DNA of 64,000 bases from positions 248,001 to 312,000 of the forward strand of contig NZ_LNSG01000005.1 in assembly GCF_001468395.1 (NCBI RefSeq), given 5' to 3'. A program made the translations under genes and the position numbers. The stretch is from Sphingopyxis sp. H073 (GTDB lineage: Bacteria > Pseudomonadota > Alphaproteobacteria > Sphingomonadales > Sphingomonadaceae). Numbering within the stretch: position 1 is the first letter of the stretch; each line of letters opens with the position of its first letter. Under the pieces are notes generated by a model. It saw only the letters and a program-made list of their open reading frames with translations. It had not been told where the DNA came from and did not search any database. This document shows, piece after piece, positions 1 to 64,000 of the stretch.

Positions 1-234
1 TGCCATGGCCGAAGAAGGCCATGATGACAGCTTCGTTGCAAGCTTTCGGCCATTGGTCGATGCGGGAACGCCTTTCGTCTCCACATCGACCGCACGACCG
101 GCCCCGTCGAACCCGACGTGCGTGGCCTTGGCAAAGCGGGCATCCAAGGCTCGCGGGATGCGGGAGGATCCGGTCTTCCCCGGTTTCGGATCAGCTCGTG
201 TCCCGCATCATCCCCCCAGATGAGAGGACTCCCC
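1..234. other. Intergenic/leader region upstream of the UrcA-family gene
   Basis: No gene on either strand has convincing protein character here; the open frames are short and low-complexity. A short perfect hairpin (ATGGCC, six-base loop, GGCCAT) lies at 5-22. The region presumably holds the promoter of the downstream small exported protein, but no clear -35/-10 pair stands out. Confidence 0.4.
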
Positions 235-573
235 ATGTTGAAATCCACCCTGATCACGATGGCGGCCATCGCCATCTGTGGCGCAGCAGCTCCCGCCGTG
301 GCGCAGGACAGCGATGCGCCGCAAGTCGCCGTCCGCCACGACGACCTTAATCTTTCGACCACCGCCGGTCGCGATCGGCTCGACACACGGGTTCGCACCG
401 CGATCCGCGCGATGTGCACCGACAGCGGCCGTCTCACCTTGCGCCAGCGCGCGGTCGCGCAGGATTGCATGGCGCAGGCCAAGCGCAGCATCGAACCGCA
501 GCTCGCGGCCTTGTTGAACGGCAGCACCGCCAAGTTCGCGAGCGACAAGCCGCCCGTCGTCGCTGCTCCCTGA
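235..573 (+). CDS. UrcA family protein (small exported)
   Basis: A 112-residue protein with a clear Sec signal peptide (MLKSTL then a hydrophobic run, cleavage after AVAQ). The mature part has the UrcA-family layout: a V-x-x-x-DLNLSTTAGRDRLDTRV segment and two cysteines (MCTD and QDCMAQ) that probably form a disulfide. UrcA proteins are small periplasmic proteins of unknown function common in sphingomonads. The ATG at 235 was chosen because it starts exactly at the signal peptide, although the frame is open further upstream to 118. It converges with the response regulator gene, and a hairpin terminator lies between the two stops. Confidence 0.75.
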   Translation: MLKSTLITMAAIAICGAAAPAVAQDSDAPQVAVRHDDLNLSTTAGRDRLDTRVRTAIRAMCTDSGRLTLRQRAVAQDCMAQAKRSIEPQLAALLNGSTAKFASDKPPVVAAP

Positions 574-621
574 CGACATCCGGTGACGCGGCCGTCCTGA
601 AGCAGGTGGCGGCCGCCGAAG

Positions 622-652
622 AAGGCGATCATGCTCCGTGCATGATCGCCTT
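622..652. terminator. Bidirectional hairpin terminator
   Basis: A perfect 12-bp stem (AAGGCGATCATG / CATGATCGCCTT) with a 7-base loop, followed by TTTA on the plus strand. It overlaps the last codons and stop of the response regulator gene on the minus strand and lies just past the UrcA stop, so it can serve both convergent genes. Confidence 0.6.
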
Positions 653-1363
653 TACGTCATGAAGATAGGTGCGGCCGATGCGGTGCACGCCTCCTTCGCC
701 CAGATCGACACTCCAAGCGCCGTCGCCGTGGTGTTTCAGCCCGACGATGCCTTCGCGGCGGATCATCTTCGACCGGTGGATGCGCATGAACTGGTCGGGG
801 TTCATGCGCGCTTCGAGTGATTTGATCGTCTGATGGATCAGCCAGCTGCGCCCGCCGACGTGGAGGCGCATATAATCGCGCTCGGCCTCGATCAGGTCGA
901 CCTGGGCTGCATCGATGCGCAGCATCTCGCCGCGGTTCTGGACCCAGAACTCGCTGATCCACTTGCTTTTCGGCGCAGGAGCGCGCTCGCTGGCGCGCCA
1001 TTCGCGAACTCGCGTCAGCGCCCGACCAAGCCGGTCGGGCGAGACCGGTTTCAGCAGATAGTCGACCGCGGCGACGTCAAAGGCGGCGACCGCGTAGCGA
1101 TCGAACGCGGTGACGAAGACCACGGCGGGCGGATTGTCGAGCTTGTCGATGGCAGCGGCGACCTGCAACCCGTCGAGATCGGGCATCGCAATATCGCAGA
1201 GTACCAGGTCGGGCGCGAGGGCGTCGACCATGCGCAGCGCGGAGGCGCCGTCGCTCGCCGTCCCGACAAGCGAGACGCCGTCTTGCTGACCTGCGAGAAT
1301 CTGCAACCGTTCGATTGCGAGCGGTTCGTCGTCGACAATCAGGGTCCGAAGCGTCTGGAGCAT
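629..1363 (-). CDS. LytTR-family response regulator
   Basis: A 244-residue two-domain regulator. Residues 1-120 are a receiver domain: acidic pair DDE near residue 9, phospho-acceptor D57 in CDIAMPDLDG, and the Lys of LLKPV. The C-terminal part (about 140-244) is a LytTR DNA-binding domain with the WLIHQTIKSLE and FMRIHRSKMI blocks typical of AlgR/LytR regulators. The start at 1363 was preferred over the upstream ATG at 1414 because it opens at the receiver fold (MLQTLRTLIVDDE). It lies one base after the sensor kinase stop, so the two are almost certainly co-transcribed and form one signalling pair. The stimulus cannot be read from the sequence. Confidence 0.85.
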   Translation of the reverse strand: MLQTLRTLIVDDEPLAIERLQILAGQQDGVSLVGTASDGASALRMVDALAPDLVLCDIAMPDLDGLQVAAAIDKLDNPPAVVFVTAFDRYAVAAFDVAAVDYLLKPVSPDRLGRALTRVREWRASERAPAPKSKWISEFWVQNRGEMLRIDAAQVDLIEAERDYMRLHVGGRSWLIHQTIKSLEARMNPDQFMRIHRSKMIRREGIVGLKHHGDGAWSVDLGEGGVHRIGRTYLHDVKAIMHGA

Positions 1364-1364
1364 G

Positions 1365-2558
1365 TCAGCACCTCTCTCGTGCCAGGGGGAGCCACAAGGA
1401 TACGAAGAAGCCACCGGTGTCGGACCGGCCCCATTCGCATCCTGCGCTGGGGCCGTAGCGCGTCAGCAGCCGTTCGCGGACGTTGCCTAGGCCGAGGCCA
1501 GTGCCGGGGGCGGGGATCGGCGCCTTCGGGTCGATGTCGTTTTCGATCCGCAGCACCAGCAAGCCATATTCGCTGCTCGCGGTCAGACGGATTGCGATCG
1601 TTCCCTTGCTGGGGGCGACGCCATATTTGATCGCATTTTCGATGATCGGTTGCAGGATCAGCACCGGGACGCAGGCGTTTTCGAGCTCGTTCGGCATCGT
1701 CACCTCGACATGCAGCCGGTCGGGGAAGCGAACTTGCTCGATATCGAGGTAGAGGCGCTGGAGCGCGATTTCCTCGTCGAGGCTGACGAGCTGTTCGGGG
1801 TCGACGGCAAGGCTCGAGCGGAGGAAGGACGACAGGTTCATGATCATCGTCTCGGCCTCGCTCTTCGATCCTTTGAGGACGAGCGTCGACAGCGAATTCA
1901 GCGTGTTGAACAGGAAGTGCGGATTGACCTGATAGTGCAGCGCGCGGAGCTGAGCCGCTTGCGCCTCGATGCGGAAATGGTTCGCGCGACGTTCGACCGC
2001 GCGCATCTCGTTGGCATATCCGAAGGCGACATAAAGCGCCGCCCAGACCGCGAAGAAGAAATACCAGCGGATCGAGCTGTCGAGGATCAGCACTGTTTCC
2101 CACGATATAGGGAATTTGGATTGCACTTCGGCGATGATCTTTTCGGCGTCGGTGCCGGGAAACCAGTAGAAGAAGACAAGCAGGTTGATGGTTGCATAGA
2201 CGGCGACGAGCGGAACCGCCGCGCCCAGCGCGACGGCGAGCCGCGCCCCGAAACCGCGCGGCTGGACGCGCTGGATAAGCTGGTAAAGCACGAAGGTGCA
2301 GAGGATGCCCGCGACGACGACAAGGGCGCGGCGGCCGGCATATTCCCACTGCTCGGCGCCGGCGAGGATGCCGAGGCCGGTAGTGATCAGGAAATAGAGG
2401 AACCACATGGCGAGTATCGAGCCGATCGCGACGCGCGGGTTGACGCGGGCGTCGGAGGCGCGCCAATCGGGCGCCGCGGCCAGCATCTTCGCCCGCTGGT
2501 CGCGCAGCGCCTCTTTGCGGATGGTCATGTTCATCGGGGCTGCTTTAGCGTCGGTCAT
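1365..2558 (-). CDS. LytS/YehU-type sensor histidine kinase
   Basis: A 397-residue membrane kinase. After a basic N-terminus it has about four hydrophobic segments (residues 45-190), then a linker and the His_kinase domain with phospho-acceptor H214 in NPHFLFN. An N-box (IENAIKYG) and a glycine-rich G-box (GTGLGLGNVRERL) complete an ATPase of the LytS group. It lacks a recognisable periplasmic sensor domain, so sensing may be within the membrane. It directly precedes the LytTR response regulator and follows the MATE transporter on the same strand, so a shared transcript is plausible. Confidence 0.85.
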   Translation of the reverse strand: MTDAKAAPMNMTIRKEALRDQRAKMLAAAPDWRASDARVNPRVAIGSILAMWFLYFLITTGLGILAGAEQWEYAGRRALVVVAGILCTFVLYQLIQRVQPRGFGARLAVALGAAVPLVAVYATINLLVFFYWFPGTDAEKIIAEVQSKFPISWETVLILDSSIRWYFFFAVWAALYVAFGYANEMRAVERRANHFRIEAQAAQLRALHYQVNPHFLFNTLNSLSTLVLKGSKSEAETMIMNLSSFLRSSLAVDPEQLVSLDEEIALQRLYLDIEQVRFPDRLHVEVTMPNELENACVPVLILQPIIENAIKYGVAPSKGTIAIRLTASSEYGLLVLRIENDIDPKAPIPAPGTGLGLGNVRERLLTRYGPSAGCEWGRSDTGGFFVSLWLPLARERC

Positions 2559-2642
2559 CGCGCCGACGCTAGCAGACGCCGGGCCGCCAGTCGAAGGGGT
2601 GGGTGCTTTGGTCGAAGAAAAAGGCTTTGGATCCGGGAAAGC

Positions 2643-4109
2643 TCAGGACAAGTCGGGCCGGGTCAACGTCCGGCGCCAGTTTCCGCGCTTGTAAACTATC
2701 CATGCCATCGCCAACGACGCGAGCGAAGAGAGAGGGAAGCTCCACCACAATATGTCGCTGCCGATGATCGGATAGCCGAAGTAGTAGATGCCGAGGCGGA
2801 TCGGGAACATCGACAGGAACAGAATAATCAGCGGCGGGACGACCGATCCATTGGCGCGGAGCGTGCTGATCAGCACGATCGTCGTGCCGAAGGGCAGGAA
2901 GGTCCATGTCGCGATATATTGGATGTTGCGTGCGACATCGATCGCCTCGCTGCCGCTGCCAAGGAATAGCGACAGGGCTGCGCGGTCGAACAGCAGAAGC
3001 AGCGCGATGAGCACGCCCGTCATCGTCAGGTTGATCGCGATGCCGCTGTTGGTGACCCCGCTGACGCGGTCCCAGCGCTGCGCACCGATATTCTGCGCCG
3101 CCATCGAGCTGACGGCCGCCCCGACCGCGAGCGCGGGCATCTGGACATAGTTCCAGAGCTGAAGCGTTGCACCATAGGCAGCAGCGGTAATGAGCCCCTC
3201 GCGGTTGACGAGCCCGACCATGATCAGCCCGGCGCCTGAAATGACGAGCATCTGCGCGCCCATCGGCAGGCCGCGCCCGACAATGAATCCGAGCTCGCGC
3301 CAGTTGGGAAGAAGATAGGCGAATTCGCGGCCGCTGAGCCGCAGCACATGGTTCCTCGCATAGAACCAGCCGATCATCGCGATCAGGCTGATCGTTCCGG
3401 CGATGGCGGTCGCGAGCGCGCTGCCAGCGATGCCGAGGCGGGGCAAGGGCCCGATCCCGAGGATCAGCATTGGGTTCAGCACGATGTCGAGGACAACGGT
3501 CAGGATCATGAAGCGCAGCGGCGTCACGGCATCCCCTGCGCCGCGCGAGGCCATCGAGAGCATGACCATCAACATGCTTGCCGGCACCGCGATGAAGGTC
3601 ACCCGCAGATAGTCGTGCGCGAGCGTGAAGGCCTCGGGCGGGGTTTCGAGCCAGCGCAGGATGCGATCGGACGCGAACCAGCCGATCACGGCGATGACGA
3701 GCGAGAAAGCAACCGCAAGTCCGATCGCGGCGCCGCTGGCGCGCCGGGCGGCGTCGATGTCGCCGCGCCCGATCGACTGGCCGATGAGGACCGTCGCGGC
3801 CATGCCGAAGCCGAAGAAGGCACCGAACATGAGGAACATGATGATGTTCGCATTGGCCGTCGCAGCAAGCGCGCTTTCGCCGAGAAATTGCCCGACCCAG
3901 ATCGAGTTCACCGACCCCGACAGGGTCTGGAGAATGTTCGACGCGAGCGTCGGCAGCGCGAAGAGGATCAGCGTTTTGGCGATGGGCCCGTGGGTCAGGT
4001 CCATCCGCCCGCCGCCGCGCGCAGTCTGGCGCGGCGGGACCGGGCTGGCCGCAGGATCGGCAGCCGCCGCGACGGGTGTCGGCGTGGCGGGCGTTTCGCC
4101 GTCGGTCAC
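2643..4109 (-). CDS. MATE family efflux transporter
   Basis: A 488-residue integral membrane protein with about 12 predicted transmembrane helices in two repeated halves. Characteristic MATE stretches are present ([20 protein letters not shown] and the QSIGRGD and AQNIGA motifs). The family exports organic cations and drugs using Na+ or H+ gradients; substrate unknown here. The start is a GTG at 4109 whose bases overlap the valS stop (GTGA), indicating translational coupling. The first 30 residues are Ala/Pro-rich and probably disordered. It is followed 84 bp later by the LytS-type kinase. Confidence 0.85.
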
Positions 4110-6910
4110 CCCAGACGCGCCAGTGCGGCGGTCAGGCGGTCGGCCTCGGCTTCTTTCGCGGCGTGGTCCATGCGGGCCTTCTCGACGGCTTCGGGTTTCG
4201 CGCGTTCGACGAAAGACGGGTTGTTCAGGCGCCCGGCGAGGCCGTCGCGTTCCTTCGTCGCGGCGGCGAGCGCCTTGGTCAGGCGGTCGCGTTCGGCGGC
4301 GATGTCGATCACGCCTTCGAGCGGGACGGTGATCGTCTCGCCCTCGACGACGAGCTGCGCCGATGCGCCCGCGGGGGCGGGGTCGAAGCGGATCGCTTCG
4401 AGACGCGCGAGGCGATCAAGCTGGGCTGACAGCTTGTCGGTGCGATCCTTCAGCGACGCAGGAAAATGCGCGGTCAGGCGCGCGCCGGGCGGAAGGCCCA
4501 GTTCGGCTTTCGCGGTGCGCAGTTCGCTGACGAGCTTGATCAGCCAGTCGATGTCGGCGCTGGCATCGGCGTTGCGCGCGGCGTCCGGCGCCGGCCATTT
4601 CGCGGTGATCAGCGGATAGTCGGCGCGATCGCCAAGGCCCGTCCACAGCTCTTCGGTGATGAAGGGCATGAAGGGGTGGAGCATGACGAGGATCTGGTCG
4701 AGTACCCAACCGGCAACGGCCTTGGTCTCGTCGTCGATCGCACCCTTGATCAGTTCGAGATACCAGTCGCAAAAACGGTCCCACGCGAAGCTGTAGATCG
4801 CGTTCGCGGCCTCGTCGAAGCGATAGGCGGCAAAGGCGGTTTCCATCGCGGCGACGGTATCCGCGACCTCGCCGATGATCCAGCGATTGACCGGCAGCGT
4901 CGCGGCGGGCGCCTCGAAGCTGGTAGAGGCCGCAATGCCATTGGCTTCGCAGAAGCGCGCAGCGTTCCACAGCTTCGTCGCGAAATTGCGATAGCCCGCG
5001 AGGCGCGCGTCATCCATCTTGATGTCGCGGCCCTGGCTTTCCATCGCCGCCATGAAAAAGCGGAGCGCGTCGGCGCCGTACTGGTCGATCAGGCCGAGCG
5101 GGTCGACGACATTGCCCTTCGACTTCGACATCTTCGCGCCGTCGGGCGCACGGACGAGGCCGTGGAGGTAGAGCGTCCTCCACGGGATATCGCCCATGAA
5201 CTCCATCCCCTGCATCGCCATGCGCGCATCCCAGAAAAAGAGGATGTCGAAGCCGGAGATAAGAACGTCGTTGGGGTAGTGGCGTTTGAGAAGGTCGGTG
5301 TTCTCGGGCCAGCCGAGCGTCGCGAAAGGCCAGAGTGCGGAGGAGAACCAAGTGTCGAGTACGTCTTGGTCCTGCCAGAGACCAATTCTCGCGCTATTGC
5401 CGCCCGTTCCTGTGTAGGCAGCAGCCGCAGTTGGGGCTTCAAAAAATTCTATGCCTTCGCCTTGATAGTGGGCTTTGGCTTGTCGGACTGCGTCATCGTA
5501 GCTTTCGGCCACGAAAATAGCATTCTGCACTGATGCGTCGCCAACGACATAATTCGGCGTTCCATCTACAACGGCGGGCCCATACCAAGCCGGAATCCGG
5601 TGACCCCACCAGAGCTGGCGCGAGACGCACCATGGCTGGATATTCTCCATCCAGTTGAAGAAGGTCTTTTCCCACGTCTTGGGGACGATGTTGATCCGCC
5701 CGTCGCGTACCGCGGCAATCGGCGGCTGCGCGAGCGTTTCGGCGTCGACATACCATTGGTCGGTCAACCAAGGCTCGATGACCACGCCGCCGCGGTCGCC
5801 GAAGGGCGTCTGGATCGTGCGCGGCTCGGCGTCATGCTCGCCGCCGTCTTTGTCGATATGCGGGATCAGGAAGCCCTGTTCCTTCATCCGCGCCACGACC
5901 AGTTCGCGCGCGCCGTCCTTGCCGTCGCGCTTGAAGCGATGGAGGCCGAGATATTCTTGCGGGATCAACCCGTCGCTCGTCTGGATGACGTTGGCGTCGC
6001 CGTCGAGCATGTTGAGCATCTCGCCGGGCTTGAAGCCCGCGCGCTTGCCGACGTCGAAGTCGTTGAAGTCATGGCCGGGCGTGATCTTCACCGCGCCGCT
6101 CCCAAGATCTGGATCGGCATGTTCGTCGGCGACGATCGGCACCCGGCGTCCGGTGATCGGCAGCTCGACAAACTTGCCGATCACGCTCCTGTAGCGCGCA
6201 TCGTCAGGGTGCACCGCGACCGCCATGTCGGCGAGCATCGTTTCGGGGCGCGTCGTCGCGACCTCGATATAATCGCGCCCGTCGTCGAGTTTCACCCCGT
6301 CGGCGAGCGGATATTTGAAGTGCCAGAAGCCGCCCTGGACCTCGTGCGTTTCGACCTCGAGGTCCGAGATCGCGGTCTTGAGCTTCGGATCCCAGTTCAC
6401 GAGCCGCTTGTCGCGGTAGATCAGGCCCTTCTTGTGCAGGTCGACGAAAACCTTGACGACGGCCTGCGTAAAATGCGGGTCCATCGTGAACTGTTCGCGG
6501 CTCCAGTCCATCGAGCAGCCGAGGCGGCGGAGCTGGCCGGTGATCTGGCCGCCGCTTTCCGCCTTCCACTGCCACACCTTCTCGACGAATTCGTCGCGCG
6601 TATAGTTGGTGCGCTTGTCCTGCCGCTCCTCGAGCTGGCGTTCGACGACCATCTGCGTGGCAATGCCGGCATGGTCCATGCCGACAACCCACAGCGCATC
6701 CTTGCCGCGCAGCCGCTCGTAGCGGACGAGCACGTCCTGCAGCGTGTTGTCGAGCGCATGGCCGATGTGGAGCGCGCCGGTGACGTTCGGCGGCGGGTTG
6801 ACGATCGTGAAGGGGGTGGCGTCGGGACGGTGCGGGCGAAACAGCCCGCGGCTTTCCCATTCATGGGCCCATTTCGCCTCGATAGCGGCGGGATCGAAGG
6901 TTTTTTCCAT
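4106..6910 (-). CDS. valS: Valine--tRNA ligase
   Basis: A class I aminoacyl-tRNA synthetase that charges tRNA-Val in the cytoplasm. It shows the HIGH signature (ALHIGHALD), an editing (CP1) domain, the [11 protein letters not shown] block, the KMSKS loop ([12 protein letters not shown]), and a C-terminal coiled coil with repeated heptads (final 70 residues). The start was set at 6910 (MEKTFDP); ATG 6916 is two codons upstream and ATG 6970 would add an unlikely tail. At about 5385-5580 the gene drops visibly in GC and encodes a linker before [10 protein letters not shown] some 30-40 residues longer than in the E. coli enzyme as I recall it. Its stop overlaps the start of the MATE gene. Confidence 0.95.
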
Positions 6911-6975
6911 CGGCATAGCCGCGCGCCTTTGCCAGCCGGGGGCGAAGGCGGCAAGGGGGAACAAGCCCACTACTC

Positions 6976-7047
6976 GTCATGCCGGACTTGATCCGGCATC
7001 CATCCAACCCGCGCGAAGATGGACCCCGGATCAAGTCCGGGGTGGCG
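6976..7047. repeat. REP-like inverted repeat
   Basis: Two facing arms built around CCGGACTTGATCCGG (6982-6996) and CCCCGGATCAAGTCCGGGG (7024-7042), bounded by GTCAT and GGTGGCG. The same architecture recurs at 22912-22984, and a diverged version at 9235-9338. It lies between the valS start and the S9 peptidase stop. Confidence 0.7.
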
Positions 7048-7065
7048 AAAGAAGGGAGCCCAGTC

Positions 7066-9135
7066 TTACTGCTTCAAATAGCTTCCCAGCCAGTTGAACA
7101 CCGTCTGGTGCCACTGGACGCTGTTCGCGCCCTTCAGCACCCAGTGATTCTCGTCCGGAAAAACGAGAAGTTGCGACGGAATGTTCCGGCGCTGGAGCGC
7201 GGTGAAGGCGGCGAGACCCTGCGTATAGGGAATTCGGAAGTCCTTTTCGCTGGTGATGACCAGCATCGGGGTCTTCCACTTGGCGACATGATTGACCGGG
7301 TTCCATTTCTCATATTCCTCTGGAACCTCGAAATAGGGGCCGCCATGCTCCCATTCGTCGAACCACAGCTCCTCAGTTTCATAGGCCATCGCGCGCGCGT
7401 CGAAGACGCCGTCGTGCTGGACGAGACATTTGAAGCCGTCGGTCCACTGGCCGGCGATCCAGTTCATCATGTATCCGCCGTAGGAGGCGCCAAGCGCGCA
7501 GGCATTGGCTATGTCAAGCTGCGCATCCTGCTTGCCGGCCGCTGCCAAGCCCAGCTTCAGATCTTCGAGCGGCTTGCCGCCCCAATCCTTGTTGATGCTG
7601 TCGGTGAAGGCCTGGCCGTAACCGGTCGAACCGTGGAAATCGACGCTGACGACGCCATAGCCCTGCTGCGCGAACAGGCGCGGATTCCAGCGCGTCGACC
7701 AGCCGTTGCCGAAGCTGCCCTGCGGGCCGCCATGGACGATGAAGGCGACCGGCAGTTTGGCTGTGGCATTCGCGGGCTTCAGGATGATGCCCCAAACCTT
7801 GTCACCGTTGGCGCCGGCGAACTGCATGCGGTCGAATTTTACCGGGTCGAAATCGGCAAGCGTCGCGGCGTTCACCGCCGTGAGTTGCTTCACCTTGCCC
7901 TTGGCGTCGCGGACATAGAGGTCGGTCGGAAGCAGCGCGCTGTTGCGCGTATAGAGCAGCGCGCCGCCCGGCAGCACCGTGACATCGCCCACCGTGCCGT
8001 CGAATGCCTCGGCGGAGGCCTTGAGCTTCTCGACTTTGCCCGTCGCAGCGTCGACCTTGAACAGCGGATGGTCGAGCACATCCTGAGCGGTGACGAAAAG
8101 CGACTTGCCGTCCGCCGCCCAGCTTATCGAGTCGACCGAGCGGTCCCAAGCATCGGTCAGCTTCTTCGTCTCGCCGCTTTCGAGGTTGCGCAGCATCAGC
8201 ACCTGCCGGTCCGCTTCGTAGCCGGGACGCGCCATCGCGGCATAGGCCAGCCACTTTCCGTCGGGCGAGGGGGTGGGCAGCGTATCGGTCGCTTGATTGC
8301 TCTCGGTCAGGTTGACCGGCATCATCCGGCTGTCGACAAGCCAGCTGTAGATATCGAGATTGGTCGAGGTCGGCTCGTGGCGGTCGGCCTTGCGCAGCGT
8401 GAAGAAGACGGTGCGACTGTCTGCGCCCCACGCGAGTTCCTCACCGCCGCCGAACGGTTTCGACGGGCTGTCGCCGATCAGTCCGGCATCGACCGGGCGC
8501 GCGACGCTGGCCTTGCCGCCTTCGAGATTGAAGACGAACGGGCGGCTATAGGTGCCCGGGGTCTCCCATGCGTCCCAGTGGCGAACGAAGCCGGTGCCAT
8601 CCTTGTAGAGCCGGCCGCTGCCTGGGCCGACGAGCGCGCCCTTGTCTTTCGCATCGCAGCCGAAGTCGGTGCATTCCTTCGGAATGTCGCCCCATGCGAG
8701 CAGCCTCTTGCCGTCAGGAGAAATCTTGAAGCCGGAAACGTCGGCCTGGGTGTCGGTGACCTGCGTCGCGGTGGCGCCCGCAGCAATGTCGACGCGCCAG
8801 ATCTGGTCCTTGCCCGACGCGTTCGAGAGGAAATACAGGCTGCCGTCGGGCGCGAAGGCGGGCGCGGTTTCGTTCTTGCCCGGCATGTCGGCGACACGAA
8901 CGGGTTTTGCATCCTTCGCATTGCGGTCGATCAGCCAGAGCCCGGTCGAGCGCTGGTAGCTCTCCTTCTCGGTATCGGTCTGCTGGAAAACGACCCAGCG
9001 CCCGTCGGGGGATGCGGCCGGCGCGGCGACGCGCTTCATCGTCGCGAGGTCGACCTCGGTCATCGGGCGAGCAAGCGCGGGGGAGGAAAGGGCGGCGGTG
9101 AGCGCGATGGCGCTGGTGAGGAGCATGGTACGCAT
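7066..9135 (-). CDS. S9 family prolyl oligopeptidase-like peptidase (secreted)
   Basis: A 689-residue exported serine peptidase. It has a signal peptide (cleavage near PALARP) and an N-terminal beta-propeller of WD40/TolB-like repeats (several SPDGK and APDG turns). The C-terminal alpha/beta-hydrolase domain has nucleophile S551 in GASYGGYM, an Asp in SEKDFR and a His in DENHW. This is the S9C/dipeptidyl-aminopeptidase layout, cleaving short peptides in the periplasm. An alternative start lies three codons downstream (MLLTSA). It stands alone between two REP-like repeats. Confidence 0.88.
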   Translation of the reverse strand: MRTMLLTSAIALTAALSSPALARPMTEVDLATMKRVAAPAASPDGRWVVFQQTDTEKESYQRSTGLWLIDRNAKDAKPVRVADMPGKNETAPAFAPDGSLYFLSNASGKDQIWRVDIAAGATATQVTDTQADVSGFKISPDGKRLLAWGDIPKECTDFGCDAKDKGALVGPGSGRLYKDGTGFVRHWDAWETPGTYSRPFVFNLEGGKASVARPVDAGLIGDSPSKPFGGGEELAWGADSRTVFFTLRKADRHEPTSTNLDIYSWLVDSRMMPVNLTESNQATDTLPTPSPDGKWLAYAAMARPGYEADRQVLMLRNLESGETKKLTDAWDRSVDSISWAADGKSLFVTAQDVLDHPLFKVDAATGKVEKLKASAEAFDGTVGDVTVLPGGALLYTRNSALLPTDLYVRDAKGKVKQLTAVNAATLADFDPVKFDRMQFAGANGDKVWGIILKPANATAKLPVAFIVHGGPQGSFGNGWSTRWNPRLFAQQGYGVVSVDFHGSTGYGQAFTDSINKDWGGKPLEDLKLGLAAAGKQDAQLDIANACALGASYGGYMMNWIAGQWTDGFKCLVQHDGVFDARAMAYETEELWFDEWEHGGPYFEVPEEYEKWNPVNHVAKWKTPMLVITSEKDFRIPYTQGLAAFTALQRRNIPSQLLVFPDENHWVLKGANSVQWHQTVFNWLGSYLKQ

Positions 9136-9234
9136 GGACGCGGTTTAGCGATGCGGTGAGTGCGTTCAAGCCGTTACGTTGTTGAACTGCCCGTCGGAGT
9201 TCGGTTTTGGGGTGGATTCCAGCCTTTCAATTCT

Positions 9235-9338
9235 CGTCATGCTGAACTTGTTTCAGCATCCATGGCCGGGCCTTGCATCCGGCGCGGCGCCGAAGGAAAC
9301 GGCAGACCATGGACCCTGAAACAAGTTCAGGGTGACGA
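9235..9338. repeat. REP-like inverted repeat (diverged type)
   Basis: Arms of about 31 bp face each other (9235-9264 and 9308-9338): CGTCATGCTGAACTTG and its near-complement CAAGTTCAGGGTGACG, each flanked internally by CCATGG. The outer CGTCA-type boundary matches the elements at 6976 and 22912, while the core reads GAACTTGTTTCAG. This element fills most of the gap between the S9 peptidase and the amidohydrolase. Confidence 0.7.
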
Positions 9339-9410
9339 TGCAGGATGGGTCAGCTTCCGGTCGTTAGCTACCGATACTCATCCAACGACCGGACTCTGCC
9401 GCAACGGCCG

Positions 9411-10688
9411 TTAGCGCACCAACGCGCCGCCCTTCATCACATGGTCGATCTTTTCGAGCGACCTTATGTCTTTCAGCGGATCGGCCTTCACCGCGATCAT
9501 GTCGGCGTAACGCCCTGGGACGATAGCGCCGACGTCGCTGCGGCCCATTTCCTCCGATGCGTGGCCGGTTGCGGCCTGGATCGCCTGCATCGGGGTCATT
9601 CCATATTCGACCATATAGGCGAACTGCCTGGCGTTGAAGCCGTGCGGATAGACACCCGCGTCGGTCGCGAAGCCGATGTTGACGCCGAGTTCGACGGCGC
9701 GTTTGAAGGCCGCGCGCTGGGTGTCGGTCGTCTCGCGGTTCTTCCGCAAATATTCCTCGGGCCAGCCCTCCTTCTGGCCCTCATCGTCGATATAGTCGCC
9801 GTTGTAGATGTCCATCGCGAGCCAGGTGCCGTGCTTCTTCGCAAGCTGCAGCGTCGCCTCGTCGGCAAGGCTGGCATGTTCGATGCTGTCGACGCCGGCG
9901 TTGATCGCGTTCTGGATGCCGATCGCACCGTGCGCGTGCGCGGTGACGCGTTTGCCGCGCGCGTGCGCGACCTTGACGATCGCGGCAAGCTGTTCGGGCG
10001 TGAGTTCGGGCGCGCCGGGTTCGGTACCGATCGCGAGGACGGCGCCGGTTGCGATCGTCTTGATGAAGTCGGCGCCATGGTCGAGCAAATATGCCGTCTT
10101 TTCCGCCGCTTCCTCGGGCGTTGCGGCGACGCCGAGGCGCATGTCAGCGGGCAGTTGATCGTTCGAAACGACGCCGTTCAGCTCGCCGCCGCCTTTCGGA
10201 ATCGTGAGATAGGCGCCCGCAACCCACATGCGCGGCCCCGGGACGTCGCCGCGGTCGATCGCGTTGCGTAGCGCCACGTCGGTGAGCCCGCGATAGGTGC
10301 CGACGTCGCGGACGCTCGTGAAACCGGCGTTCAGCGTGACCCGGGCGTTGCGCGCGCCGACGAGCGCGGTCTCGGCGGGCGAGGCCTTCATCGGGGCGGC
10401 GAGATCGGCGCTCTGGCCGAGATCGGCGAGATGCGTGTGGAGATCGATCAGCCCCGGCAGGACGTTATAGGCCGACCAGTCGACAATTGTCGCCCCGTCG
10501 GGCGCCTTGCCGCATGGTCCGACCGCCTTGATATGCTCGTCGACGATCGTGACACACTGACCGGTGCGCACCTCGTTCGACAGGCCGTCGATCAGCCGTC
10601 CGGTCTGGACATAGACGGTTTCGGCGGCAGCGGGGGCGGCAGAAAGCGCAGCCGCCGCGATCAGAGCGACGCGTTGAAAGTGTCGCAC
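9411..10688 (-). CDS. Secreted metal-dependent amidohydrolase
   Basis: An amidohydrolase-superfamily (TIM-barrel) enzyme of 425 residues from the GTG start at 10688. That start gives a clean signal peptide (MRHFQRVALIAAAALSAAPAAAE) and has a GGGGGA ribosome-binding site about 9 bases upstream; an ATG at 10727 would only add a charged tail. Metal ligands are visible in DLHTHLAD (HxH), HAHGAIG, IEHAS and FATDAGVYPHG (Asp). The family includes imidazolonepropionase- and prolidase-like hydrolases, so the substrate is uncertain. It overlaps the 3' end of the zinc metallopeptidase gene by 28 bp, implying coupling. Confidence 0.82.
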   Translation of the reverse strand: MRHFQRVALIAAAALSAAPAAAETVYVQTGRLIDGLSNEVRTGQCVTIVDEHIKAVGPCGKAPDGATIVDWSAYNVLPGLIDLHTHLADLGQSADLAAPMKASPAETALVGARNARVTLNAGFTSVRDVGTYRGLTDVALRNAIDRGDVPGPRMWVAGAYLTIPKGGGELNGVVSNDQLPADMRLGVAATPEEAAEKTAYLLDHGADFIKTIATGAVLAIGTEPGAPELTPEQLAAIVKVAHARGKRVTAHAHGAIGIQNAINAGVDSIEHASLADEATLQLAKKHGTWLAMDIYNGDYIDDEGQKEGWPEEYLRKNRETTDTQRAAFKRAVELGVNIGFATDAGVYPHGFNARQFAYMVEYGMTPMQAIQAATGHASEEMGRSDVGAIVPGRYADMIAVKADPLKDIRSLEKIDHVMKGGALVR

Positions 10689-11569
10689 TGACGCGGATCC
10701 CCCGTTTGCAGCCCGCGGCGCAGCCATGTCATGCGCTGCTCGCTCGTCCCGTGGGTGAAGCTTTCGGGGACGGGGCGCTGGCCCGCCGAGCGCATCAGCG
10801 TGTCGTCGCCGATCGCGTTGGCGGCGCGCATCGCTTCTTCCATGTCGCCCGGCTCCATCACGGTCTGCCCGTCCTTGTTGCGTGCGCGGTTCGCCCACAC
10901 ACCGGCGTAACAGTCAGCTTGCAGTTCCATGCGGACCTGCAGCGCATTGCCCTCGGCCTGCGACGCGCGTTGCTGTGCGCGGCGGACCTGATCGGAAATT
11001 CCTGTGATCGTCTGGATGTGATGGCCGACCTCGTGCGCCACCACATAGGCCTGCGCTGCGTCGCCCGCAGCGCCGAAGCGGTTCGCGAGTTCGCTGAAGA
11101 ATTCGGTATCGAGATAGATGCGTTGGTCGGCGGGGCAATAGAAGGGGCCCATCGCCGACTGCGCCGCGCCGCAGCCCGAGGTGTTTTCCTTCGTAAAGAA
11201 GCGGAGCCCCGGTTCGCGATAGCCGTTGATTTCGCTGGCCCAGAAACGGTTGGTCGAGCTGAACACCTGACAGGCGAAGCGTTCGGATTGCGTGTCGCAC
11301 GCCGCCGCGCCCGCCTGTGCGCCGCTGCTGTCGACGGCGGGGTCGGACGTGCTGCTGCCGCTGAACATGCTGAGACCGGGACCGAGCAGGAAAAAGGCAA
11401 CCACGCCGAGCAGCAGGATCGTCCCGCAGCCCATCCGGCGCCCGAGCAGCATCGGCAGCAAACCGAAGAGCAGGCCGCCCATGCCGCCGCCTCCACCGCC
11501 CCCAAACCCGCCGCCTCCCCGTCCGAGGTCCTGAATGTCGTCGCCGGGATCATAATCGTCGAGGCGCAT
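10661..11569 (-). CDS. YpfJ-type neutral zinc metallopeptidase
   Basis: A 302-residue membrane-anchored peptidase. A glycine-rich stretch (about residues 17-32) is followed by one transmembrane helix (LLLGVVAFFLLGPGL). The catalytic domain has the zincin motif HEVGH with H179, E180 and H183, plus a downstream MELQADCYAGVWA ligand block. The C-terminus carries GTSEQRMTWLRRG, a family hallmark. The function of this bacterial family (PF04228) is poorly known. It is transcribed leftward into the amidohydrolase gene and is divergent from the patatin gene at 11729. Confidence 0.88.
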   Translation of the reverse strand: MRLDDYDPGDDIQDLGRGGGGFGGGGGGGMGGLLFGLLPMLLGRRMGCGTILLLGVVAFFLLGPGLSMFSGSSTSDPAVDSSGAQAGAAACDTQSERFACQVFSSTNRFWASEINGYREPGLRFFTKENTSGCGAAQSAMGPFYCPADQRIYLDTEFFSELANRFGAAGDAAQAYVVAHEVGHHIQTITGISDQVRRAQQRASQAEGNALQVRMELQADCYAGVWANRARNKDGQTVMEPGDMEEAMRAANAIGDDTLMRSAGQRPVPESFTHGTSEQRMTWLRRGLQTGDPRQCDTFNASL

Positions 11570-11728
11570 GGGGCTCTCCCGCCGCTAAATGTCTGTGCGG
11601 AGGCGATTGTGGCAGCAGCGCGTTGCAATTGGAAGGGTCTTCGCGCCGTGACACATGCCTTGCAATTGTTCCTGCTGCGGTGCACAAAAGGCGAGGGTGC
11701 CGAACGCAGAAAAGGATCGTCCGAGTCC

Positions 11729-12874
11729 ATGCCCCGCCGTGCCGCCCGCGCCTCCCTTCCGCTTCCCGATCTGGTCGTGCTCGTCCTGCAAGGCGGAGGC
11801 GCGCTCGGGGCGTTTCAGGCTGGGGTTTACGAGGCGCTGATCGATCTCGGCATCGAGCTGGACTGGGTCGCTGGCATCTCGATCGGCGCGGTCAACGCTG
11901 CGATCATTGCCGGGAATCCGCGCGACGAGGCGGTTGGCAAGATGCGGCAATTCTGGGAAGGCGTGTCGTCCGCGCTGCCGCCGCTGCCGATCGCCGACAA
12001 TGATCTGCTGCGCGAATGGACGCATCTGGGCGCGGCGGCGCAGGTCGCGACCTTTGGCGTGCCGGGATTCTTCGTTCCGCGCATCCCGCCGCCGATGTTT
12101 GCGGAAAAGCAGACGCCTGCCGCAGTCAGCTTCTATGACACGGCGCCGCTGGGCGCGACGCTCGACCGGCTTGTCGACTGGGACCGGCTCAACAATGGCA
12201 AGGTCCGCCTGTCTGTCGGCGCCGTGGCCGTCGAGACCGGGAATTTCCGTTATTTCGATACGACCACCGACACGATCGACGCCCGGCACATCATGGCGTC
12301 GGGCGCGCTTCCGCCGGGACTGCCGCCGGTCGAGATCGACGGCGCGTGGTATTGGGACGGCGGGCTCGTGTCGAATACTCCGCTCGAACATGTCGTCGAG
12401 AGCGCGAAAGAGGACATGCTCGTCTTTCAGGTCGACCTGTTCCCGGCGCGCGGCGAGCGGCCGCACGATCTGGAAGAAGCGTGGTCGCGCGAGAAGGACA
12501 TCCGTTTTTCGAGCCGCACGCGGCGCATTTCGGACGGGCTGGTCCGGCGGCGCAAGGAACACCGGCTGATCGACCGGATGCTTAGGAAACTGCCGCCCGA
12601 AGCGCGCGACCTGCCCGAGGTGAAGGCGGTCGAAAAGATGGTCGACTGCAAGGCGCTCAATGTGGTGCAATTGATCCACCAGCCCCCCGCCTGGCAGACC
12701 GGAGCGCGCGATTTCGAATTTTCGCGTTCGACGATGGAGGTCAACTGGGCGCTCGGCCGCGACGCGGTCGAGGCGGCGATGAAGGAAGGGCAATTGCTCG
12801 CCGAAAGCATCGCCGAGGGGCGTTCCGACAGTTTCGCCGTCCAGTCGGACATGCTGCGCCCGAAAAACGACTGA
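11729..12874 (+). CDS. Patatin-like phospholipase (DUF3734-type C-terminus)
   Basis: A 381-residue lipid acyl hydrolase with a catalytic dyad: S51 in GISIGAVN and D210 in WDGGLVSNTP, plus the oxyanion loop GGGALGAFQAG. The C-terminal third (from about residue 230) matches the DUF3734 extension found in alphaproteobacterial patatins. The frame is open far upstream, but that part is antisense to the metallopeptidase gene, so the ATG at 11729 (MPRRAARASLPLPDL) was chosen. It is followed 38 bp later by the 3-hydroxybutyrate dehydrogenase gene, a pairing I recall from other alphaproteobacteria and one that suggests a role in polyhydroxybutyrate or lipid turnover. Confidence 0.85.
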   Translation: MPRRAARASLPLPDLVVLVLQGGGALGAFQAGVYEALIDLGIELDWVAGISIGAVNAAIIAGNPRDEAVGKMRQFWEGVSSALPPLPIADNDLLREWTHLGAAAQVATFGVPGFFVPRIPPPMFAEKQTPAAVSFYDTAPLGATLDRLVDWDRLNNGKVRLSVGAVAVETGNFRYFDTTTDTIDARHIMASGALPPGLPPVEIDGAWYWDGGLVSNTPLEHVVESAKEDMLVFQVDLFPARGERPHDLEEAWSREKDIRFSSRTRRISDGLVRRRKEHRLIDRMLRKLPPEARDLPEVKAVEKMVDCKALNVVQLIHQPPAWQTGARDFEFSRSTMEVNWALGRDAVEAAMKEGQLLAESIAEGRSDSFAVQSDMLRPKND

Positions 12875-12912
12875 ATCTCCCCGAAAAATCCCCCCGCCTG
12901 AAAGGAAAAATC

Positions 12913-13698
12913 ATGCGTCTCCAAGGAAAGACCGCCCTCGTCACCGGATCGACCTCCGGCATCGGCCTCGGCATTGCCAAGGCCTTCGCTGCCGAGGGCG
13001 CGAATATCATCCTCAACGGCTTCGGCGAGGCGGCCGCGATCGAGGCCGAGCGAGCGGCGCTGGCGGTGCTGAACGGCGGCAAGGCTGTCTATGACGGCGC
13101 CGACCTCACCAAGCCCGACGAGATCGAGGCGATGTTCAAGCGCGCCGACAAGGATCTCGGCGGGGTCGACATCCTCGTGAACAATGCCGGGATGCAGTTC
13201 GTCTCGCCGGTCGAGGATTTCCCGCCCGAGAAATGGGACATGATCATCGCGCTCAACCTGACCGCTGCGTTCCACACCATCCGCCACGCCGTGCCGGGGA
13301 TGCGCAAGAAGAAATGGGGGCGAATCATCGGCACCGCCTCGGCGCACTCGCTCGTCGCGTCGCCGTTCAAATCGGCTTATGTCACCGCGAAGCATGGGCT
13401 TGCCGGCCTGACCAAGACCGTCGCGCTCGAAGTTGCCGACGCCGGGATCACGGTCAATTGCATCAGCCCCGGCTATGTCTGGACCCCGCTGGTCGAAAAC
13501 CAGATTCCCGACACGATGAAAGCGCGTCACATGACGCGCGAACAGGTGATCAACGATGTGCTGCTTGCAGGGCAGCCGACGAAGCAGTTCGTCACCGTCG
13601 AACAGGTCGCGGCGATAGCGTCCTTCCTGACCCGCGACGAGGCGGCGAACATCACCGGCGCGAACCTCAGCGTCGACGGCGGCTGGACCGCCGCCTGA
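12913..13698 (+). CDS. bdhA: 3-hydroxybutyrate dehydrogenase
   Basis: A 261-residue short-chain dehydrogenase oxidising (R)-3-hydroxybutyrate to acetoacetate with NAD+. It has the Rossmann motif TGSTSGIGLGIA, NNAG, and a YVTAKHG catalytic Tyr/Lys. The segments HMTREQVINDVLL and QPTKQFVTVEQVAA and the C-terminal ANITGANLSVDGGW are hallmarks of the PHB-type dehydrogenase. A good AAGGAAA ribosome-binding site precedes the ATG. It lies directly after the patatin gene and probably shares its transcript. Confidence 0.88.
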   Translation: MRLQGKTALVTGSTSGIGLGIAKAFAAEGANIILNGFGEAAAIEAERAALAVLNGGKAVYDGADLTKPDEIEAMFKRADKDLGGVDILVNNAGMQFVSPVEDFPPEKWDMIIALNLTAAFHTIRHAVPGMRKKKWGRIIGTASAHSLVASPFKSAYVTAKHGLAGLTKTVALEVADAGITVNCISPGYVWTPLVENQIPDTMKARHMTREQVINDVLLAGQPTKQFVTVEQVAAIASFLTRDEAANITGANLSVDGGWTAA

Positions 13699-13767
13699 GC
13701 ATCGCGCTTGAGCATTGACCTTTCGCCTCCTAAGCTCCGGCAAAACGCCGGGCAGGAGGCAAAGGCA

Positions 13768-14433
13768 ATGAGGGGTCGCATCCCGAAATTTTCGATGTTT
13801 TGCGCGGGTGCGCTGGGACTCGGCGCTTGCACCACGATCGCGGCGCAGCCGCCTTCGGCCGCCGATGCCCCGACGGCCGCACCGGCGGCCGAAACCGCCG
13901 GAACCTGGCGCGCGACCGCGACCGATCGGGATCGCGAGCGCGTTCGCAACTGGTATTCGAGCTGGACCGCCGCCCTCGCCGATGCGCGCGCCAAGGGTTT
14001 TGGCGGGGACGTCGATCGCGAGGGCGTCCTGCTGCAGCCGGCGGCGGCACTGCCCAACCCGCATCTTCCCGCGGGCGATTACCGTTGCCGCACGGTCAAG
14101 ATCGGGACGCAGGGGCGCAGTACGCTCGCCTATGTCGCCTATGGCTGGTTCGACTGTCGCGTGGCGTCCGAACAGGGGCTGATGAGCCTGACCAAGCTGA
14201 CCGGGTCGCAGCGGCCGGTGGGGCTGATCTTTCCCGACAGTCTCAACCGGCAGATCTTTCTCGGCACGCTCGAACTCGGCGACGAGACGATGCCGCTGAG
14301 CTACGGCACCGACCGGATGCGCGACATGGCGGGGCTGGTCGAGCGGATCGGCGACAATCGCTGGCGGCTGGTGCTGCCGGCGCCGGCTTATGAATCGTTG
14401 CTCGACGTGATCGAACTCGTGCCTGCAAGCTGA
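13768..14433 (+). CDS. DUF4893-like lipoprotein
   Basis: A 221-residue predicted lipoprotein: basic start MRGRIPKF, hydrophobic stretch, lipobox LGLGAC with the Cys at residue 18. The mature part has WRATATDRDRERVRNW, a YRCRTVKIG strand and a G-x-R-R-P-V-G-like region, which I recognise as the sphingomonad DUF4893 family of unknown function. The ATG at 13768 was chosen for the lipobox and the GGAGGCAAAGGCA ribosome-binding region. It is followed 8 bp later by the M20 peptidase. Confidence 0.7.
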   Translation: MRGRIPKFSMFCAGALGLGACTTIAAQPPSAADAPTAAPAAETAGTWRATATDRDRERVRNWYSSWTAALADARAKGFGGDVDREGVLLQPAAALPNPHLPAGDYRCRTVKIGTQGRSTLAYVAYGWFDCRVASEQGLMSLTKLTGSQRPVGLIFPDSLNRQIFLGTLELGDETMPLSYGTDRMRDMAGLVERIGDNRWRLVLPAPAYESLLDVIELVPAS

Positions 14434-14441
14434 ACAGGGGA

Positions 14442-15764
14442 ATGACGATGCGGATATGGTGGACCGGCGTGGCTGCGCTCGCGCTTTCGATGCCCGCGGC
14501 GGCGCAGGAGCTGGCGCCCGAGGTGCAGAAGCAGATGCCTTCGCTCATGGAGATCTACCGGGATCTTCACGCCAATCCCGAACTCAGTTTCATGGAAGTC
14601 CGCTCGGCGGGGATATTGGCGGCCGAGGCGCGCAAGCTTGGCTATAAGGTGATCGAAAAGGTCGGCGGCACCGGCGTCGTCGCGGTGCTGGAAAACGGAC
14701 CCGGTCCCGTGGTGCTCGTCCGCGCCGACATGGACGCGCTGCCGGTGATCGAGCAGACCGGGCTTTCCGGCGCTTCGAAGGTCCGCGTGACGACCAAGGA
14801 AGGCGTCGAAACGGGCGTGATGCATGCGTGCGGGCACGATACGCATATGACGGCGTGGATCGGCACCGCGCGGCTGATGGCAGCCAACAAGGACAAATGG
14901 TCGGGCACGCTGGTGATGATCGGCCAGCCCGCGGAGGAGCGCGGCGCGGGCGCGCGGATGATGCTCGCGGACGGCCTCTATACCCGCTTCCCGCGACCGC
15001 AATATGCGCTCGCCTTCCACGACGCCGCGCAGTTTCCGGCGGGGATGATCGGTTATACGCCGGGCTACGCGCTCGCCAATGTCGACAGCGTCGACATCCT
15101 CGTGAAGGGGCTGGGCGGACATGGCGCCTATCCGCAGGCGACGAAAGATCCGATCGTGCTCGCGAGCCGGATCGTCACGACCTTGCAGACATTGGTTTCG
15201 CGCGAAATCAGCCCGCTCGACAGCGCGGTGGTGACGGTCGGCAGCTTCCACGCGGGCGCCAAGCACAACATCATCCCGGACGAGGCGCGGCTGCAACTGA
15301 CCGTGCGCAGCTACACCGACGAGGTGCGCGTGAAGCTGCTCGACGGAATTGCGCGGATCGCGAAGGGCGAGGCGATCGCGGCGGGCATGCCAGAGGACAA
15401 GATGCCGGTGGTGACCGTCGAAAAGGACGAATTCACGCCCGCGATGTTCAATACGGTCGACTTCACCAACGAAATGGCGGGCTTCCTCAAGACCCGCTTC
15501 GGCGAGGAGCGCGTCATGCAGTTGCCGCCGGTGATGGGCGGCGAGGATTTCAGCCGTTTCTCGCGCGAAGAGAATAAGGACATCAAGAGCCTGATCATCT
15601 GGGTCGGCGGGGTCCCGCAGGCCGAATATGATGCGGCGAAGAAGGAAGGCCGGACGTTGCCGAGCCTGCATTCGCCCTTCTGGGCGCCCGACGCCCCCGT
15701 CGTCATTTCGACAGCGACCGAGGCGCTGACGGCAATGGCAATGAAGCTGATGCCGAAGACATAG
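14442..15764 (+). CDS. M20 family amidohydrolase (secreted)
   Basis: A 440-residue zinc aminoacylase/carboxypeptidase of the hippurate hydrolase/IAA-amino acid hydrolase type, with a signal peptide ending near PAAAQE. Metal ligands and catalytic residues sit in RADMDALP, MHACGHDTHM and PAEERGAGARM, and a C-terminal MGGEDFSRF. A dimerisation lid domain lies between residues about 210 and 320 (GLGGHGAYP). The substrate is likely an N-acylated amino acid or peptide. An alternative ATG lies two codons downstream. A GGGGAATGA leader precedes the start. Confidence 0.87.
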   Translation: MTMRIWWTGVAALALSMPAAAQELAPEVQKQMPSLMEIYRDLHANPELSFMEVRSAGILAAEARKLGYKVIEKVGGTGVVAVLENGPGPVVLVRADMDALPVIEQTGLSGASKVRVTTKEGVETGVMHACGHDTHMTAWIGTARLMAANKDKWSGTLVMIGQPAEERGAGARMMLADGLYTRFPRPQYALAFHDAAQFPAGMIGYTPGYALANVDSVDILVKGLGGHGAYPQATKDPIVLASRIVTTLQTLVSREISPLDSAVVTVGSFHAGAKHNIIPDEARLQLTVRSYTDEVRVKLLDGIARIAKGEAIAAGMPEDKMPVVTVEKDEFTPAMFNTVDFTNEMAGFLKTRFGEERVMQLPPVMGGEDFSRFSREENKDIKSLIIWVGGVPQAEYDAAKKEGRTLPSLHSPFWAPDAPVVISTATEALTAMAMKLMPKT

Positions 15765-15837
15765 CGGCAGGCACGGAACCTGGCGGGGCCACCAGCCGCT
15801 TTGCCGGGCCGCGCTGCCGTATTCCAAATAAATTGGG

Positions 15838-16698
15838 ATGGACCTGTCCGTGACGCTGTGGTCAGCAAACGACATGCCTGCCCATGAATCTGCTCCCGGC
15901 TTGTCTGCATGCCTCACCGACCGGGAAATGGAAATTCTGCGCCTGTTGGCCGCCGGGCATACCGTGAAGACGATCGCCGCGCGTCTGGACCGTTCGGAAA
16001 CATCGATCAACGAGCGTTTGCGCTCCGCCCGCCGCAAGACGGGGGTGGGCAGCAGCCGCGAACTGGCGCGCCTTCTGGAACCCCAAAAAACTTGTGACGA
16101 AAATATCGGTCTTTCGAACCAGCGTGCCGCCGGAAAGGATCCGGAGCACACCGCGGCCATCGGGGTTCGCGGCTCGAAAGGAATGATCGTCATGCTCATC
16201 GCACTACCCATTGCCGCTGCCGGATTGATGATCGCGGTCGCACCGTCCGCCGATCCGGTCGCGAAGCGGGACACGGTTTACAGCACGGCATGGCGGCGAC
16301 CGCCGCTCGCCGGAAGCTGGTCGCTGGACGCATCGCAGCTGCCGGAGGAGGAGCGCCCGCAACGGGTGACGATGACCTTCCGGGCGTCGCCAGACGGCAA
16401 ATGGACGACGCGCGTCGAAATCGTCGCGCCCGACGGCTCCAGCCGTCACGCGGAATCGACCGCTGCCCTGGACGGCGTCCCGGTACCGGTCTCCGGAAAT
16501 ATGGAACTCATCGACAGCGTTGCGCTGCGACAGCCGGCTCCGAACACACTGGTCATGACGCTGGGAAAGGCGGGCGCGCGGGTGTCGACGCGCGTCTACA
16601 CCGTCGCCAAGGATCGAAAATCGATGACGGAAACCATCGTCTGGTCCGGCGATAGTCGTCAAAAACTGGAAACCACGCATTTCAATCGCGTCGATTGA
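15838..16698 (+). CDS. Membrane-anchored LuxR-type HTH protein with periplasmic domain
   Basis: A 286-residue fusion. Residues 22-85 are a GerE/LuxR helix-turn-helix (LTDREMEILRLLAAGHTVK, then ARLDRSETSINERL). Around residues 118-135 there is a single strongly hydrophobic helix (MIVMLIALPIAAAGLMIAV). Residues 155-286 form a beta-rich extracytoplasmic domain (GSWSLDASQL, TMTFRASPDGKW, TMTLGKAGARV) that looks lipocalin-like. There is no receiver domain. The arrangement suggests a one-component sensor carrying a signal across the membrane, in the style of ToxR/CadC but with a LuxR head. Function inferred only from the layout. Confidence 0.7.
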   Translation: MDLSVTLWSANDMPAHESAPGLSACLTDREMEILRLLAAGHTVKTIAARLDRSETSINERLRSARRKTGVGSSRELARLLEPQKTCDENIGLSNQRAAGKDPEHTAAIGVRGSKGMIVMLIALPIAAAGLMIAVAPSADPVAKRDTVYSTAWRRPPLAGSWSLDASQLPEEERPQRVTMTFRASPDGKWTTRVEIVAPDGSSRHAESTAALDGVPVPVSGNMELIDSVALRQPAPNTLVMTLGKAGARVSTRVYTVAKDRKSMTETIVWSGDSRQKLETTHFNRVD

Positions 16699-16809
16699 TC
16701 GCAACCGCCAGTCCCCCCACTTTCGCTCTCCCGGGCTTGTCCCCGGGGGCCGCCGCTTCCCATCGTGATCGGGGCGCGGCGGCAATGCGGCGGCCGCGGG
16801 CTCCTGGTC

Positions 16810-17577
16810 CTACTTCCCCTTGAAAGCGTCGAAGCTGCCACCGCGACCGGCGCCCTCGGTGAACTTCTTCGCTCCCGCCGCCGCGCCTTCGCGAAGCGGC
16901 GCGACGCCGGCGCGGGCTTCGTGCGCAAGCGCGGCTTCGATGTCGAAATCCCATTGGCGGTAGGCGCTGAGCCGGTCGCTGTTCATGCAGATTTGCGGGA
17001 AGGCGGCGACCTGTTTCGCGAGATCAATCGCGGCGACGAGCGCTTCGCCATCGGGCACAATGCGATCGGCAAGGCCGATGCGCAGTGCTTCGTCGGCGGC
17101 CACGGGCCGGCCGGTCAGGATCATATCCAGCGCGCGTCCTTGCCCGACGATGCGCGGCAGGCGCACGGTGCCGCCGTCGATCAGCGGCACGCCCCAACGG
17201 CGGCAATAGACGCCGAATATGGCGCCTTCCGCCGCGACGCGCATGTCGCACCAGAGCGCCAGTTCGAGCCCGCCCGCGACCGCGTGACCCTCGACTGCGG
17301 CGATAACCGGTTTCTCGAGCAGCATGCGGGTCGGCCCCATCGGGCCGGGGCCATCGGGGTCATAGCGCGACGTGCCGACCGCGCCGAGGTCGAACCCCGC
17401 GCAGAACTGGCCCGAACTGCCGGTCAGGATGGCGACGCGCGCTCTATCGTCCTTCGCAAAGGCGGTGAAGGCCTCGCGGAGGGCCAGCGCGGTGAGCGGA
17501 TCGACGGCATTGCGTTTGGCGGGGCGGTCGATGGTGACGATCGTCACCGGGCCATCAAGGTCGATCCGGACGGTCAT
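16810..17577 (-). CDS. Enoyl-CoA hydratase/isomerase family protein
   Basis: A 255-residue crotonase-fold protein. The CoA-binding/oxyanion segments are GSSGQFCAGFDLGAVG and HAVAGGLELALWCDMRVAA, followed by RRWGVPLIDGGTVRLPRIVG. In the last block the usual catalytic Glu position reads Asp, so the exact reaction is uncertain; members hydrate enoyl-CoAs or do related acyl-CoA chemistry. It is monocistronic, divergent from the YdcH/TerC region. The C-terminus (GGSFDAFKGK) is short, giving a normal family length. Confidence 0.82.
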   Translation of the reverse strand: MTVRIDLDGPVTIVTIDRPAKRNAVDPLTALALREAFTAFAKDDRARVAILTGSSGQFCAGFDLGAVGTSRYDPDGPGPMGPTRMLLEKPVIAAVEGHAVAGGLELALWCDMRVAAEGAIFGVYCRRWGVPLIDGGTVRLPRIVGQGRALDMILTGRPVAADEALRIGLADRIVPDGEALVAAIDLAKQVAAFPQICMNSDRLSAYRQWDFDIEAALAHEARAGVAPLREGAAAGAKKFTEGAGRGGSFDAFKGK

Positions 17578-17630
17578 GTTTTCTCCCCAAAGCTCGGTGA
17601 CCCGATAGCCTGACGGGCTAGCACGATCGG

Positions 17631-17780
17631 AGGGGGAGGGGCAAAGCCTTGCAACGCATCCGCCGTTACCCTATGTAGTGCGTATGCGGGCCGGGCCCCT
17701 CTGGCGTCGGCGGAAGTCTCTTCCGCCACGTGATGTCGGACCGCATCGGGTGACACCGATGCTTGGCCTACCTCCCCCCT
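17631..17780 (+). promoter_or_regulatory. Possible yybP-ykoY (Mn2+) riboswitch upstream of ydcH-terC
   Basis: A structured leader about 150 bases long. The closing stem pairs AGGGGGAGGG (17631-17640) with CCTCCCCCCT (17771-17780). Inside are a perfect GGCGGAAG/CTTCCGCC hairpin (17709-17728) and GCATCGG/CCGATGC (17743-17762) around a GTGACA loop, then GGCCTACCTCC at the 3' side. A purine-rich closing strand paired to a CCTACC-type end, upstream of a TerC gene, is the arrangement of the manganese-sensing yybP-ykoY element. I could not check the conserved loop bases against the family model. Confidence 0.42.
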
Positions 17781-17838
17781 CAATCCCGGGTCCGGCATCG
17801 GCGTCACCTGCTTGATTTCATCAATCAGGAGGCCCTTC

Positions 17839-18021
17839 ATGACTTTCAAATCGCGCTTCTACCGGCTGACCGAGCTGCATCGCCAGATCGACGATGCGCT
17901 GCGCCGCGAGCATCGGCGCAGCGGCGCCGATCCGTTCCGGCTTTTGCGGCTGAAGACGCTGAAGCTCGCGGTGCGCAAACGCCTGGCGAGCCTGTCGCGC
18001 CAGCCCGCGCCCGCCATCTAA
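17839..18021 (+). CDS. YdcH family protein (DUF465)
   Basis: A 60-residue, strongly basic, helical protein (MTFKSRFYRLTELHRQIDDALRREHRR, then RLLRLKTLKLAVRKRLASL). It matches the small YdcH/DUF465 family of unknown function. The ATG at 17839 has a perfect AGGAGG at 17827-17832. It lies between the structured leader and terC, 86 bp upstream of the latter, so both are probably under the same control. Confidence 0.75.
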   Translation: MTFKSRFYRLTELHRQIDDALRREHRRSGADPFRLLRLKTLKLAVRKRLASLSRQPAPAI

Positions 18022-18107
18022 TCACCATAAGATAGAGCCGGAGACGCTGCCCCGCTCCCTGTCGAGGGAAGGGGCGGCGCCTTTGGCGCATCCCAGGGAT
18101 CATCATC

Positions 18108-19091
18108 ATGGAATTTCTCTTCGCGGACTGGCTGGGAACCCCGGTCTGGTTCTGGCTCGCCTTCATCAGCCTTGTCGTCGCGCTGACCGCGTTCGACCTC
18201 GGGATCCTCCACAAGGAGAATAAGGAGATGGGGATCGCCGAGAGCCTGAAGCTCTCCTTGCTTTACATCACGATCGCGCTCGCGTTCGGCGCGTGGATCT
18301 GGATCGAGAAGGGCGGCGAGGCCGGCCTCCAATATTACACCGGCTTCTTCATCGAGAAGGCGCTGTCGATCGACAATATCTTCGTCATCTCGTTGATCTT
18401 CGCGACCTTCGCTATTCCGCCGCGCTACCAGTATCGCGCGCTCCTCTGGGGCATCGTCGCGGTGATCGTGCTGCGCGGCATCATGATCGCGGGCGGCGCG
18501 GCGCTGGTTACCGAATATGGCTGGCTGCTCTATGTGTTCGCCGCCTTCCTCGTGTTCACGGGCCTCAAGATGCTGTTCGCGGGCGAGAAGCCGATGGATG
18601 TCGCGGGCAATCCGGTCGTCAAATGGCTGTCGCGCCATATCCCGATCACGCACGAACTGCATGGCGAGAAATTCTTCGTCCGCGTGCCCGACACGAAGAC
18701 CGGAAAGCTCGCGCTTGCCGCGACGCCGCTGTTTCTGGCGCTGGTCGTCATCAACCTTGCCGACCTGGTGTTCGCGGTCGACAGCGTGCCCGCGATCTTC
18801 GCAATCACGACCGACACCTTCATCGTCTATACGTCGAACATCATGGCGATCCTCGGCCTGCGCGCGCTTTACTTCGCGCTCGCGGCGATGGTGCATCGCT
18901 TCCACTATCTGAAATATGCGCTCGCGCTGGTGCTGGTGTTCATCGGGTCGAAGATCTTCGTCGCCGATTTCGTGCTGGGGGGCGGCAAATTCCCGCCGCT
19001 CATCAGCCTGGGCGTGACCGTGGCGCTGATCGCGGGGGGCGTAGTCTGGTCACTCGTGAAGACGCGGCGGGACGACGCAGCCGCGGTTTGA
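18108..19091 (+). CDS. TerC/Alx family integral membrane protein
   Basis: A 327-residue polytopic membrane protein with about nine transmembrane helices. Conserved acidic residues lie within helices: EKALSIDNIFVI and NLADLVFAVDSVPAIFAIT, the TerC signature. The family is linked to manganese export and metal homeostasis (Alx/TerC) and earlier to tellurite resistance. The possible manganese-type leader upstream supports the manganese reading. A GGATCATCATC leader precedes the ATG. Confidence 0.88.
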   Translation: MEFLFADWLGTPVWFWLAFISLVVALTAFDLGILHKENKEMGIAESLKLSLLYITIALAFGAWIWIEKGGEAGLQYYTGFFIEKALSIDNIFVISLIFATFAIPPRYQYRALLWGIVAVIVLRGIMIAGGAALVTEYGWLLYVFAAFLVFTGLKMLFAGEKPMDVAGNPVVKWLSRHIPITHELHGEKFFVRVPDTKTGKLALAATPLFLALVVINLADLVFAVDSVPAIFAITTDTFIVYTSNIMAILGLRALYFALAAMVHRFHYLKYALALVLVFIGSKIFVADFVLGGGKFPPLISLGVTVALIAGGVVWSLVKTRRDDAAAV

Positions 19092-19098
19092 ATTGGAC

Positions 19099-19123
19099 AG
19101 GGGCGGGCGTAAAGTCTGCCCCT
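19099..19123. terminator. Hairpin between convergent terC and WYL-like gene
   Basis: AGGGGC-type stem pairing with GCCCCT across a short loop (AGGGGCGGGCGTAAAG / TCTGCCCCT). It lies just after the terC stop and overlaps the 3' end of the opposing small gene. There is no strong T-tract, so termination is uncertain. Confidence 0.35.
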
Positions 19124-19421
19124 ACACCGCCATCAGCAGGACGTCGTCATCGCGCGGCGCCGCGGCTTCGAATGTCGGCAACGGATCGAAGCTCGTTTCC
19201 TCGACCTCTGCAGCGCCCAAGCCATCGAGCTTGAACTGGCCGAGCCTCGGCTCCTCATCCTCGCGCCAGCTCTTGCCGAGGTTCAGGGCGCTGACGAACA
19301 GGTCGCCGTGGCGTTCGAACAGCTGGTGCGGCGCGAGGGTCATGCGGTTGCCGTTATAGTCGGCGGTCACGGTGCGGCGCCGGGCAATCGCTTCCATAAT
19401 CTTGAGGCGCGTGTCGCTCAT
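19122..19421 (-). CDS. WYL-like small protein
   Basis: A 99-residue soluble protein. The N-terminal half (KIMEAIARRRTVTADYNGNRMTLAPHQLFERHGDLFVSALN, residues 7-47) resembles the WYL ligand-binding fold of transcription regulators, but there is no DNA-binding domain. The C-terminal half is acidic and low-complexity. Its role is unknown; it may be a stand-alone ligand-binding module. It converges on terC. Confidence 0.55.
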   Translation of the reverse strand: MSDTRLKIMEAIARRRTVTADYNGNRMTLAPHQLFERHGDLFVSALNLGKSWREDEEPRLGQFKLDGLGAAEVEETSFDPLPTFEAAAPRDDDVLLMAV

Positions 19422-19533
19422 GCGCCAGCCGCCCGGGAAAGGGGATTCTTGTTGTGCATCGCAACATGATGCCGGCGCCGGCCGCGCGGGGCAAGGGTAA
19501 ACGTTGTCATATTCAGGTCACAAACGACGAAAA

Positions 19534-19567
19534 TGCCCGCCGGAGGCCAAATGGCTTCCGGCGGGCA
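19534..19567 (-). terminator. Rho-independent terminator of aceA
   Basis: A long stem TGCCCGCCGGAGGCCA / TGGCTTCCGGCGGGCA with one mismatch and a minimal loop. Read on the minus strand it is followed by ATTTTCG. It lies about 110 bp past the aceA stop in the direction of aceA transcription. Confidence 0.55.
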
Positions 19568-19674
19568 GGCTTTCCTCCCCAGGAAAGCTCGGGAGGCGCG
19601 GAGCGTTTGTGCAAGGGCTCCGCGCCAAACCGGGTGGCACGAGGGGGTGCAACGGGCCCCTCGCGCCGAACTGG

Positions 19675-21267
19675 TCAGGCCGCGAATTGATTCATCGTAT
19701 TGTCTTTGCCCGCGGCCTTCAGGGCTGCCTCGCCGGCGAAATATTCCTTGTGGTCGTCGCCGATGTCGCTGCCCGACATATTCTGGTGCTTCACGCAGGC
19801 GATCCCCTCGCGGATTTCCTTGCGCTGAACGCCCTTGACGTAGCCGAGCATCGCTTCGTCGCCGAAATATTCCTTGGCGAGATTGTCGGTGCTGAGCGCC
19901 GCGGTGTGATAGGTCGGCAGCGTGATCAGGTGGTGGAAGATGCCCGCCCGCTTCGCCGCGTCGCGCTGGAAGGTGCGGATGCGGTTGTCGGCCTCTTCGC
20001 CGAGCGGCGTCGCGTCATAATCGACGCTCATCAGCTTGGCGCGGTCATAGGCGTTGACGTCCTTGCCTTCCTTCTCCCACGCGTCGAACACCTGCTGGCG
20101 GAAGTTGAGCGTCCAGTTGAAGCTCGGCGAATTATTATAGGCGAGCTTCGCGTTGGGCACGACTTCGCGGATGCGATCGACCATGCCGGCAATCTGTTCG
20201 ATGTGCGGCTTTTCGGTTTCGATCCAGAGCAGGTCGGCGCCGTTCTGCAGGCTCGCAATACAGTCCATGACGCAGCGGTCCTCGCCGGTGCCGGGGCGGA
20301 ACTGATAGAGGTTCGAGGGCAGGCGCTTCGGGCGCAGCAGCTTGCCGTCGCGGTTGATGAGGACGTCGCCGGGGTTGCCGGCGCCCTCGACCTCTTCGCA
20401 ATCGAGGAAGCTGTTATACCGGTCGCCAAGGTCGCCGGGTTCCTTCGAGAAAGCGATCTGTTTGGTGAGGCCTGCGCCGAGGCTGTCGGTGCGCGTCACG
20501 ATGATGCCGTCCTCGACGCCGAGTTCCATGAAGGCGTAGCGGCAGGCGCGGATCTTCGCGATGAAATCCTCGTGCGGCACCGTGACCTTGCCGTCCTGAT
20601 GGCCGCACTGCTTTTCGTCCGAAACCTGATTTTCGATCTGCAGCGCGCAAGCCCCCGCTTCGATCATCTTCTTCGCCAGCAGATAGGTCGCCTCGGCATT
20701 GCCGAAGCCGGCGTCGATGTCGGCGATGATCGGCACGACGTGCGTTTCGTGATTGTCGATCGCAGCCTGGACCTGTTTTGCCTTGAGCTCATCGCCCTCG
20801 GCGCGCGCGGCGTCGAGGTCGCGGAACAACATGCCGAGTTCGCGCGCGTCGGCCTGACGCAGGAAGGTGTAGATTTCCTCGATCAGCGCCGGAACGCTCG
20901 TCTTTTCGTGCATCGACTGGTCGGGGAGCGGACCGAATTCGCTGCGCAGCGCGGCGATCATCCAGCCCGAGAGATAGATGTAGCGGCCCTTGACGGTTCC
21001 GAAATGCTTCTTGACCGAGATCATCTTCTGCTGCGCGATGAAGCCGTGCCAGCAGCCCAGCGACTGGGTGTATTTGGCGGGGTCGGCGTCGTAGGCGGCC
21101 ATGTCGGCGCGCATGATGCGCGCGGTGTAGCGGGCGATGTCGAGCCCGGTGCGGAATTTGTTCTGGGCGCGCATCCGGGCGACGCTTTCGCCGCTGATGC
21201 CGTCCCAGGTGCCGTCATAGTCGCGGATGAGGCGGCCTGCCTGCGCCATATCTTCGGTGTAGCCCAT
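19675..21267 (-). CDS. aceA: Isocitrate lyase
   Basis: A 530-residue enzyme of the glyoxylate bypass that splits isocitrate into glyoxylate and succinate. The active-site loop reads KQCGHQDGKV and the Mg2+-binding region is ADIDAGFGNAEA. Its length and the additional internal segment match the long Pseudomonas/Acinetobacter-type lyase. It allows growth on acetate or fatty acids. It is divergent from an XRE-type regulator at 21409, the usual partner that controls it. Confidence 0.93.
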   Translation of the reverse strand: MGYTEDMAQAGRLIRDYDGTWDGISGESVARMRAQNKFRTGLDIARYTARIMRADMAAYDADPAKYTQSLGCWHGFIAQQKMISVKKHFGTVKGRYIYLSGWMIAALRSEFGPLPDQSMHEKTSVPALIEEIYTFLRQADARELGMLFRDLDAARAEGDELKAKQVQAAIDNHETHVVPIIADIDAGFGNAEATYLLAKKMIEAGACALQIENQVSDEKQCGHQDGKVTVPHEDFIAKIRACRYAFMELGVEDGIIVTRTDSLGAGLTKQIAFSKEPGDLGDRYNSFLDCEEVEGAGNPGDVLINRDGKLLRPKRLPSNLYQFRPGTGEDRCVMDCIASLQNGADLLWIETEKPHIEQIAGMVDRIREVVPNAKLAYNNSPSFNWTLNFRQQVFDAWEKEGKDVNAYDRAKLMSVDYDATPLGEEADNRIRTFQRDAAKRAGIFHHLITLPTYHTAALSTDNLAKEYFGDEAMLGYVKGVQRKEIREGIACVKHQNMSGSDIGDDHKEYFAGEAALKAAGKDNTMNQFAA

Positions 21268-21408
21268 CGTTCGAGTCCCTTGTCGAGAGGTGATGGGTGG
21301 AAGTTGGCGAAGGTGCCGCGGAAAGTGAAAAGCTTTGTCAATAATATTTGTGAAATATGCCGGTTCGGTGTAAATCGTCGTGTAAAGTAGTAAAGAAAGT
21401 TACAAGCG
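21268..21408. promoter_or_regulatory. aceA/regulator divergent promoter region with repeats
   Basis: This 141-bp gap is clearly more AT-rich than its surroundings. It holds two GTGTAAA copies (21368 and 21380), two direct GTAAAG copies (21382 and 21390) and a GTTAC (21399-21403) close to the regulator start, plus an ATATTTGTGAAATAT-like dyad near 21343. These are candidate operator half-sites for the adjacent ScfR/RamB-type regulator. No consensus was tested. Confidence 0.4.
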
Positions 21409-22797
21409 ATGGCGGAGCGGCGGGTGTTTGCGGGGCCGGCGGTGCGCAAGGTGCGGCGCGAGGCGGCGATGACGCAGGCGGCGATGGCCGAGGCGCTCGA
21501 TATTTCGCCGAGTTATCTCAACCTGATCGAGCATGGGCAGCGGCCATTATCCGCGACAGTGATCGTCAGACTGGCCGAGCGGTTCGGGTTCGATGCGGCG
21601 AAGCTGGGCGCCGAGGATGTGCCGGGCGGGCTTGCGGGCCTGAGGCGGCGGCTCGCCGATCCGCGCTTCGCCGATCTGGGGATCGGGGCGCAGGAGGTCG
21701 ATGAGTGGCTGCAGACCGCGCCCGCGACCGCGGCAGCGTTCGCCCGCCTGTTCGATGCCGCCCCCGAGGAACGCGGCGACGCGCAGGGCGACGCCCCCGA
21801 AGTCGCCGCGGTGCGCCGCGCGATCGAGAAATGGCGCAACCATTTCCCCGACCTCGACGCGCGCGCCGAGGAACTGGCCGACGAGCTGCGGCTCGCGGGC
21901 GGCGACCTTTATGGTACGATTTCAGAGCGTTTGCGCACGCGGCACCAGCTCGGCATTCGCATATTGCCGAGCGACGTGATGCCCGACCGGCTGCGCTGGC
22001 TCGACTGGCACGCGCGGCAATTGATGCTGAACGAGCTGCTGCGACCCGCGTCGCGCACCTTCCAGGCGGCGGCGACGCTTGCGCAGATCGAGGCGAAGGA
22101 CGAGATCGACGCGCTCGTCGCGGGCGCAGGGTTCGCCGAAGCCGCGGCAGCGCGGATGTTCGAGCGCCACCTGATCCACTATTTCGCGGCCGCGCTGATG
22201 ATGCCGTACAGCCGCTTCCTGCGCGCGTGCGACGCGACGGGATATGATTTGCTGTTGCTCCAGCGGCGCTTCGGCGCGGGCTATGAGCAGGTCGCACACC
22301 GGCTGACGACCTTGCAACGCGTCGGCGCGCGCGGCCTGCCCTTTTTCATGCTGCGCATCGACCGCGCGGGGCAGGGGAGCAAGCGGTATGCGGGGGCGAG
22401 CCAGTCGCCGCTGGTCGATGGCGATGCGCGCTGCCCGCTGTGGGGCGTTCACGAAGCCTTTTCGCGCCCCGGCGAGGTGATCGCCGATCTGGTCGAGCTG
22501 GAGGATGGCTCGCGCTGGTTCACCCAGTCGCGCTCGGTCGCCGCCCCCGGCGCGACGGGGAGCGGGACGCCCGCGCGCTTTGCCGTGTGCGTCGGGGTCG
22601 ATGCGAAGGTCGCGGCGCCGCTGATCGCCGCGCGCGGGATCGACCTGATGCGGAGCCACGCCACGCCGATCGGGCTCGGCTGTCGCCGCTGCACGCGCAG
22701 CGGCTGCATCCAGCGCTCGATGCCGCCGCTCGGCCGCCCGCTGCGCTTCCGCGAAGGCGAGCGCGGCGTGAGCGCGTTCGACTTCGCGGGCGACTAG
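21409..22797 (+). CDS. XRE-family regulator of short-chain fatty acid/glyoxylate metabolism (ScfR/RamB-like)
   Basis: A 462-residue regulator. Residues 10-65 form an XRE helix-turn-helix (RREAAMTQAAMAEALDISPSYLNLIE). The middle (about 150-300) corresponds to an IrrE/ImmA-like region, though the zinc motif appears degenerate. The C-terminal DUF2083-type domain has cysteines in GCRRCTRSGCIQRS. This architecture is that of RamB/ScfR/MccR regulators, which sense acyl-CoA status and control acetate and propionate genes. Divergence from aceA supports that it controls aceA. Confidence 0.82.
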   Translation: MAERRVFAGPAVRKVRREAAMTQAAMAEALDISPSYLNLIEHGQRPLSATVIVRLAERFGFDAAKLGAEDVPGGLAGLRRRLADPRFADLGIGAQEVDEWLQTAPATAAAFARLFDAAPEERGDAQGDAPEVAAVRRAIEKWRNHFPDLDARAEELADELRLAGGDLYGTISERLRTRHQLGIRILPSDVMPDRLRWLDWHARQLMLNELLRPASRTFQAAATLAQIEAKDEIDALVAGAGFAEAAAARMFERHLIHYFAAALMMPYSRFLRACDATGYDLLLLQRRFGAGYEQVAHRLTTLQRVGARGLPFFMLRIDRAGQGSKRYAGASQSPLVDGDARCPLWGVHEAFSRPGEVIADLVELEDGSRWFTQSRSVAAPGATGSGTPARFAVCVGVDAKVAAPLIAARGIDLMRSHATPIGLGCRRCTRSGCIQRSMPPLGRPLRFREGERGVSAFDFAGD

Positions 22798-22913
22798 AAG
22801 ACCAGCCAGCGCGGCGTCGCGCGGCGGAAGTCGTCGCAGCGTGCGCCAAATTCGCGGGCGAGATGCGCTTCCTCAATACGCACATGAAGCGCGCAGGCGA
22901 TCGCGAAGATTCG
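22794..22913 (-). pseudogene. Remnant of an isoprenylcysteine carboxyl methyltransferase-like gene
   Basis: On the minus strand 39 codons stay open up to a TGA at 22914-22916, exactly at the edge of a REP-like element. The peptide, containing CALHVRIEEAHLAREFG and CDDFRRATPRWLVF, resembles the C-terminal end of ICMT/PEMT-type membrane methyltransferases (EE-LA-FG-Y-RTPR pattern). There is no start codon and no membrane portion upstream, so it looks like the tail of a gene destroyed by deletion or by the repeat. It overlaps the last 4 bases of the XRE gene. Confidence 0.45.
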
Positions 22914-22984
22914 TCACCCCGGACTTGATCCGGGGTCCACGACTTCAACGCCGTGCTGGATCCCGGATCAAGTCCGGGATGACG
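22912..22984. repeat. REP-like inverted repeat
   Basis: Arms CCCCGGACTTGATCCGGGG (from 22917) and CCCGGATCAAGTCCGGG (22961 onward) face each other, bounded by CGTCA and TGACG. It has the same core as the element at 6976-7047. It abuts the degraded methyltransferase remnant. Confidence 0.7.
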
Positions 22985-23029
22985 AAGAGGGAATGTCTAA
23001 ATTGGGGTGGGAAGCGGACGCCGCCTCAC

Positions 23030-23353
23030 CTACCACACCAAAGCGACTGGCTCGCCTTCAGCTGCGGCGGTTTCACAGGCTTTCAGCAGATTCCTTGAGC
23101 AGTAATGTCTTTCCATCTCAAGCGTAGTGCTAGTAGCATTGTACGCCCGCAACGGTTCGATCAAGTCACTCGCGTCGTCTGGAAAAACCAGGATATGATC
23201 GCTCGCATCTTCTAGAGAAAGTTTGATGCGCGATATCACTGATAGCGTGTTGGCGTCAGCCAATATTGAGAGATCGTCGAGCACATCTTCAAATGCGCTT
23301 CCAGACTTGTCCTCACCTTGGAACGATCCGCAATAGATGTTAATTCCGCCCAT
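23030..23353 (-). CDS. Hypothetical protein, low-GC orphan
   Basis: A 107-residue acidic protein (MGGINIYCGSFQGEDKS start; FEDVLDDLSIL, IRIKLSLEDASDHILVF). I do not recognise a family. Base composition is markedly lower in GC than the flanking genes, suggesting recent acquisition. It is divergent from the exopolysaccharide module and follows a REP-like element and a gene remnant, so this is a scarred spot in the chromosome. There is no signal peptide or membrane segment. Confidence 0.5.
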   Translation of the reverse strand: MGGINIYCGSFQGEDKSGSAFEDVLDDLSILADANTLSVISRIKLSLEDASDHILVFPDDASDLIEPLRAYNATSTTLEMERHYCSRNLLKACETAAAEGEPVALVW

Positions 23354-23584
23354 GACACACCCCGATTAGGATAGGCAGCATTGTTAGCAACGGCGGCGCC
23401 ATGTCCGCAACCGGTCGCCAGCTGCCCTGTGCGATCCCCGGCAGAGGCCGGAGCGCAGCCAACCCGGGAAGCTGAATGGCTTTGCGCTCTGGACTCGGCG
23501 CATGGGGGCGATAAACAAGTGTAAAATTAACCGACAGTTGACGCCTGCGCGCTAAATATATCCGCGAAAGGGCCAGACTTTCCG
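23354..23584. other. Intergenic region upstream of the exopolysaccharide module
   Basis: 231 bp without a gene. The part nearest the glycosyltransferase (23510-23570) is AT-richer (GTGTAAAATTAACCGAC, then CTAAATATATCC) and is the likely promoter. I looked for a sigma-54 TGGC-N-TTGC element, expected because PrsR is a sigma-54 activator, and did not find a convincing one. Confidence 0.35.
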
Positions 23585-24973
23585 ATGTTCCGACTGTTCA
23601 AACATTATGTGCCGCATGCGGTCGTCTGGCTGGCGCTGATCGAATTTCTGGCCTTGCTGGGGTCGGCCGAGGCGGCGTGGCATCTTTATGCCCGTTATGC
23701 CGATTTCGACCCCGGTGCGCTGACCGATCGCTGGTTGCCGCTCGCAACGTTCGCCATTTCCAACTCGCTCGCGATGATGGCGACCGGAATGTACGGCAAC
23801 GAGGCGCTGCGGTCGATGAAGTTCGCGACCGCGCGGCTGCTCGCGGCGATTTCGCTGGGGGTGATCTTTCTCGCGGTCGTCGGCTTCCTGTTGCCGACCG
23901 CGACCTTGTGGCGCGTCAACAGCCTGTACGCGATGGCGTTCGCGATCGCGTCGCTGTCGCTGATCCGGCTGGCGCTGACGCAGAGCGCGGGGGCCGAGGC
24001 GTTCCGCCGGCGCGTTCTGGTGCTCGGCGCGGGCAAGCGCGCGATGCGGCTGAAGAAACTGGCCGAAGCGCCCGGAAGCGGGATCGTGATCGCCGGTTTC
24101 GTCGCAATGACCGAGGGCGAGCGCGCGATCGCGGACGCGATGCCGCGCGCGATGATCGCCAGCATCGCCGACCATGTCGTCGACCTGCGCGTGGGCGAGG
24201 TGGTGCTGGCGCTGGAGGAAAGGCGCGGCGCGCTGCCGCTCGACGACCTGCTGCGCGTCAAGACGACGGGGGTGCAGGTCAGCGACATTGCGAGCTTTAT
24301 CGAGCGCGAGACCGGGCGCGTCGACCTGGCGACGACGAACCCGAGCGCGCTGATCTTTTCCGACGGCTTTTCGGCGGGCCAGCGGATCTCGCGCGTCGGC
24401 AAGCGATTGTTCGATATCGGCGCGAGCCTGGCGGTGCTGGTCGTCGGGCTGCCGCTGATCCTGATCGCGGGCGTCGCGGTGAAGCTGGATAGCCGCGGGC
24501 CGGTCTTTTATCGCCAGTCGCGCGTCGGGCGGTACGACCAGCCGTTCGAGGTCGTGAAGATCCGGTCGATGCGCACCGATGCCGAGGCGGCGGGGCAGGC
24601 GGTGTGGGCGTCCGAGAACGACCCCCGCGTCACGCGCGTCGGCCATGTCATCCGCAAGCTGCGCATCGACGAGCTGCCGCAGCTCTGGTGCGTGCTGAAG
24701 GGCGAGATGAGCATCGTGGGCCCGCGCCCCGAGCGCCCGGCCTTCGTCGAGGAACTCGAGCGCGAGCTGCCCTATTATGCCGAGCGTCACATGGTGAAGC
24801 CGGGGCTGACCGGCTGGGCGCAGATCAACTATCCCTATGGCGCGTCGATCGAGGATGCGCGGGCGAAGCTGGAATATGATCTTTATTATACAAAGAACTA
24901 CTCGCCCTTCCTCGACCTGCTGATCCTCCTCCAGACCATCCGCGTCGTGCTGTGGCCGGAGGGCGCGCGCTGA
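23585..24973 (+). CDS. TIGR03013-type XrtA/PEP-CTERM-system glycosyltransferase (EpsB-like)
   Basis: A 462-residue polyprenyl glycosylphosphotransferase that starts exopolysaccharide repeat units by putting a sugar phosphate on undecaprenyl phosphate. The N-terminal half has four to five transmembrane helices and a nucleotide-binding-like domain (VLVLGAGKRAMRL). The C-terminal sugar transferase domain has KLDSRGPVFYRQSRVG, KIRSMRTDAE, DELPQLW, GEMSIVGPRPERP and KPGLTGWAQI. The protein opens the exosortase-associated gene run; prsK starts 2 bp after its stop. Confidence 0.87.
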   Translation: MFRLFKHYVPHAVVWLALIEFLALLGSAEAAWHLYARYADFDPGALTDRWLPLATFAISNSLAMMATGMYGNEALRSMKFATARLLAAISLGVIFLAVVGFLLPTATLWRVNSLYAMAFAIASLSLIRLALTQSAGAEAFRRRVLVLGAGKRAMRLKKLAEAPGSGIVIAGFVAMTEGERAIADAMPRAMIASIADHVVDLRVGEVVLALEERRGALPLDDLLRVKTTGVQVSDIASFIERETGRVDLATTNPSALIFSDGFSAGQRISRVGKRLFDIGASLAVLVVGLPLILIAGVAVKLDSRGPVFYRQSRVGRYDQPFEVVKIRSMRTDAEAAGQAVWASENDPRVTRVGHVIRKLRIDELPQLWCVLKGEMSIVGPRPERPAFVEELERELPYYAERHMVKPGLTGWAQINYPYGASIEDARAKLEYDLYYTKNYSPFLDLLILLQTIRVVLWPEGAR

Positions 24974-24975
24974 CC

Positions 24976-27072
24976 ATGCCGACGCTGGGAGCCCTTGCCG
25001 ACATTTTATCCGCGCTGGCCTTTGTCGGATATGGCGGGGTAACCTTGTGGCTGCTGGCGCGGCCGCGCGAGCGGATGGCGGCGCTGATGCCCGCGCCGCG
25101 CTGGCTGGCGATCGCCGCCGCCGCGACGATGGCGTGGAGCGCGTCGCTCTATGTCTTTGCGCCCGGCGCGTCGCAGGTGCTGGTCGCGCAGGCGCTGCGC
25201 GACATGGCGATCCTCGGCTGGCTGGCGGCGACCTTCTGGCCGAAACCCGCCGCGATGGCGGGGGCGCAGCGGCTGATCTTTCGCCTGCTCGTCACGATCA
25301 GCGGCATTTCGCTGGTCGCGGGCCTGATCGCCCATTGGCGGAGCGCGGTGGCGAGCGAGTGGCTCGGGCCGTCGCTTGCCGTCTCGACGATGCTCGTCGC
25401 GATCGGCGGGCTGCTGGTGATCGACAGCGGGGTCCGCCGCGCGAGCGCGGGCCTCCGGATGCCGGTGATGGCGGTCGCGGGCGGCTTTGCGATGCTGTGG
25501 GGCTACGAGCTCAACGTCCAGCTGATCGGGGCGATGACCGGCAGGGCGGCGACGACGCTGATCCATCTGCTGCCCGCGGTCGCGCTGGCGATCCTGCCGA
25601 CCTTCGTCATCGCGGCGATGGATATCGGGCGCGAGCGGATGCGGCTGTCGCGCCCCGCCGCGGTGCGCACGCTGATCCTGCTCGGCGCGGCGCTCTATCT
25701 GGTCCTGATCGGGCTGTCGGGTGCAGTCGCGCGGCAGCTCGGCGGCGATTATGGCGACCTCGCGCAGGGGGTGTTCCTGACGCTGGCACTGGGGGCGGGC
25801 GGCCTGCTGCTGCTGTCGGCGCGCGCGCGGGCGTGGCTGTCGGTGATGATCTCGAAACATTTCTTCGAGCATCGCTATGACTATCGCGCCGAATGGATGC
25901 GCTTTACTGCGACGCTTGCGCAAGGCGACGGCGAGGACGATCGCAACCTGCATCGCCGCGCCGCGCGCGCGCTGGCCGAGCTGACGGGCAGTCCGGGGGC
26001 GCTGCTGATGCTGCCCGATCCGCTCGGCGCGTTTCGCGTCTCCGACCAGTGGCATTGGCCGGCGGGGATCGATGAGGGCGCCGAGCTGCCGCTGCGGTCG
26101 GCCTTCATGCTGCAGGAAACGCGGCACATCGTCGACCTCGACGCCGAGCGGCGCGGCGAGAAGGGCGAGCAGGATCTGGCGATTCCGGGCTGGCTGCTTG
26201 CCGACCCGCGCGCGTGGGTCGTCGTGCCGGTGCTGCATTTCCACCGGATGATCGCGGTCGTCGTGCTCCATCGCCCGCCGGTGTCGCGCGCGCTCGACTG
26301 GGAGGATCTCGACGTGCTGCGCATCGCGGGTCAGCAGGCGGCAAGCTATCTGGCGGAATCGCACAGCCAGGCGGCGCTGTCGGAGGCCAAGCGTTTCGAC
26401 GAGTTCAACCGCCGCTTTGCCTTCATCATGCACGACATCAAGAATCTGGCGAGCCAATTGAGCCTGCTCGCGAGCAATGCCGAGCGTCATGCCGAAAAGC
26501 CGGCGTTCCGCGCCGACATGATCGAAACGCTGAAAATCTCCTCGCGGCGGCTGTCCGACCTGCTCGTCCGGCTGTCGCCGCGCGAACGCGGGCCGTCGGC
26601 CGATGCCGTGCGCACGCTGGTCGAGCCGCTGATGCGCGACGTCGCGGCCGAGGTACGGACGCGGCGCGCGCTGTTCGTCGGATGTCAGGCGGGCCTTGCG
26701 GCGTGGGGCGACACGGGATCGATCCGGCAGGTCGTCCAGCATCTGGTGAGCAATGCGATCGATGCCTCTGCCGACGACACGCCGGTGCAGCTGATCGCGG
26801 TCGCCGAGAATGGGCGCGTGCGGATCGACGTGATCGACCAGGGGGCGGGCATGACCCGCGCCTTCGTCCGCGACGAGTTGTTCAAGCCCTTCGTCTCGAC
26901 CAAGGAAGGCGGCTTCGGGCTGGGGGCGTTCGAGGCGCTGCAGCTCGCGCAGGCGATGGGCGGGTCGATCGAGGTCGCGAGCGAGCCGGGCAAGGGCAGC
27001 AATTTCACATTCTGGCTGCCGCTGGCCGAGGCCCATGCGGACGCCGGAATGCCGGCAGGAAGAGTGGCATAG
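24976..27072 (+). CDS. prsK: PEP-CTERM/XrtA system histidine kinase PrsK
   Basis: A 698-residue membrane histidine kinase. The first 290 residues hold about eight transmembrane helices, followed by a GAF-like domain (about 310-460). The kinase core has MHDIKNLASQLSLL as the phospho-acceptor His region, HLVSNAIDAS as the N-box and KEGGFGLGAFEALQLAQAMGG as the G-box. This long membrane-GAF-kinase layout beside a sigma-54 activator is that of PrsK. The start at 24976 is 2 bp after the glycosyltransferase stop. It likely phosphorylates PrsR, encoded next, to control exopolysaccharide and PEP-CTERM genes. Confidence 0.87.
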   Translation: MPTLGALADILSALAFVGYGGVTLWLLARPRERMAALMPAPRWLAIAAAATMAWSASLYVFAPGASQVLVAQALRDMAILGWLAATFWPKPAAMAGAQRLIFRLLVTISGISLVAGLIAHWRSAVASEWLGPSLAVSTMLVAIGGLLVIDSGVRRASAGLRMPVMAVAGGFAMLWGYELNVQLIGAMTGRAATTLIHLLPAVALAILPTFVIAAMDIGRERMRLSRPAAVRTLILLGAALYLVLIGLSGAVARQLGGDYGDLAQGVFLTLALGAGGLLLLSARARAWLSVMISKHFFEHRYDYRAEWMRFTATLAQGDGEDDRNLHRRAARALAELTGSPGALLMLPDPLGAFRVSDQWHWPAGIDEGAELPLRSAFMLQETRHIVDLDAERRGEKGEQDLAIPGWLLADPRAWVVVPVLHFHRMIAVVVLHRPPVSRALDWEDLDVLRIAGQQAASYLAESHSQAALSEAKRFDEFNRRFAFIMHDIKNLASQLSLLASNAERHAEKPAFRADMIETLKISSRRLSDLLVRLSPRERGPSADAVRTLVEPLMRDVAAEVRTRRALFVGCQAGLAAWGDTGSIRQVVQHLVSNAIDASADDTPVQLIAVAENGRVRIDVIDQGAGMTRAFVRDELFKPFVSTKEGGFGLGAFEALQLAQAMGGSIEVASEPGKGSNFTFWLPLAEAHADAGMPAGRVA

Positions 27073-27074
27073 AC

Positions 27075-28451
27075 ATGAACGACAGCGGGACCGCGCCGAA
27101 GAAATTGCTGGTCGTCGAGGACGACCCGGGGCTGCAAGCGCAGCTCAAATGGGCGTATGACGATTATGAGGTGCTGATCGCGGGCGATTTCGACAGCGCG
27201 ATCGAGCTGCTGCGCGCCGAGGAGCCGGGGGTGGTGACGCTCGACCTCGGGCTGCCGCCCGACCCCGACGGAACGCGCGAGGGATTCCGCGTGCTGAAGG
27301 CGATCCTCGAGGTGAAGCCCGATACCAAGGTCATCGTCGTGTCGGGGCATGGCGAGCGCGCCAGCGCGCTGGCGGCGATCGCGAGCGGGGCGTGGGATTT
27401 CTACCAGAAGCCGATCGATATCGAGGAACTGGGATTGATTGTCCGCCGGGCGTTCCATGTCCACGAGCTGGAGGTCGAGAACGGGCGGCTCGCCGAGCGG
27501 GGTTCGGGCGACAATCGCGTGCTCGGCGGGATGATCACCGGGGCGCCCGAGATGCTGAAGGTCGCGCGGACGATCGAGCGCGTCGCGAATCTCGACGTGT
27601 CGGTGATGCTGCTCGGCGCGAGCGGGACGGGCAAGGAATTGCTGGCGCGCGGGCTGCACGAGGCGAGCGGGCGGCGCGACGGGGCATTCGTCGCGATCAA
27701 CTGCGCGGCGATCCCCGAGAATCTCCTCGAAAGCGAGCTGTTCGGGCACGAGAAGGGCGCGTTCACAGGGGCGGTCAAGACGACCGAGGGCAAGATCGAG
27801 CTGGCGCATGGCGGCACGCTGTTCCTCGACGAGGTCGGCGACATTCCGCTGCCGCTGCAGGTCAAGCTGCTGCGTTTCCTGCAGGAACGGACGATCGAGC
27901 GGATCGGCGGGCGCAAGGCGATCGCGGTCGATACGCGCATCGTCTGCGCGACGCACCGCGATCTCGACGCGATGATCGCCGAGCAGCGCTTTCGCGACGA
28001 CCTTTACTATCGTCTCGCCGAGATGGTGGTGAAGATCCCGTCGCTCGCCGAGCGGCCGGGCGACGCGGTGCTGCTGGCGCGCCATTTCCTGCACCATTAT
28101 GCGCCCGAGATGAACCCGTCGGTGCGCGGTTTCGCGCCCGACGCGCTGCAGGCGATCGACGAGGGGCGCTGGCCGGGCAATGTCCGCGAGCTCGAGAACC
28201 GGATCAAGCGCGCGGTGATCATGGCCGACGGCAAGCTGGTGATGAAGGACGACCTCGACCTGGCGGGCGCGAGCGAGGCGGACGGTGGGGATTATCTGAA
28301 CCTGCGCAGCGCGCGCGAAGCCGCCGACCGCGTCGCGATCCGCCGCGCGATGACTCAGAGCGAGGGCAATATCTCGTCGGCGGCGAAGTTGCTGGGGATC
28401 AGCCGCCCGACGCTTTACGACCTGCTCAAGCAATATCGGATGCAGGCCTGA
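27075..28451 (+). CDS. prsR: PEP-CTERM-box sigma-54 response regulator PrsR
   Basis: A 458-residue NtrC-class activator. Residues 8-130 form the receiver (VVEDD; phospho-Asp in [12 protein letters not shown]). The AAA+ domain has Walker A GASGTGKE, the sigma-54 contact loop [16 protein letters not shown] as Walker B and an arginine-finger region [10 protein letters not shown]. The C-terminal Fis-type HTH is [19 protein letters not shown]. It acts with sigma-54 RNA polymerase. It starts 2 bp after prsK and is followed with no gap by the TPR lipoprotein gene. Confidence 0.9.
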
Positions 28452-30296
28452 GTGGTCCGTGTCCGCGTCCTGCTCGCCGCATCGCTGGCGGCGCTGGCGC
28501 TCGCCGGCTGCGGCGAAGCAACGAAGGAGGGCGCGCGTAGCGAACTTCGCGAGCGCGCTGCGAAGCTGCAGGGCGACGTCGCGGCTGACCCCAAGGATAT
28601 TGCGACACGCGTCCGGCTGGCGCGCGTGCAGATCGCGCTGGGCGATGGCGTGGGGACCGAGGCGACGGTGAAGGCGGCGCTCGCGGCGGGCGCCAACGCC
28701 GACTATTTGCGCCCGCTGCTGGCGCGGGCTTATGCGTTGCAGGGGAACGGGACGCGCGCGCTGGAGACGCTCGCCGACGGACCCGTCGCGCCCGAGATGG
28801 CAGGCGAGGCGGCGTGGGTCGAGGGCGACGTCCAGCTTGCGGGCGGCGACCTTGGCGCGGCGCGCGCCGCGTTCGATCGCGCGGTCCGGGCGCTGCCGAA
28901 CGAGGCGGCGCTGTGGGTGTCGATCGCGCGCTTTCGGGACGCCAACGCCGACGCCGCGGGCGCGCACGACGCCGCCGACTATGCGATCGAACTCGACGCG
29001 AAGAACAGCGCCGCCCTGACGCTCAAGGCGAAACTGGTGCGCACGCAGCAGGGGCTGAAGCCCTCGCTCGGCTGGTACGAGGCCGCATTGGCGGCCGATC
29101 CGGCCAACGCCGACGCGCTGATCGAGCAGGGCGCGACGTTCGGCGACCTCGGCCGGTACAAGGATATGCTGGCGTCGCTGCGCGCGGCGGCCGAGCTGGC
29201 GCCGGGCGATCCAAGGATATATTATCTGCAGGCGGTGCTCGCGGCGCGCGGCGCGAACTATCCGCTGGCGCGCAGCCTGCTCCAGCGCACGCGCGGTGCG
29301 ATGGACGATGTGCCCGGCTTCATGCTGCTGAGCGCGGTCGTCGAACTCGAACTCGGCGGACAGGCCGTGGCGGCGACCTGGGCCGACCGGCTGCTGACCG
29401 AACAGCCGAACAATTTCACCGCGCGCCGCATCCTCGCGGTGGCCGACTGGGCCGATGGCGATGCCGGGGCGGCGGCCGATGCACTGGCGCCCATCGCGGC
29501 ACGCGGCGATGCCGATAGCTGGGCGTTGCTGCTCGCGGCGCGGCTGGCGGCCGAGACGGGGGACGCACAGGCGTCCGCAGCCTATCTGGCGCGCGCTGCG
29601 ACGCTGGCGCGCGGCGAGGCGGCGCCGTTCGCCGCGAGCGACAGCTATGGTCTCGCTTCGCTGTCGGCCGATGGCGATCCGCTCAATCCGGCGAAGGCGA
29701 TCCCGGCGATCTCCTCCGATTTGGCGGGAAGCAATTATGCGGGAGCAATCGCGCGCGCGACGCGGCTGCGCGATGCCAACCCCGGTGTCGCCGACGCCCA
29801 TGTGCTCCTGGGCGATGCGGCGCTGGCGGGCGGGCGGCTGGACCTTGCGGTGCAGGCGTACCGCTCGGCGCAGGCACTCGATGCGAGCGAGCGGGTCGCC
29901 TTGCGGCTGGCCAATGCGCTTTATCGTATCGGCGATGCCGCGGCGTCGCGCCGCGTCGTGTTGCGGCTGCTCGCAAACGATCCGTCGAGCGTGGCGGGCG
30001 AACGGATCGCCGCTGCGCTGGCGATGGACGCCCGCGACTGGGATTCCGCGATCGCGCATTATGAGCGCATTCGCCGCCGGATCGGCAATCGTGACGCGGT
30101 GGTGCTGCGCGAACTGGCACGTGCGTGGATTGCAAGAGGCGACAGCGAGCAGGCGCTGCCGATGATCGCGCTCGCCTATCGGCTGCAGCCGCTGAACAGC
30201 GAGATCATGCGGATCTATGCCGATTTGCTGGACCGGCGCGGGAATGCGCAGGCGGCGGCGGATTTGCGCGACAAGGCGGCGCAGATCGGGCGGTAG
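28452..30296 (+). CDS. TPR-repeat lipoprotein of the exopolysaccharide/exosortase module (PrsT-like)
   Basis: A 614-residue predicted lipoprotein with lipobox LALAGC. It is then built almost wholly of tetratricopeptide-like helical pairs (for example DPKDIATRVRLARVQIALGD, PNEAALWVSIARFRDANAD, PANADALIEQG). The start is a GTG immediately after the prsR stop. Such TPR lipoproteins are encoded with PrsK/PrsR and are thought to help polysaccharide assembly or secretion at the outer membrane. It is shorter than the PrsT proteins I recall (about 900 residues). The Mu-like prophage begins within tens of bases of its stop codon. Confidence 0.72.
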   Translation: MVRVRVLLAASLAALALAGCGEATKEGARSELRERAAKLQGDVAADPKDIATRVRLARVQIALGDGVGTEATVKAALAAGANADYLRPLLARAYALQGNGTRALETLADGPVAPEMAGEAAWVEGDVQLAGGDLGAARAAFDRAVRALPNEAALWVSIARFRDANADAAGAHDAADYAIELDAKNSAALTLKAKLVRTQQGLKPSLGWYEAALAADPANADALIEQGATFGDLGRYKDMLASLRAAAELAPGDPRIYYLQAVLAARGANYPLARSLLQRTRGAMDDVPGFMLLSAVVELELGGQAVAATWADRLLTEQPNNFTARRILAVADWADGDAGAAADALAPIAARGDADSWALLLAARLAAETGDAQASAAYLARAATLARGEAAPFAASDSYGLASLSADGDPLNPAKAIPAISSDLAGSNYAGAIARATRLRDANPGVADAHVLLGDAALAGGRLDLAVQAYRSAQALDASERVALRLANALYRIGDAAASRRVVLRLLANDPSSVAGERIAAALAMDARDWDSAIAHYERIRRRIGNRDAVVLRELARAWIARGDSEQALPMIALAYRLQPLNSEIMRIYADLLDRRGNAQAAADLRDKAAQIGR

Positions 30297-30692
30297 GCGG
30301 CTGCTGACGAGCAGTGTTAGGGGACAAGAGGGGCTGGAGTGCCGGGATTGACCGGCATCTGGTGGGATTGTGCGGGACAAGTCCGCGAAAATGGGGCGTT
30401 TCGGCACATTCGGGGCGCTCCGCGTAAGTGGGACCGTTATCTAGCTTAACCATTCTAATAGAGGTCGCTCGGACAAGAGCAACCGGAGTTGGCGCGCGGC
30501 CTCTTAAATGTCGGTGAGAAGGCGCTCAGCGGGCTTTCAGGCGGCTCTCAGATTGGTGCGCCATGCACCAGGCCGGCCAGATCGGGTTTGAAAGTGGGAC
30601 CGGAAGTGGGACGCTGGGCGAAAAGCGCGCGCGGGATGGTCCCACTTAGGAATTCTGGCTGAAATCCGAGGCTGTTGCGGACAGTACAAACG
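30297..30692. repeat. Left end of Mu-like prophage with repeated putative transposase sites
   Basis: About 400 bp without a gene. Two short motifs recur: GGGACAAG (30321, 30375, and GGACAAG at 30471) and AAGTGGGAC (30426, 30592, 30604, and inverted at 30639-30647), plus AAGTGGGCC at 30718. Repeats clustered between host DNA and the repressor operon are what Mu-like phages use as transposase end and enhancer sites. The exact host junction cannot be fixed; TGT at 30315 is a candidate because Mu-like ends usually begin with TGT. Confidence 0.55.
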
Positions 30693-30715
30693 AAAAGCGC
30701 GCCCGGAGGCGCGCC
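30693..30715 (-). terminator. Terminator of the leftward repressor operon
   Basis: Stem GCGCGCC / GGCGCGC (30697-30703 and 30708-30714) with a 4-base loop. Read on the minus strand it is followed by TTTTCGTTTG. It lies 29 bp past the stop of the leftward lipoprotein gene. Confidence 0.65.
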
Positions 30716-30743
30716 TTAAGTGGGCCGATTTTTGCTGTCCGGA

Positions 30744-31151
30744 CTAAGTGTCGACGATGTCGCCAGTTTCGCAGATGACATGGCCGAGGTTCGCATCGCG
30801 GAAGTCGCTGCCCTGGGCGACCTTGGCGATATCGACGATGCGGACGTGCGTGCGGCCGGCGAGCGCGCCCTTTTCCTGCAGCACCTGGCAGACATATTGC
30901 GCATAACCGGTGCGGCGCGAGCCGTCGTCGAGGACGCCCACGTTCCACTGGACCGTGTTTGTGGCATCATAGCTCAAATCCTTGATCTTCGGCTCGGAGG
31001 CGAGCGCGGTCTTTGCCGCCTCGATCGCGGCGGGCGCCGGCGCGGCCGGTTCGGGCTTCGCGGGCGTTGCCTGCGCCTCTTCGACCGGGGCGGGCGCTGT
31101 GCAGGCCGAGAGCGCCAGCGCGGCGCCCATGATCGGCAGGATGACCTTCAT
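30744..31151 (-). CDS. Small prophage lipoprotein
   Basis: A 135-residue predicted lipoprotein with lipobox LALSAC (Cys at residue 17), a Pro/Ala-rich linker (about 18-45) and a globular part with two further cysteines (YVCQVLQ, HVICETGD). Its start codon overlaps the stop of the repressor gene by 4 bp, so it is expressed with the repressor in the lysogen. A lipoprotein expressed in the lysogenic state may alter the host envelope (for example superinfection exclusion), but this is inference from context only. I do not recognise a named family. Confidence 0.65.
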   Translation of the reverse strand: MKVILPIMGAALALSACTAPAPVEEAQATPAKPEPAAPAPAAIEAAKTALASEPKIKDLSYDATNTVQWNVGVLDDGSRRTGYAQYVCQVLQEKGALAGRTHVRIVDIAKVAQGSDFRDANLGHVICETGDIVDT

Positions 31152-31639
31152 TCCTCATCTCCTCTGAAGCTGCGAGCCTTGTCGTGGACCGTTAACGGCT
31201 CCTCGCGGCCAAGCTTGAGACGCGGCACCATATAGGCGCCGAGGAGAAATCTTGCATTAGCGATGACGTGGGCCTGCTGTTCCGGTTCGAGACGGCGCCA
31301 GGCGTCGAGCAGCTGGGTCTCGTCGTCGGCGCGATCGGGGTCAAGCTCGACCGGCGGCGTCGGTTGCCCCTCACCCGTCGCGAGCCAGCGTGGATTACGC
31401 TCGAGCGCGTCGGCCAGCGCGAAAAGCTGCGCCGGCTTCGGCAATGTCTTGCCATTCCAATAGCCATTGAGCGTCTGCGGCGCGATTTTTGCTTTCCTAC
31501 AAAGGTCGGCCTGGCTCAAATTCATCTCATGGGCAGACTTGCGGACGCGCAGCCCGACAGCGTCCGCGCCAGATAGCGCTTGACTTTCCGACTTCTCGGA
31601 TGCTTTATCCGACTTGTTGGATTTAGGAGCGTTCGTCAT
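31148..31639 (-). CDS. Phage repressor, XRE-type HTH
   Basis: A 163-residue regulator. Residues about 30-85 form a helix-turn-helix (RVRKSAHEMNLSQADLCRKAKIAPQTLNGYW), and the C-terminal part lacks the Ser/Lys peptidase of LexA-like repressors. It should maintain lysogeny. There is no other ATG, GTG or TTG before the HTH, so the start at 31639 is forced. This ATG shares the palindrome CATG with the start of the divergent ner gene. The N-terminal segment SNKSDKASEKSES is encoded by the two operator-like palindromes at 31587 and 31608, so promoter sequence and protein tail are the same DNA. Confidence 0.75.
   Translation of the reverse strand: MTNAPKSNKSDKASEKSESQALSGADAVGLRVRKSAHEMNLSQADLCRKAKIAPQTLNGYWNGKTLPKPAQLFALADALERNPRWLATGEGQPTPPVELDPDRADDETQLLDAWRRLEPEQQAHVIANARFLLGAYMVPRLKLGREEPLTVHDKARSFRGDEE
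31580..31609 (+). promoter_or_regulatory. Predicted rightward early promoter
   Basis: TTGACT (31580-31585) as -35 and TTTATC (31604-31609) as -10, spacing 18. It lies inside the N-terminal coding part of the leftward repressor and reads into ner. Operator-like palindromes sit in the spacer (31587-31600) and across the -10/start region (31608-31621), the expected layout for a repressible lytic promoter. Confidence 0.5.
31587..31600. promoter_or_regulatory. Operator-like palindrome O1
   Basis: TCCGACTTCTCGGA, an inverted repeat TCCGA-N4-TCGGA. Its start is 21 bp from the next copy, two helical turns, so bound proteins would face the same side. It falls between the predicted -35 and -10 of the early promoter. 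Confidence 0.55.
31608..31621. promoter_or_regulatory. Operator-like palindrome O2
   Basis: TCCGACTTGTTGGA, one mismatch from the perfect copy at 31848. It overlaps the predicted -10/transcription start and ends just upstream of the ner ribosome-binding site. Confidence 0.55.
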
Positions 31640-31913
31640 GTCATCCGCTGCCCCTCATCCCGAGGCGATAAAAGCGGCCCTGCGTATCAAGCATGGGTCG
31701 CTCTACAAGTTCGAGAAAAAGTACGATTTGCCAAGGAAATCCGCCGCCGACGTGCTGCGCGGACGCGCGGTCGCCAAGACCGCAACGGCCATCGCAAAGG
31801 ATCTCGGCAAGAGTGTTCAAGAGCTGTTTCCTGGGCGTTTCAAATCATCCGACTTGTCGGACGCTAGCACCCCTGATTCGGTCGTGCAGCATCTAATTGC
31901 GGAGGCGAAATGA
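31638..31913 (+). CDS. Ner-family transcriptional regulator
   Basis: A 91-residue DNA-binding protein. The segment HPEAIKAALRIKHGSLYKFE, then PRKSAADVLRG and KTATAIAKDLGKSVQELFPGRF, is the Ner/Nlp helix-turn-helix fold. In Mu-like phages Ner turns down repressor and early transcription during lytic growth. The ATG at 31638 has TAGGAG upstream and overlaps the repressor start on the other strand (CATG). Its last codons contain the third operator-like palindrome. It overlaps the ParB-like gene by 4 bp (ATGA). Confidence 0.75.
   Translation: MSSAAPHPEAIKAALRIKHGSLYKFEKKYDLPRKSAADVLRGRAVAKTATAIAKDLGKSVQELFPGRFKSSDLSDASTPDSVVQHLIAEAK
31848..31861. promoter_or_regulatory. Operator-like palindrome O3
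   Basis: TCCGACTTGTCGGA, a perfect 6+6 inverted repeat with a 2-base centre, located in the 3' part of ner. It may control the leftward repressor promoter or form a loop with O1/O2. Confidence 0.5.
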
Positions 31914-32935
31914 ATATCGCCGCTGCAACAGCACCTTACGCCGCAACCGAAGTCTTCCAGATCAATCCCGCCGATGTTCGTGTCGGTGAGCGGATTGGCC
32001 TGTTCTGGCCGGAAAAGGCGGCTGCGCTCGGCGCGCTGATCGCGCGCGACGGGCAGAGCGACCCGATCAAGGTCATCTTCAACCAGCTGGCCGACCAGTG
32101 GCAGCTCGTCACCGGCCTGCACCGCCTGCAAGGCGCGCGCGGGCTGGGCCTCCAGTCGATCGACGCGATCGAGGTCAAGGGTACCGCCGCCGAGCTGCTC
32201 CGCATGGAGGCCAGCGAGAACCTTCACCGCCGCGATTTCGGGCCGCTGGAGCGCGCGATGTTCATCCGCGCGCTTGCGGACGATGCCGAGGCGCGCTGGT
32301 CGGGCGATCATGCCGGATTGTCGGCGCAGCAGATCGGCCAGGTCAAACGGTGGGAGCGCGAACGCGCCAAGGCGCCGGGCGTCGTCCGCGCCGATCAGGC
32401 TGCGGCAATGGAGTCCGAGCATAGTGCGGCCACGATGTCCGGACTATATGGCTGGCAGGAAGAGGTCGCGGAATCGCTGGGCCTTTCCGCCCGCAGCATC
32501 CGCCGATCGCTGCTGATCCACCGCCAGCTGATCGCCCCGTTCGAGCGTGAGCTGGTCGACGAGCTGGCGCGCACCGACCTTGGCAAAAAGCAGGCCGCGC
32601 TGTTCGAGCTGGCCGACATCGTCGACGAGGGCACGCGCCGCCTGGTGATCGACACGATCATCGGCGACGACGCCGGCGAGATCGGGTCGGTCGCCGACGC
32701 AATGATCGCGGCGGGCGCGAAGGCGCGTACCGAGAAGCCCCGCCTGACGGGCGACACCAAGCATATGAACGGCGCGCAGTCAGCGCTGTCGCGGCTGTCG
32801 GTCGCGGGCTGGAAGAGCTTTGCCCCGACGCTGGTCGAGATGGTGAAGCCAAGCGCGCTGCCGGTGCTGATGGCCGAGATCGAGGCGCGCATGGCCGAGC
32901 TCGGCGACAGCATGATTGGAGGCGAGGAAGAATGA
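31910..32935 (+). CDS. ParB-like nuclease-domain protein
   Basis: A 341-residue protein with an N-terminal ParB/Srx-fold domain (residues 10-125): NPADVRVGERIG, then QLVTGLHRLQGARGLG, and ASENLHRRDFGPLERA, which is the ParB E-x-x-x-R-x-x-(L/F) pattern. A helical middle contains an HTH-like LGLSARSIRRSLLIHRQL. ParB-like proteins sit in this early position in Mu-like phages of alphaproteobacteria; the role is not established and may concern DNA binding during transposition. It overlaps its neighbours by 4 bp on both sides. Confidence 0.78.
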   Translation: MNIAAATAPYAATEVFQINPADVRVGERIGLFWPEKAAALGALIARDGQSDPIKVIFNQLADQWQLVTGLHRLQGARGLGLQSIDAIEVKGTAAELLRMEASENLHRRDFGPLERAMFIRALADDAEARWSGDHAGLSAQQIGQVKRWERERAKAPGVVRADQAAAMESEHSAATMSGLYGWQEEVAESLGLSARSIRRSLLIHRQLIAPFERELVDELARTDLGKKQAALFELADIVDEGTRRLVIDTIIGDDAGEIGSVADAMIAAGAKARTEKPRLTGDTKHMNGAQSALSRLSVAGWKSFAPTLVEMVKPSALPVLMAEIEARMAELGDSMIGGEEE

Positions 32936-33228
32936 CGCGCCGCCCCGTACCCTGCGCGGCGCCGTGTTGTCGTACGCCGGTCGAGGAAGGCCGCTGGCTT
33001 TGCCCTACGCATTGGTTCGCGTTGCCCGAGCGTCTGCGCAAGGCGCTGGGGGCGACGTGGCGCGCGCGGCATGTCGCGGCCTTTCAGGAGCTCTGGACCG
33101 AGGCGCTGGTCCTTCTGGACCCCGCGCCGCGGCCGTTCGATCCTCCGCGCCATCGCGGCACCACGCCCATGACGATCGCCTATGAGGGAAATCGTCCGGT
33201 CGTCTATGCGACGGGGCGGCTGCTGTGA
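32932..33228 (+). CDS. Small early phage protein with Cys/His cluster
   Basis: A 98-residue protein. Residues 8-27 contain CAAPCCRTPVEEGRWLCPTHW, a possible zinc knuckle, followed by an aromatic, basic helix. The function is unknown. ATGA overlap with the ParB-like gene and GTGA overlap with the methyltransferase gene place it in the same translationally coupled early operon. Confidence 0.6.
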   Translation: MTRRPVPCAAPCCRTPVEEGRWLCPTHWFALPERLRKALGATWRARHVAAFQELWTEALVLLDPAPRPFDPPRHRGTTPMTIAYEGNRPVVYATGRLL

Positions 33229-33911
33229 GCGCCGCCGAACTGACCGCGCTGGCCGAGGATCGCCATCCCTGGGATTGGTATGTCGACGAGAGCTGGTGCA
33301 CCGAGGCGCTGATCGCGACCCTCGGGCTGGGAGCTTTCGCGGGCCAGCATATCCATGATCCGTGCTGCGGACGCGGGACGATTCCCGAGGTCTTCGACCT
33401 GTTCGGATTCGAGGTGTCGGGCGGCGATGTCGAGGACCGGCGCGGCTCTTTCGAGTTCGCGGTCGGCGACTGGCCGTTCGCGATCCGAGATTTCTTTCGC
33501 GAGAATCCCGAGGGCTTCGCGGAGCCCACGTCGATCGTCTTCAATCCGCCCTACAGCACGCAAAACGGCTGCATCGTCACCGGCCTCACGTCGATGATGG
33601 TCGCCAAGGCGCTCCGAATGGTCAGCGACAAGGTGTGCGTGCTCGTCCCGCTCAAGTGGCTGTCGAGCGACCAGCGGTACCGGCTTTTCCAGCGCAAGAT
33701 GCCCTCGGACATCCTGATCCTGATGGAGCGGCCGTCGATGCCGCCGGGCCACCTGATCCCGAGCATGGGCGAGAACGCCTTCACCAGCGGCAAGGCCGAT
33801 TATTGCTGGGTGGTCTTCGACAATCGCGTCGTCACCCAGCCTGGTGACACGCGCACCCATTTCGTGAAGCCGCGCGATGCGGCGTTCAAGCAGGCGGAGC
33901 GCGGCCGATGA
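33225..33911 (+). CDS. Adenine-specific DNA methyltransferase-like protein
   Basis: A 228-residue Rossmann-type methyltransferase. Motif I reads DPCCGRGTI (SAM binding) and motif IV reads NPPYSTQ (NPPY, typical of N6-adenine enzymes), with a following aromatic/hydrophobic region VCVLVPLKWLSS. No target-recognition domain is obvious. The GTG start overlaps the upstream stop. In a transposing phage such an enzyme probably modifies phage or host DNA to avoid restriction, comparable in purpose to Mu Mom though unrelated. Specificity is unknown. Confidence 0.72.
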   Translation: MSAAELTALAEDRHPWDWYVDESWCTEALIATLGLGAFAGQHIHDPCCGRGTIPEVFDLFGFEVSGGDVEDRRGSFEFAVGDWPFAIRDFFRENPEGFAEPTSIVFNPPYSTQNGCIVTGLTSMMVAKALRMVSDKVCVLVPLKWLSSDQRYRLFQRKMPSDILILMERPSMPPGHLIPSMGENAFTSGKADYCWVVFDNRVVTQPGDTRTHFVKPRDAAFKQAERGR

Positions 33912-34165
33912 CGAAGGCGAAACTGACGCGCGCCGAGCAGCTCGCGCGGCACCGCAAAATCTTCCTCCTCGCGCGCGAGCGCGATGTCTCGCTGGGCGAG
34001 GCCGAGCAGCTGCTCGCGCGCGAGGAATGGCTTGCGGCGCAAGAGCGGCTGAAGGCGACGCGCGCCTGTGGCCGCACCTTCGCCGCGCGCCAGATCGAGG
34101 GCGGCGCGCCGCGCCGATTCCGCTTTCAGATCAAGGGCGACGAGCCCTGGATGATGAGGGACTGA
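33908..34165 (+). CDS. Small basic early phage protein
   Basis: An 85-residue, highly charged, mostly helical protein (RAEQLARHRKIFLLARERDVS, GEAEQLLAREEWLA) ending in a basic strand (RRFRFQIKGDEPW). I do not recognise a family. It overlaps the methyltransferase gene by 4 bp and is followed 3 bp later by the next small gene. Confidence 0.55.
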   Translation: MTKAKLTRAEQLARHRKIFLLARERDVSLGEAEQLLAREEWLAAQERLKATRACGRTFAARQIEGGAPRRFRFQIKGDEPWMMRD

Positions 34166-34168
34166 CCC

Positions 34169-34435
34169 ATGCCTGACGCCTGTTACGTCTGCGATTCCCC
34201 CGAGCTGGTCGACGGCGCCGACCTGCGCAATCCGACCTGCGCCGGTCATGTTTCGGCGCGCGATCATGTGGTCAGCAACCAGACCGCCCCGGCGCCTTAT
34301 GGCGGCACCTATTCGCTCGCCATCTGCCAGTGCGGCTGGTCGGTGCGCCGCCTGCGCGGCGGGAAGGCGGTCGCCGACGAGATCACGCGGCTGGTTCGCG
34401 CGCATTGGATCGCCGTTGCGGAGGCCGCGCAGTGA
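34169..34435 (+). CDS. Small early phage protein with cysteines
   Basis: An 88-residue protein with CYVCDSPEL, NPTCAGH and ICQCGW, a spaced set of cysteines plus His that could bind zinc. The function is unknown. Its stop overlaps the GTG start of the next gene (GTGA). Confidence 0.55.
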   Translation: MPDACYVCDSPELVDGADLRNPTCAGHVSARDHVVSNQTAPAPYGGTYSLAICQCGWSVRRLRGGKAVADEITRLVRAHWIAVAEAAQ

Positions 34436-35343
34436 GCAATATTCGCCAGATCAGCGACCCGGCGATCGCCACCGCCATGCTCGCGACGATGCAGTCGATC
34501 GACAGCTCGCGGTCGGCGCCGTCGAGCATTTCCCAGCCGCGCTGGCGAATCCTGCAGTGCATCGCGAAGGCGGCGCCGAACGTGCCCACTTCGCGCGAGT
34601 TGATGCTTTGCAGCGGGCTCAACAGGGCGGCCTTGGCGGAGCATGTCCAGGCGCTCCAGTGGAAAGGCTTGCTCGCAATGGGCGGGTATCGCCTGTCGCC
34701 GAGCGCTGCCGCGATGGTGGGGCTGGAGAACGCCCGTCCGTCGAGCGATGCGAAGTCGATGACGTCCACGCCGGCGCCGACGATCATCGGTGTCGACCTG
34801 TCGAGCCGCCCTGATATCTCCGTCGAGACGACCATCACTTTCGGCGCTGATGGCAAAATAGCCAAGATCGTGCCGCACTTGCCGATGGACCCCGCCGATG
34901 TGCCGGCTTGCATGCGGCCCGATTGCCTGCCGCCAGTGGAGCCCGTGTCCGAAAAATGCGGCATTCTTCGGACAAACAAACAGGGAAACAAACATGGCCG
35001 GGGTAGCGCAGCGGTAGCGCGCCCGATCGAAGGGGATGGTCAACTCGATCGGGTCGCTCCCGATCGTGCCCTGCCGACAACGGAGGAGGTCGCAGGTTCG
35101 AATCCTGCCCCCGGCCAACCTGCCGAGCGCCGCGTCGCCGATCTGACACCTGAGCTGGTCGCCAGCCTTCGCGCGGGAATGCCGGCGCGGAAGGTGTTGC
35201 CGCAGGCCGCCGATGCCGATCTTGTCTGGACGGGTCGCGGCGAGCAGCGCGACGATGGCTGGCAGAGCGCGGCGCGCGCCGGCAGTGCCATGCTTCTTGA
35301 TGCGCTTCGTCGCCATCACCCCGAACGCTGCGGGGCACGGTGA
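34432..35343 (+). CDS. Early phage protein with winged-helix segment; frame runs through a tRNA-like sequence
   Basis: A frame of 303 residues from a GTG start. Residues about 40-100 look like a winged helix (RWRILQCIAKAAPNVPTSRELMLCSGLNRAALAEHVQALQWKG is the recognisable region). The middle (about 185-230) is encoded by the tRNA-like sequence at 34997-35116 and contains EVAGSNPAPGQ, the usual translation of a T-arm, so this part is unlikely to be evolved protein. The last 75 residues (DLTPELVASLRAGMPARKV onward) look coding again. It may therefore be two genes separated by, or fused across, the RNA element. The stop overlaps the next start (TGATG). Confidence 0.5.
   Translation: MSNIRQISDPAIATAMLATMQSIDSSRSAPSSISQPRWRILQCIAKAAPNVPTSRELMLCSGLNRAALAEHVQALQWKGLLAMGGYRLSPSAAAMVGLENARPSSDAKSMTSTPAPTIIGVDLSSRPDISVETTITFGADGKIAKIVPHLPMDPADVPACMRPDCLPPVEPVSEKCGILRTNKQGNKHGRGSAAVARPIEGDGQLDRVAPDRALPTTEEVAGSNPAPGQPAERRVADLTPELVASLRAGMPARKVLPQAADADLVWTGRGEQRDDGWQSAARAGSAMLLDALRRHHPERCGAR
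34946..34974. other. Hairpin just upstream of the tRNA-like sequence
   Basis: TGTCCGAA (34946-34953) and TTCGGACA (34967-34974) form a perfect 8-bp stem with a 13-base loop, ending 22 bases before the tRNA-like acceptor stem. It could be a processing or weak termination structure. Confidence 0.4.
34997..35116 (+). tRNA. Aberrant tRNA-like sequence (no usable anticodon identified)
   Basis: The 5' part matches tRNA exactly: acceptor GCCGGGG (34997-35003), TA, D-arm GCGC-AGCGGTA-GCGC (35006-35020). The 3' part also matches: variable loop AGGTC, T-arm GCAGG-TTCGAAT-CCTGC (35092-35108), acceptor CCCCGGC (35109-35115) with CCA ending at 35117. Between them are 71 bases instead of about 23. They include a 9-bp hairpin CCCGATCGA/TCGATCGGG and a second arm CCTGC-CGACAAC-GGAGG (35070-35086) with one mismatch and no U33. 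It may be a tRNA interrupted by about 48 bases, a tRNA mimic, or a decayed tRNA. Confidence 0.45.
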
Positions 35344-35822
35344 TGGGCAAGCGCCAACCCGCCTTTGACGATCGCCAGCTGGCGTTCAACCTCGACGCGT
35401 TCAACGTGCCGATGCCGGAGCGCTTCGACGGGGCTCTCGCCCATCTGCCGCGCATGATCTCTTCGTCGGTGGCGCGGATTCTGCAAGAGGACGGCCGCTC
35501 GCGGCACGTCATGGCCGGCGAGCTGTCGCGACTGCTCGGCACCGAAGTCAGCAAGATGACGATCGACGGCTGGGCCAGCGAGTCCCGCGACCGATTCAAT
35601 ATCTCGGCCGCGCACTGGATCGCGCTGCTCGCCGCTACCGACCGCGTCGACGTGCTCGACGGCATCGTCCGCCCGGCGCTGGGCGTCGCGGTGTTCGAAG
35701 GCCCGGAGGTCGCCACGGCCGAGCTGGGACACATCGACCGCCAGATCGCCGCGCTGCGCGATCGCCGCAAGAAAATCGAACAACGGGCGGTGCCAATCCG
35801 CCGAGCCGAGGGATCACGATGA
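35343..35822 (+). CDS. Early protein of Mu-like phages, upstream of transposase
   Basis: A 159-residue helical protein. The blocks ARILQEDGRSRHVMAGELSRLLGTEVSKMTIDGW and HWIALLAATDRVDVLD resemble a DNA-binding-type protein that commonly precedes MuA in Mu-like phages of alphaproteobacteria. A C-terminal coiled coil (HIDRQIAALRDRRKKIEQR) follows. The name and role are not established. A GTG one codon earlier (35340) is an alternative start. It overlaps the transposase start by 4 bp. Confidence 0.65.
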   Translation: MGKRQPAFDDRQLAFNLDAFNVPMPERFDGALAHLPRMISSSVARILQEDGRSRHVMAGELSRLLGTEVSKMTIDGWASESRDRFNISAAHWIALLAATDRVDVLDGIVRPALGVAVFEGPEVATAELGHIDRQIAALRDRRKKIEQRAVPIRRAEGSR

Positions 35823-37762
35823 AGTTCCAAGGGGGGAAATACTGGTTCACCGCTGCCGAGCTCGCCGAGCTGAAGCTGCCGGGGCTCCCGTCGACGAAGC
35901 GCAAGGTGAACGAGCGCGCGTCGAAGGAATGCTGGGCGCTTCAGGTCGACGGCGACGGCATGCCGCTGGCGCGGACGCGCCAGGCGCGCGGTGGCGGACT
36001 GGAATATCATGTCTCGATCCTGCCCGCGGCGACGCAGGCGGCGCTGATGCGGCGCGGCATCTCGGCGGCCTGTGAGCCGGTCGAGGACGAGCGGCTGCGC
36101 CAGGGCACGATGTGGAGCTGGTACGAAGCGCAGTCCGACAAGGTGAAGGCCGAGGCCGAGCGCCGCAACGCAATCCTGACGCAGGTATTCGCGCTGATCG
36201 AGCAGGGCATTTCGACGTCGACCGCGGTGTCGGCGCTGTCGATCGGCGAGAAGGTCGGCATGTCGACGCTCTACAGCTGGATGGCGCTGGTCGACGGCGT
36301 CGCTGCGTCCGATCGCCTGCCGCACCTTGCGCCGCAGCGGAAGGGCGGCGGGCGCGAGGCCGAGTGTCACCCCGAGCTGATGCAAATTCTGGTCTCGGAC
36401 TATTTGCGGCCCGAGCAGCCGACATTCTCCTCCTGCTATTGGCGCACCAGCCGCATCGCCGAGGCGCGCGGCCTCTCACTGCCCGGTGAGAAGACCCTGA
36501 AGCGTCGTTTCGACCGGGAGATCGACAAGCGGCTCGTCACGGCAAAGCGCGGCGGCAAGGATGCGCTGCGGCAAATGCTGCCTCCGCAGCGCCGCTCGCG
36601 CGCGCACTTCCACGCGATGGAAGCGGTGAACATCGACGGCCACAAGCTCGACGTCTTCGTCCGCACGCCCAGTGGCAGGGTGATCCGCCCGATCATGGTC
36701 GCGATCCAAGACCTCTTCAGCGGCAAGATGCTGGCATGGCGCCTAGGCGAGAGCGAGAGCGCGCTGCTGACTCGTCTGGCCTTCGCCGACCTGTTCGCCA
36801 ATTACGGGATTCCCAAGGCCTGCACGCTCGACAACGGCCGCGCGTTCGCGTCGAAGGAAATCACCGGCGGCGCGAAGACCCGATATCGCTTCACGATCCG
36901 GGCCGACGATCCGACCGGCCTGCTGACTGCGCTGGGCATCAAGACCAACTGGGCACGCCCGCATCACGGCCAGGCGAAGCCGATCGAGCGCTTCTTCCGG
37001 GATGTCGCAGACGTGATCGCTCGCGACCCGCGGTGCGCCGGCGCCTACACCGGCAACCGGCCCGATGCGAAGCCCGAAAACTACGCCTCCAAAGCCGTCG
37101 AGTGGGATGATTTCGTGCGCATCGTCAACGCCGGCATGGTGGCGCTAAATGCCCGGCGCGGCCGTCGCAGCGAGACGGCGAACGGGCGCAGCTATGACGA
37201 GACCTTTGCCGCGAGCTACGCCACCGCGCCGATCGGCAAGGCAACCGAGGAGCAGCTGCGCCTCGCGCTGCTGACCGCCGACCGCGTCACCACCGACCGC
37301 AAGAGCGGCATGATCAAGCTGGCGCACAACCGATACTGGGCGCCCGAGCTGATGCAGATCGCGGGCCAGAAGGTCACGATCCGCTTCGACCCCGACCATC
37401 TGCACGGCGACATCCACGTCTATGACGCGGCGGGCCGCTTCCTGGTCACCGCGCAGCTGATCGAGGACAGCGGATTCGACAGCCTGGACGCGGCGCGCGC
37501 CCGCGCGAAGCTGGAGCGCGAGCATCGCCGCGCGGCCCGCGAGCTGGAAGAGCGCGAGCAGCTGCTCGCCGCCTCGGCGATCGCGTCGATGCTGCCCGAC
37601 GTCGGCGAGGACGATCTGCCCGAGCCGCAAGTCATTCGCCCGATCCGCGTCGCACATCGCAACGGCGCCGCCGCTGCTGCGGTCAAGGTCGAGCACCATG
37701 AGCCAGTCAGTTTCATGAACAAGTTCGGGGCGGCGGTGTCGCAGCTCCGGATTGTTGAGTGA
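35819..37762 (+). CDS. Mu-like transposase (MuA family)
   Basis: A 647-residue DDE recombinase that cuts phage ends and joins them to target DNA. The N-terminus is a Mu DNA-binding wing (FTAAELAELKLPGLPSTKRK). The catalytic core has D273 in NIDGHKLDVF, D338 in CTLDNGRAF and E390 in KPIERFF. The C-terminal Mu-type beta-barrel and a highly charged helix (RAKLEREHRRAARELEEREQ), which probably contacts the B and ClpX proteins, follow. Length and order match MuA. Its binding sites are probably the repeats at the left end. Confidence 0.93.
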   Translation: MKFQGGKYWFTAAELAELKLPGLPSTKRKVNERASKECWALQVDGDGMPLARTRQARGGGLEYHVSILPAATQAALMRRGISAACEPVEDERLRQGTMWSWYEAQSDKVKAEAERRNAILTQVFALIEQGISTSTAVSALSIGEKVGMSTLYSWMALVDGVAASDRLPHLAPQRKGGGREAECHPELMQILVSDYLRPEQPTFSSCYWRTSRIAEARGLSLPGEKTLKRRFDREIDKRLVTAKRGGKDALRQMLPPQRRSRAHFHAMEAVNIDGHKLDVFVRTPSGRVIRPIMVAIQDLFSGKMLAWRLGESESALLTRLAFADLFANYGIPKACTLDNGRAFASKEITGGAKTRYRFTIRADDPTGLLTALGIKTNWARPHHGQAKPIERFFRDVADVIARDPRCAGAYTGNRPDAKPENYASKAVEWDDFVRIVNAGMVALNARRGRRSETANGRSYDETFAASYATAPIGKATEEQLRLALLTADRVTTDRKSGMIKLAHNRYWAPELMQIAGQKVTIRFDPDHLHGDIHVYDAAGRFLVTAQLIEDSGFDSLDAARARAKLEREHRRAARELEEREQLLAASAIASMLPDVGEDDLPEPQVIRPIRVAHRNGAAAAAVKVEHHEPVSFMNKFGAAVSQLRIVE

Positions 37763-37765
37763 AAG

Positions 37766-37797
37766 CCGCGGCGGAGGGGTCTGAGCCTCCGCCGCGG
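37766..37797. other. Strong hairpin between transposase and MuB-like gene
   Basis: CCGCGGCGGAGG / CCTCCGCCGCGG, a perfect 12-bp stem with an 8-base loop, starting 4 bases after the transposase stop. There is no T-tract, so it is more likely an mRNA stabiliser or attenuator that sets the A-to-B ratio than a full terminator. The MuB-like gene has its own AAGGAAAG ribosome-binding site. Confidence 0.5.
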
Positions 37798-37831
37798 ACA
37801 GTGTCCCTGAGAAGACGAGAAGGAAAGTAGC

Positions 37832-38791
37832 ATGAACAACCCCGAAAACCAGCCTATCGATATCGAAGACCAGCGCGCCTTCATCATCGATCACAAGGCT
37901 GCAACCGGCATGAGCTGGACGGAGATCGGCAAGCGCACCGGCATCGCGGCGGGCACGATCAGCCAGTTCGGCAGCGCCAAGGGTTATGCCGGCGACGAGA
38001 AGCGCCTTGCCGAACAGGTCTATCGATATCGGCAGCAGCTCGCCGCTCAGGCCGCGATCAAGGTCACCGCCCCCGAAATTCCGGGTTTCTTTCGCGGGCC
38101 GACCGCCCAGGACGTCGAGACCGCGCTTTCGTGGGCGCAGCGGGGCCGCATGGTCGTCATCGCGACCGGCGCCGGCATGGGCAAGACCAAGACGATCCAG
38201 AATTATCGGGATAGCGTGTCGAACGTGTGGGTCGTAACGATCGCGCCGAGCAGCGCGGGCGTGATGACGATGCAGCAGAAGACGCTCGCGGCGCTCGGCG
38301 ATCGGGAGGCCAACGGCCCGCCGAACAAGCTTACCGCGCTGATCATTGCAAAGATCAAGGACACCGGCGGCCTGCTCATCTTCGACGAGGCACAGCATCT
38401 GTCCGAAAAGGCGATCGAGGAAATCCGCGCCTGGCATGACGAAACGGGCGTCGGCATCGTCCTGTCGGGCAATATCAAGGTGCTGACCCGCCTCGAGGGC
38501 GGCAACCGCCGCGATGCCTTTGCGCAAATCTTCAGCCGCGTCGCGCACCGTATCGTGCGCGCCCAGCCGCTGCAGGGCGATGCCGACGCGCTTTGCGATG
38601 CATGGGGCGTTTTCGACGACGCGAGCATCCGCGCGATCCGTGAAATCTGCATGAAGCCGGGCGCGCTCCGCGGCGCGACCTTCACGCTCGAGCTGGCGCA
38701 CATGATCGCGGCCAGCGAGGGCGTGGCGGTCACCGCGGGCCATATCCGCGATTGCTGGGCGCAGCTTTCGACCCGGCAGGTGGCGGTATGA
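37832..38791 (+). CDS. MuB-like AAA+ ATPase, transposition target activator
   Basis: A 319-residue ATPase. The N-terminus has an HTH (ATGMSWTEIGKRTGIAAGTIS). Walker A is GAGMGKT (residues 113-119), Walker B LLIFDEAQHL, and sensor-like SGNIKV follows. MuB-type proteins bind DNA non-specifically, select target sites and stimulate the transposase. The position directly after the transposase and before small early genes is canonical. Confidence 0.9.
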   Translation: MNNPENQPIDIEDQRAFIIDHKAATGMSWTEIGKRTGIAAGTISQFGSAKGYAGDEKRLAEQVYRYRQQLAAQAAIKVTAPEIPGFFRGPTAQDVETALSWAQRGRMVVIATGAGMGKTKTIQNYRDSVSNVWVVTIAPSSAGVMTMQQKTLAALGDREANGPPNKLTALIIAKIKDTGGLLIFDEAQHLSEKAIEEIRAWHDETGVGIVLSGNIKVLTRLEGGNRRDAFAQIFSRVAHRIVRAQPLQGDADALCDAWGVFDDASIRAIREICMKPGALRGATFTLELAHMIAASEGVAVTAGHIRDCWAQLSTRQVAV

Positions 38792-39108
38792 GCGCGCTCA
38801 CCAGCACCGAAACCCATCTGGCGGGACAGCTGGGCGTCGCCGACGATCTGCTCTCACGGGCCAATCTGTTCCTGCGGATCGAGGTCTCGGCCGCGATCGA
38901 ATGTCACAGCACGCTTCGCGGCGAAGGCAATGCGGTGGTGCCGGTACCGGGAACGCTCTGCGCCGATGTCGTCGACGACATTGAGCGCCATGTCCAGCTG
39001 ATCCGCGACATCGAGGCGCATCTGGCGGGCGAGCCCTGGGAAGGCCCGGTTGGGTGGTTCGATGACGTGATTCAGCGCCGAAACGGCTGGGAAGGCGGTG
39101 TGCGATGA
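38788..39108 (+). CDS. Small early phage protein
   Basis: A 106-residue acidic protein, mostly helical, with a DVVDDIERHVQLIRDIEAHL amphipathic segment and a C-terminal GPVGWFDDVIQRRNGWEGG. The family is not recognised. The ATG at 38788 overlaps the MuB-like stop by 4 bp, and its stop overlaps the next start. Confidence 0.6.
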   Translation: MSALTSTETHLAGQLGVADDLLSRANLFLRIEVSAAIECHSTLRGEGNAVVPVPGTLCADVVDDIERHVQLIRDIEAHLAGEPWEGPVGWFDDVIQRRNGWEGGVR

Positions 39109-39251
39109 GCAGGCTCTCAAAGGTTCGTGATGCCCTGACGCGCAATGGCGTCGACAGCGCGGCGGTCATCCTCGCGCAGCTGGCGATCATCACGGTGGCC
39201 GAGATCGTCGCGATCTCGCTGATTCTGCTGATTGCGGGGGCGGGCCGATGA
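39105..39251 (+). CDS. 48-residue membrane protein
   Basis: A very short gene linked by ATGA overlaps at both ends (39105-39108 and 39248-39251), which supports it being translated. The product starts MSRLSKVRDALTRNGVD and then has one hydrophobic helix of about 26 residues (AIITVAEIVAISLILLIAG). Function unknown; small phage membrane proteins at this point may act on host functions. Confidence 0.6.
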   Translation: MSRLSKVRDALTRNGVDSAAVILAQLAIITVAEIVAISLILLIAGAGR

Positions 39252-39658
39252 CCGCGCTGCGCACCCCCGCCGAGCGGATCGACATGATCATTGAGGAGGC
39301 GTGCCAGCGCTGGTCGGTCGACCGTGCCGAGCTGCTAGGCACGTCACGCCTTCCCAGCCTGGTCACGGCGCGGAAGGCGGTCGTCCTCGCGCTGCGCGAG
39401 TTCGCGCCGCGGCGGATGTCCTATGAGCAGATCGCCCATGTGCTCTGCCGCACCGGACACGTCTCGCTCCTCCGCCTCGCCAAGGACGGCAGGGCGCTGC
39501 GCCAGGCGTCGCCCGGCTTCGCGCGGGGTGTGGACGCGCTGGTCGCGATCGCGCAGGGGAGCATAGCGCGCGGCGGCTCGTTCCTAATGGTCGATCTGCC
39601 CGGCGTCGGACTGGTCCCCGAAATGAACCGACCGGCACTGTCGAGGTCGGTCCAGTGA
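39248..39658 (+). CDS. DnaA domain IV-like DNA-binding protein
   Basis: A 136-residue protein. Residues 10-75 resemble the DNA-binding domain IV of the replication initiator DnaA: IIEEACQRWSVDRAELLG, then ARKAVVLALREF, then SYEQIAHVLCRTGHVSLLR, matching the helix-turn-helix and the signature that reads the DnaA box. There is no ATPase part. A phage protein of this type could bind DnaA boxes and redirect host replication to the phage. It is coupled by 4-bp overlaps to both neighbours. Confidence 0.65.
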   Translation: MTALRTPAERIDMIIEEACQRWSVDRAELLGTSRLPSLVTARKAVVLALREFAPRRMSYEQIAHVLCRTGHVSLLRLAKDGRALRQASPGFARGVDALVAIAQGSIARGGSFLMVDLPGVGLVPEMNRPALSRSVQ

Positions 39659-40362
39659 GCGCCCCCGCCCGCCAGACATCGATCGACTCGCGCGATCAGC
39701 GCCGCCGCGCGCTGCTCGCAAAGGTCCATATCGCGAAAAAGCAGCTCGGCCTCGACGAGGACGATTATCGCGCCGTCATCTTCCAGTATTGCGGATCGAT
39801 GTCGGCGGCCGACGCGACCGAGCAGCAGCTGGCAAAGGTCGTCCAGCATTTCGGCCAGCGCGGATTCCGGACCAGCGCCAAGGGCGTGCCGGGCCGCCGA
39901 GCGCCTGCCGTGGATACGCCCAGTGCGCGCAAGGCGCGGGCGCTGTGGATCTCGCTCCATCATCTCGGCGCGGTGCGCAATCCGTCCGAGCAGGCGCTGG
40001 AGGCCTTCGCGTGCCGCCAGCTCAAATGCGAGCAGTGGCGCTGGTCAGACCAGTCGCTCGCCTATCGCCTGATCGAGGCGCTGAAGGCGATGGCAAAGCG
40101 CCACGGCTGGGATGTCGGCGACGGCAAATATGTGAAGCTGCACGCCAGCAAGGCGCGGCTGGTCCGGGCGATTCTCGCCAAGCTGGTCGCAGCCGGCATT
40201 GCGCATCCCGACTGGACGGTAACCGACGCTCTGTTCCGTCTTACCGGTGAAGAGATCCGCGCGATCGACCTTTCGATGTCGATCGAGGATCTGACGCGCG
40301 CCGCGCAGCTGCTCGGCCGCGTCCTCGCCGACCGTTCCCCGCACGTTTCCCCGGAGGCCTGA
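39655..40362 (+). CDS. gemA: GemA-like regulatory protein (Mu gp16, DUF1018)
   Basis: A 235-residue protein with the GemA N-terminal block: RRALLAKVHIAKKQLGLDEDDYRAVI, then QLAKVVQHFGQRGF, and a following KARALWISLHHLGAVRNPSEQALEAF segment. In Mu this protein modulates host gene expression and DNA topology during the early phase. The GTG start overlaps the previous stop. The position before Mor is canonical. Confidence 0.85.
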   Translation: MSAPARQTSIDSRDQRRRALLAKVHIAKKQLGLDEDDYRAVIFQYCGSMSAADATEQQLAKVVQHFGQRGFRTSAKGVPGRRAPAVDTPSARKARALWISLHHLGAVRNPSEQALEAFACRQLKCEQWRWSDQSLAYRLIEALKAMAKRHGWDVGDGKYVKLHASKARLVRAILAKLVAAGIAHPDWTVTDALFRLTGEEIRAIDLSMSIEDLTRAAQLLGRVLADRSPHVSPEA

Positions 40363-40363
40363 C

Positions 40364-40555
40364 ATGGACAATCAATCGCTCTATCGGAGCACGCTGCGCC
40401 GCGATCGCGAAAATATGGAATTCTGGTCATTGCCCTTACTCGAGTCCGCGGCCGATCGACGCCGGCACAAGGCCGCGCGCGATCGCGCGATCGCCTTTAC
40501 TCTGGGCAGCGGCCTGACCTTTTTCGCGATCCTCGCGCTGGCCGTGCTTATCTGA
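40364..40555 (+). CDS. Small membrane protein
   Basis: A 63-residue protein with a charged N-terminus (SLYRSTLRRDRENMEFW, RRRHKAARDRA) and one C-terminal transmembrane helix (GSGLTFFAILALAVLI). The orientation is probably N-in. No family is recognised. It lies between gemA and mor with no gap to speak of. Confidence 0.55.
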   Translation: MDNQSLYRSTLRRDRENMEFWSLPLLESAADRRRHKAARDRAIAFTLGSGLTFFAILALAVLI

Positions 40556-40556
40556 T

Positions 40557-40958
40557 TTGTCGGAGACGCGCCGCCTCGATTCCCTGGCATTCGACCAGGT
40601 GGCTGCCGTGATCGGCAGCGAGGCGGCGCTGCGCCTGTGCGAGCATTTCGGCGGCACCAGCCTCTATGTCCCGCACCGTATGCATGACGGGCACCCGATC
40701 GTTGCCGCGCTCGGCCTGGACGCCGCCACGCTGCTCAGCTCCCATTTTACCGGCGACTTCATCACCCTGCCGAACATCTCGCGCCGGCGCGAGATCCACA
40801 ACCGGCGCCGCGAGGTGCTGCGCCTCGCGGCCGAGAACCCGAACCGCACCGCAAAATCGATCGCGCTTGCCACCGGCTACACGGAGCGGCATGTCCATAA
40901 CATTATCGGCGAATCCGGCGGCGACCCCCGCCAGCTGAAGCTCTTCGACGACAATTGA
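40557..40958 (+). CDS. mor: Mor family transcription activator
   Basis: A 133-residue activator. The N-terminal dimerisation half (QVAAVIGSEAALRLCEHFGGTSLYVP) and C-terminal helix-turn-helix (NRTAKSIALATGYTERHVHNI) match the Mor/C family. Mor switches on middle transcription in Mu. The start appears to be TTG at 40557; no ATG precedes the conserved N-terminus. Its stop codon lies inside the conserved dyad at 40956, the predicted promoter of the next block and a candidate Mor target. Confidence 0.78.
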   Translation: MSETRRLDSLAFDQVAAVIGSEAALRLCEHFGGTSLYVPHRMHDGHPIVAALGLDAATLLSSHFTGDFITLPNISRRREIHNRRREVLRLAAENPNRTAKSIALATGYTERHVHNIIGESGGDPRQLKLFDDN

Positions 40959-40997
40959 AATAGTTCACCTGACCGCCGCTCGCCCCAAGCGTCAAAG
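40956..40997 (+). promoter_or_regulatory. Predicted activator-dependent promoter of the lysis/accessory block
   Basis: TGAAATAGTTCACCTGAC at 40956-40973 matches 17 of 18 bases at 51934-51951. The core TGAA-N4-TTCA is an inverted repeat. In both places a TCAWAG element follows at exactly 36 bases from the motif start (TCAAAG at 40992). It lies just before the endolysin gene. The natural reading is a Mor-activated promoter. Confidence 0.6.
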
Positions 40998-41004
40998 CAG
41001 CGGC

Positions 41005-41688
41005 ATGGGGAGCGAAACCAACCAATCCGATATCGCCGGAATCGGCCATAACCTGCCCGAGGAAATTCTCGTCCAGGCATGGTCGACGCGCTACGCTTCG
41101 GCCGTCGTCGAGCTGCTGAAGACCGAGGGCGGCTTCGTCGACGATCCCGCCGATCGTGGCGGCACCACCAAATATGGCTGGTCGCTGCGCACGCTGGTCA
41201 TCGAAGGCAAGGTCGACCTCGACGACGACGGCCGCGCCGACTTCGATCTCGACGGCGACGGCGATATCGACGGCTATGACGTTCGCAAGCTTACGCGCGG
41301 CGACGCCAAGTTCCTCTATCACCATTGTTTCTGGAAGCGGATGGGCTGCGACAATCTGCCGCGCCCGGTGGGCGAGATGATGTTCGACCAGGGCGTCAAT
41401 GCCGGCATCGGCAGCGCGCGCCGCCTTCTCCAGCTCGCGATCAATCGTTGCCTCGAGCGCGCGGCCTCGGCGCCGGCGAAGCTGAAGGTCGACGGCGCGA
41501 TCGGCAAGCAGACGCTCGACGCGATGAATTGGGTGCTGCGCTGGGGCGCGCTGGGCATGCCCGCGCTGGTCGACGCGTTCCGCGTCGAGGTGCGGCTCCG
41601 GTACCGCGCGATCGCCGAGCGCACTCCGTCGCAGAAGAAGTTTCTGAAGGGCTGGCTGGCGCGCGCCGACCGGTTGGGGAGGATTTGA
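41005..41688 (+). CDS. GH108-type endolysin with calcium-loop-like insertion
   Basis: A 227-residue peptidoglycan hydrolase. Catalytic E41 lies in KTEGGFVDDPADRGGTTKYG, the glycoside hydrolase 108 signature. The C-terminal part (from about residue 125) matches the peptidoglycan-binding_3 domain (KVDGAIGKQTLDAMN). Residues 71-93 insert a run rich in alternating Asp and Gly (DLDDDGRAD, DLDGDGDIDGYDV) resembling EF-hand/dockerin calcium loops inside the catalytic domain. There is no signal peptide, so it needs the holin. It is the first gene after the predicted Mor-dependent promoter. Confidence 0.87.
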   Translation: MGSETNQSDIAGIGHNLPEEILVQAWSTRYASAVVELLKTEGGFVDDPADRGGTTKYGWSLRTLVIEGKVDLDDDGRADFDLDGDGDIDGYDVRKLTRGDAKFLYHHCFWKRMGCDNLPRPVGEMMFDQGVNAGIGSARRLLQLAINRCLERAASAPAKLKVDGAIGKQTLDAMNWVLRWGALGMPALVDAFRVEVRLRYRAIAERTPSQKKFLKGWLARADRLGRI

Positions 41689-42230
41689 TGTTCGGCCTGT
41701 CGGGACTTCGACTTTGGGGATCGATCGGGGGTCTGCTGGCGTTCGTGGCGCTGCTCGTCGCGGCGTGGACCGGCATCCAGGCGCGCGCCGATCTTCGCGA
41801 GCTCCGCGCCGACGTCAAGGCCTGCTCGGCCGCGGCGGAGAAACAGACGGCCGCGGCCGACCGATGCAGCGAGCCGGTGAAGGCGGCGATCGCCGCGGCC
41901 CGCGCTGCGAAGGTCTGCGACATCGCGCTGCAAGCCGCGAACCGCAATGCCACGTCGTTCGCGATCCAGTCGGCGTGCTCGACCGCGGTGAAAACCGAGG
42001 TAGCGCATCGCATGACGGCCGAGGCGGCAGCGCTGAACGCGGAATTGGAGGTCGACCGGCTGATCGCCGACCAGGCGAAGATCGCCGATCGCGCCGAAGC
42101 GCGTGGTCGAGCCGAAGCCAAACGAAAGGATGAGGCCGATGCCGCTATCAAAAGCGCGCCTCCGGCTGCTGGTGGGGTTGGCAAGCGTTGCGACGCTGGC
42201 TGCCTGCGCCGGCTCACCGGAAAAGCCTGA
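41688..42230 (+). CDS. Inner-membrane spanin (Rz-like)
   Basis: A 180-residue protein with one N-terminal transmembrane helix (SIGGLLAFVALLVAAW, residues 12-28) and a long Ala/Glu/Lys-rich periplasmic coiled coil with several cysteines. This is the i-spanin layout; it joins inner and outer membranes in the last step of lysis. The ATG overlaps the endolysin stop. A lipoprotein gene starts within its 3' end in another frame, the typical nested Rz/Rz1 arrangement. Confidence 0.7.
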   Translation: MFGLSGLRLWGSIGGLLAFVALLVAAWTGIQARADLRELRADVKACSAAAEKQTAAADRCSEPVKAAIAAARAAKVCDIALQAANRNATSFAIQSACSTAVKTEVAHRMTAEAAALNAELEVDRLIADQAKIADRAEARGRAEAKRKDEADAAIKSAPPAAGGVGKRCDAGCLRRLTGKA

Positions 42231-42453
42231 CCCCGGCGCCGCGCCCGATCCGGTGATCGAGCGCAAGATCGTCGTCAAGCCCGTCTGCCCACCCGAGCTG
42301 CTCCAGGACGTGCCCGTCGCGCCAGCGATGCCCGCAGAGGCACTGGTCGAGGCGAGCGACGAAACACTGCGCTGGCTAGGCGCCATATTCTCTCACGCCG
42401 CGCTCCTCGAGGAGCGGCTGCGCGACGCAAGGACCGCGTGCCCCGATGACTAA
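42139..42453 (+). CDS. Outer-membrane spanin lipoprotein (Rz1-like)
   Basis: A 104-residue predicted lipoprotein: MPLSKARLRLLVGLASVATLAAC, with the Cys at residue 23, then a Pro-rich stretch (GSPEKPDPGAAPDP) as in Rz1 proteins. It starts inside the i-spanin gene in a different frame and ends overlapping the next gene. Either ATG 42130 or 42139 could start it; 42139 has GGATGAGG upstream. It should pair with the upstream spanin. Confidence 0.68.
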   Translation: MPLSKARLRLLVGLASVATLAACAGSPEKPDPGAAPDPVIERKIVVKPVCPPELLQDVPVAPAMPAEALVEASDETLRWLGAIFSHAALLEERLRDARTACPDD

Positions 42454-43237
42454 CCCAACAACGATCGAAACACGCCCGATCGAACAGCTCCCTGCTGCGA
42501 CGGCAGTGTCCCCGGCGGCGTTGACGGCCATTCAGGAACCTGGTGGACCGGTCCAGAAGGTTTCCATCGCGCAGCTGTTGGGTCGCCTGATCTCAACCAA
42601 CGCGGCGAAGGAAACGCGCGCCAACCTGCTCGCCGACCTTGCGCATGCAGCGAACAGCATCGCGCTCGTTTATGCCGATGCCGATCCGGCGTGGAACGGC
42701 TGGTATCGCAAGCAGGGCAATTCGGGGGTCGGCACCTGGCTCCAGTTCGAAAAGCTGTCGTCCTTTGCCGAGGCCGAGGTCCAGCAATGGGTCGAGTATG
42801 CCCAGTCGGGGGCGCAGGCCGCCGCGGCGACCGCGAACTTTTATGATGGTGGCTTGCTCGCTGCGCATGCGGCGACAGTCGCCGGCGATTATTTTGCCTG
42901 CGAGTTCCCGGCGGGCATCATCAGCTATCGCCGCCGTACCGCCAACGGTTCGGCCCAGATCGGCACGGCGCTGACACCCGCGGCGCTGGCGCGAGAGATG
43001 GGGGTCGCGCGGGCGCGCCTGCTGCTCACCTCCGACCAGCCCGCCGATGGCGTGCCTGGCGACGCATGGCTGTCGCCGACCTGCATCTTTTACGAACGCC
43101 GTCCCCGCGCGCAGATCATGGCCGGCGGCGTCATGGTCGTCGCGGGCGGCATCGCCCCGGTATCCGAATGGGCGCGCGCCGAGAGCCAGCCCATCGCCAC
43201 CATCCATGAAGCCCTGGTCAACGAAGGAATCCTGTAG
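42446..43237 (+). CDS. Tail fibre/receptor-binding-like protein
   Basis: A 263-residue protein. The N-terminus (EQLPAATAVSPAALTAIQE, then QKVSIAQLLGRL) is the adaptor sequence often found at the base of phage tailspikes and fibres. An Ala/Gln-rich helical segment follows and then a compact C-terminal part rich in Gly and Ala. Enzymatic motifs are absent. It is adjacent to the beta-helix tailspike (stop and GTG start overlap), so the two may form one receptor-binding device. Confidence 0.55.
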   Translation: MTNPTTIETRPIEQLPAATAVSPAALTAIQEPGGPVQKVSIAQLLGRLISTNAAKETRANLLADLAHAANSIALVYADADPAWNGWYRKQGNSGVGTWLQFEKLSSFAEAEVQQWVEYAQSGAQAAAATANFYDGGLLAAHAATVAGDYFACEFPAGIISYRRRTANGSAQIGTALTPAALAREMGVARARLLLTSDQPADGVPGDAWLSPTCIFYERRPRAQIMAGGVMVVAGGIAPVSEWARAESQPIATIHEALVNEGIL

Positions 43238-44796
43238 TGTACGACGCCAATCCCACGATCTTCGTTCCTGTTCCCGGCGTCGACAACGGCCCCGCGATCC
43301 GCGCCCTTCTGGCGAGCGGCAAGCGCTGGATCCAGATCAACGGGTCGGCGCTGCGCCTCGATACGCCGGTGCTGCTCGAGGACGACGGCGTGCCTGCCGA
43401 TTTTGTCCATATCCAGCCGCATCCATCGATCGCGACCGTCGTCGTCGATCCCAGTGGCATCGGCCGCGACGCAGGCGATCCGACGAACCCGAGCTACGCT
43501 GCGTTCGAATATGGCGGGAAGCGCACGACCGCAGGCTATCTTTCGGCACTGGTCGCTGCTGGGTCGCGCGTGCTGCCGGTCAATAATGGCGCGCTCTATG
43601 CGCCCGGCGACTGGATCAACGTGTCGAATGCGTCGACCAATCCCGGCGCGACGCTGCTGCCGCTCGACGGACCCGGCGCGAAATACCGCGTCGAAGCGGT
43701 GGTCGGCAACAACCTGACCATCGACAGGCCGACCGAGCGTGCGCACCCGAACAACGCCACCGCCAGCAAGTGCAAACCGCTGGTGGGCGCGATCATCGAA
43801 GGGCTAACCTTCACCGGCGACTGCACGGTCGGTATCCATATTCATGACGACATAAACGGCACCTACCGCGGCATCCGCACTGTCGGCTGGACGGGCCGAG
43901 TGGGCGTGCTCATTGACAATTGGAATATCGGCTCTCTGATCGACGATTGCTTCATCACCGGAACCACGCCGGGCACCGGCGCTCTGGAAAGCGCGTGGGG
44001 CGTTGCGATCGAAGGCGGATCGGGGTCGCGCTACAGCCAATGCGGCGGGACGATGTGCGGTACGGGGATCACGATCAATTATGGCTACGATGTCCGCGGG
44101 GTCGATACGCTTGCCTTCAGCAACACGGTCAATGTCGCGCAACTGACCGAGTGCGTCGATTGCTTCAATATCCGCCCCCGCACCGCGAACGCATCGGCCC
44201 TCGATGTCTCGGAGTCGGGGAGCAACGTCAATTGCGCGGTCGTCGATCGTCGCCAGGCCACCGATGTCGAGATGGGAACGGGCGACAATACGAAAGCCGA
44301 ATGGCGATCGCTGACGATGGGCGGGCAGTTCGCCGCCACCGAATCGATCCTGGCCTGCGATGAAAACAACGGCCTGCGGCAGGTGAATCCCGCCACGGCG
44401 CTGCTGGCTCTAAAAGTCGACGGGTCGATGGAGCGGGAGAATATCTGGGTCGACAGCCCCCAGAACTATGGCGGCAACGTGCAGCTGTCTAATAATCTTC
44501 AGCACTGGGCCATCGGGATGCTGTCGTCGGACCCGTTCCGCGACATGGTCATCTACAATGTAACTGCCGGGCAGGTCGATCTTCGGGTCGCCTATGATAC
44601 AGGGATGATCACGACGCGTGGCGACGTCAACATCGGCGCGGGCAAGGCGTTGAAGATCAACAATGTCACGATGCTAACCGGACGCGGCGCCGCGATCCCC
44701 AATGCGGCGGGCGGCGCAACGGTCGATGTCGAGGCCCGCGCTGCGCTAAACGCGCTGCTGGCGCAGCTTCGTCTCGGGACGTTGCCGACGACATGA
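43237..44796 (+). CDS. Right-handed beta-helix tailspike-like protein
   Basis: A 519-residue protein with repeating beta-strand coils: GAIIEGLTFTGDCTVGIHIHDD, RGIRTVGWTGRVGVLIDN, SLIDDCFITG, VAIEGGSGSRYSQCGG, plus a C-terminal GKALKINNVTMLTG. This pattern is typical of parallel beta-helix tailspikes that bind or cut surface polysaccharide. The start is GTG overlapping the previous TAG. It sits far from the tail genes, before the terminase. Given the exopolysaccharide module next to the prophage, host polysaccharide as substrate is plausible but unproven. Confidence 0.62.
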   Translation: MYDANPTIFVPVPGVDNGPAIRALLASGKRWIQINGSALRLDTPVLLEDDGVPADFVHIQPHPSIATVVVDPSGIGRDAGDPTNPSYAAFEYGGKRTTAGYLSALVAAGSRVLPVNNGALYAPGDWINVSNASTNPGATLLPLDGPGAKYRVEAVVGNNLTIDRPTERAHPNNATASKCKPLVGAIIEGLTFTGDCTVGIHIHDDINGTYRGIRTVGWTGRVGVLIDNWNIGSLIDDCFITGTTPGTGALESAWGVAIEGGSGSRYSQCGGTMCGTGITINYGYDVRGVDTLAFSNTVNVAQLTECVDCFNIRPRTANASALDVSESGSNVNCAVVDRRQATDVEMGTGDNTKAEWRSLTMGGQFAATESILACDENNGLRQVNPATALLALKVDGSMERENIWVDSPQNYGGNVQLSNNLQHWAIGMLSSDPFRDMVIYNVTAGQVDLRVAYDTGMITTRGDVNIGAGKALKINNVTMLTGRGAAIPNAAGGATVDVEARAALNALLAQLRLGTLPTT

Positions 44797-45233
44797 CGAT
44801 GACGCCATCCGCCTTCTATGCGGCCTGGACGCCGACGCTGCTGTTTGCCGGCGCCGTGAACAAGGCTTCGCCGGCCGACGTGATGATCGTCGCCGGCGGC
44901 TTTGAATGGCCGGTCGTTACGCTGGCGCTTGCCGCGATCGGCGTGCTCGCCGCGCGGCCGCTCGCGCCGAAGCGCAACCCGCCGATGGGCCTGGCGAAGA
45001 ATATCCTGGTCACCGTGATCATGCTCGTCGCTGCGCTGCTCTGGGTACTCGACAGCCGGCCTGGCCTGCTCTTCGCGTTCGTCGTTTCGATCGGCCTCGG
45101 TTTCTCCGGCTACACGGTGATCGAGCTGCTGGGCGAAGAGATCGCCGCCTACATCAGACGCGCGATCGGCGCGCTCCCGCTTCCCGGCCTGAAGGCCGGC
45201 CAGACAACCAAGCCCGATCAGGAGCCTTCATGA
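44793..45233 (+). CDS. Membrane protein, holin-like
   Basis: A 146-residue protein with three probable transmembrane helices (FEWPVVTLALAAIGVLAA; ILVTVIMLVAALLWVL; LLFAFVVSIGLGFSGYTVIEL) and a charged, Pro-rich C-terminus. Its size, topology and place in the lysis block suggest a holin, but no family signature was recognised. It is coupled to both neighbours by 4-bp overlaps. Confidence 0.5.
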   Translation: MTMTPSAFYAAWTPTLLFAGAVNKASPADVMIVAGGFEWPVVTLALAAIGVLAARPLAPKRNPPMGLAKNILVTVIMLVAALLWVLDSRPGLLFAFVVSIGLGFSGYTVIELLGEEIAAYIRRAIGALPLPGLKAGQTTKPDQEPS

Positions 45234-45544
45234 GCGACGTTTTGCAGCTGGCGATTATCCTCTTCATCATTCTCGGCATCGGTGTCGCCGTGTGGCGGGG
45301 CGGCCAGGCCAATCCCGAGGGAACTGGCCGCCTCGGCCGCCGCCTCGGCAAGGTAGAGCAGGCCTTGTCGGGGAAAGCGACGACCGAGGACGTCGGCGAG
45401 GTTCAGAACGAGATCGCCTCGCTCAACAACAAAATTGCAAGGCTGGAAGCCGAACAGGCCGCCGATCGACGAGTCAACCAGCTGACCTATGAAGCGGTGC
45501 GGCGGCTCGAGGACTATTTCCTGAAAAAGGGCACGGGGGTCTGA
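45230..45544 (+). CDS. DUF2730-like membrane/coiled-coil protein
   Basis: A 104-residue protein with one N-terminal transmembrane helix (LQLAIILFIILGIGVAVW) and a long coiled coil (VQNEIASLNNKIARLEAEQAAD, then RVNQLTYEAVRRLEDYF). This matches the DUF2730 type found before the terminase genes in Mu-like phages; function unknown. ATGA overlap with the upstream gene. Confidence 0.6.
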   Translation: MSDVLQLAIILFIILGIGVAVWRGGQANPEGTGRLGRRLGKVEQALSGKATTEDVGEVQNEIASLNNKIARLEAEQAADRRVNQLTYEAVRRLEDYFLKKGTGV

Positions 45545-45546
45545 TC

Positions 45547-46089
45547 GTGGATGTATTCTCCATCATGGCGCAGCTGCTGGTTGGCTGGCTAATCGCGGAC
45601 TTCCTTTCCGGGATCGTACATTGGGTCGAGGATCGCCTGCTCTGGGTCGACATGCCGCTGATCAGCAAGGCGATCGTCGAGCCGAACCGCCTACATCATG
45701 TCGATCCGCAAGCCTTTCTCGCGAGCCCGCTGCTCTCGCGCAACTCGACGACATGGGCTTCCGCGATCGCGATCGCGCTGGCTTGGCTGATGATCGCCGG
45801 CTTCAGCTGGATCTGGCTCGGCGCGATCGCCGGCGGGCTCGCCGTGACCGAGGTTCATGCATACTCGCACCGCCAGACCGCGCGTTCCGGATGGTACCGC
45901 GCGCTTCAGGAGATCGGCATAGTCCAGTCGGCGCCGCACCATTGGGGCCATCATGCCGGCAGGATGGACACCCGCTATTGCATCCTGACGGGCTGGCTTA
46001 ATCCGCTGCTCGATCGGCTGCGCCTGTGGGCGCGCCTGGAGAGCGGCATCGAGGTAATCGGCTTGAAACCGAACCGGGGGACCGCGTGA
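45547..46089 (+). CDS. CarF/TMEM189 (PEDS1)-like lipid desaturase
   Basis: A 180-residue membrane enzyme with four or so hydrophobic segments and the histidine pattern of the CarF/TMEM189 lipid desaturase family: H25 (GIVHW), H50-H51 (LHHVDP), H104 and H108 (EVHAYSHRQ), H131-H132 and H135-H136 (PHHWGHH), followed by the family tail RYCILTGWLNPLLD. Known members are plasmanylethanolamine desaturases that make the vinyl-ether bond of plasmalogens; eight His ligate a di-iron centre. GTG start at 45547. Activity in this phage is inferred, not shown. It lies at the end of the lysis/accessory block. Confidence 0.75.
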   Translation: MDVFSIMAQLLVGWLIADFLSGIVHWVEDRLLWVDMPLISKAIVEPNRLHHVDPQAFLASPLLSRNSTTWASAIAIALAWLMIAGFSWIWLGAIAGGLAVTEVHAYSHRQTARSGWYRALQEIGIVQSAPHHWGHHAGRMDTRYCILTGWLNPLLDRLRLWARLESGIEVIGLKPNRGTA

Positions 46090-46385
46090 GCTACACTGAC
46101 TATCATTTCCAGCATGTCCGGCTGACGATCCTTCGGCTCCTGGCCGAGGTGCCGACATATTCTGCCAACGACAGCGTTCTCAACCAGGCGGTGAACGCGA
46201 TGGGCCTGAGCTGCACCCGCGACCAGCTCCGCACGAACCTCACCTGGCTCCAAGAGCAGCGGCTTGTTTCGCTCATTCTTCCCACGCCCAGTCTGATTGT
46301 TGCCGAGCTGACCGAAGCCGGCGCCGACGTCGCCGCGGGACGTTCGATCGTTTCTGGCGTCCAGCGCCCTTCGCCGGGCGCCTGA
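46086..46385 (+). CDS. VpaChn25_0724-type phage protein (winged helix-like)
   Basis: A 99-residue protein. The blocks VRLTILRLLAEVPTYSANDSVLNQAV, CTRDQLRTNLTWLQEQRLV and the tail AAGRSIVSGVQRPSPGA are characteristic of this Mu-phage family, located just before the small terminase. It probably has a winged-helix fold; the role is unknown. The GTG start overlaps the desaturase stop by 4 bp. Confidence 0.72.
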   Translation: MSYTDYHFQHVRLTILRLLAEVPTYSANDSVLNQAVNAMGLSCTRDQLRTNLTWLQEQRLVSLILPTPSLIVAELTEAGADVAAGRSIVSGVQRPSPGA

Positions 46386-46386
46386 C

Positions 46387-46965
46387 ATGGCGCGCCCTGC
46401 TCGCCCCAAGGCCGCGCGCCACCGCCCGTCGTCGATCGACAAGCTCGACAAGGAGGTGCGCGAGCTGATCGGCCAGCTCCGGATGGATCATGGCTGGACG
46501 ATCGACGAGATCCGCACCCGGCTGCTCGACATGGGGCAAACCGTCAGCCGCTCGGCGCTCGGGCGGCATGTCCGCACGCTTGAGGATATGGCGGCCGAGC
46601 TCCGCGAATCGCAGATGATGGCGACCGCACTCGCGCGAGAGACCGGCAACGCCGACCAGTCGCAGATGCTCGACCTCAACAGCCAGCTGCTCCAGGCGAA
46701 CATGTTCAAGCTGATGCTCGCGACCAAGGACGGCGAGGGCATCCAGCTCGGCGCGAAGGATGCAAAGGATTTCGCCGACGCGCTGCGCTCGATCGCGCTG
46801 ACCCGCAAGACCGAGCTCGACGTGATCGAGAAGGCGGAGAAGCGCGCGGCGGAGAAGGCGACGAAGGAGGCGGCCGAGAAGGCGACCCGCGCGGCTCGCG
46901 CGAAGGGACTGTCGAAAGAGACCGTCGAATCCATCCGCTTCGCGGTGCTGGGCAGCGACACATGA
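46387..46965 (+). CDS. Terminase small subunit-like (Mu gp27, DUF3486)
   Basis: A 192-residue helical protein with the DUF3486 start ARPARPKAARHRPSSIDKLD, an HTH-like WTIDEIRTRLLDMGQTVSRSALGRHV, and a charged C-terminal coiled coil (EKAEKRAAEKATKEAAEKA). It recognises phage DNA for packaging together with the large subunit, which it overlaps by 4 bp. Confidence 0.85.
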   Translation: MARPARPKAARHRPSSIDKLDKEVRELIGQLRMDHGWTIDEIRTRLLDMGQTVSRSALGRHVRTLEDMAAELRESQMMATALARETGNADQSQMLDLNSQLLQANMFKLMLATKDGEGIQLGAKDAKDFADALRSIALTRKTELDVIEKAEKRAAEKATKEAAEKATRAARAKGLSKETVESIRFAVLGSDT

Positions 46966-48518
46966 GGCAGTCGCCCGAGGAGGATTTTAAGCGCGCCCAG
47001 GACAGTCGCGCTGAGTGGATCAAGCTGCGCGAAATCCAGGGCGATCGTGCGGCGGCCGAGTCCGCGATCTTTCGCCTGCCAAAGGGCGACCTCCTCCTCG
47101 GGTACCAGCAGCGGCCCGTCGACTCCCTCTTCAACGGCACCGCGCTGCTCGTCATCGAAAAGTCGCGCCGTATCGGTCTCACCTGGGGGATGGCGGCGTT
47201 CGCGGCGCTGAAGGCGGCAGCGGCGCCGGAGGCAGGCGGCCAGAACATCTGGTACATGGGTTACGACAAGGACATGACGCTGGAGTTCATCCAGGTTTGC
47301 GCCATGTGGGCTCGCGCCTTCGGCCTCGTCGCCAGCGAGATCGAGGAAGAGGAGGTGCTAGAGGCCGATGAGAAGGGCGTGAAGGCCTTCTCGATCCGCT
47401 TTGCCTCGGGCTTCCGTATCACCGCGCTTCCCTCGGTGCCGCGCGCCCTGCGCGGCAAGCAGGGCATCGTCATCATCGACGAGGCGGCGTTCCACAAGAA
47501 TGTCGGCGAAGTGATCAAGGCCGCGATGGCGCTGCTGATCTGGGGCGGCCAGGTCGTCGTCATCTCGACCCACGATGGCGTGTCGAACCCGTTCAACCTG
47601 CTCATCCAGGACATAAAGACCGGCAACCGCGCAGGCGAAACGATGAAGATCACGTTCCGCGACGCGCTCGACGCCGGACTCTATGAGCGGGTGTCGATGG
47701 TTTCAAAGACCAAGGGCGTCGATCTTCCCCCGAAGGAAGAATGGGTCGCCGGGATCTACGCCGCCTATGGCGAGGATGCGGACGAGGAGCTCGATTGCAA
47801 TCCGAAGATCGGCTCGGGCTCGCTGCTCAACATCGCCGATATCGCCGCGTGCGAGCATGCCGATTGCGGCCTGCCCGAGCTGTACCAGGGCGGCATCTGC
47901 TATGTCGGCCGCGACGTCGCGCGTCGGCGCGACGGGCAGGTCCAATATTGCATGGAGCTGCTCGGCGACGTCCTCTGGCAGCGCGATACCTATGAAGAAA
48001 TTGGCCAGTCGTTCGCGCACCAGGACGCCTTCTTCAACCAGCTCTTCAAGACCCGCCGCATCGGCGCGGCCTGGATCGACCAGACCGGCATGGGCGAGAA
48101 GGTCGTCGAAGATCTTCAGCGCCTTCACGGTACCAGCCGCGTTCATGGCGAGCTGCTGACTGGGCCGTCGCGCATCGACCTTGCGCTCAGCCTGCACAAG
48201 CGCATCCAGGAGCACCGCATCCGGATTCGGTTCGATCCCTTCACCCGCGCCGACCTGATGGCAATCAAGAAGATCGGTTCCGAGCAGTCGGGCGGCATCC
48301 GGATCGTCAATGCCGACGACGAGGTCCACGCCGATCGCTTCTGGGCCTATGCGCTCGCCAGCCGTGCGGCCGACATGCCGCCGGCCTTTTATGCATATCG
48401 GGGCGTCAATCGCCGCCCCGATCGAGCCGGATCGGAACGCGGCCCCAGCGGCAGGCGCCGCGACGATCGCCCCGATCGGCACGGCCGCGGTAGCCGTTTC
48501 GATAGAGGAGCCTTTTAA
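46962..48518 (+). CDS. Terminase large subunit (Mu gp28-like)
   Basis: A 518-residue packaging motor. The ATPase has a Walker-A-like EKSRRIGLTWGMA, Walker B VIIDEAAF and a coupling SHDG region. The RNase H-like nuclease domain has GRDVARRRDG, AWIDQTGMGEKV and HADRFWAYALA. It cuts and pumps DNA for headful packaging, including flanking host DNA in Mu-like phages. The C-terminus is Arg/Pro-rich. It ends on the first base of the portal start. Confidence 0.9.
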   Translation: MRQSPEEDFKRAQDSRAEWIKLREIQGDRAAAESAIFRLPKGDLLLGYQQRPVDSLFNGTALLVIEKSRRIGLTWGMAAFAALKAAAAPEAGGQNIWYMGYDKDMTLEFIQVCAMWARAFGLVASEIEEEEVLEADEKGVKAFSIRFASGFRITALPSVPRALRGKQGIVIIDEAAFHKNVGEVIKAAMALLIWGGQVVVISTHDGVSNPFNLLIQDIKTGNRAGETMKITFRDALDAGLYERVSMVSKTKGVDLPPKEEWVAGIYAAYGEDADEELDCNPKIGSGSLLNIADIAACEHADCGLPELYQGGICYVGRDVARRRDGQVQYCMELLGDVLWQRDTYEEIGQSFAHQDAFFNQLFKTRRIGAAWIDQTGMGEKVVEDLQRLHGTSRVHGELLTGPSRIDLALSLHKRIQEHRIRIRFDPFTRADLMAIKKIGSEQSGGIRIVNADDEVHADRFWAYALASRAADMPPAFYAYRGVNRRPDRAGSERGPSGRRRDDRPDRHGRGSRFDRGAF

Positions 48519-50197
48519 TGCGTGAAGTCGTCCCGCCTGCACCGAAGGCGCCGCCCCTCGTCTGGTCGAACGGCCAGCTGATGCGAACCGAGACGCTGGC
48601 GCGCGAGGTTGCGGCGCCGCGGATGATGTCGGTGCGCTCGATCGTCTCGGGCCACCCGGCGAAGGGTCTGACCCCGGCGCGCCTGGCGAGCCTTCTCCTC
48701 CAGGCCGAGCAGGGCGACATGATCGCCTATCTCGAGCTCGCCGAGGAGATGGAGGAGAAAGACCCCCATTATCTGTCGGTGCTCGGTACCCGGAAGCGCG
48801 CGGTCGCGCGCATGCCGATCGAAGTCGAGGAGGCCGACGACAGCGAGGAGGCGAAGGCTGACGCACAGCTCGTCCGCGACTGGCTGGATCGGGACATGCT
48901 CCAGGCCGAGATCTTCGACATCATGGACGCGGTCGGCAAGGGCTTCAGCGTGACCGAGATGATCTGGGATCTTCAGCCCGGCCTTTGGCAGCCCGAGGAT
49001 CTGAAATGGCGCGACCCGCGCTGGTTTGAATTCGACCGGGTCAACGGCGAAACCTTGCGGCTGCGCACCGCCGGCGAGCCCGAGGCGCTGCCCGCCGGCA
49101 AGTTCATCGTCCACTTCCACAAGGCGAAGTCGGGCCTCCCCATTCGTGGCGGTCTTGCGCGTGTCGTCGCCTGGGGATGGATGTTCAAGAATTTCTCGAT
49201 CAAGGACTGGGTCAGCTTCCTCGAGACATACGGCATGCCGCTGCGCGTCGGTCGCTATGACAATGGCGAGACCGAGGACAATATCGAGATCCTCGCGCGC
49301 GCCGTCGCCGATCTCGGCGCGGACGCCGCGGCCGTCTTCCCGAAGACGATGGAGGTCGAGTTCATCGACGGCAAGGGCGGCAGTGCGCCCAGCGACCTCT
49401 GGCGATCGATGGCCGAATATATCGACGACCAGGTGTCGAAGGTCGTGCTCGGCCAGACCAACACCACCGACGCAAAGGCCGGCGGGCTCGGTTCGGGGCA
49501 AGCCGAGGTGCATGACGGCGTGCGCGAGGATATCGCCGATGCCGACGCCGTGATGGTCGCCGCGACCCTCAACCGCGATTTCGTCAAGCCGCTGATCATC
49601 TTCAACCGCGGGCCGCGCCGGAAATATCCCCGGCTGAAAATCGGCAAGCCCGACGAGGTCGACGTCAAGGCGATGACCGAAGCGGCGGCGGCGCTGGTCC
49701 CGCTGGGTGTCAAGGTCGGCGCCGACCAGATCCGCGAGCGTGCCGGATTGCCCGCCCCTGAAGCGGGCGAAGACGTGCTGACGGCCGCCGCATCGCCGAC
49801 CCCGGAAAATTTGCCCGTAGGAGCCCCTCCAGGCACCGCACCCGCCCAGCCCCAGCGCTCGGGTACCCGACTCGGCCTCTTAGACCCTCTTAAACGGCCT
49901 GACGGGCAAATCGGTACCGCCAGCGCACCCCCCAATGATCCATCCAGCCGCGATGCGATCGACGAGGCCGCCGATTCCTTCCTCGACGACTGGACCGCGC
50001 TGGTCGATCCCGTTCTGTCGCCGGTCGAGCAACTGATCGCGTCGGCCTCTTCGCTCGAGCAGGTCCGCGACGGGCTGACCGGGCTTATCGAACGGATGGA
50101 CGCCGGCGAGCTGACCGGGATGCTCGCCCTCGCAGGCTTCGCCTCGCGTCTCGCCGGCGATGCCGCGCAGCAGGGTGACGAGCGGGAGGCGAGCTGA
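48518..50197 (+). CDS. Portal protein (Mu gp29-like, DUF935)
   Basis: A 559-residue protein with the DUF935 blocks MIAYLELAEEMEEKDPHYLSVLGTRKRAV, GKGFSVTEMIW, FIVHFHKAKSGLP, YGMPLRVGRYD and LGQTNTTDAKAGGLGSGQAEVH. It forms the dodecameric DNA channel of the head. The last 130 residues contain a Pro/Ala-rich linker (about residues 425-460) before a helical end. It overlaps the next gene by one base. Confidence 0.9.
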   Translation: MREVVPPAPKAPPLVWSNGQLMRTETLAREVAAPRMMSVRSIVSGHPAKGLTPARLASLLLQAEQGDMIAYLELAEEMEEKDPHYLSVLGTRKRAVARMPIEVEEADDSEEAKADAQLVRDWLDRDMLQAEIFDIMDAVGKGFSVTEMIWDLQPGLWQPEDLKWRDPRWFEFDRVNGETLRLRTAGEPEALPAGKFIVHFHKAKSGLPIRGGLARVVAWGWMFKNFSIKDWVSFLETYGMPLRVGRYDNGETEDNIEILARAVADLGADAAAVFPKTMEVEFIDGKGGSAPSDLWRSMAEYIDDQVSKVVLGQTNTTDAKAGGLGSGQAEVHDGVREDIADADAVMVAATLNRDFVKPLIIFNRGPRRKYPRLKIGKPDEVDVKAMTEAAAALVPLGVKVGADQIRERAGLPAPEAGEDVLTAAASPTPENLPVGAPPGTAPAQPQRSGTRLGLLDPLKRPDGQIGTASAPPNDPSSRDAIDEAADSFLDDWTALVDPVLSPVEQLIASASSLEQVRDGLTGLIERMDAGELTGMLALAGFASRLAGDAAQQGDEREAS

Positions 50198-50685
50198 TGG
50201 ATATCGGCCGCGGGCTGTTCGACGCCTGGTTCGATTTCGGCCGCCCGACCGCGGCGCCGCATCGGAACGCCGCGGGTGCGATCGTCGTTGCGCCCGTCGA
50301 CGCACCGCGCTTCGACCATGATCTCGCGGGTAAGCCCACCGGTCTGCTCGTCGAACCGGGAGCCGCGCTGGGCCAGGCAGACCGCGCGCGGCTCCAGATT
50401 GATGCAATCGGAGCCACGGTGGCGACCGTGCTGCACGCCCTGCGCGAGGACGACGGGTCGATCTCCCGCCGAGCCTGGTACAGCCGCGACCCGCAAGTGA
50501 CGATCGACGCATGCTTGGGTCAGGCGGGGCGCCATATCAGTATCGCGGCAATTCCGGGTTATAGGCCCAACGCGGGCGGCTTTGTCCGGTACCGCGGCGT
50601 TGACTGGCAGCTCGCAGGTGTACTGGACGGCGGCGTCGGCACGGCGATCGGCGACGGCAGCGGCCGCGCTCTGATCGAGGGCTGA
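50197..50685 (+). CDS. Phage protein between portal and gpF
   Basis: A 162-residue protein of mixed alpha/beta character (WFDFGRPTAAPHRNAAGA, RLQIDAIGATVATVLHAL, YRPNAGGFVRYRGVDWQLAGVL). A gene of this size occurs here in some alphaproteobacterial Mu-like phages. Function not known; a role in head assembly is likely from context only. Confidence 0.55.
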   Translation: MDIGRGLFDAWFDFGRPTAAPHRNAAGAIVVAPVDAPRFDHDLAGKPTGLLVEPGAALGQADRARLQIDAIGATVATVLHALREDDGSISRRAWYSRDPQVTIDACLGQAGRHISIAAIPGYRPNAGGFVRYRGVDWQLAGVLDGGVGTAIGDGSGRALIEG

Positions 50686-50686
50686 G

Positions 50687-51874
50687 ATGGCCGACGACGC
50701 GATTCCGGTCGGCCTGCCACCGCGCGAGGCGGTCGAATGGTTCCGCGCTAAAGGCTTTGTCTTCGGATTCTCGTGGCAGGATGTCGAACGCGAGGAGCAC
50801 GGCCGCGCCTTCACGGTCGCCAAGGCGATGACGCGCGATGTTCTCGAGACAATCCGCGAAGCGGTCGACCGGGCGATCGCCGAGGGCGAGACGCTCCAGA
50901 TGTTCGCGAAAGAGCTGCGCCCGCGGCTGGAGGCGGCGGGCTGGTGGGGTCGGCGGGAAATGACCGACCCCGCGACCGGCGAGACCGAGCTCGTCCAGCT
51001 CGGCAGTCCGCGGCGGCTGAAGACGATCTTCGAGACCAACATGCGCACCAGCTATGCCGCCGGGCGATGGGAGCGGATCGAGCGGAACAAGCGCGCCTTT
51101 CCCTACCTCGAATATGTGTCGGTGATGGACGGGCGCGAACGGCCGCAGCATCACGCCTGGCACGGCACCGTGCTGCCGGTCGACGATCCCTGGTGGGACA
51201 CGCATTATCCGCCGAACGGCTGGGGTTGCCGCTGCCTGCCCAAACCGGTGTCGCGCGGCCAGGCCGAACGGCGCGGGCTGAAGCTGACGCCGCCGCAGGC
51301 CTTTCCCGATCGCCAGTGGATCAACCGCCGCACCGGCGAGATCCAGTCGATCGAGCGCGGCATCGATCCGGGCTGGGATTATCATGTCGGCAAGGCGCGG
51401 AGCGATGGGCTGGCGCCGACGCCCTATCGCGGCGACGGCCTCGCGGCGATGAGCAGCGTCTCAGGCGTCCATGCGAAGGCCGTGAGCGCCTTCTTGTCCG
51501 CCTTCGGCATGACGACCGAGGCGGCGCAGATCGCGGGTACCAGCTTCGTCGACGCCGGCGGCTGGCCGATTGCGATCGCGGCGAGCTGGTTTCTGGACCA
51601 AGGCGCGACCGTGCTGCCCGCGGGCCTCGCCGCGTCCGGGCTCGTCGACGTCGGAACCGCGATCCGTTCGCCCGCCGAGATCCGCTGGCTCTGGATCGCC
51701 GCGAAGGATGGACCGGTGCAACTCGTCCGCCGCTATTTCGGGCCGGCCGACGCCGCCGGCAACGTGATGGTCGTCGATATCGCGCGCTGGTGGCGCGCGC
51801 GTCGCGTCTCCGCCGATCGCGCCGCCATGATGCGCAAGGGCATCGTCGCCTGGTCATCGAACGACAGCCGATAG
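50687..51874 (+). CDS. Head morphogenesis protein gpF-like with extra C-terminal domain
   Basis: A 395-residue protein. Residues 45-185 match the minor head protein/gpF domain (LETIREAVDRAIAEGETL, FETNMRTSYAAGRWER, MDGRERPQHHAWHG, PPNGWGCRCLP). From about residue 255 a separate domain follows (SWFLDQGATVLPAGLAASG, EIRWLWIAAKDGPVQLVRRYFG, VMVVDIARWW) that resembles the PBECR class of barnase/EndoU/RelE-like nucleases seen at the ends of phage head proteins. Such domains may be injected with the DNA. The domain call is tentative. Confidence 0.8.
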   Translation: MADDAIPVGLPPREAVEWFRAKGFVFGFSWQDVEREEHGRAFTVAKAMTRDVLETIREAVDRAIAEGETLQMFAKELRPRLEAAGWWGRREMTDPATGETELVQLGSPRRLKTIFETNMRTSYAAGRWERIERNKRAFPYLEYVSVMDGRERPQHHAWHGTVLPVDDPWWDTHYPPNGWGCRCLPKPVSRGQAERRGLKLTPPQAFPDRQWINRRTGEIQSIERGIDPGWDYHVGKARSDGLAPTPYRGDGLAAMSSVSGVHAKAVSAFLSAFGMTTEAAQIAGTSFVDAGGWPIAIAASWFLDQGATVLPAGLAASGLVDVGTAIRSPAEIRWLWIAAKDGPVQLVRRYFGPADAAGNVMVVDIARWWRARRVSADRAAMMRKGIVAWSSNDSR

Positions 51875-51933
51875 CCTCTGGCCCGAATCGGACGGGCATG
51901 CCATGACCGCGATGGGCGCTGCCCTCATTCCCC

Positions 51934-51975
51934 TGAAATAGTTCATCTGACGCGGCTTGCCCGCCGCCTTCATAG
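51934..51975 (+). promoter_or_regulatory. Predicted activator-dependent promoter of the head gene block
   Basis: TGAAATAGTTCATCTGAC at 51934-51951, differing by one base from 40956-40973, with TCATAG at 51970 in the position corresponding to TCAAAG at 40992 (both 36 bases from the motif start). A weak GCCCG/CGGGC hairpin lies just upstream (51881-51897). Consistent with a second transcription unit under the same activator. Confidence 0.6.
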
Positions 51976-52022
51976 CACCCTCATCGACCGGCGCAGGGCC
52001 GGACGCGGGGAGCGTTGTCCAG

Positions 52023-53120
52023 GTGAACAGGGGGAAGAAACCGTGCGTTGACCAATATGCCGTGGGCGGCGCGATCGCGATCGCGTCGGCCGCCGGTCAG
52101 GAGAGCACGCCCCCCAAGGTCATCCAGCTTTTCCGCATTGGCGCGCACCCGTCACGCAACGGCAAGCCGCCAGTCATCCGTATCGACGATCTTGCCCATG
52201 CCGAGCGCATCGTCGCGGCCAGCGCCGCCTATCACAGCTCGAACGACATGGTCATCGACTATGATCACCAGTCGGTGTTCGGCGCCAAGCCTGGTGTCGG
52301 CGGCCGCGCCCCCGCCGCGGGCTGGGCGCCCAAGCTGTTCGCCAACGACGAAGGCATCTTTGCCGAGGTCGACTGGACCGAGGGCGCGGCCAGCGCGCTC
52401 ACGAAGCGCGAGTATCGCTATATCTCGCCGGTCTTCACCCACGATCGGCAGGGACGCCCGATCGCCGTCATCAACGCGGCGCTGACCAACACGCCGTCGC
52501 TCGATCTCGCCGCAGTGGCGAGCGCCCTTTCACAAACCGATGGAGACGAATCCATGAATTATGGACCCATCGCCAAGGCATTGGGCCTTGGCGAAGACGC
52601 GACCGAGGAGGAAGTCCTCCGCGCGATCGCGAACATGAATGGCAGCGCCGCCACGATGACGGCGATCGCCACGGCGCTCGGCGCCGAAGCCACGGCCGAT
52701 CTGGTCGCCGCGGCGACCGCGCTGAAGGCGAAGGCCGACAACGCCGGTAATCCCGACCCGGCGAAGTTCGTCCCGGTCGAAACCGTCGCGCAGCTGACCC
52801 AGTCGGTCCAGTCGCTCTCCGCCGGCCTCGCCGCCGTGCAGGAAACGAACCGCAAGGCAAAGATCGATGCGGCGCAGGCCGATGGCCGCCTGCCCCCCGC
52901 GCTCGTCGCCCATGCGTCGTCGATCACCGACGAAACCGCGCTGGACGCCTTCCTGGGCGCGCTGTCGCCTGGAGCGCTCGGCAAACCGGCGGTCGAGGGC
53001 GATCCTGGTAGCGCCAGCGGCCAGCTGACCGCCGAAGAACTCGCCGCCTGCACTGCGCTGGGCGTGACCGAGGAAGAATTCATCGCCGAGCGCGATGGTG
53101 ACGCGAAGGGAGCGAAATAA
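52023..53120 (+). CDS. Phage protease/scaffold (Mu gpI-like)
   Basis: Head maturation protease with a C-terminal scaffold part (gpI/gpZ type). The protease region has MVIDYDHQSVFG (His) and EYRYISPVFTHDRQGRPIAVINAALTNTPSLD (the conserved strand and Ser/Thr-Asn region). The scaffold part (from about residue 165) is Ala-rich and helical. The frame is open to a TTG at 51957, but the predicted promoter's -10 lies there. GTG 52023 has GGGGAG 10 bases upstream and is preferred; GTG 52062 is also possible. A likely internal start at ATG 52554 (MNYGPIAKAL) may yield a separate scaffold protein. Confidence 0.8.
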   Translation: MNRGKKPCVDQYAVGGAIAIASAAGQESTPPKVIQLFRIGAHPSRNGKPPVIRIDDLAHAERIVAASAAYHSSNDMVIDYDHQSVFGAKPGVGGRAPAAGWAPKLFANDEGIFAEVDWTEGAASALTKREYRYISPVFTHDRQGRPIAVINAALTNTPSLDLAAVASALSQTDGDESMNYGPIAKALGLGEDATEEEVLRAIANMNGSAATMTAIATALGAEATADLVAAATALKAKADNAGNPDPAKFVPVETVAQLTQSVQSLSAGLAAVQETNRKAKIDAAQADGRLPPALVAHASSITDETALDAFLGALSPGALGKPAVEGDPGSASGQLTAEELAACTALGVTEEEFIAERDGDAKGAK

Positions 53121-53527
53121 TGGCGTTGGCCGCTGAAAAGGGGACCAAGTCCCGCGATGGCAAGACGTACAACCGCGCGGTCGCGGCGAACGTCAAGATC
53201 TGGCAGGGCGCCTTCGTGGCGCTCAGCGCGACCGGCTATGCCACGCCTGGTGCGGTCGCAACGACGCTGAAGGCGGATGGTATCGCGCTTTCGACCGTCG
53301 ACAACACCGGCGGCGCCGCCGGCGACAAGACCGTCGAGGTGGAAAAGGGCGTTTTCCAGTTCAAGAACAGCACCGCCGGCGACGCCATCGCGATCGCCGA
53401 TATCGGGAACGATTGTTACATCGTCGACGATGAAACCGTCGCCAAGACCAACGGCGGCGCCACCCGCTCCATCGCCGGAAAGATCGCAGACGTGGACGCC
53501 CAGGGCGTCTGGGTCCGCATCGTCTGA
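53120..53527 (+). CDS. Capsid decoration/cement-like protein
   Basis: A 135-residue beta-rich protein (KTYNRAVAANVKIWQGAFVALSATGYATPG, VEVEKGVFQFKNSTAGDAI) located between the protease and the major head gene, where Mu-like phages carry a head decoration protein. No motif proves the function. It starts on the last base of the protease stop. Confidence 0.58.
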   Translation: MALAAEKGTKSRDGKTYNRAVAANVKIWQGAFVALSATGYATPGAVATTLKADGIALSTVDNTGGAAGDKTVEVEKGVFQFKNSTAGDAIAIADIGNDCYIVDDETVAKTNGGATRSIAGKIADVDAQGVWVRIV

Positions 53528-53557
53528 CGCGCGCACCGAAACGAAAGGAAAGCATCC

Positions 53558-54451
53558 GTGATCGTCAATACCGGCAATCTCAAGACGCTCGGGACCGGCT
53601 TCAGCGCCGCGTTCAACCGTGGCCTTGGCCAGGCTGCATCGCAGCTGGGCGTTATCGCCACCACCGTGCCGTCGACCACTGGCCAAAATGAATATGGCTG
53701 GCTCGGCAAATTCCCCAAGATGCGCGAATGGCTGGGCGACCGTGTCATCAACAGCATCTCGCAGTCCGATTATGTGATCAAGAACAAGGACTGGGAAAAC
53801 ACGATCGAGGTCGATCGCAACGACATCGAGGACGACAATATCGGCATCTACAGCCCGCTCTTTACCGAGATGGGCCTCGCAACCGCCGCGCACCCCGACG
53901 AGCTCGCCTGGGGGCTGCTGAAGAACGGCTTCGCCACCAACTGCTATGACGGCCAGTATTTCTTCGACACCGATCACCCGGTGCTCGACGAGAACGGCGT
54001 CGCCTATTCGGTATCGAACAGCGGCGGCGGGGCCGGTTCGCCCTGGTTCCTGATCGACGACACGCGCGCGCTGAAGCCGATCATCTTCCAGGAACGCAAG
54101 AAGGCGCAGTTCGTCGCGAAGGATTCGCCGACCGACGACAATGTCTTCAGCCGCAAGAAGTTCGCCTATGGCGTCGACGCCCGTTACAACGTCGGCTTCG
54201 GATTCTGGCAGTTCGCCTATGGCAGCAAGCAGGCGCTCGACGCCGCTGCCTACAAGGCGGCCCGCGCGGCGATGATGGCGCTGAAGGGCGACTATGGCCG
54301 TCCGCTCGGCATCCGCCCGACCCTGCTGATCGTCGCCCCGGCGAACGAAGAAGCGGCGCTGAAGATCGTCAACAGCGAATATGCCGCCGGCGGTGAAACC
54401 AACCCCTGGAAGGGCACCGCGAAAGTCGAGGTCGTGCCGTGGCTGGCCTGA
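53558..54451 (+). CDS. Major head subunit (Mu gpT-like)
   Basis: A 297-residue capsid protein with gpT-family blocks: LGTGFSAAFNRGLGQ, WLGDRVINSI, YVIKNKDWENTIEVDRNDIEDDNIGIY, TNCYDGQYFFDTDHPV and the C-terminal RPTLLIVAPANEEAALKI and WKGTAKVEVVPWL. GTG start at 53558 with AAGGAAAG upstream, the strongest ribosome-binding site of the block, consistent with high expression. Confidence 0.9.
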   Translation: MIVNTGNLKTLGTGFSAAFNRGLGQAASQLGVIATTVPSTTGQNEYGWLGKFPKMREWLGDRVINSISQSDYVIKNKDWENTIEVDRNDIEDDNIGIYSPLFTEMGLATAAHPDELAWGLLKNGFATNCYDGQYFFDTDHPVLDENGVAYSVSNSGGGAGSPWFLIDDTRALKPIIFQERKKAQFVAKDSPTDDNVFSRKKFAYGVDARYNVGFGFWQFAYGSKQALDAAAYKAARAAMMALKGDYGRPLGIRPTLLIVAPANEEAALKIVNSEYAAGGETNPWKGTAKVEVVPWLA

Positions 54452-55119
54452 TCCGCGTTCGCGCGATCGCGACCTCGCGCCGTCGCGCGGGCCTTGCCTT
54501 CACCCGCGAACCGCTGGTGGTCGGACCGGAAAGCCTGGGCGATGGCCTCGACGCGTTGCGCGCCCTTGCGTCGATCGTCGGCGATCCGGTGCTCGTCGTT
54601 GAGACCAGCGGCGAGGATGATCCCGAAGCCTTTGTCGAGATCGGCCACGACGATCGCCAGGCACTCATCGACATGGCGACTGCGGCCGAGCTCGCGGTCG
54701 ACGAGGACGAGGCGAAGGCGGCGATCGCCGATATCGTCGAGCGGCTGATCGGCACCAAGGAATTGCAGAGCCCGGAAGGGGCCGACGATGAAGGGGACGA
54801 CGCCGCGGCGCCGGAACCGGAGCCCGAGGCAAAGGCGGACGGCGGCACGATCGCGGCCCCCGCTGTTGAAACCCCTCCGGCATCGGACGCGTCGGCGGCG
54901 CCCGGTGAGCAGTCTCGCGCTGGGGCGGACGCATCGGGGGCGGTACCGGCCGCCGGTGCGGACGCAGGGAATCAACCGGAGGACACCCAGCATCCTCCGG
55001 TCGCCGAAGCCAAATCCGGCGATGCTTCGAAGGATGAGCCGGCCCCGTCCACGACGGTTGCCAAACCGGCTCGCTCTTCGGGTCGCAAGCCTGCGGCGCC
55101 CACGAAGGCCGCGGGCTGA
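54439..55119 (+). CDS. Mu gp35-like (HI1506-type) protein
   Basis: A 226-residue protein. The N-terminal 60 residues (IRVRAIATSRRRAGLAFTREP, then DALRALASIVGDPVLVVE) match the small HI1506/gp35 family found after the major head gene. The rest is an acidic Ala/Pro/Glu-rich tail that becomes Lys/Arg-rich at its end and is probably disordered. It may act at the head-tail joint. The GTG start overlaps the gpT stop by 13 bp. Confidence 0.65.
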   Translation: MAGLIRVRAIATSRRRAGLAFTREPLVVGPESLGDGLDALRALASIVGDPVLVVETSGEDDPEAFVEIGHDDRQALIDMATAAELAVDEDEAKAAIADIVERLIGTKELQSPEGADDEGDDAAAPEPEPEAKADGGTIAAPAVETPPASDASAAPGEQSRAGADASGAVPAAGADAGNQPEDTQHPPVAEAKSGDASKDEPAPSTTVAKPARSSGRKPAAPTKAAG

Positions 55120-55191
55120 CGGGGGAAGGCGCGGCGGCTCCTTGCAGATACGCCGCGCCTGACCTCTCCCTCATTTCCAGCATGAGCACCC

Positions 55192-55620
55192 ATGTCGATC
55201 GTCTATGCCACCCTTGCCGATATGCAGGCCACGTTCGAGGAGCGCGACCTTGTCCAGCTCTCGGACTGGGCGGGTGCGGGCGAGATTGACGCGGATCGGA
55301 TCGAGCGCGCCCTCAAAAAGGCCGGTAACGAGATCGACGGCTATGTTTCCGCCAAATACGGTGATCGCAGCGCGCTGCCGGTCCCGCCGCTGCTGACCGA
55401 GATCGCCTGCGACATCGCATTTTACGAGCTGCACCGCTCGACCCCGCCCGAGGGCGTGACCAAGAAGCGCGACAATGCCGTTGCCCGGCTGCGCGATATC
55501 GCCTCTGGCAAGATGAAGATCGACGAGGGCGTCATCGACGCCCAGCCGGCGCGGGCCGGCGCGATCCACTTTGCCGGTCGCAAGCGCTTCAGCCGCGAAG
55601 AGCTGGACGGCTCGCTATGA
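55192..55620 (+). CDS. Mu gp36-like protein (DUF1320)
   Basis: A 142-residue protein with the DUF1320 sequence pattern YATLADMQATFEERDLVQLSD, RIERALKKAGNEIDGYVSAKYG, EIACDIAFYELH and VTKKRDNAVARLRDIASG. It is a head completion/adaptor-type protein. It is followed by gpG with a 4-bp overlap. Confidence 0.85.
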   Translation: MSIVYATLADMQATFEERDLVQLSDWAGAGEIDADRIERALKKAGNEIDGYVSAKYGDRSALPVPPLLTEIACDIAFYELHRSTPPEGVTKKRDNAVARLRDIASGKMKIDEGVIDAQPARAGAIHFAGRKRFSREELDGSL

Positions 55621-56141
55621 GCGGCACGTCCTTCCGCGTCAGCATCTTCGGCGACACCCAGGCGGAGCGTGAAATGGCCGCGCTGGTCGATGCCGGCGAG
55701 GATCTGACCGAATTCAATGACGCGCTCGGCCTGGTGCTCGAGTCGAACACGATCGACCGCTTCGACCGCGAGACCGCGCCCAGCGGCGCGCGCTGGCCCA
55801 AGAGCATGCGCGCCGAGGTCGAGGGCGGCAAGACGCTGACTGACACCGCGCGGCTGAAGGGTTCGATTGCCTATGAATCGAACGCGACCGAGATCCGCGT
55901 CGGCACCAATGTCATCTATGGGGCCATCCACCAGCTCGGCGGCACGATCCGCGCCAAGGGCGGCGGCAAGCTGAAATTCCAGCTGCCCGGCGGGCTGGGT
56001 TTTCGCTCGGTCGAACAGGTCACGATCCCGGCCCGCGAATATCTGGGCTTCGGCGCCGAGGATCGCAGCGACGCCGCGGCGCTGTTCGAGGACTTCTTCG
56101 CTGGCAAGGCGCCCAATCTCTTCGTCGGGGGCCGCGCATGA
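55617..56141 (+). CDS. Virion morphogenesis protein (Mu gpG, tail completion)
   Basis: A 174-residue protein of the phage virion morphogenesis family (PF05069): RFDRETAPSGARWPKSM, GKTLTDTARLKGSI, VIYGAIHQLGGTI and PAREYLGFGAED are the characteristic blocks. It completes tails for joining to heads. 4-bp overlaps on both sides. Confidence 0.87.
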   Translation: MSGTSFRVSIFGDTQAEREMAALVDAGEDLTEFNDALGLVLESNTIDRFDRETAPSGARWPKSMRAEVEGGKTLTDTARLKGSIAYESNATEIRVGTNVIYGAIHQLGGTIRAKGGGKLKFQLPGGLGFRSVEQVTIPAREYLGFGAEDRSDAAALFEDFFAGKAPNLFVGGRA

Positions 56142-56332
56142 TCTGGATCTTTCTCGCCATCATTTGGATCGGCGGCATTTTCGGCCTGATGTCGCAGCGC
56201 TTCATCCGGTCGCGCACCGATGTCTGGCCGCTCGTCGCGATCTGGCCGATCCTGCTGCTCTACATCGTCTTCATCCTGCTCTATGAGGGCGCCGGCCTCG
56301 CCGCGCGCAAGCTTATGGAGCTGCGGCTGTGA
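56138..56332 (+). CDS. Small membrane protein in the morphogenesis block
   Basis: A 64-residue protein with two hydrophobic helices (MIWIFLAIIWIGGIFGLM and VWPLVAIWPILLLYIVFILL) separated by a basic loop. It is coupled by ATGA and GTGA overlaps, so it is translated with gpG and gp37. A membrane protein is unexpected among tail genes; function unknown. Confidence 0.6.
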   Translation: MIWIFLAIIWIGGIFGLMSQRFIRSRTDVWPLVAIWPILLLYIVFILLYEGAGLAARKLMELRL

Positions 56333-56985
56333 TCGCCTCGATCGAGCTCGCCATGATCGCGGCGCTGCGCGTCGTGGCGGAGACCCGTCCGCTCGGCTAC
56401 GCCTGGCGCACGCTCGAAACCTATCCCGAGGAGTGGGACAGCTACCTCAAGGAGAAGGGCGACTGGAAAGCGCCCGCGGCCTGGGCGGTGTTCGCCGGCG
56501 CCACGTCGCTGCGCTTCACCGATCTCGGCGGCATCCGCGTCGAGGGGGCACAGTTCGGCCTGGTCGTCGCGGCGGAGAATTTGCGCAACGAGGCCGCCAC
56601 TCGCCACGGCGGCCCTGAAGGCACGGCGGAGCCGGGCAGCTATCAGCTCGCCCTGGACGCGCTGTCGATCCTCGCTGGCAGCAAGCTCGGCCTCGACATC
56701 GATCCGCTTCAGCCGCGCGCCATCCGCCTCGTCCGGCCCTTCGACGCGCTGAAGGAGCGCAAGGTCTCGATGCTCGCGCTCCAGTTCGAGACCGGCTTCG
56801 AATTCTCGACCTTCCCGGTCAACGCCGAGCTCGACGCTTTCGAGACGCTGCACATGGATTGGGACGTCCCGCCGTTCGGCGGCATCGATGGCGACGACGA
56901 AGAGGACGGCATCCAGCTGCCCGCACCCGCAACCGGTCCCGGCAGCGCCGACGCCGCCGACCATCTGATCCTTCCGCAGGAGTAG
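56329..56985 (+). CDS. Mu gp37-like protein (DUF1834)
   Basis: A 218-residue protein of the DUF1834/gp37 family: an N-terminal helix (IELAMIAALRVVAETR), a central strand pair around AAWAVFAGATSL, and AIRLVRPFDALKERKVSMLALQFETGFEF. It acts at the head-tail interface. The C-terminus is acidic. GTG start with a 4-bp overlap upstream. Confidence 0.8.
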   Translation: MIASIELAMIAALRVVAETRPLGYAWRTLETYPEEWDSYLKEKGDWKAPAAWAVFAGATSLRFTDLGGIRVEGAQFGLVVAAENLRNEAATRHGGPEGTAEPGSYQLALDALSILAGSKLGLDIDPLQPRAIRLVRPFDALKERKVSMLALQFETGFEFSTFPVNAELDAFETLHMDWDVPPFGGIDGDDEEDGIQLPAPATGPGSADAADHLILPQE

Positions 56986-56988
56986 TTC

Positions 56989-58452
56989 ATGATCAGCTTC
57001 AACCAGATCCCGGTCAGCCTTCGCGTTCCCGGCGCCTATGTCGAATTCGACAGCAGTCGCGCCGGCGGCGGCCTTCCCGCACTGCCCAACCGCGTGCTCG
57101 TCATCGGACAGAAACTCGCCGCCGGTACCGCGCCGTCGCTGGTCCCGCAGCGCATCTTCGGAACCGCCCAGGCCGAGCAGCTGTTCGGCAAGGCCTCGAT
57201 CCTCGCCCGCGCGATCGGCGCGTTCAAGGCGGCGGACCAGTCGAGCGAGTGCTGGGCGATCGCGCTGACCGATCTGGCCGGAGGTACCGCCGCCACCGGC
57301 ACTATCACCGTCACCGGCCCGGCCACCGCCGCGGGCACGATCGCGCTGATGATCGCGGGCCAGAAAGTACCGGTCGGCGTGGCGAACGCCGCCGCCGCGG
57401 CGACCGTCGCCACCGCGATCGCCGCCGCGATCAACGCGAAGACGACGTTGCCGGTGTCGGCCGCCGCGGTCGGCGCCGTGGTCACGCTGACGTGCCTGCA
57501 CAAGGGCACGGCGGGCAACGATATCGATGTTCGCCACAGCTATTACCAGGGCGAGGCGCTGCCCGCCGGCATCGGCCTGGCCATCGTGCCGATGGCCAAC
57601 GGGGCGGGAGATCCGGACTATGACGCGCTGGCCGACGCGATCGCGGACGGCGATTACCGCACCTTCATCCTCGCGCACCACTCGGCGCCGGTGCTGACGT
57701 CGGTCGAGACCGAGCTGCGCGACCGCATGGGGCCGACGCGGATGCTCGAGAGCTTTTGCTGGACCGCGAAGCGCGGCGACCTTGCCAGCCTTGTCGCCTT
57801 CGGCCCGACGCGCAACAGCGAGTTCGTGAGCATCATCGGCACCGGCGTCTCGCCGACGCCGACTTGGGAATGGGCGGGCAATTACGGCGCGGTCGGCGGC
57901 TACTACAGCGCGATCGACCCGGCGCGCCCGCTCCAGACGCTACGCCTCGACCAGGTGCTGCCGCCGGCGGAGAATGTCCGCTTCGGCCGTGCCGATCGCG
58001 AGGCACTGCTCGCGGTGGGCATCGCGACCTATGCGGTCGGCGGCGACGGCAGCGTGACGATCGAGCGCACGGTCACCAGCTATCAGAAGGACGCCTATGG
58101 CCAGCCGTCGACGGCTTTCCTCGACGCCGAGACGACGCTGACCCTGTCCTACATTCGCGTCGCGGTGCGGTCCCGCTTCCTGTCGAAGTTCCCGCGCCAC
58201 AAGCTCGCCGACGATGGCACCCGCTTTGGCGCCGGGCAGTCGATCGTCACGCCGTCGACACTGCGCGCCGAATATGTCGCGCTGTTCCGCGAGCTCGAGG
58301 AGGCGGGGCTGGTCGAGAATATCGACCAGTTCAAGGCCGACCTGATCGTCGAGCGCGATGCGGCCGACCGCAACCGCGTCAACGCGCTGCTGCCGCCCGA
58401 CCTCGTCAACCAGCTGCGCATCCACGCCAGCCAGGTCCAGTTCCGCAGCTGA
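56989..58452 (+). CDS. Tail sheath protein (Mu gpL-like)
   Basis: A 487-residue contractile sheath subunit. It opens with ISFNQIPVSLRVPGAYVEFDSSRA and PNRVLVIGQ, typical of gpL. The C-terminal core domain contains AVGIATYAVGGDGSVTIERTVTSY, the conserved sheath fold, and TTLTLSYIRVAVRSRFLSKFPRHKLADDG. Its presence shows that the phage has a contractile tail. Confidence 0.92.
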   Translation: MISFNQIPVSLRVPGAYVEFDSSRAGGGLPALPNRVLVIGQKLAAGTAPSLVPQRIFGTAQAEQLFGKASILARAIGAFKAADQSSECWAIALTDLAGGTAATGTITVTGPATAAGTIALMIAGQKVPVGVANAAAAATVATAIAAAINAKTTLPVSAAAVGAVVTLTCLHKGTAGNDIDVRHSYYQGEALPAGIGLAIVPMANGAGDPDYDALADAIADGDYRTFILAHHSAPVLTSVETELRDRMGPTRMLESFCWTAKRGDLASLVAFGPTRNSEFVSIIGTGVSPTPTWEWAGNYGAVGGYYSAIDPARPLQTLRLDQVLPPAENVRFGRADREALLAVGIATYAVGGDGSVTIERTVTSYQKDAYGQPSTAFLDAETTLTLSYIRVAVRSRFLSKFPRHKLADDGTRFGAGQSIVTPSTLRAEYVALFRELEEAGLVENIDQFKADLIVERDAADRNRVNALLPPDLVNQLRIHASQVQFRS

Positions 58453-58512
58453 AGCAATCGCCGCTGAAGCGGGCGTGAGCGCCCTCTTTGCGGCCCATAA
58501 GAGGAGTATCAG

Positions 58513-58881
58513 ATGGCCAATCCCAACCAGGTCGTCGGCCAGGCGCGCATCAAGGTCGACGGCGACACGCTCGACACCGATGGTGAAAGCACGCTCGAGC
58601 TCGGCGGACCCGTCCGCGAGGCCCAGCGCGGCGATTACCAGGCAGGCGCCTTCAGCGAGAAGACCGCCGAATCAAAGCTGACGGTGAAGATCCTCGTCAA
58701 GCGTGGCACCAGCCTGACCGCGCTGCGCGACATCGACAACGCGACGATCGATTTCCAGACCGACACCGGACAGAGCTTCCTGATCCGCAACGCCTATGTC
58801 GCCGAAGTGGTCAGCCTGTCGACGAGCGACGGCAAGGCCGACCTCGTGTTCCAGGGCCCGCCGGCCGAGGAGCTGAGCTGA
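58513..58881 (+). CDS. Tail tube protein (Mu gpM-like)
   Basis: A 122-residue tube subunit of the PF10618 family: GQARIKVDGDTLDTDGESTLELGG, ESKLTVKILVKRGTSLTALRDI and VAEVVSLSTSDGKADLVFQG. It follows the sheath gene as in Mu, and its last base is the first base of the next start (TGATG). Confidence 0.9.
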   Translation: MANPNQVVGQARIKVDGDTLDTDGESTLELGGPVREAQRGDYQAGAFSEKTAESKLTVKILVKRGTSLTALRDIDNATIDFQTDTGQSFLIRNAYVAEVVSLSTSDGKADLVFQGPPAEELS

Positions 58882-59174
58882 TGCCGGACACCTACATCCT
58901 AAAGCACCCGATCACCGAAAAGGGGACAGGCGCTGTCATCATCGGCGAAGTCGTCGTCCGCCGCCCCAAGGGCAAGGACATGAAGGCAGCGGATAAGGCC
59001 GAGAGCGACTTTCACGGGTCGATGGTCCTGATCGACCGGCTTTGCTCGCTACCCGGTGGCGGCGACGTGCCGGCGAATTTCTCGGACGAGCTCGACGTAG
59101 AGGATCTCGACGCGCTGGGGGAGCTTGTAACGGCCATGCTGCCCGGTGGCCGGAAGACTGGCGCGACCACCTAG
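58881..59174 (+). CDS. Tail assembly chaperone (Mu gp41-like)
   Basis: A 97-residue protein of the Mu gp41 family (KGTGAVIIGEVVVRRPKGKDMKAADK, then DVEDLDALGELVTAML). It binds tape measure during tail assembly. A second open frame in the -1 register (59117-59305) continues past its stop and encodes a GpE-like segment, so a frameshifted longer product is likely, as in many tailed phages. Confidence 0.8.
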   Translation: MPDTYILKHPITEKGTGAVIIGEVVVRRPKGKDMKAADKAESDFHGSMVLIDRLCSLPGGGDVPANFSDELDVEDLDALGELVTAMLPGGRKTGATT

Positions 59175-59305
59175 GGTTGCTCGCGGCGCGCTTCGGATGG
59201 TCGCCGGGCGCGCTGATGGATCTGGAATGGGACGATGTCGAGCTCTGGCTCGACCAGGCCGAATGGACCGCCAAGGCGGAAGCCGGCGAAAGGGTGGAGC
59301 GTTAG
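59117..59305 (+). CDS. Tail chaperone extension by probable -1 frameshift (gp42/GpE-like)
   Basis: The -1 frame relative to gp41 stays open to 59305, one base before the tape measure start. It encodes WPEDWRDHLGLLAARFGWSP, then LEWDDVELWLDQAEW, matching the GpE-like pattern (FGW-P, L-L-W-A) of frameshifted tail chaperones. It has no plausible start of its own near the beginning. A run GGGGG at 59117-59121 near the end of gp41 is one candidate slip site, but it is not a classic heptamer, and slippage elsewhere up to 59171 is possible. Confidence 0.55.
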   Translation, partial: GGACNGHAARWPEDWRDHLGLLAARFGWSPGALMDLEWDDVELWLDQAEWTAKAEAGERVER

Positions 59306-60814
59306 ATGGCGCTGAAGTTCGCCATGATCGTGGAAATGGTGAACCGGCTGTCGAAGCCGGGGCGCGAGGCGCGCCGCGATCTGCGCGAGCTGGGCAAGTC
59401 GGCGCGCGATCTCGGGCGCGCCGGCGCAGTCGCCGGTCGCGGCATGGACAAGGCGTCGCGGTCGGCCGACACGATGCGCAACCGGCTCGGCGCGCGTTTG
59501 TTCACCAGCGTCCGCCGCCTCGCGGGACCGATGGGCCTGCGGGCGGTCGAAAAGGCAGGCTATGCCACCGGACGCGCGATCGGCTTCACTATCCGCCAGC
59601 TCGGCGGCCTCATGGTGCGGGCGGGCCAGTTCACCGTCGCGATGGGCGCACTGGCGACCGGCGCCCTGTTTGGCGGCGCGATCACCAACACCGCCGATTT
59701 CGAGCAGTATCAGATCATGCTCGAGGGGCTGGAAGGATCGGCGACGAAAGCAAGGCAGTCGCTCGATTGGGTGCGCAAGTTCGCCAAGCGCACGCCCTAT
59801 GAGCTTGACCAGGTCATGCAGGCCTTCGTGAAGCTGAAGGCCTATGGCATCGATCCGCTCGACGGTTCGCTCGCCGCCGCCGGCGACGCCGCCGCCGGCA
59901 TGTCGAAGGACGTGATGCAGGCGGTCGAGGCGCTTGCCGACGCACAAACCGGAGAATTCGAGCGACTGAAGGAATTCGGTATCCGCGCCCGCGTCGAGGG
60001 CAACCGGGTCGCCTTCACCTACATGAAGAACGGCAAGGAGATCACCCGCCAGACGTCGAAGAGTGCGGCGGAGATGAAGGACGCGATCACCGGCATCTGG
60101 TCCGACCGATTCGGCGGCCAGATGGATCGCCAGGCGGGCACGATGAAAGGCATCCTCGCCAACCTGAAGGACGGCTGGACCGACTTCACGCTGCGCGTTG
60201 GCCAGGCGGGCGTGTTCGACAAGGTGAAGGCCAAGCTTCAGGGCGTGCTCGAGTGGTTGAACGGCAAGCTGGACGACGGCTCGATCGACCGCTGGGCGAA
60301 GATGATCTCGGATCGGCTGGGCAAGGTCGTCGACAGCATAAAGGGCGTCAACGACGCCGATATCGGCAGTTTCATCAGCGACCTCGCCTCGGTCGCGAAG
60401 GCGTGCGTCGAGATCATCCGTCTGCTGGGCAAGGTCGCCAACGCCGTGCGCGCAATCGACAGTGCCTGGGCGAACTTCGACAAGCAGATTGACCGTTGGC
60501 AGCTTGGCGGCGCCGGTTGGGGCGATTATCTGCGCGGCCGCACCACTCTATTCGATTTCGGCGCCCCGTCGCGGGCACCCGCCAAGGCCACCGCCAAGCC
60601 GGCTGCGCGTGCGCCGGCCCGCGGCGTCCGCACCCAACCCATGAACCCCGCGTTCCTGCGAACGCCGGGCGCGCAGAAGGTCTCGGTCGGCGGCGCGATG
60701 GAGGTTCGGATCAAGGCCGATCCCGGCCTTACCGCCCGTCCCGGCAAGATGACCGCTGCGAATGCCGCGGTGCCGCTGGTCTATCGCGGCGGCGCGATGG
60801 TGAGCCGCGGCTGA
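59306..60814 (+). CDS. Tail tape measure protein
   Basis: A 502-residue protein. The N-terminal 75 residues are basic and helical (EARRDLRELGKSARDLGRAG), followed by a hydrophobic stretch (FTVAMGALATGALFGGAI) and the tape-measure core AITNTADFEQYQIMLEGLEGSATKARQSLDWVRKFAKRTPYELDQV. It sets tail length and is short for the family, which implies a short contractile tail. The C-terminus is Ala/Pro-rich. It ends on the first base of gpN. Confidence 0.88.
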   Translation: MALKFAMIVEMVNRLSKPGREARRDLRELGKSARDLGRAGAVAGRGMDKASRSADTMRNRLGARLFTSVRRLAGPMGLRAVEKAGYATGRAIGFTIRQLGGLMVRAGQFTVAMGALATGALFGGAITNTADFEQYQIMLEGLEGSATKARQSLDWVRKFAKRTPYELDQVMQAFVKLKAYGIDPLDGSLAAAGDAAAGMSKDVMQAVEALADAQTGEFERLKEFGIRARVEGNRVAFTYMKNGKEITRQTSKSAAEMKDAITGIWSDRFGGQMDRQAGTMKGILANLKDGWTDFTLRVGQAGVFDKVKAKLQGVLEWLNGKLDDGSIDRWAKMISDRLGKVVDSIKGVNDADIGSFISDLASVAKACVEIIRLLGKVANAVRAIDSAWANFDKQIDRWQLGGAGWGDYLRGRTTLFDFGAPSRAPAKATAKPAARAPARGVRTQPMNPAFLRTPGAQKVSVGGAMEVRIKADPGLTARPGKMTAANAAVPLVYRGGAMVSRG

Positions 60815-62094
60815 TGGCAATCGTTCCCCAGCAAGCGCCGGTACCGGCGCCCGCCGGCGAGACCCCTACGTGGCGCGATCGCTATGTGCAGGGCAGCTTC
60901 CGCGGCGTCCCCTTCAAGACCGAACAGCGCGAGCAGACTGGCGGGCGCCGGGTCGCGCTCAACGAGCTGCCGTTCCGCGACGATCCGGTCGGCGAGGATC
61001 TCGGTCGCAAGGCGCGCGACGCGCAGCTCGACTGTTTCGTCATCGGCCCCGATTACATGGACCGGCGCGACGCCCTGATCGATGCGCTCGAGGCATTCGG
61101 CCCCGGCACCTATGTCGATCCCTGGACCGGAAAGCAGAGCCAGGTCTATTGCGATGACTATCGCGTCGTAGAAACGACCGAAGAGGGCGGCATGGCCCGC
61201 TTTTCGATCCTGTTTCGCGAGAGCGGCGCCGCCAAGCCGATCGCATCGAGCGTCGACACCTCGGCTCTGTCGCAGTCGGTCGCCTCGTCGCTCACCGCTG
61301 ATCTTCCCGTCCAGTTCGCCGACCGCTTCTCGATCGACAAGGCCGCGGGCTTCGTCGAGGATGCCGCCACCAGCCTGGTCGAGGCCGCAGCGATCGCGGC
61401 CGAGCTTGGCGCGGCGTCCTCGGGCGGGCTCGGCCAGGCGCTGCGCAGCTTCGAGACCGGCCTGCGCCTTCTTCCCGGCGGTACCGCGTCGCTACTTCGA
61501 TCACCGCTTGCGCTGGGGCAGTCGATCGTCGGCCTTGTCGCTGCGGTCGCCGCGCTGTCGCCAGCGCCGCGCGCGCGGCTGCGCACGCTTGAGCCGCTGG
61601 CCCGCTACGGGGCTGGTTTGGACGCGGTGCCGCGCGCGACGCCTGCGCGCACACGGCAGGCCGACAATCAGGACGCCTTCGTCCACCTCGTCCGCGCCGC
61701 CGCCGGCGCCGAGCTGGTCAGCGCCGTCGCGGCGATCCGCTGGACTAACCAGCGCGACGCCACCGCGACGCGCGATCGCATCGCCGCAATCCTCGACGCC
61801 CATGCGCTGTCGGCCGCCGACGCGGGCGAGGATCTGCGCGCCGAACAGTTCGACCGGCTGCGCACCGCGCTGTCGCGCGATATCGGTGCCCGCAGCGCGG
61901 GGCTCGCCCGCGGCTATCGCTACACCCCGCGCGCGACTGAGCCGTCGCTGGTGATCGCGCAGCGCCTGCATGGCTTCGGCCGCACGATGGAAAGCCAGGC
62001 CGACGCGATCGTCGCGATGAACCGAGTACGCCATCCCGGCTTCGTCCCCGGCGGCGCCGCCCTCGATATCGTTGCGGAGGTGCGCAATGGCTGA
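60814..62094 (+). CDS. DNA circularisation-type baseplate protein (Mu gpN-like)
   Basis: A 426-residue protein with the DNA_circ_N domain in its first 100 residues: WRDRYVQGSFRGVPFKTEQ, GRRVALNELPFRD, DCFVIGPDYMDRRDAL, GPGTYVDPWTGK and DDYRVVETTEEGGMARFSI. The remainder is helical and Ala-rich. In Mu this is the gpN baseplate/tail protein. The ATG at 60814 overlaps the tape measure stop; it overlaps gpP by 8 bp. Confidence 0.88.
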   Translation: MAIVPQQAPVPAPAGETPTWRDRYVQGSFRGVPFKTEQREQTGGRRVALNELPFRDDPVGEDLGRKARDAQLDCFVIGPDYMDRRDALIDALEAFGPGTYVDPWTGKQSQVYCDDYRVVETTEEGGMARFSILFRESGAAKPIASSVDTSALSQSVASSLTADLPVQFADRFSIDKAAGFVEDAATSLVEAAAIAAELGAASSGGLGQALRSFETGLRLLPGGTASLLRSPLALGQSIVGLVAAVAALSPAPRARLRTLEPLARYGAGLDAVPRATPARTRQADNQDAFVHLVRAAAGAELVSAVAAIRWTNQRDATATRDRIAAILDAHALSAADAGEDLRAEQFDRLRTALSRDIGARSAGLARGYRYTPRATEPSLVIAQRLHGFGRTMESQADAIVAMNRVRHPGFVPGGAALDIVAEVRNG

Positions 62095-63157
62095 CCCCGC
62101 CGCCCCGCCGCGCGCCTCGCTGAAGATCAACGGCCAGCGCTATGAAGGCTGGACGTCGATCCGCATCACGCGCTCGATCGAGAGCCTCAGCGGCGAATTC
62201 ACGCTGGAGATCGTCGTCCGCGAATATACCGATGCCCCCCGCTGGCCGCTCCGCACCGGCGACGCCTGCATCGTCGAGATCGACGGCGAGACCGTCATCA
62301 CCGGCTTCATCGACGACATCGCGCCGCAGATCGACGATCGCGGCTATGGCATCACGGTCAGCGGCCGCGATCGCGCCGGAGACCTGGTCGACTGTTCGGC
62401 GATCGCCAAGCCGGGCAGCTGGACGGGCAAGAGCATCGAGGCGATCGCCGCCGAGCTGGCCAAGCCCTTCGGCATCGATGTCGTCGCGCGCACCGACACC
62501 GGTGAGAAGGTAAAGCGCTTCGCCCTGCAGCAGGGCGAGACCGTGCACGCCGCAATCGAGCGCCTGGCGCGCTATCGCGGCCTGCTCGCCGTGTCGAATG
62601 CCGCGGGCCAGGTCGAGCTGATCCGTCCGGGCGCCGGCGAAATTGTCGCGCAGCTCGTCGAGGGTGAGAATATCCTGCCGAACAGCAGCGCCCAGCACAG
62701 TGCGCGGGATCGCTTCAGCGACTATGTCGTCAAGGGGCAGGCATCGGGCGATGACCAGGTCAACGGCAAGACCGCGGCCTCGATCAAGGCCGAGGCCCGC
62801 GATCCCGCTATCACCCGCTATCGCCCGATGCTGGTCATTGCGGAGGATCAGTCGACCCCCGCCAACCTGCGCAAGCGCGCCGCCTGGGAAGCGTCGACCC
62901 GCGCCGCGAAGGCACAGCGCGGGACGATCCCCGTCGCCGGTTGGCGCGCCCCCAACGGCCAGCTCTGGCGGCCCGACCTTCGCGTCGGGGTCACCGCGCC
63001 CTTCCTGAAGATCGAGGGGACGATGCTGGTGACCGAGGTCGCGCTGGTGATGGACGAGCGCGGCACGGTGACCGAGCTCAGCGTCACGCCGCCCGAGGCG
63101 TGGAGCCTGCTGCCCGTTTCCGAGAGCGCGGACGCATCCGCAGTGGGGGCACCATGA
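62087..63157 (+). CDS. Baseplate hub protein (Mu gpP-like)
   Basis: A 356-residue protein of the gpP/gp44 hub family: SLKINGQRYEGWTSIRITRSIESLSGEFTLEI, GDACIVEIDGETVITGFID, DRAGDLVDCSA and QLWRPDLRVGVTAPFL. It forms the trimeric hub onto which the spike docks. The start was set at 62087 (MADPAAPP); it overlaps gpN by 8 bp and the spike gene by 4 bp. Confidence 0.88.
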   Translation: MADPAAPPRASLKINGQRYEGWTSIRITRSIESLSGEFTLEIVVREYTDAPRWPLRTGDACIVEIDGETVITGFIDDIAPQIDDRGYGITVSGRDRAGDLVDCSAIAKPGSWTGKSIEAIAAELAKPFGIDVVARTDTGEKVKRFALQQGETVHAAIERLARYRGLLAVSNAAGQVELIRPGAGEIVAQLVEGENILPNSSAQHSARDRFSDYVVKGQASGDDQVNGKTAASIKAEARDPAITRYRPMLVIAEDQSTPANLRKRAAWEASTRAAKAQRGTIPVAGWRAPNGQLWRPDLRVGVTAPFLKIEGTMLVTEVALVMDERGTVTELSVTPPEAWSLLPVSESADASAVGAP

Positions 63158-63696
63158 TGGAGGCCGTTCGCCGTGCGATGGCGCCGCTCGCCGGGCGCAT
63201 CGAGCTGATGATCGGGCGCGCCGTCATCGCGGCCGTGAACGACGGTGCGCAGGCGCAGGCGCTCCAGCTCGAGCTCCTCGCCGACGAGGTGCAGGATGGC
63301 GTCGAGCGCTTTCAGGGCTACGGTTTCACCAGTCATCCGCACCCCGGCGCCGAAGCGCTGGTCGCCTTCGTCGGCGGCACGCGCAGCCACGGCGTCGTCG
63401 TCCAGGTCGAGGATCGCCGCTACCGCGTGAAGGGGCTTGCCGAGGGCGAGGTCGCGATCTTCGACGATCTGGACCAGATCGTCGTGCTGAAACGCGACGG
63501 CATCCGCATCGAAAGCCCGAACAAGGTCACCGTCGAGGCGCCCGAGGTCGAGGTCATCGCCGAAACCGTGACCGTCGAGAGCGACGATATCCGGCTCGGC
63601 GGCGCCGGCGGCGCCAAGGTCGCGCGGATCGGCGACGACGTCGACCTGGGAACCGGCAAGATCATCAGCGGCAGCGACAAGGTGACGGCGGAATGA
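63154..63696 (+). CDS. Baseplate spike protein (Mu gp45-like)
   Basis: A 180-residue protein of the Mu gp45 family. The N-terminal part (ALQLELLADEVQDGVERFQGYGFTSHPHPGAEALVAFVGG) is the OB-fold, and the C-terminal half is a repetitive beta-prism (VTVEAPEVEVIAETVTVESDDI). It forms the membrane-piercing tip. It overlaps the hub gene and the next partial gene by 4 bp. Confidence 0.88.
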   Translation: MMEAVRRAMAPLAGRIELMIGRAVIAAVNDGAQAQALQLELLADEVQDGVERFQGYGFTSHPHPGAEALVAFVGGTRSHGVVVQVEDRRYRVKGLAEGEVAIFDDLDQIVVLKRDGIRIESPNKVTVEAPEVEVIAETVTVESDDIRLGGAGGAKVARIGDDVDLGTGKIISGSDKVTAE

Positions 63697-64000
63697 GCGG
63701 GAAGACGCCAAACAGGGCGAGCCGCAGGGCAAACCGATCTCGCCAGCCGTGCCGTTCTTCCTACCGATGGGAAGTCGAGAAAGGCGACGCATTCGACGAT
63801 GCCGCCGCCCTGATTAGCAAAATGACGTGTCACGTGTTCAAGGGAAAGCCGTCCCAGATTATTGGAACGCGCGAACGTGCCGGTGGCCGAGTTCTCGGAC
63901 TGAAGGCGACCTATGGTCGCGGCGAGACGGTCAGAATCCGCTTTCGCAAGGATGGCAGCTACAGCGTCGAATTCGGTCTCTCAATCGCCACGAAGGTGGC
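63693..64000 (+). CDS. Unknown gene after gp45, cut by the window edge
   Basis: An ATG at 63693 overlaps the gp45 stop (ATGA), and the frame stays open for 102 codons to the end of the window. The product starts with a very basic tail (KTPNRASRRANRSRQPCRSS), then SYRWEVEKGDAFDDAAAL and a strand-rich part (RVLGLKATYGRGETVRI, FRKDGSYSVEFG). I do not recognise it. GC is lower than in the neighbouring tail genes. Mu-like phages normally have gp46 (GPW/gp25) here, so this looks like an insertion of an accessory gene. Confidence 0.55.
   Translation, partial: MSGKTPNRASRRANRSRQPCRSSYRWEVEKGDAFDDAAALISKMTCHVFKGKPSQIIGTRERAGGRVLGLKATYGRGETVRIRFRKDGSYSVEFGLSIATKV

Follow-up and report, generated by a model that had tools for sequence, protein, structure and literature searches.

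The stretch of DNA analysed here, referred to as the window, is 64,000 nucleotides long and comes from Sphingopyxis sp. H073. It includes a Mu-like prophage, with MuA-type and MuB-type proteins encoded at 35819-37762 and 37832-38791. The features relevant to the analysis are:

35819..37762, + strand, MuA-type transposase (phrog_310, E 6.6e-149)
37832..38791, + strand, MuB-type DNA transposition protein (phrog_296, E 3.5e-55)
41005..41688, + strand, endolysin, GH108 (PF05838, 72.4 bits; phrog_315 endolysin)
44793..45233, + strand, ORF for a membrane protein two genes upstream of the desaturase-like gene, likened to a holin only for its position and kept in related Mu-like phages
45230..45544, + strand, Rz-like/coiled-coil membrane protein, directly upstream of the desaturase-like gene (phrog_736, E 6e-6; the Rz-like spanin family phrog_1152 at only E 0.006)
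45547..46089, + strand, phage-borne PF10520 lipid desaturase-like membrane protein (GTG start, 180 aa; PF10520, 125.1 bits; AlphaFold2 pLDDT 94.3)
46086..46385, + strand, phrog_436 protein, directly downstream of the desaturase-like gene (E 7.6e-29)
46387..46965, + strand, small terminase (TerS), Mu gp27 type (PF11985, 100.4 bits)
46962..48518, + strand, large terminase (TerL; phrog_2, E 3.5e-31)
48518..50197, + strand, Mu-type portal (PF06074, 359.8 bits)

Past the Mu portal are genes for the Mu F protein and then the head protease, major head protein and tail sheath. The desaturase-like gene, hereafter the desaturase gene, starts 2 nt past the Rz-like gene and overlaps the phrog_436 gene by 4 nt. 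The membrane protein at 44793-45233 has no profile match in Pfam or PHROG, and profile scans of ten window proteins revealed no recognisable redox-partner gene.

The product of the ORF at 45547-46089 matches the PF10520 (Lipid_desat) profile with E 4.1e-36 (cut-off 26.4 bits), and residues 14-175 align with profile positions 1-172 of 175. The only other Pfam match is to PF04116 (FA_hydroxylase) and is sub-threshold (19.1 bits, cut-off 31), and no PHROG family was matched at E 0.01. A preliminary description of this DNA had proposed the ORF and its family, the Mu-like nature of the phage, and neighbours that were holin-like/coiled-coil membrane proteins on one side and terminase genes on the other. 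All of these were recovered, and phrog_436 and the portal complete the downstream side. In the whole host genome this gene is the sole PF10520 match, and 80 genomes of the genus contain one further match (G035).

Further upstream, at 42446-44796, the window has two adjoining ORFs (263 and 519 aa) where two related loci, L005 and L028 (loci are given L numbers and genomes G numbers), carry a single ORF (838-861 aa) with a match to the first, 263-aa, window ORF. Neither Pfam nor PHROG gave a match for the 519-aa protein. Is this a swapped or split tail-fibre-like module?

Mouse PEDS1 is reported to require eight histidines, H96, H121, H122, H187, H191, H215, H218 and H219, together with D100 (PMC8960569). 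All eight histidines and the Asp equivalent (D29) are in place in the window protein, at the codons listed here with their conservation in phage-type rows of the alignment:

45619..45633, + strand, codons for H25...D29 (mouse PEDS1 H96 and D100); H25 in 47/47 rows, D29 in 43/47
45694..45699, + strand, codons for H50-H51 (PEDS1 H121-H122); 47/47 rows
45856..45870, + strand, codons for H104...H108 (PEDS1 H187 and H191); 47/47 rows
45940..45954, + strand, codons for H132..H135-H136 (PEDS1 H215, H218 and H219); H132 and H136 in 47/47 rows, H135 in 46/47

The 47 rows include near-copies, and L003 stands for the window. Rows that were the window again (L006, L007), copies of kept rows (L009, L028, L055) or fragments (L056, L063) were dropped, and L086, which is below the cut-off and has an internal stop, gave no row. 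Four near-identical rows (L040, L042-L044) have Glu in place of D29, and H135 is Leu in L041 alone. When 54 diverse homologues were aligned, the only invariant columns were D18, G22 and the eight histidines. Identity to the window protein is about 38-50 % in most sphingomonad phage rows, yet the predicted metal-ligand histidines and their acidic partner are kept, and from the alignment the active-site residues of the phage enzyme look intact. The residues listed in the preliminary description (H25, H50-H51, H104, H108, H131-H132 and H135-H136) and the TGWLNPLLD tail are all present. That list lacked D29, which corresponds to the essential D100 of PEDS1, and it included H131 of the window protein, a residue outside the essential eight (His in 26 of the 47 rows). 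The homologue in L041 (416-958) is the sole one of the 47 with an altered predicted metal-ligand residue, and to judge from that substitution it is possibly inactive.

An AlphaFold2 model built from 52 rows has a mean pLDDT of 94.3 and a pTM of 0.90, with helices of at least 20 residues at 3-30, 62-84 and 88-108. A Foldseek search of the PDB gave no match at 0.001. The yeast sphingolipid alpha-hydroxylase Scs7p was on top (prob 0.99, E 0.089), and with VIA-align it superposed on the model with a Z of 8.3 (rmsd 3.7, 149 residues; next unrelated row 3.9), where Z below about 13 may reflect a common helical-bundle arrangement. In any case, a fold that the model shares with Scs7p does not show function. 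Among predicted viral structures, two matched at 0.001: an unnamed protein and a lipid desaturase-domain protein of a giant virus. A sequence search of the PDB with the single protein gave no relative; a profile search hit only a chain with a run of His at its end (E 0.026), which was put down to chance and rejected.

Homologues were sought in several collections. A tblastn search (E 0.01) of 50,697 phage records gave two matches. One is in Erythrobacter phage vB_EliS-L02 (43 % identity), where the gene is annotated as hypothetical and the portal gene is the next annotated gene downstream; this phage is described as lytic, and the main text of its description does not use the word desaturase (PMC9127768). 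The other is in an uncultured 595 kb phage (L002, 33 % identity). With an alignment as query, 39 loci were found in IMG/VR, including L003, which is probably the window's own prophage. The same kind of query found 18 loci in GTDB genomes, including L064 from Sphingopyxis sp. GW247-27LB, and a single-sequence query of these genomes gave no locus. There was no match in the plasmid collection. The pattern scans are biased to relatives of the seven rows of alignment A1, and the viral contigs lack a host label. The GTDB loci comprise eight of phage type in Sphingomonadales (L064-L071), two in Bacteroidota, one in Caulobacterales, two in Planctomycetota and five of a longer host type. Related phages thus carry the same gene, as the preliminary description had suggested could be looked for, and the phage context is both real and wider than could be seen from the window.

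Among 397 Sphingomonadaceae genomes, 20 have a PF10520 gene, 3 of phage type and 17 of host type. The longer host-type subfamily forms its own clade of 22 rows (these 17 and 5 more) with support of 100/100. An origin as recent cargo from the host chromosome was considered and rejected, as 17 of the 20 positives fall in this separate clade of longer proteins. All 22 host-type rows (L011-L027 and L077-L081) have Phe at the position of mouse PEDS1 F118 and Arg at that of H131. In 385 Alphaproteobacteria genomes there were six PF10520 matches, five over the cut-off with the window's included, and the other four of these look chromosomal by eye. At L111 (7141-7914) and L112 (5797-6570), both from one alphaproteobacterial genus, a lysozyme-like ORF lies two genes from a chromosomal-looking PF10520 gene.

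When the other homologues were added to the tree, the phage rows were not one clade: L002 fell outside and L076 inside. L076 (7992-8507, Caulobacterales) adjoins a gene that by eye is glycerol-3-phosphate dehydrogenase-like, and is perhaps a domesticated phage gene. The Bacteroidota relatives, L072 (7956-8519) and L073 (6837-7397), lie within mobile elements that also encode a tyrosine integrase along with a DUF5906 or VapE-type protein, and in L072 a weakly fn3-like small protein is encoded two genes further on. The L002 homologue (7983-8441) is the sole row of the 47 with both the Phe of F118 and the PEDS1-specific His, H131 in mouse, which makes it a candidate CarF-type enzyme in a huge phage. 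The Planctomycetota proteins, L074 (7995-8534) and L075 (7959-8516), may on their residues be genuine CarF-type enzymes.

Relatives of the desaturase gene occupy some 15 kinds of slot, the majority of which can be recognised as lying among late genes. Slots were named from surveys of the neighbours, with PHROG names for 20 proteins that are mostly cluster representatives, and slots K, K2, L2 and M have neighbours with no name. Genes in the relatives were called with a codon-score caller trained on window genes, which fails on the low-GC L002, L072 and L073. The slots and the loci in them include:

Between the Rz-like and phrog_436 genes (slot A): the window, L004 and L008; also L065, where it lies between the Rz-like gene and TerS
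Between TerL and portal: L035
After TerS: L036, L061 and L057
Between phrog_436 and TerS: L010, L059 and L060
Between head-tail connector genes and tail sheath: L041, L050, L051, L054 and L069-L071
After a holin, endolysin or amidase gene and a gene that is Rz-like by eye, ahead of the tail terminator (slot G): L032-L034, L037-L039, L045, L066 and L068
Between amidase and a weakly Rz-like gene (slot H): L030 and L031
Ahead of a portal gene of a different type: L001, L040 and L047
Between baseplate genes: L048 and L049
Further slots: including L062, on a 415 kb contig, where the neighbours have no assigned name

In L037, L039 and L045 of slot G, further ORFs interrupt this order. The genes directly before the desaturase gene in this slot (clusters c8 and c28) have no PHROG match, and c8 is Rz-like by eye.

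Across 38 loci chosen as non-duplicate, the upstream gene was co-directional with the desaturase gene in every case, 32 within 10 nt, and the downstream gene was co-directional in 35 of 37, 29 within 10 nt. L002 is not in this set; its desaturase gene is on the opposite strand to its larger neighbours, so the late-operon rule is not extended to it. On a tree of 39 phage rows, drawn without L002, the distribution of the 15 slot labels takes 16 changes, against a minimum of 14. Slot labels are thus largely clade-specific, and moves have not been frequent. Slots F (3 changes), C, J and G (2 each) account for three or four slots entered more than once; starred branches make at least two obligatory for each of F, C and J.

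Comparisons of individual phages also bear on mobility. Terminases of L061 are 73-74 % identical to those of the window, its desaturase is only 42 % identical and is in another slot. A related Mu-type portal (1e-30) was found in 9 of 298 sphingomonad genomes, three of which carry the desaturase gene (G000, G143 and G239) in three different slots. The other six are not among the 20 PF10520 positives, a sample to which they presumably belong, and at least five of the nine related Mu-type prophages are without the gene. In L096 the slot used in the window is empty: the Rz-like gene overlaps phrog_436, and its terminases share 68-71 % identity with those of the window. In both L096 and L097 the Rz-like gene, phrog_436 and TerS adjoin, and in L098 phrog_436 and TerS adjoin and are preceded by an ORF with no match. 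L100 has no desaturase gene, and L099 is too short to judge. The desaturase gene is a mobile, moron-like accessory gene of late operons.

Two loci deserve separate mention. In L004/L005, the Rz-like, desaturase, phrog_436 and TerS genes are 93-100 % identical to window 45230-46965, and TerL and portal are 76-78 % identical; from these identities, the segment appears to be a recently exchanged block that carries the desaturase. In L101, a 90-aa ORF (4113-4385) sits where L103, similar in gene order, has the desaturase.

We consider it likely that the gene encodes a late-expressed di-iron lipid desaturase or hydroxylase that is accessory and mobile among the late-gene slots of Sphingomonadales phages. 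The product would be a compact inner-membrane enzyme of the PF10520 superfamily with a predicted di-iron centre, translated together with the phage late genes. Using O2 and electrons that host redox partners would supply, it would desaturate (or hydroxylate) a lipid of the host membrane as infection nears its end, the substrate probably being an acyl phospholipid or sphingolipid rather than plasmanyl-PE. The envelope would thereby be changed before virion release, and the benefit may lie in release or in the exclusion of competing phages. The accessory gene itself would move between late-gene slots of different Sphingomonadales phages.

The PF10520 enzyme is encoded among the late genes of phages of one bacterial order that include Mu-like, other tailed and lytic ones, which points to a need that they share as infection ends, and its presence at many late-gene spots suggests that a late change to host membrane lipids pays off for phages. 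The question raised is which lipid change helps a phage to leave, or to guard, a host with an outer membrane built of glycosphingolipid.

Sphingolipids are a sensible candidate substrate, given that the host has a serine palmitoyltransferase (SPT; 812 bits, cut-off 670, best PDB relative SPT). The enzyme would then act on ceramide or glycosphingolipid as a desaturase or alpha-hydroxylase, a reading that we regard as unlikely. In its favour, Scs7p, a sphingolipid alpha-hydroxylase, is the only solved fold that stood out, and SPT was found in seven of the eight sphingomonadal genomes carrying the gene; the eighth, the MAG of L066, has only a 56-residue fragment. Glycosphingolipids are reported to replace LPS in sphingomonads, and Caulobacter sphingolipids to protect against phage (PMC11087976). 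However, the fold match is weak and Scs7p may be merely the nearest solved relative. As sphingolipids are general in sphingomonads, the link to host sphingolipids is not independent of taxonomy. An association with sphingolipid synthesis outside the Sphingomonadales was sought in five genomes with a relative (two Bacteroidota, two Planctomycetota and one Caulobacterales) and none was found, no SPT being over the cut-off with two models that were insensitive in controls: NF047603 was over its cut-off in 0 of 14 control genomes, including Caulobacter vibrioides, and NF047600 in 1 of 14. Phosphatidylglycerol, the FAD4 substrate, is also a candidate. The fuller proposal, that a mobile phage enzyme desaturates or hydroxylates the host's own LPS-replacing sphingolipids late in infection, is put forward tentatively, as an improbable reading. 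If true, it would parallel in bacteriophages the way in which Emiliania huxleyi virus takes over sphingolipids, and would aid virion release or block competing phages.

The position in the window invites a role in the lysis cassette, with the enzyme weakening the membrane for holin or spanin action. The lysis-block placing in the preliminary description holds in the window, where slot A has a weak Rz-like match, and lysis genes are also close by in slot G (holin and endolysin or amidase clusters), in slot H (preceded by an amidase and followed by a weak Rz-like match) and in L029, where an Rz-like gene follows directly and a phage lysozyme gene is upstream. It is not a conserved placing, however. 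Among the 15 or so kinds of slot, B, C, F, I and J are between packaging, head, portal or baseplate genes, and we consider a dedicated lysis function unlikely. The gene might instead serve lysogenic conversion or superinfection exclusion by altering the lysogen's envelope; like a moron it is accessory and mobile, and it is present in prophages of several genera. We judge this improbable, as the gene is found among late genes, its junctions mostly overlapping or abutting, and also occurs in the phage described as lytic (PMC9127768). Exclusion may still act during late infection.

The preliminary description had also read the protein as a CarF/PEDS1 enzyme, which would turn host ether phospholipids into plasmalogens. 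Similarity to PF10520 and to the NCBIfam CarF profile (NF045946, E 1.4e-23) agrees with this, as do the eight essential histidines, the Asp, and the 25 residues from H25 to H50, as from H96 to H121 in mouse. However, the score against NF045946 is 83.6 bits, and the cut-off of this equivalog is 500. By itself the cut-off is a weak argument, because L074, of which part of a predicted 218-aa protein was scanned, keeps both PEDS1 marks and also falls below it (141 bits). The PEDS1-specific His (mouse H131, CarF H113), reported to be kept in PEDS1 and not in FAD4 (PMC8960569), is S60 in the window protein and is also missing from the other 45 sphingomonad-type rows, leaving L002 as the one row of 47 that has it. 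Alphaproteobacterial and plant homologues without this His are reported to have failed to replace CarF (PMC9131029). At the position of mouse F118, where the F118A change is reported to leave 6 % activity (PMC8960569), the window protein has N47, and the 47 rows have Asn (44), Gln (2) or Phe (1, L002), so that the chemistry or substrate may differ from that of PEDS1. L074 and L075 have both residues and serve as an inner control. CarF/PEDS1 has four transmembrane helices including an N-terminal one, and this helix is predicted to be missing from the phage protein, as the CarF profile match begins at position 57 of 269. The three host FAD-oxidase_C proteins are GlcD-like, none passes a curated cut-off, and among them there was no sign of an AGPS-type ether-lipid route in this non-exhaustive comparison. 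With S60 and N47 in place of the PEDS1 residues and the first transmembrane helix missing, the plasmalogen reading is unsupported and very improbable, and by its residues the window protein is not a CarF/PEDS1 in the strict sense.

Pairwise dN/dS values (Nei-Gojobori) for the desaturase gene were 0.18 and 0.35 for the window with L004 and L028; 0.036, 0.074 and 0.17 for L059-L060, L010-L059 and L046-L010; 0.37, 0.23 and 0.37 for L050-L054, L051-L054 and L038-L034; and 0.067, 0.13 and 0.19 for L030-L031, L039-L045 and L001-L040. Pairs with dS over 1 are unreliable, and these include the window with L065 (0.28), L029 (0.42) and L035 (0.44). On these values, the gene is under purifying selection. 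A decaying passenger without enzymatic function, which the patchy distribution and the loss of H135 in L041 might suggest, is very improbable in view of the conserved metal-ligand residues and dN/dS well below 1.

Phage lipid desaturases are already known, from cyanophages and cold-water viromes. The cyanophage desaturases were reportedly described by Roitman in 2018. The literature searches, one of which was swamped by common phage words, found no description of the PF10520 class in phages, and no phage sphingolipid enzyme was among the literature matches listed. The Arctic viral desaturase genes (vFAD) have been linked by their authors to stearoyl-CoA desaturase (PMC7300359). Like these and the cyanophage genes, the window gene is phage-encoded and is predicted to act in host-lipid desaturation, but the vFAD are of the SCD type, whereas the window protein matches PF10520 and, below the cut-off, PF04116 only.

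Within PF10520, the phage protein shares the domain and essential residues of CarF/PEDS1 (TMEM189) and differs from it at S60 and N47 and in the first 56 profile positions. FAD4, the plant chloroplast PG delta-3-trans desaturase, belongs to the same family and also lacks the PEDS1-specific His (PMC8960569). The two differ at F118, which is reported to be among the residues conserved in PEDS1 and FAD4 and is Asn in the phage protein, a comparison made by description only. The predicted fold superposes weakly on Scs7p, a sphingolipid fatty-acid alpha-hydroxylase of the PF04116 type, but identity is 11 % and the PF04116 match is below the cut-off. The closest predicted viral structure is that of the lipid desaturase-domain protein of Harvfovirus (A0A3G5A308; TM 0.71, E 3.8e-6), with 22 % identity to the phage protein. 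Emiliania huxleyi virus is reported to alter host sphingolipid metabolism by its own enzymes (PMC5371807). There a pathway is carried by a giant algal virus, whereas here a single PF10520 gene, with sphingolipid as a candidate substrate, is carried by phages of bacteria.
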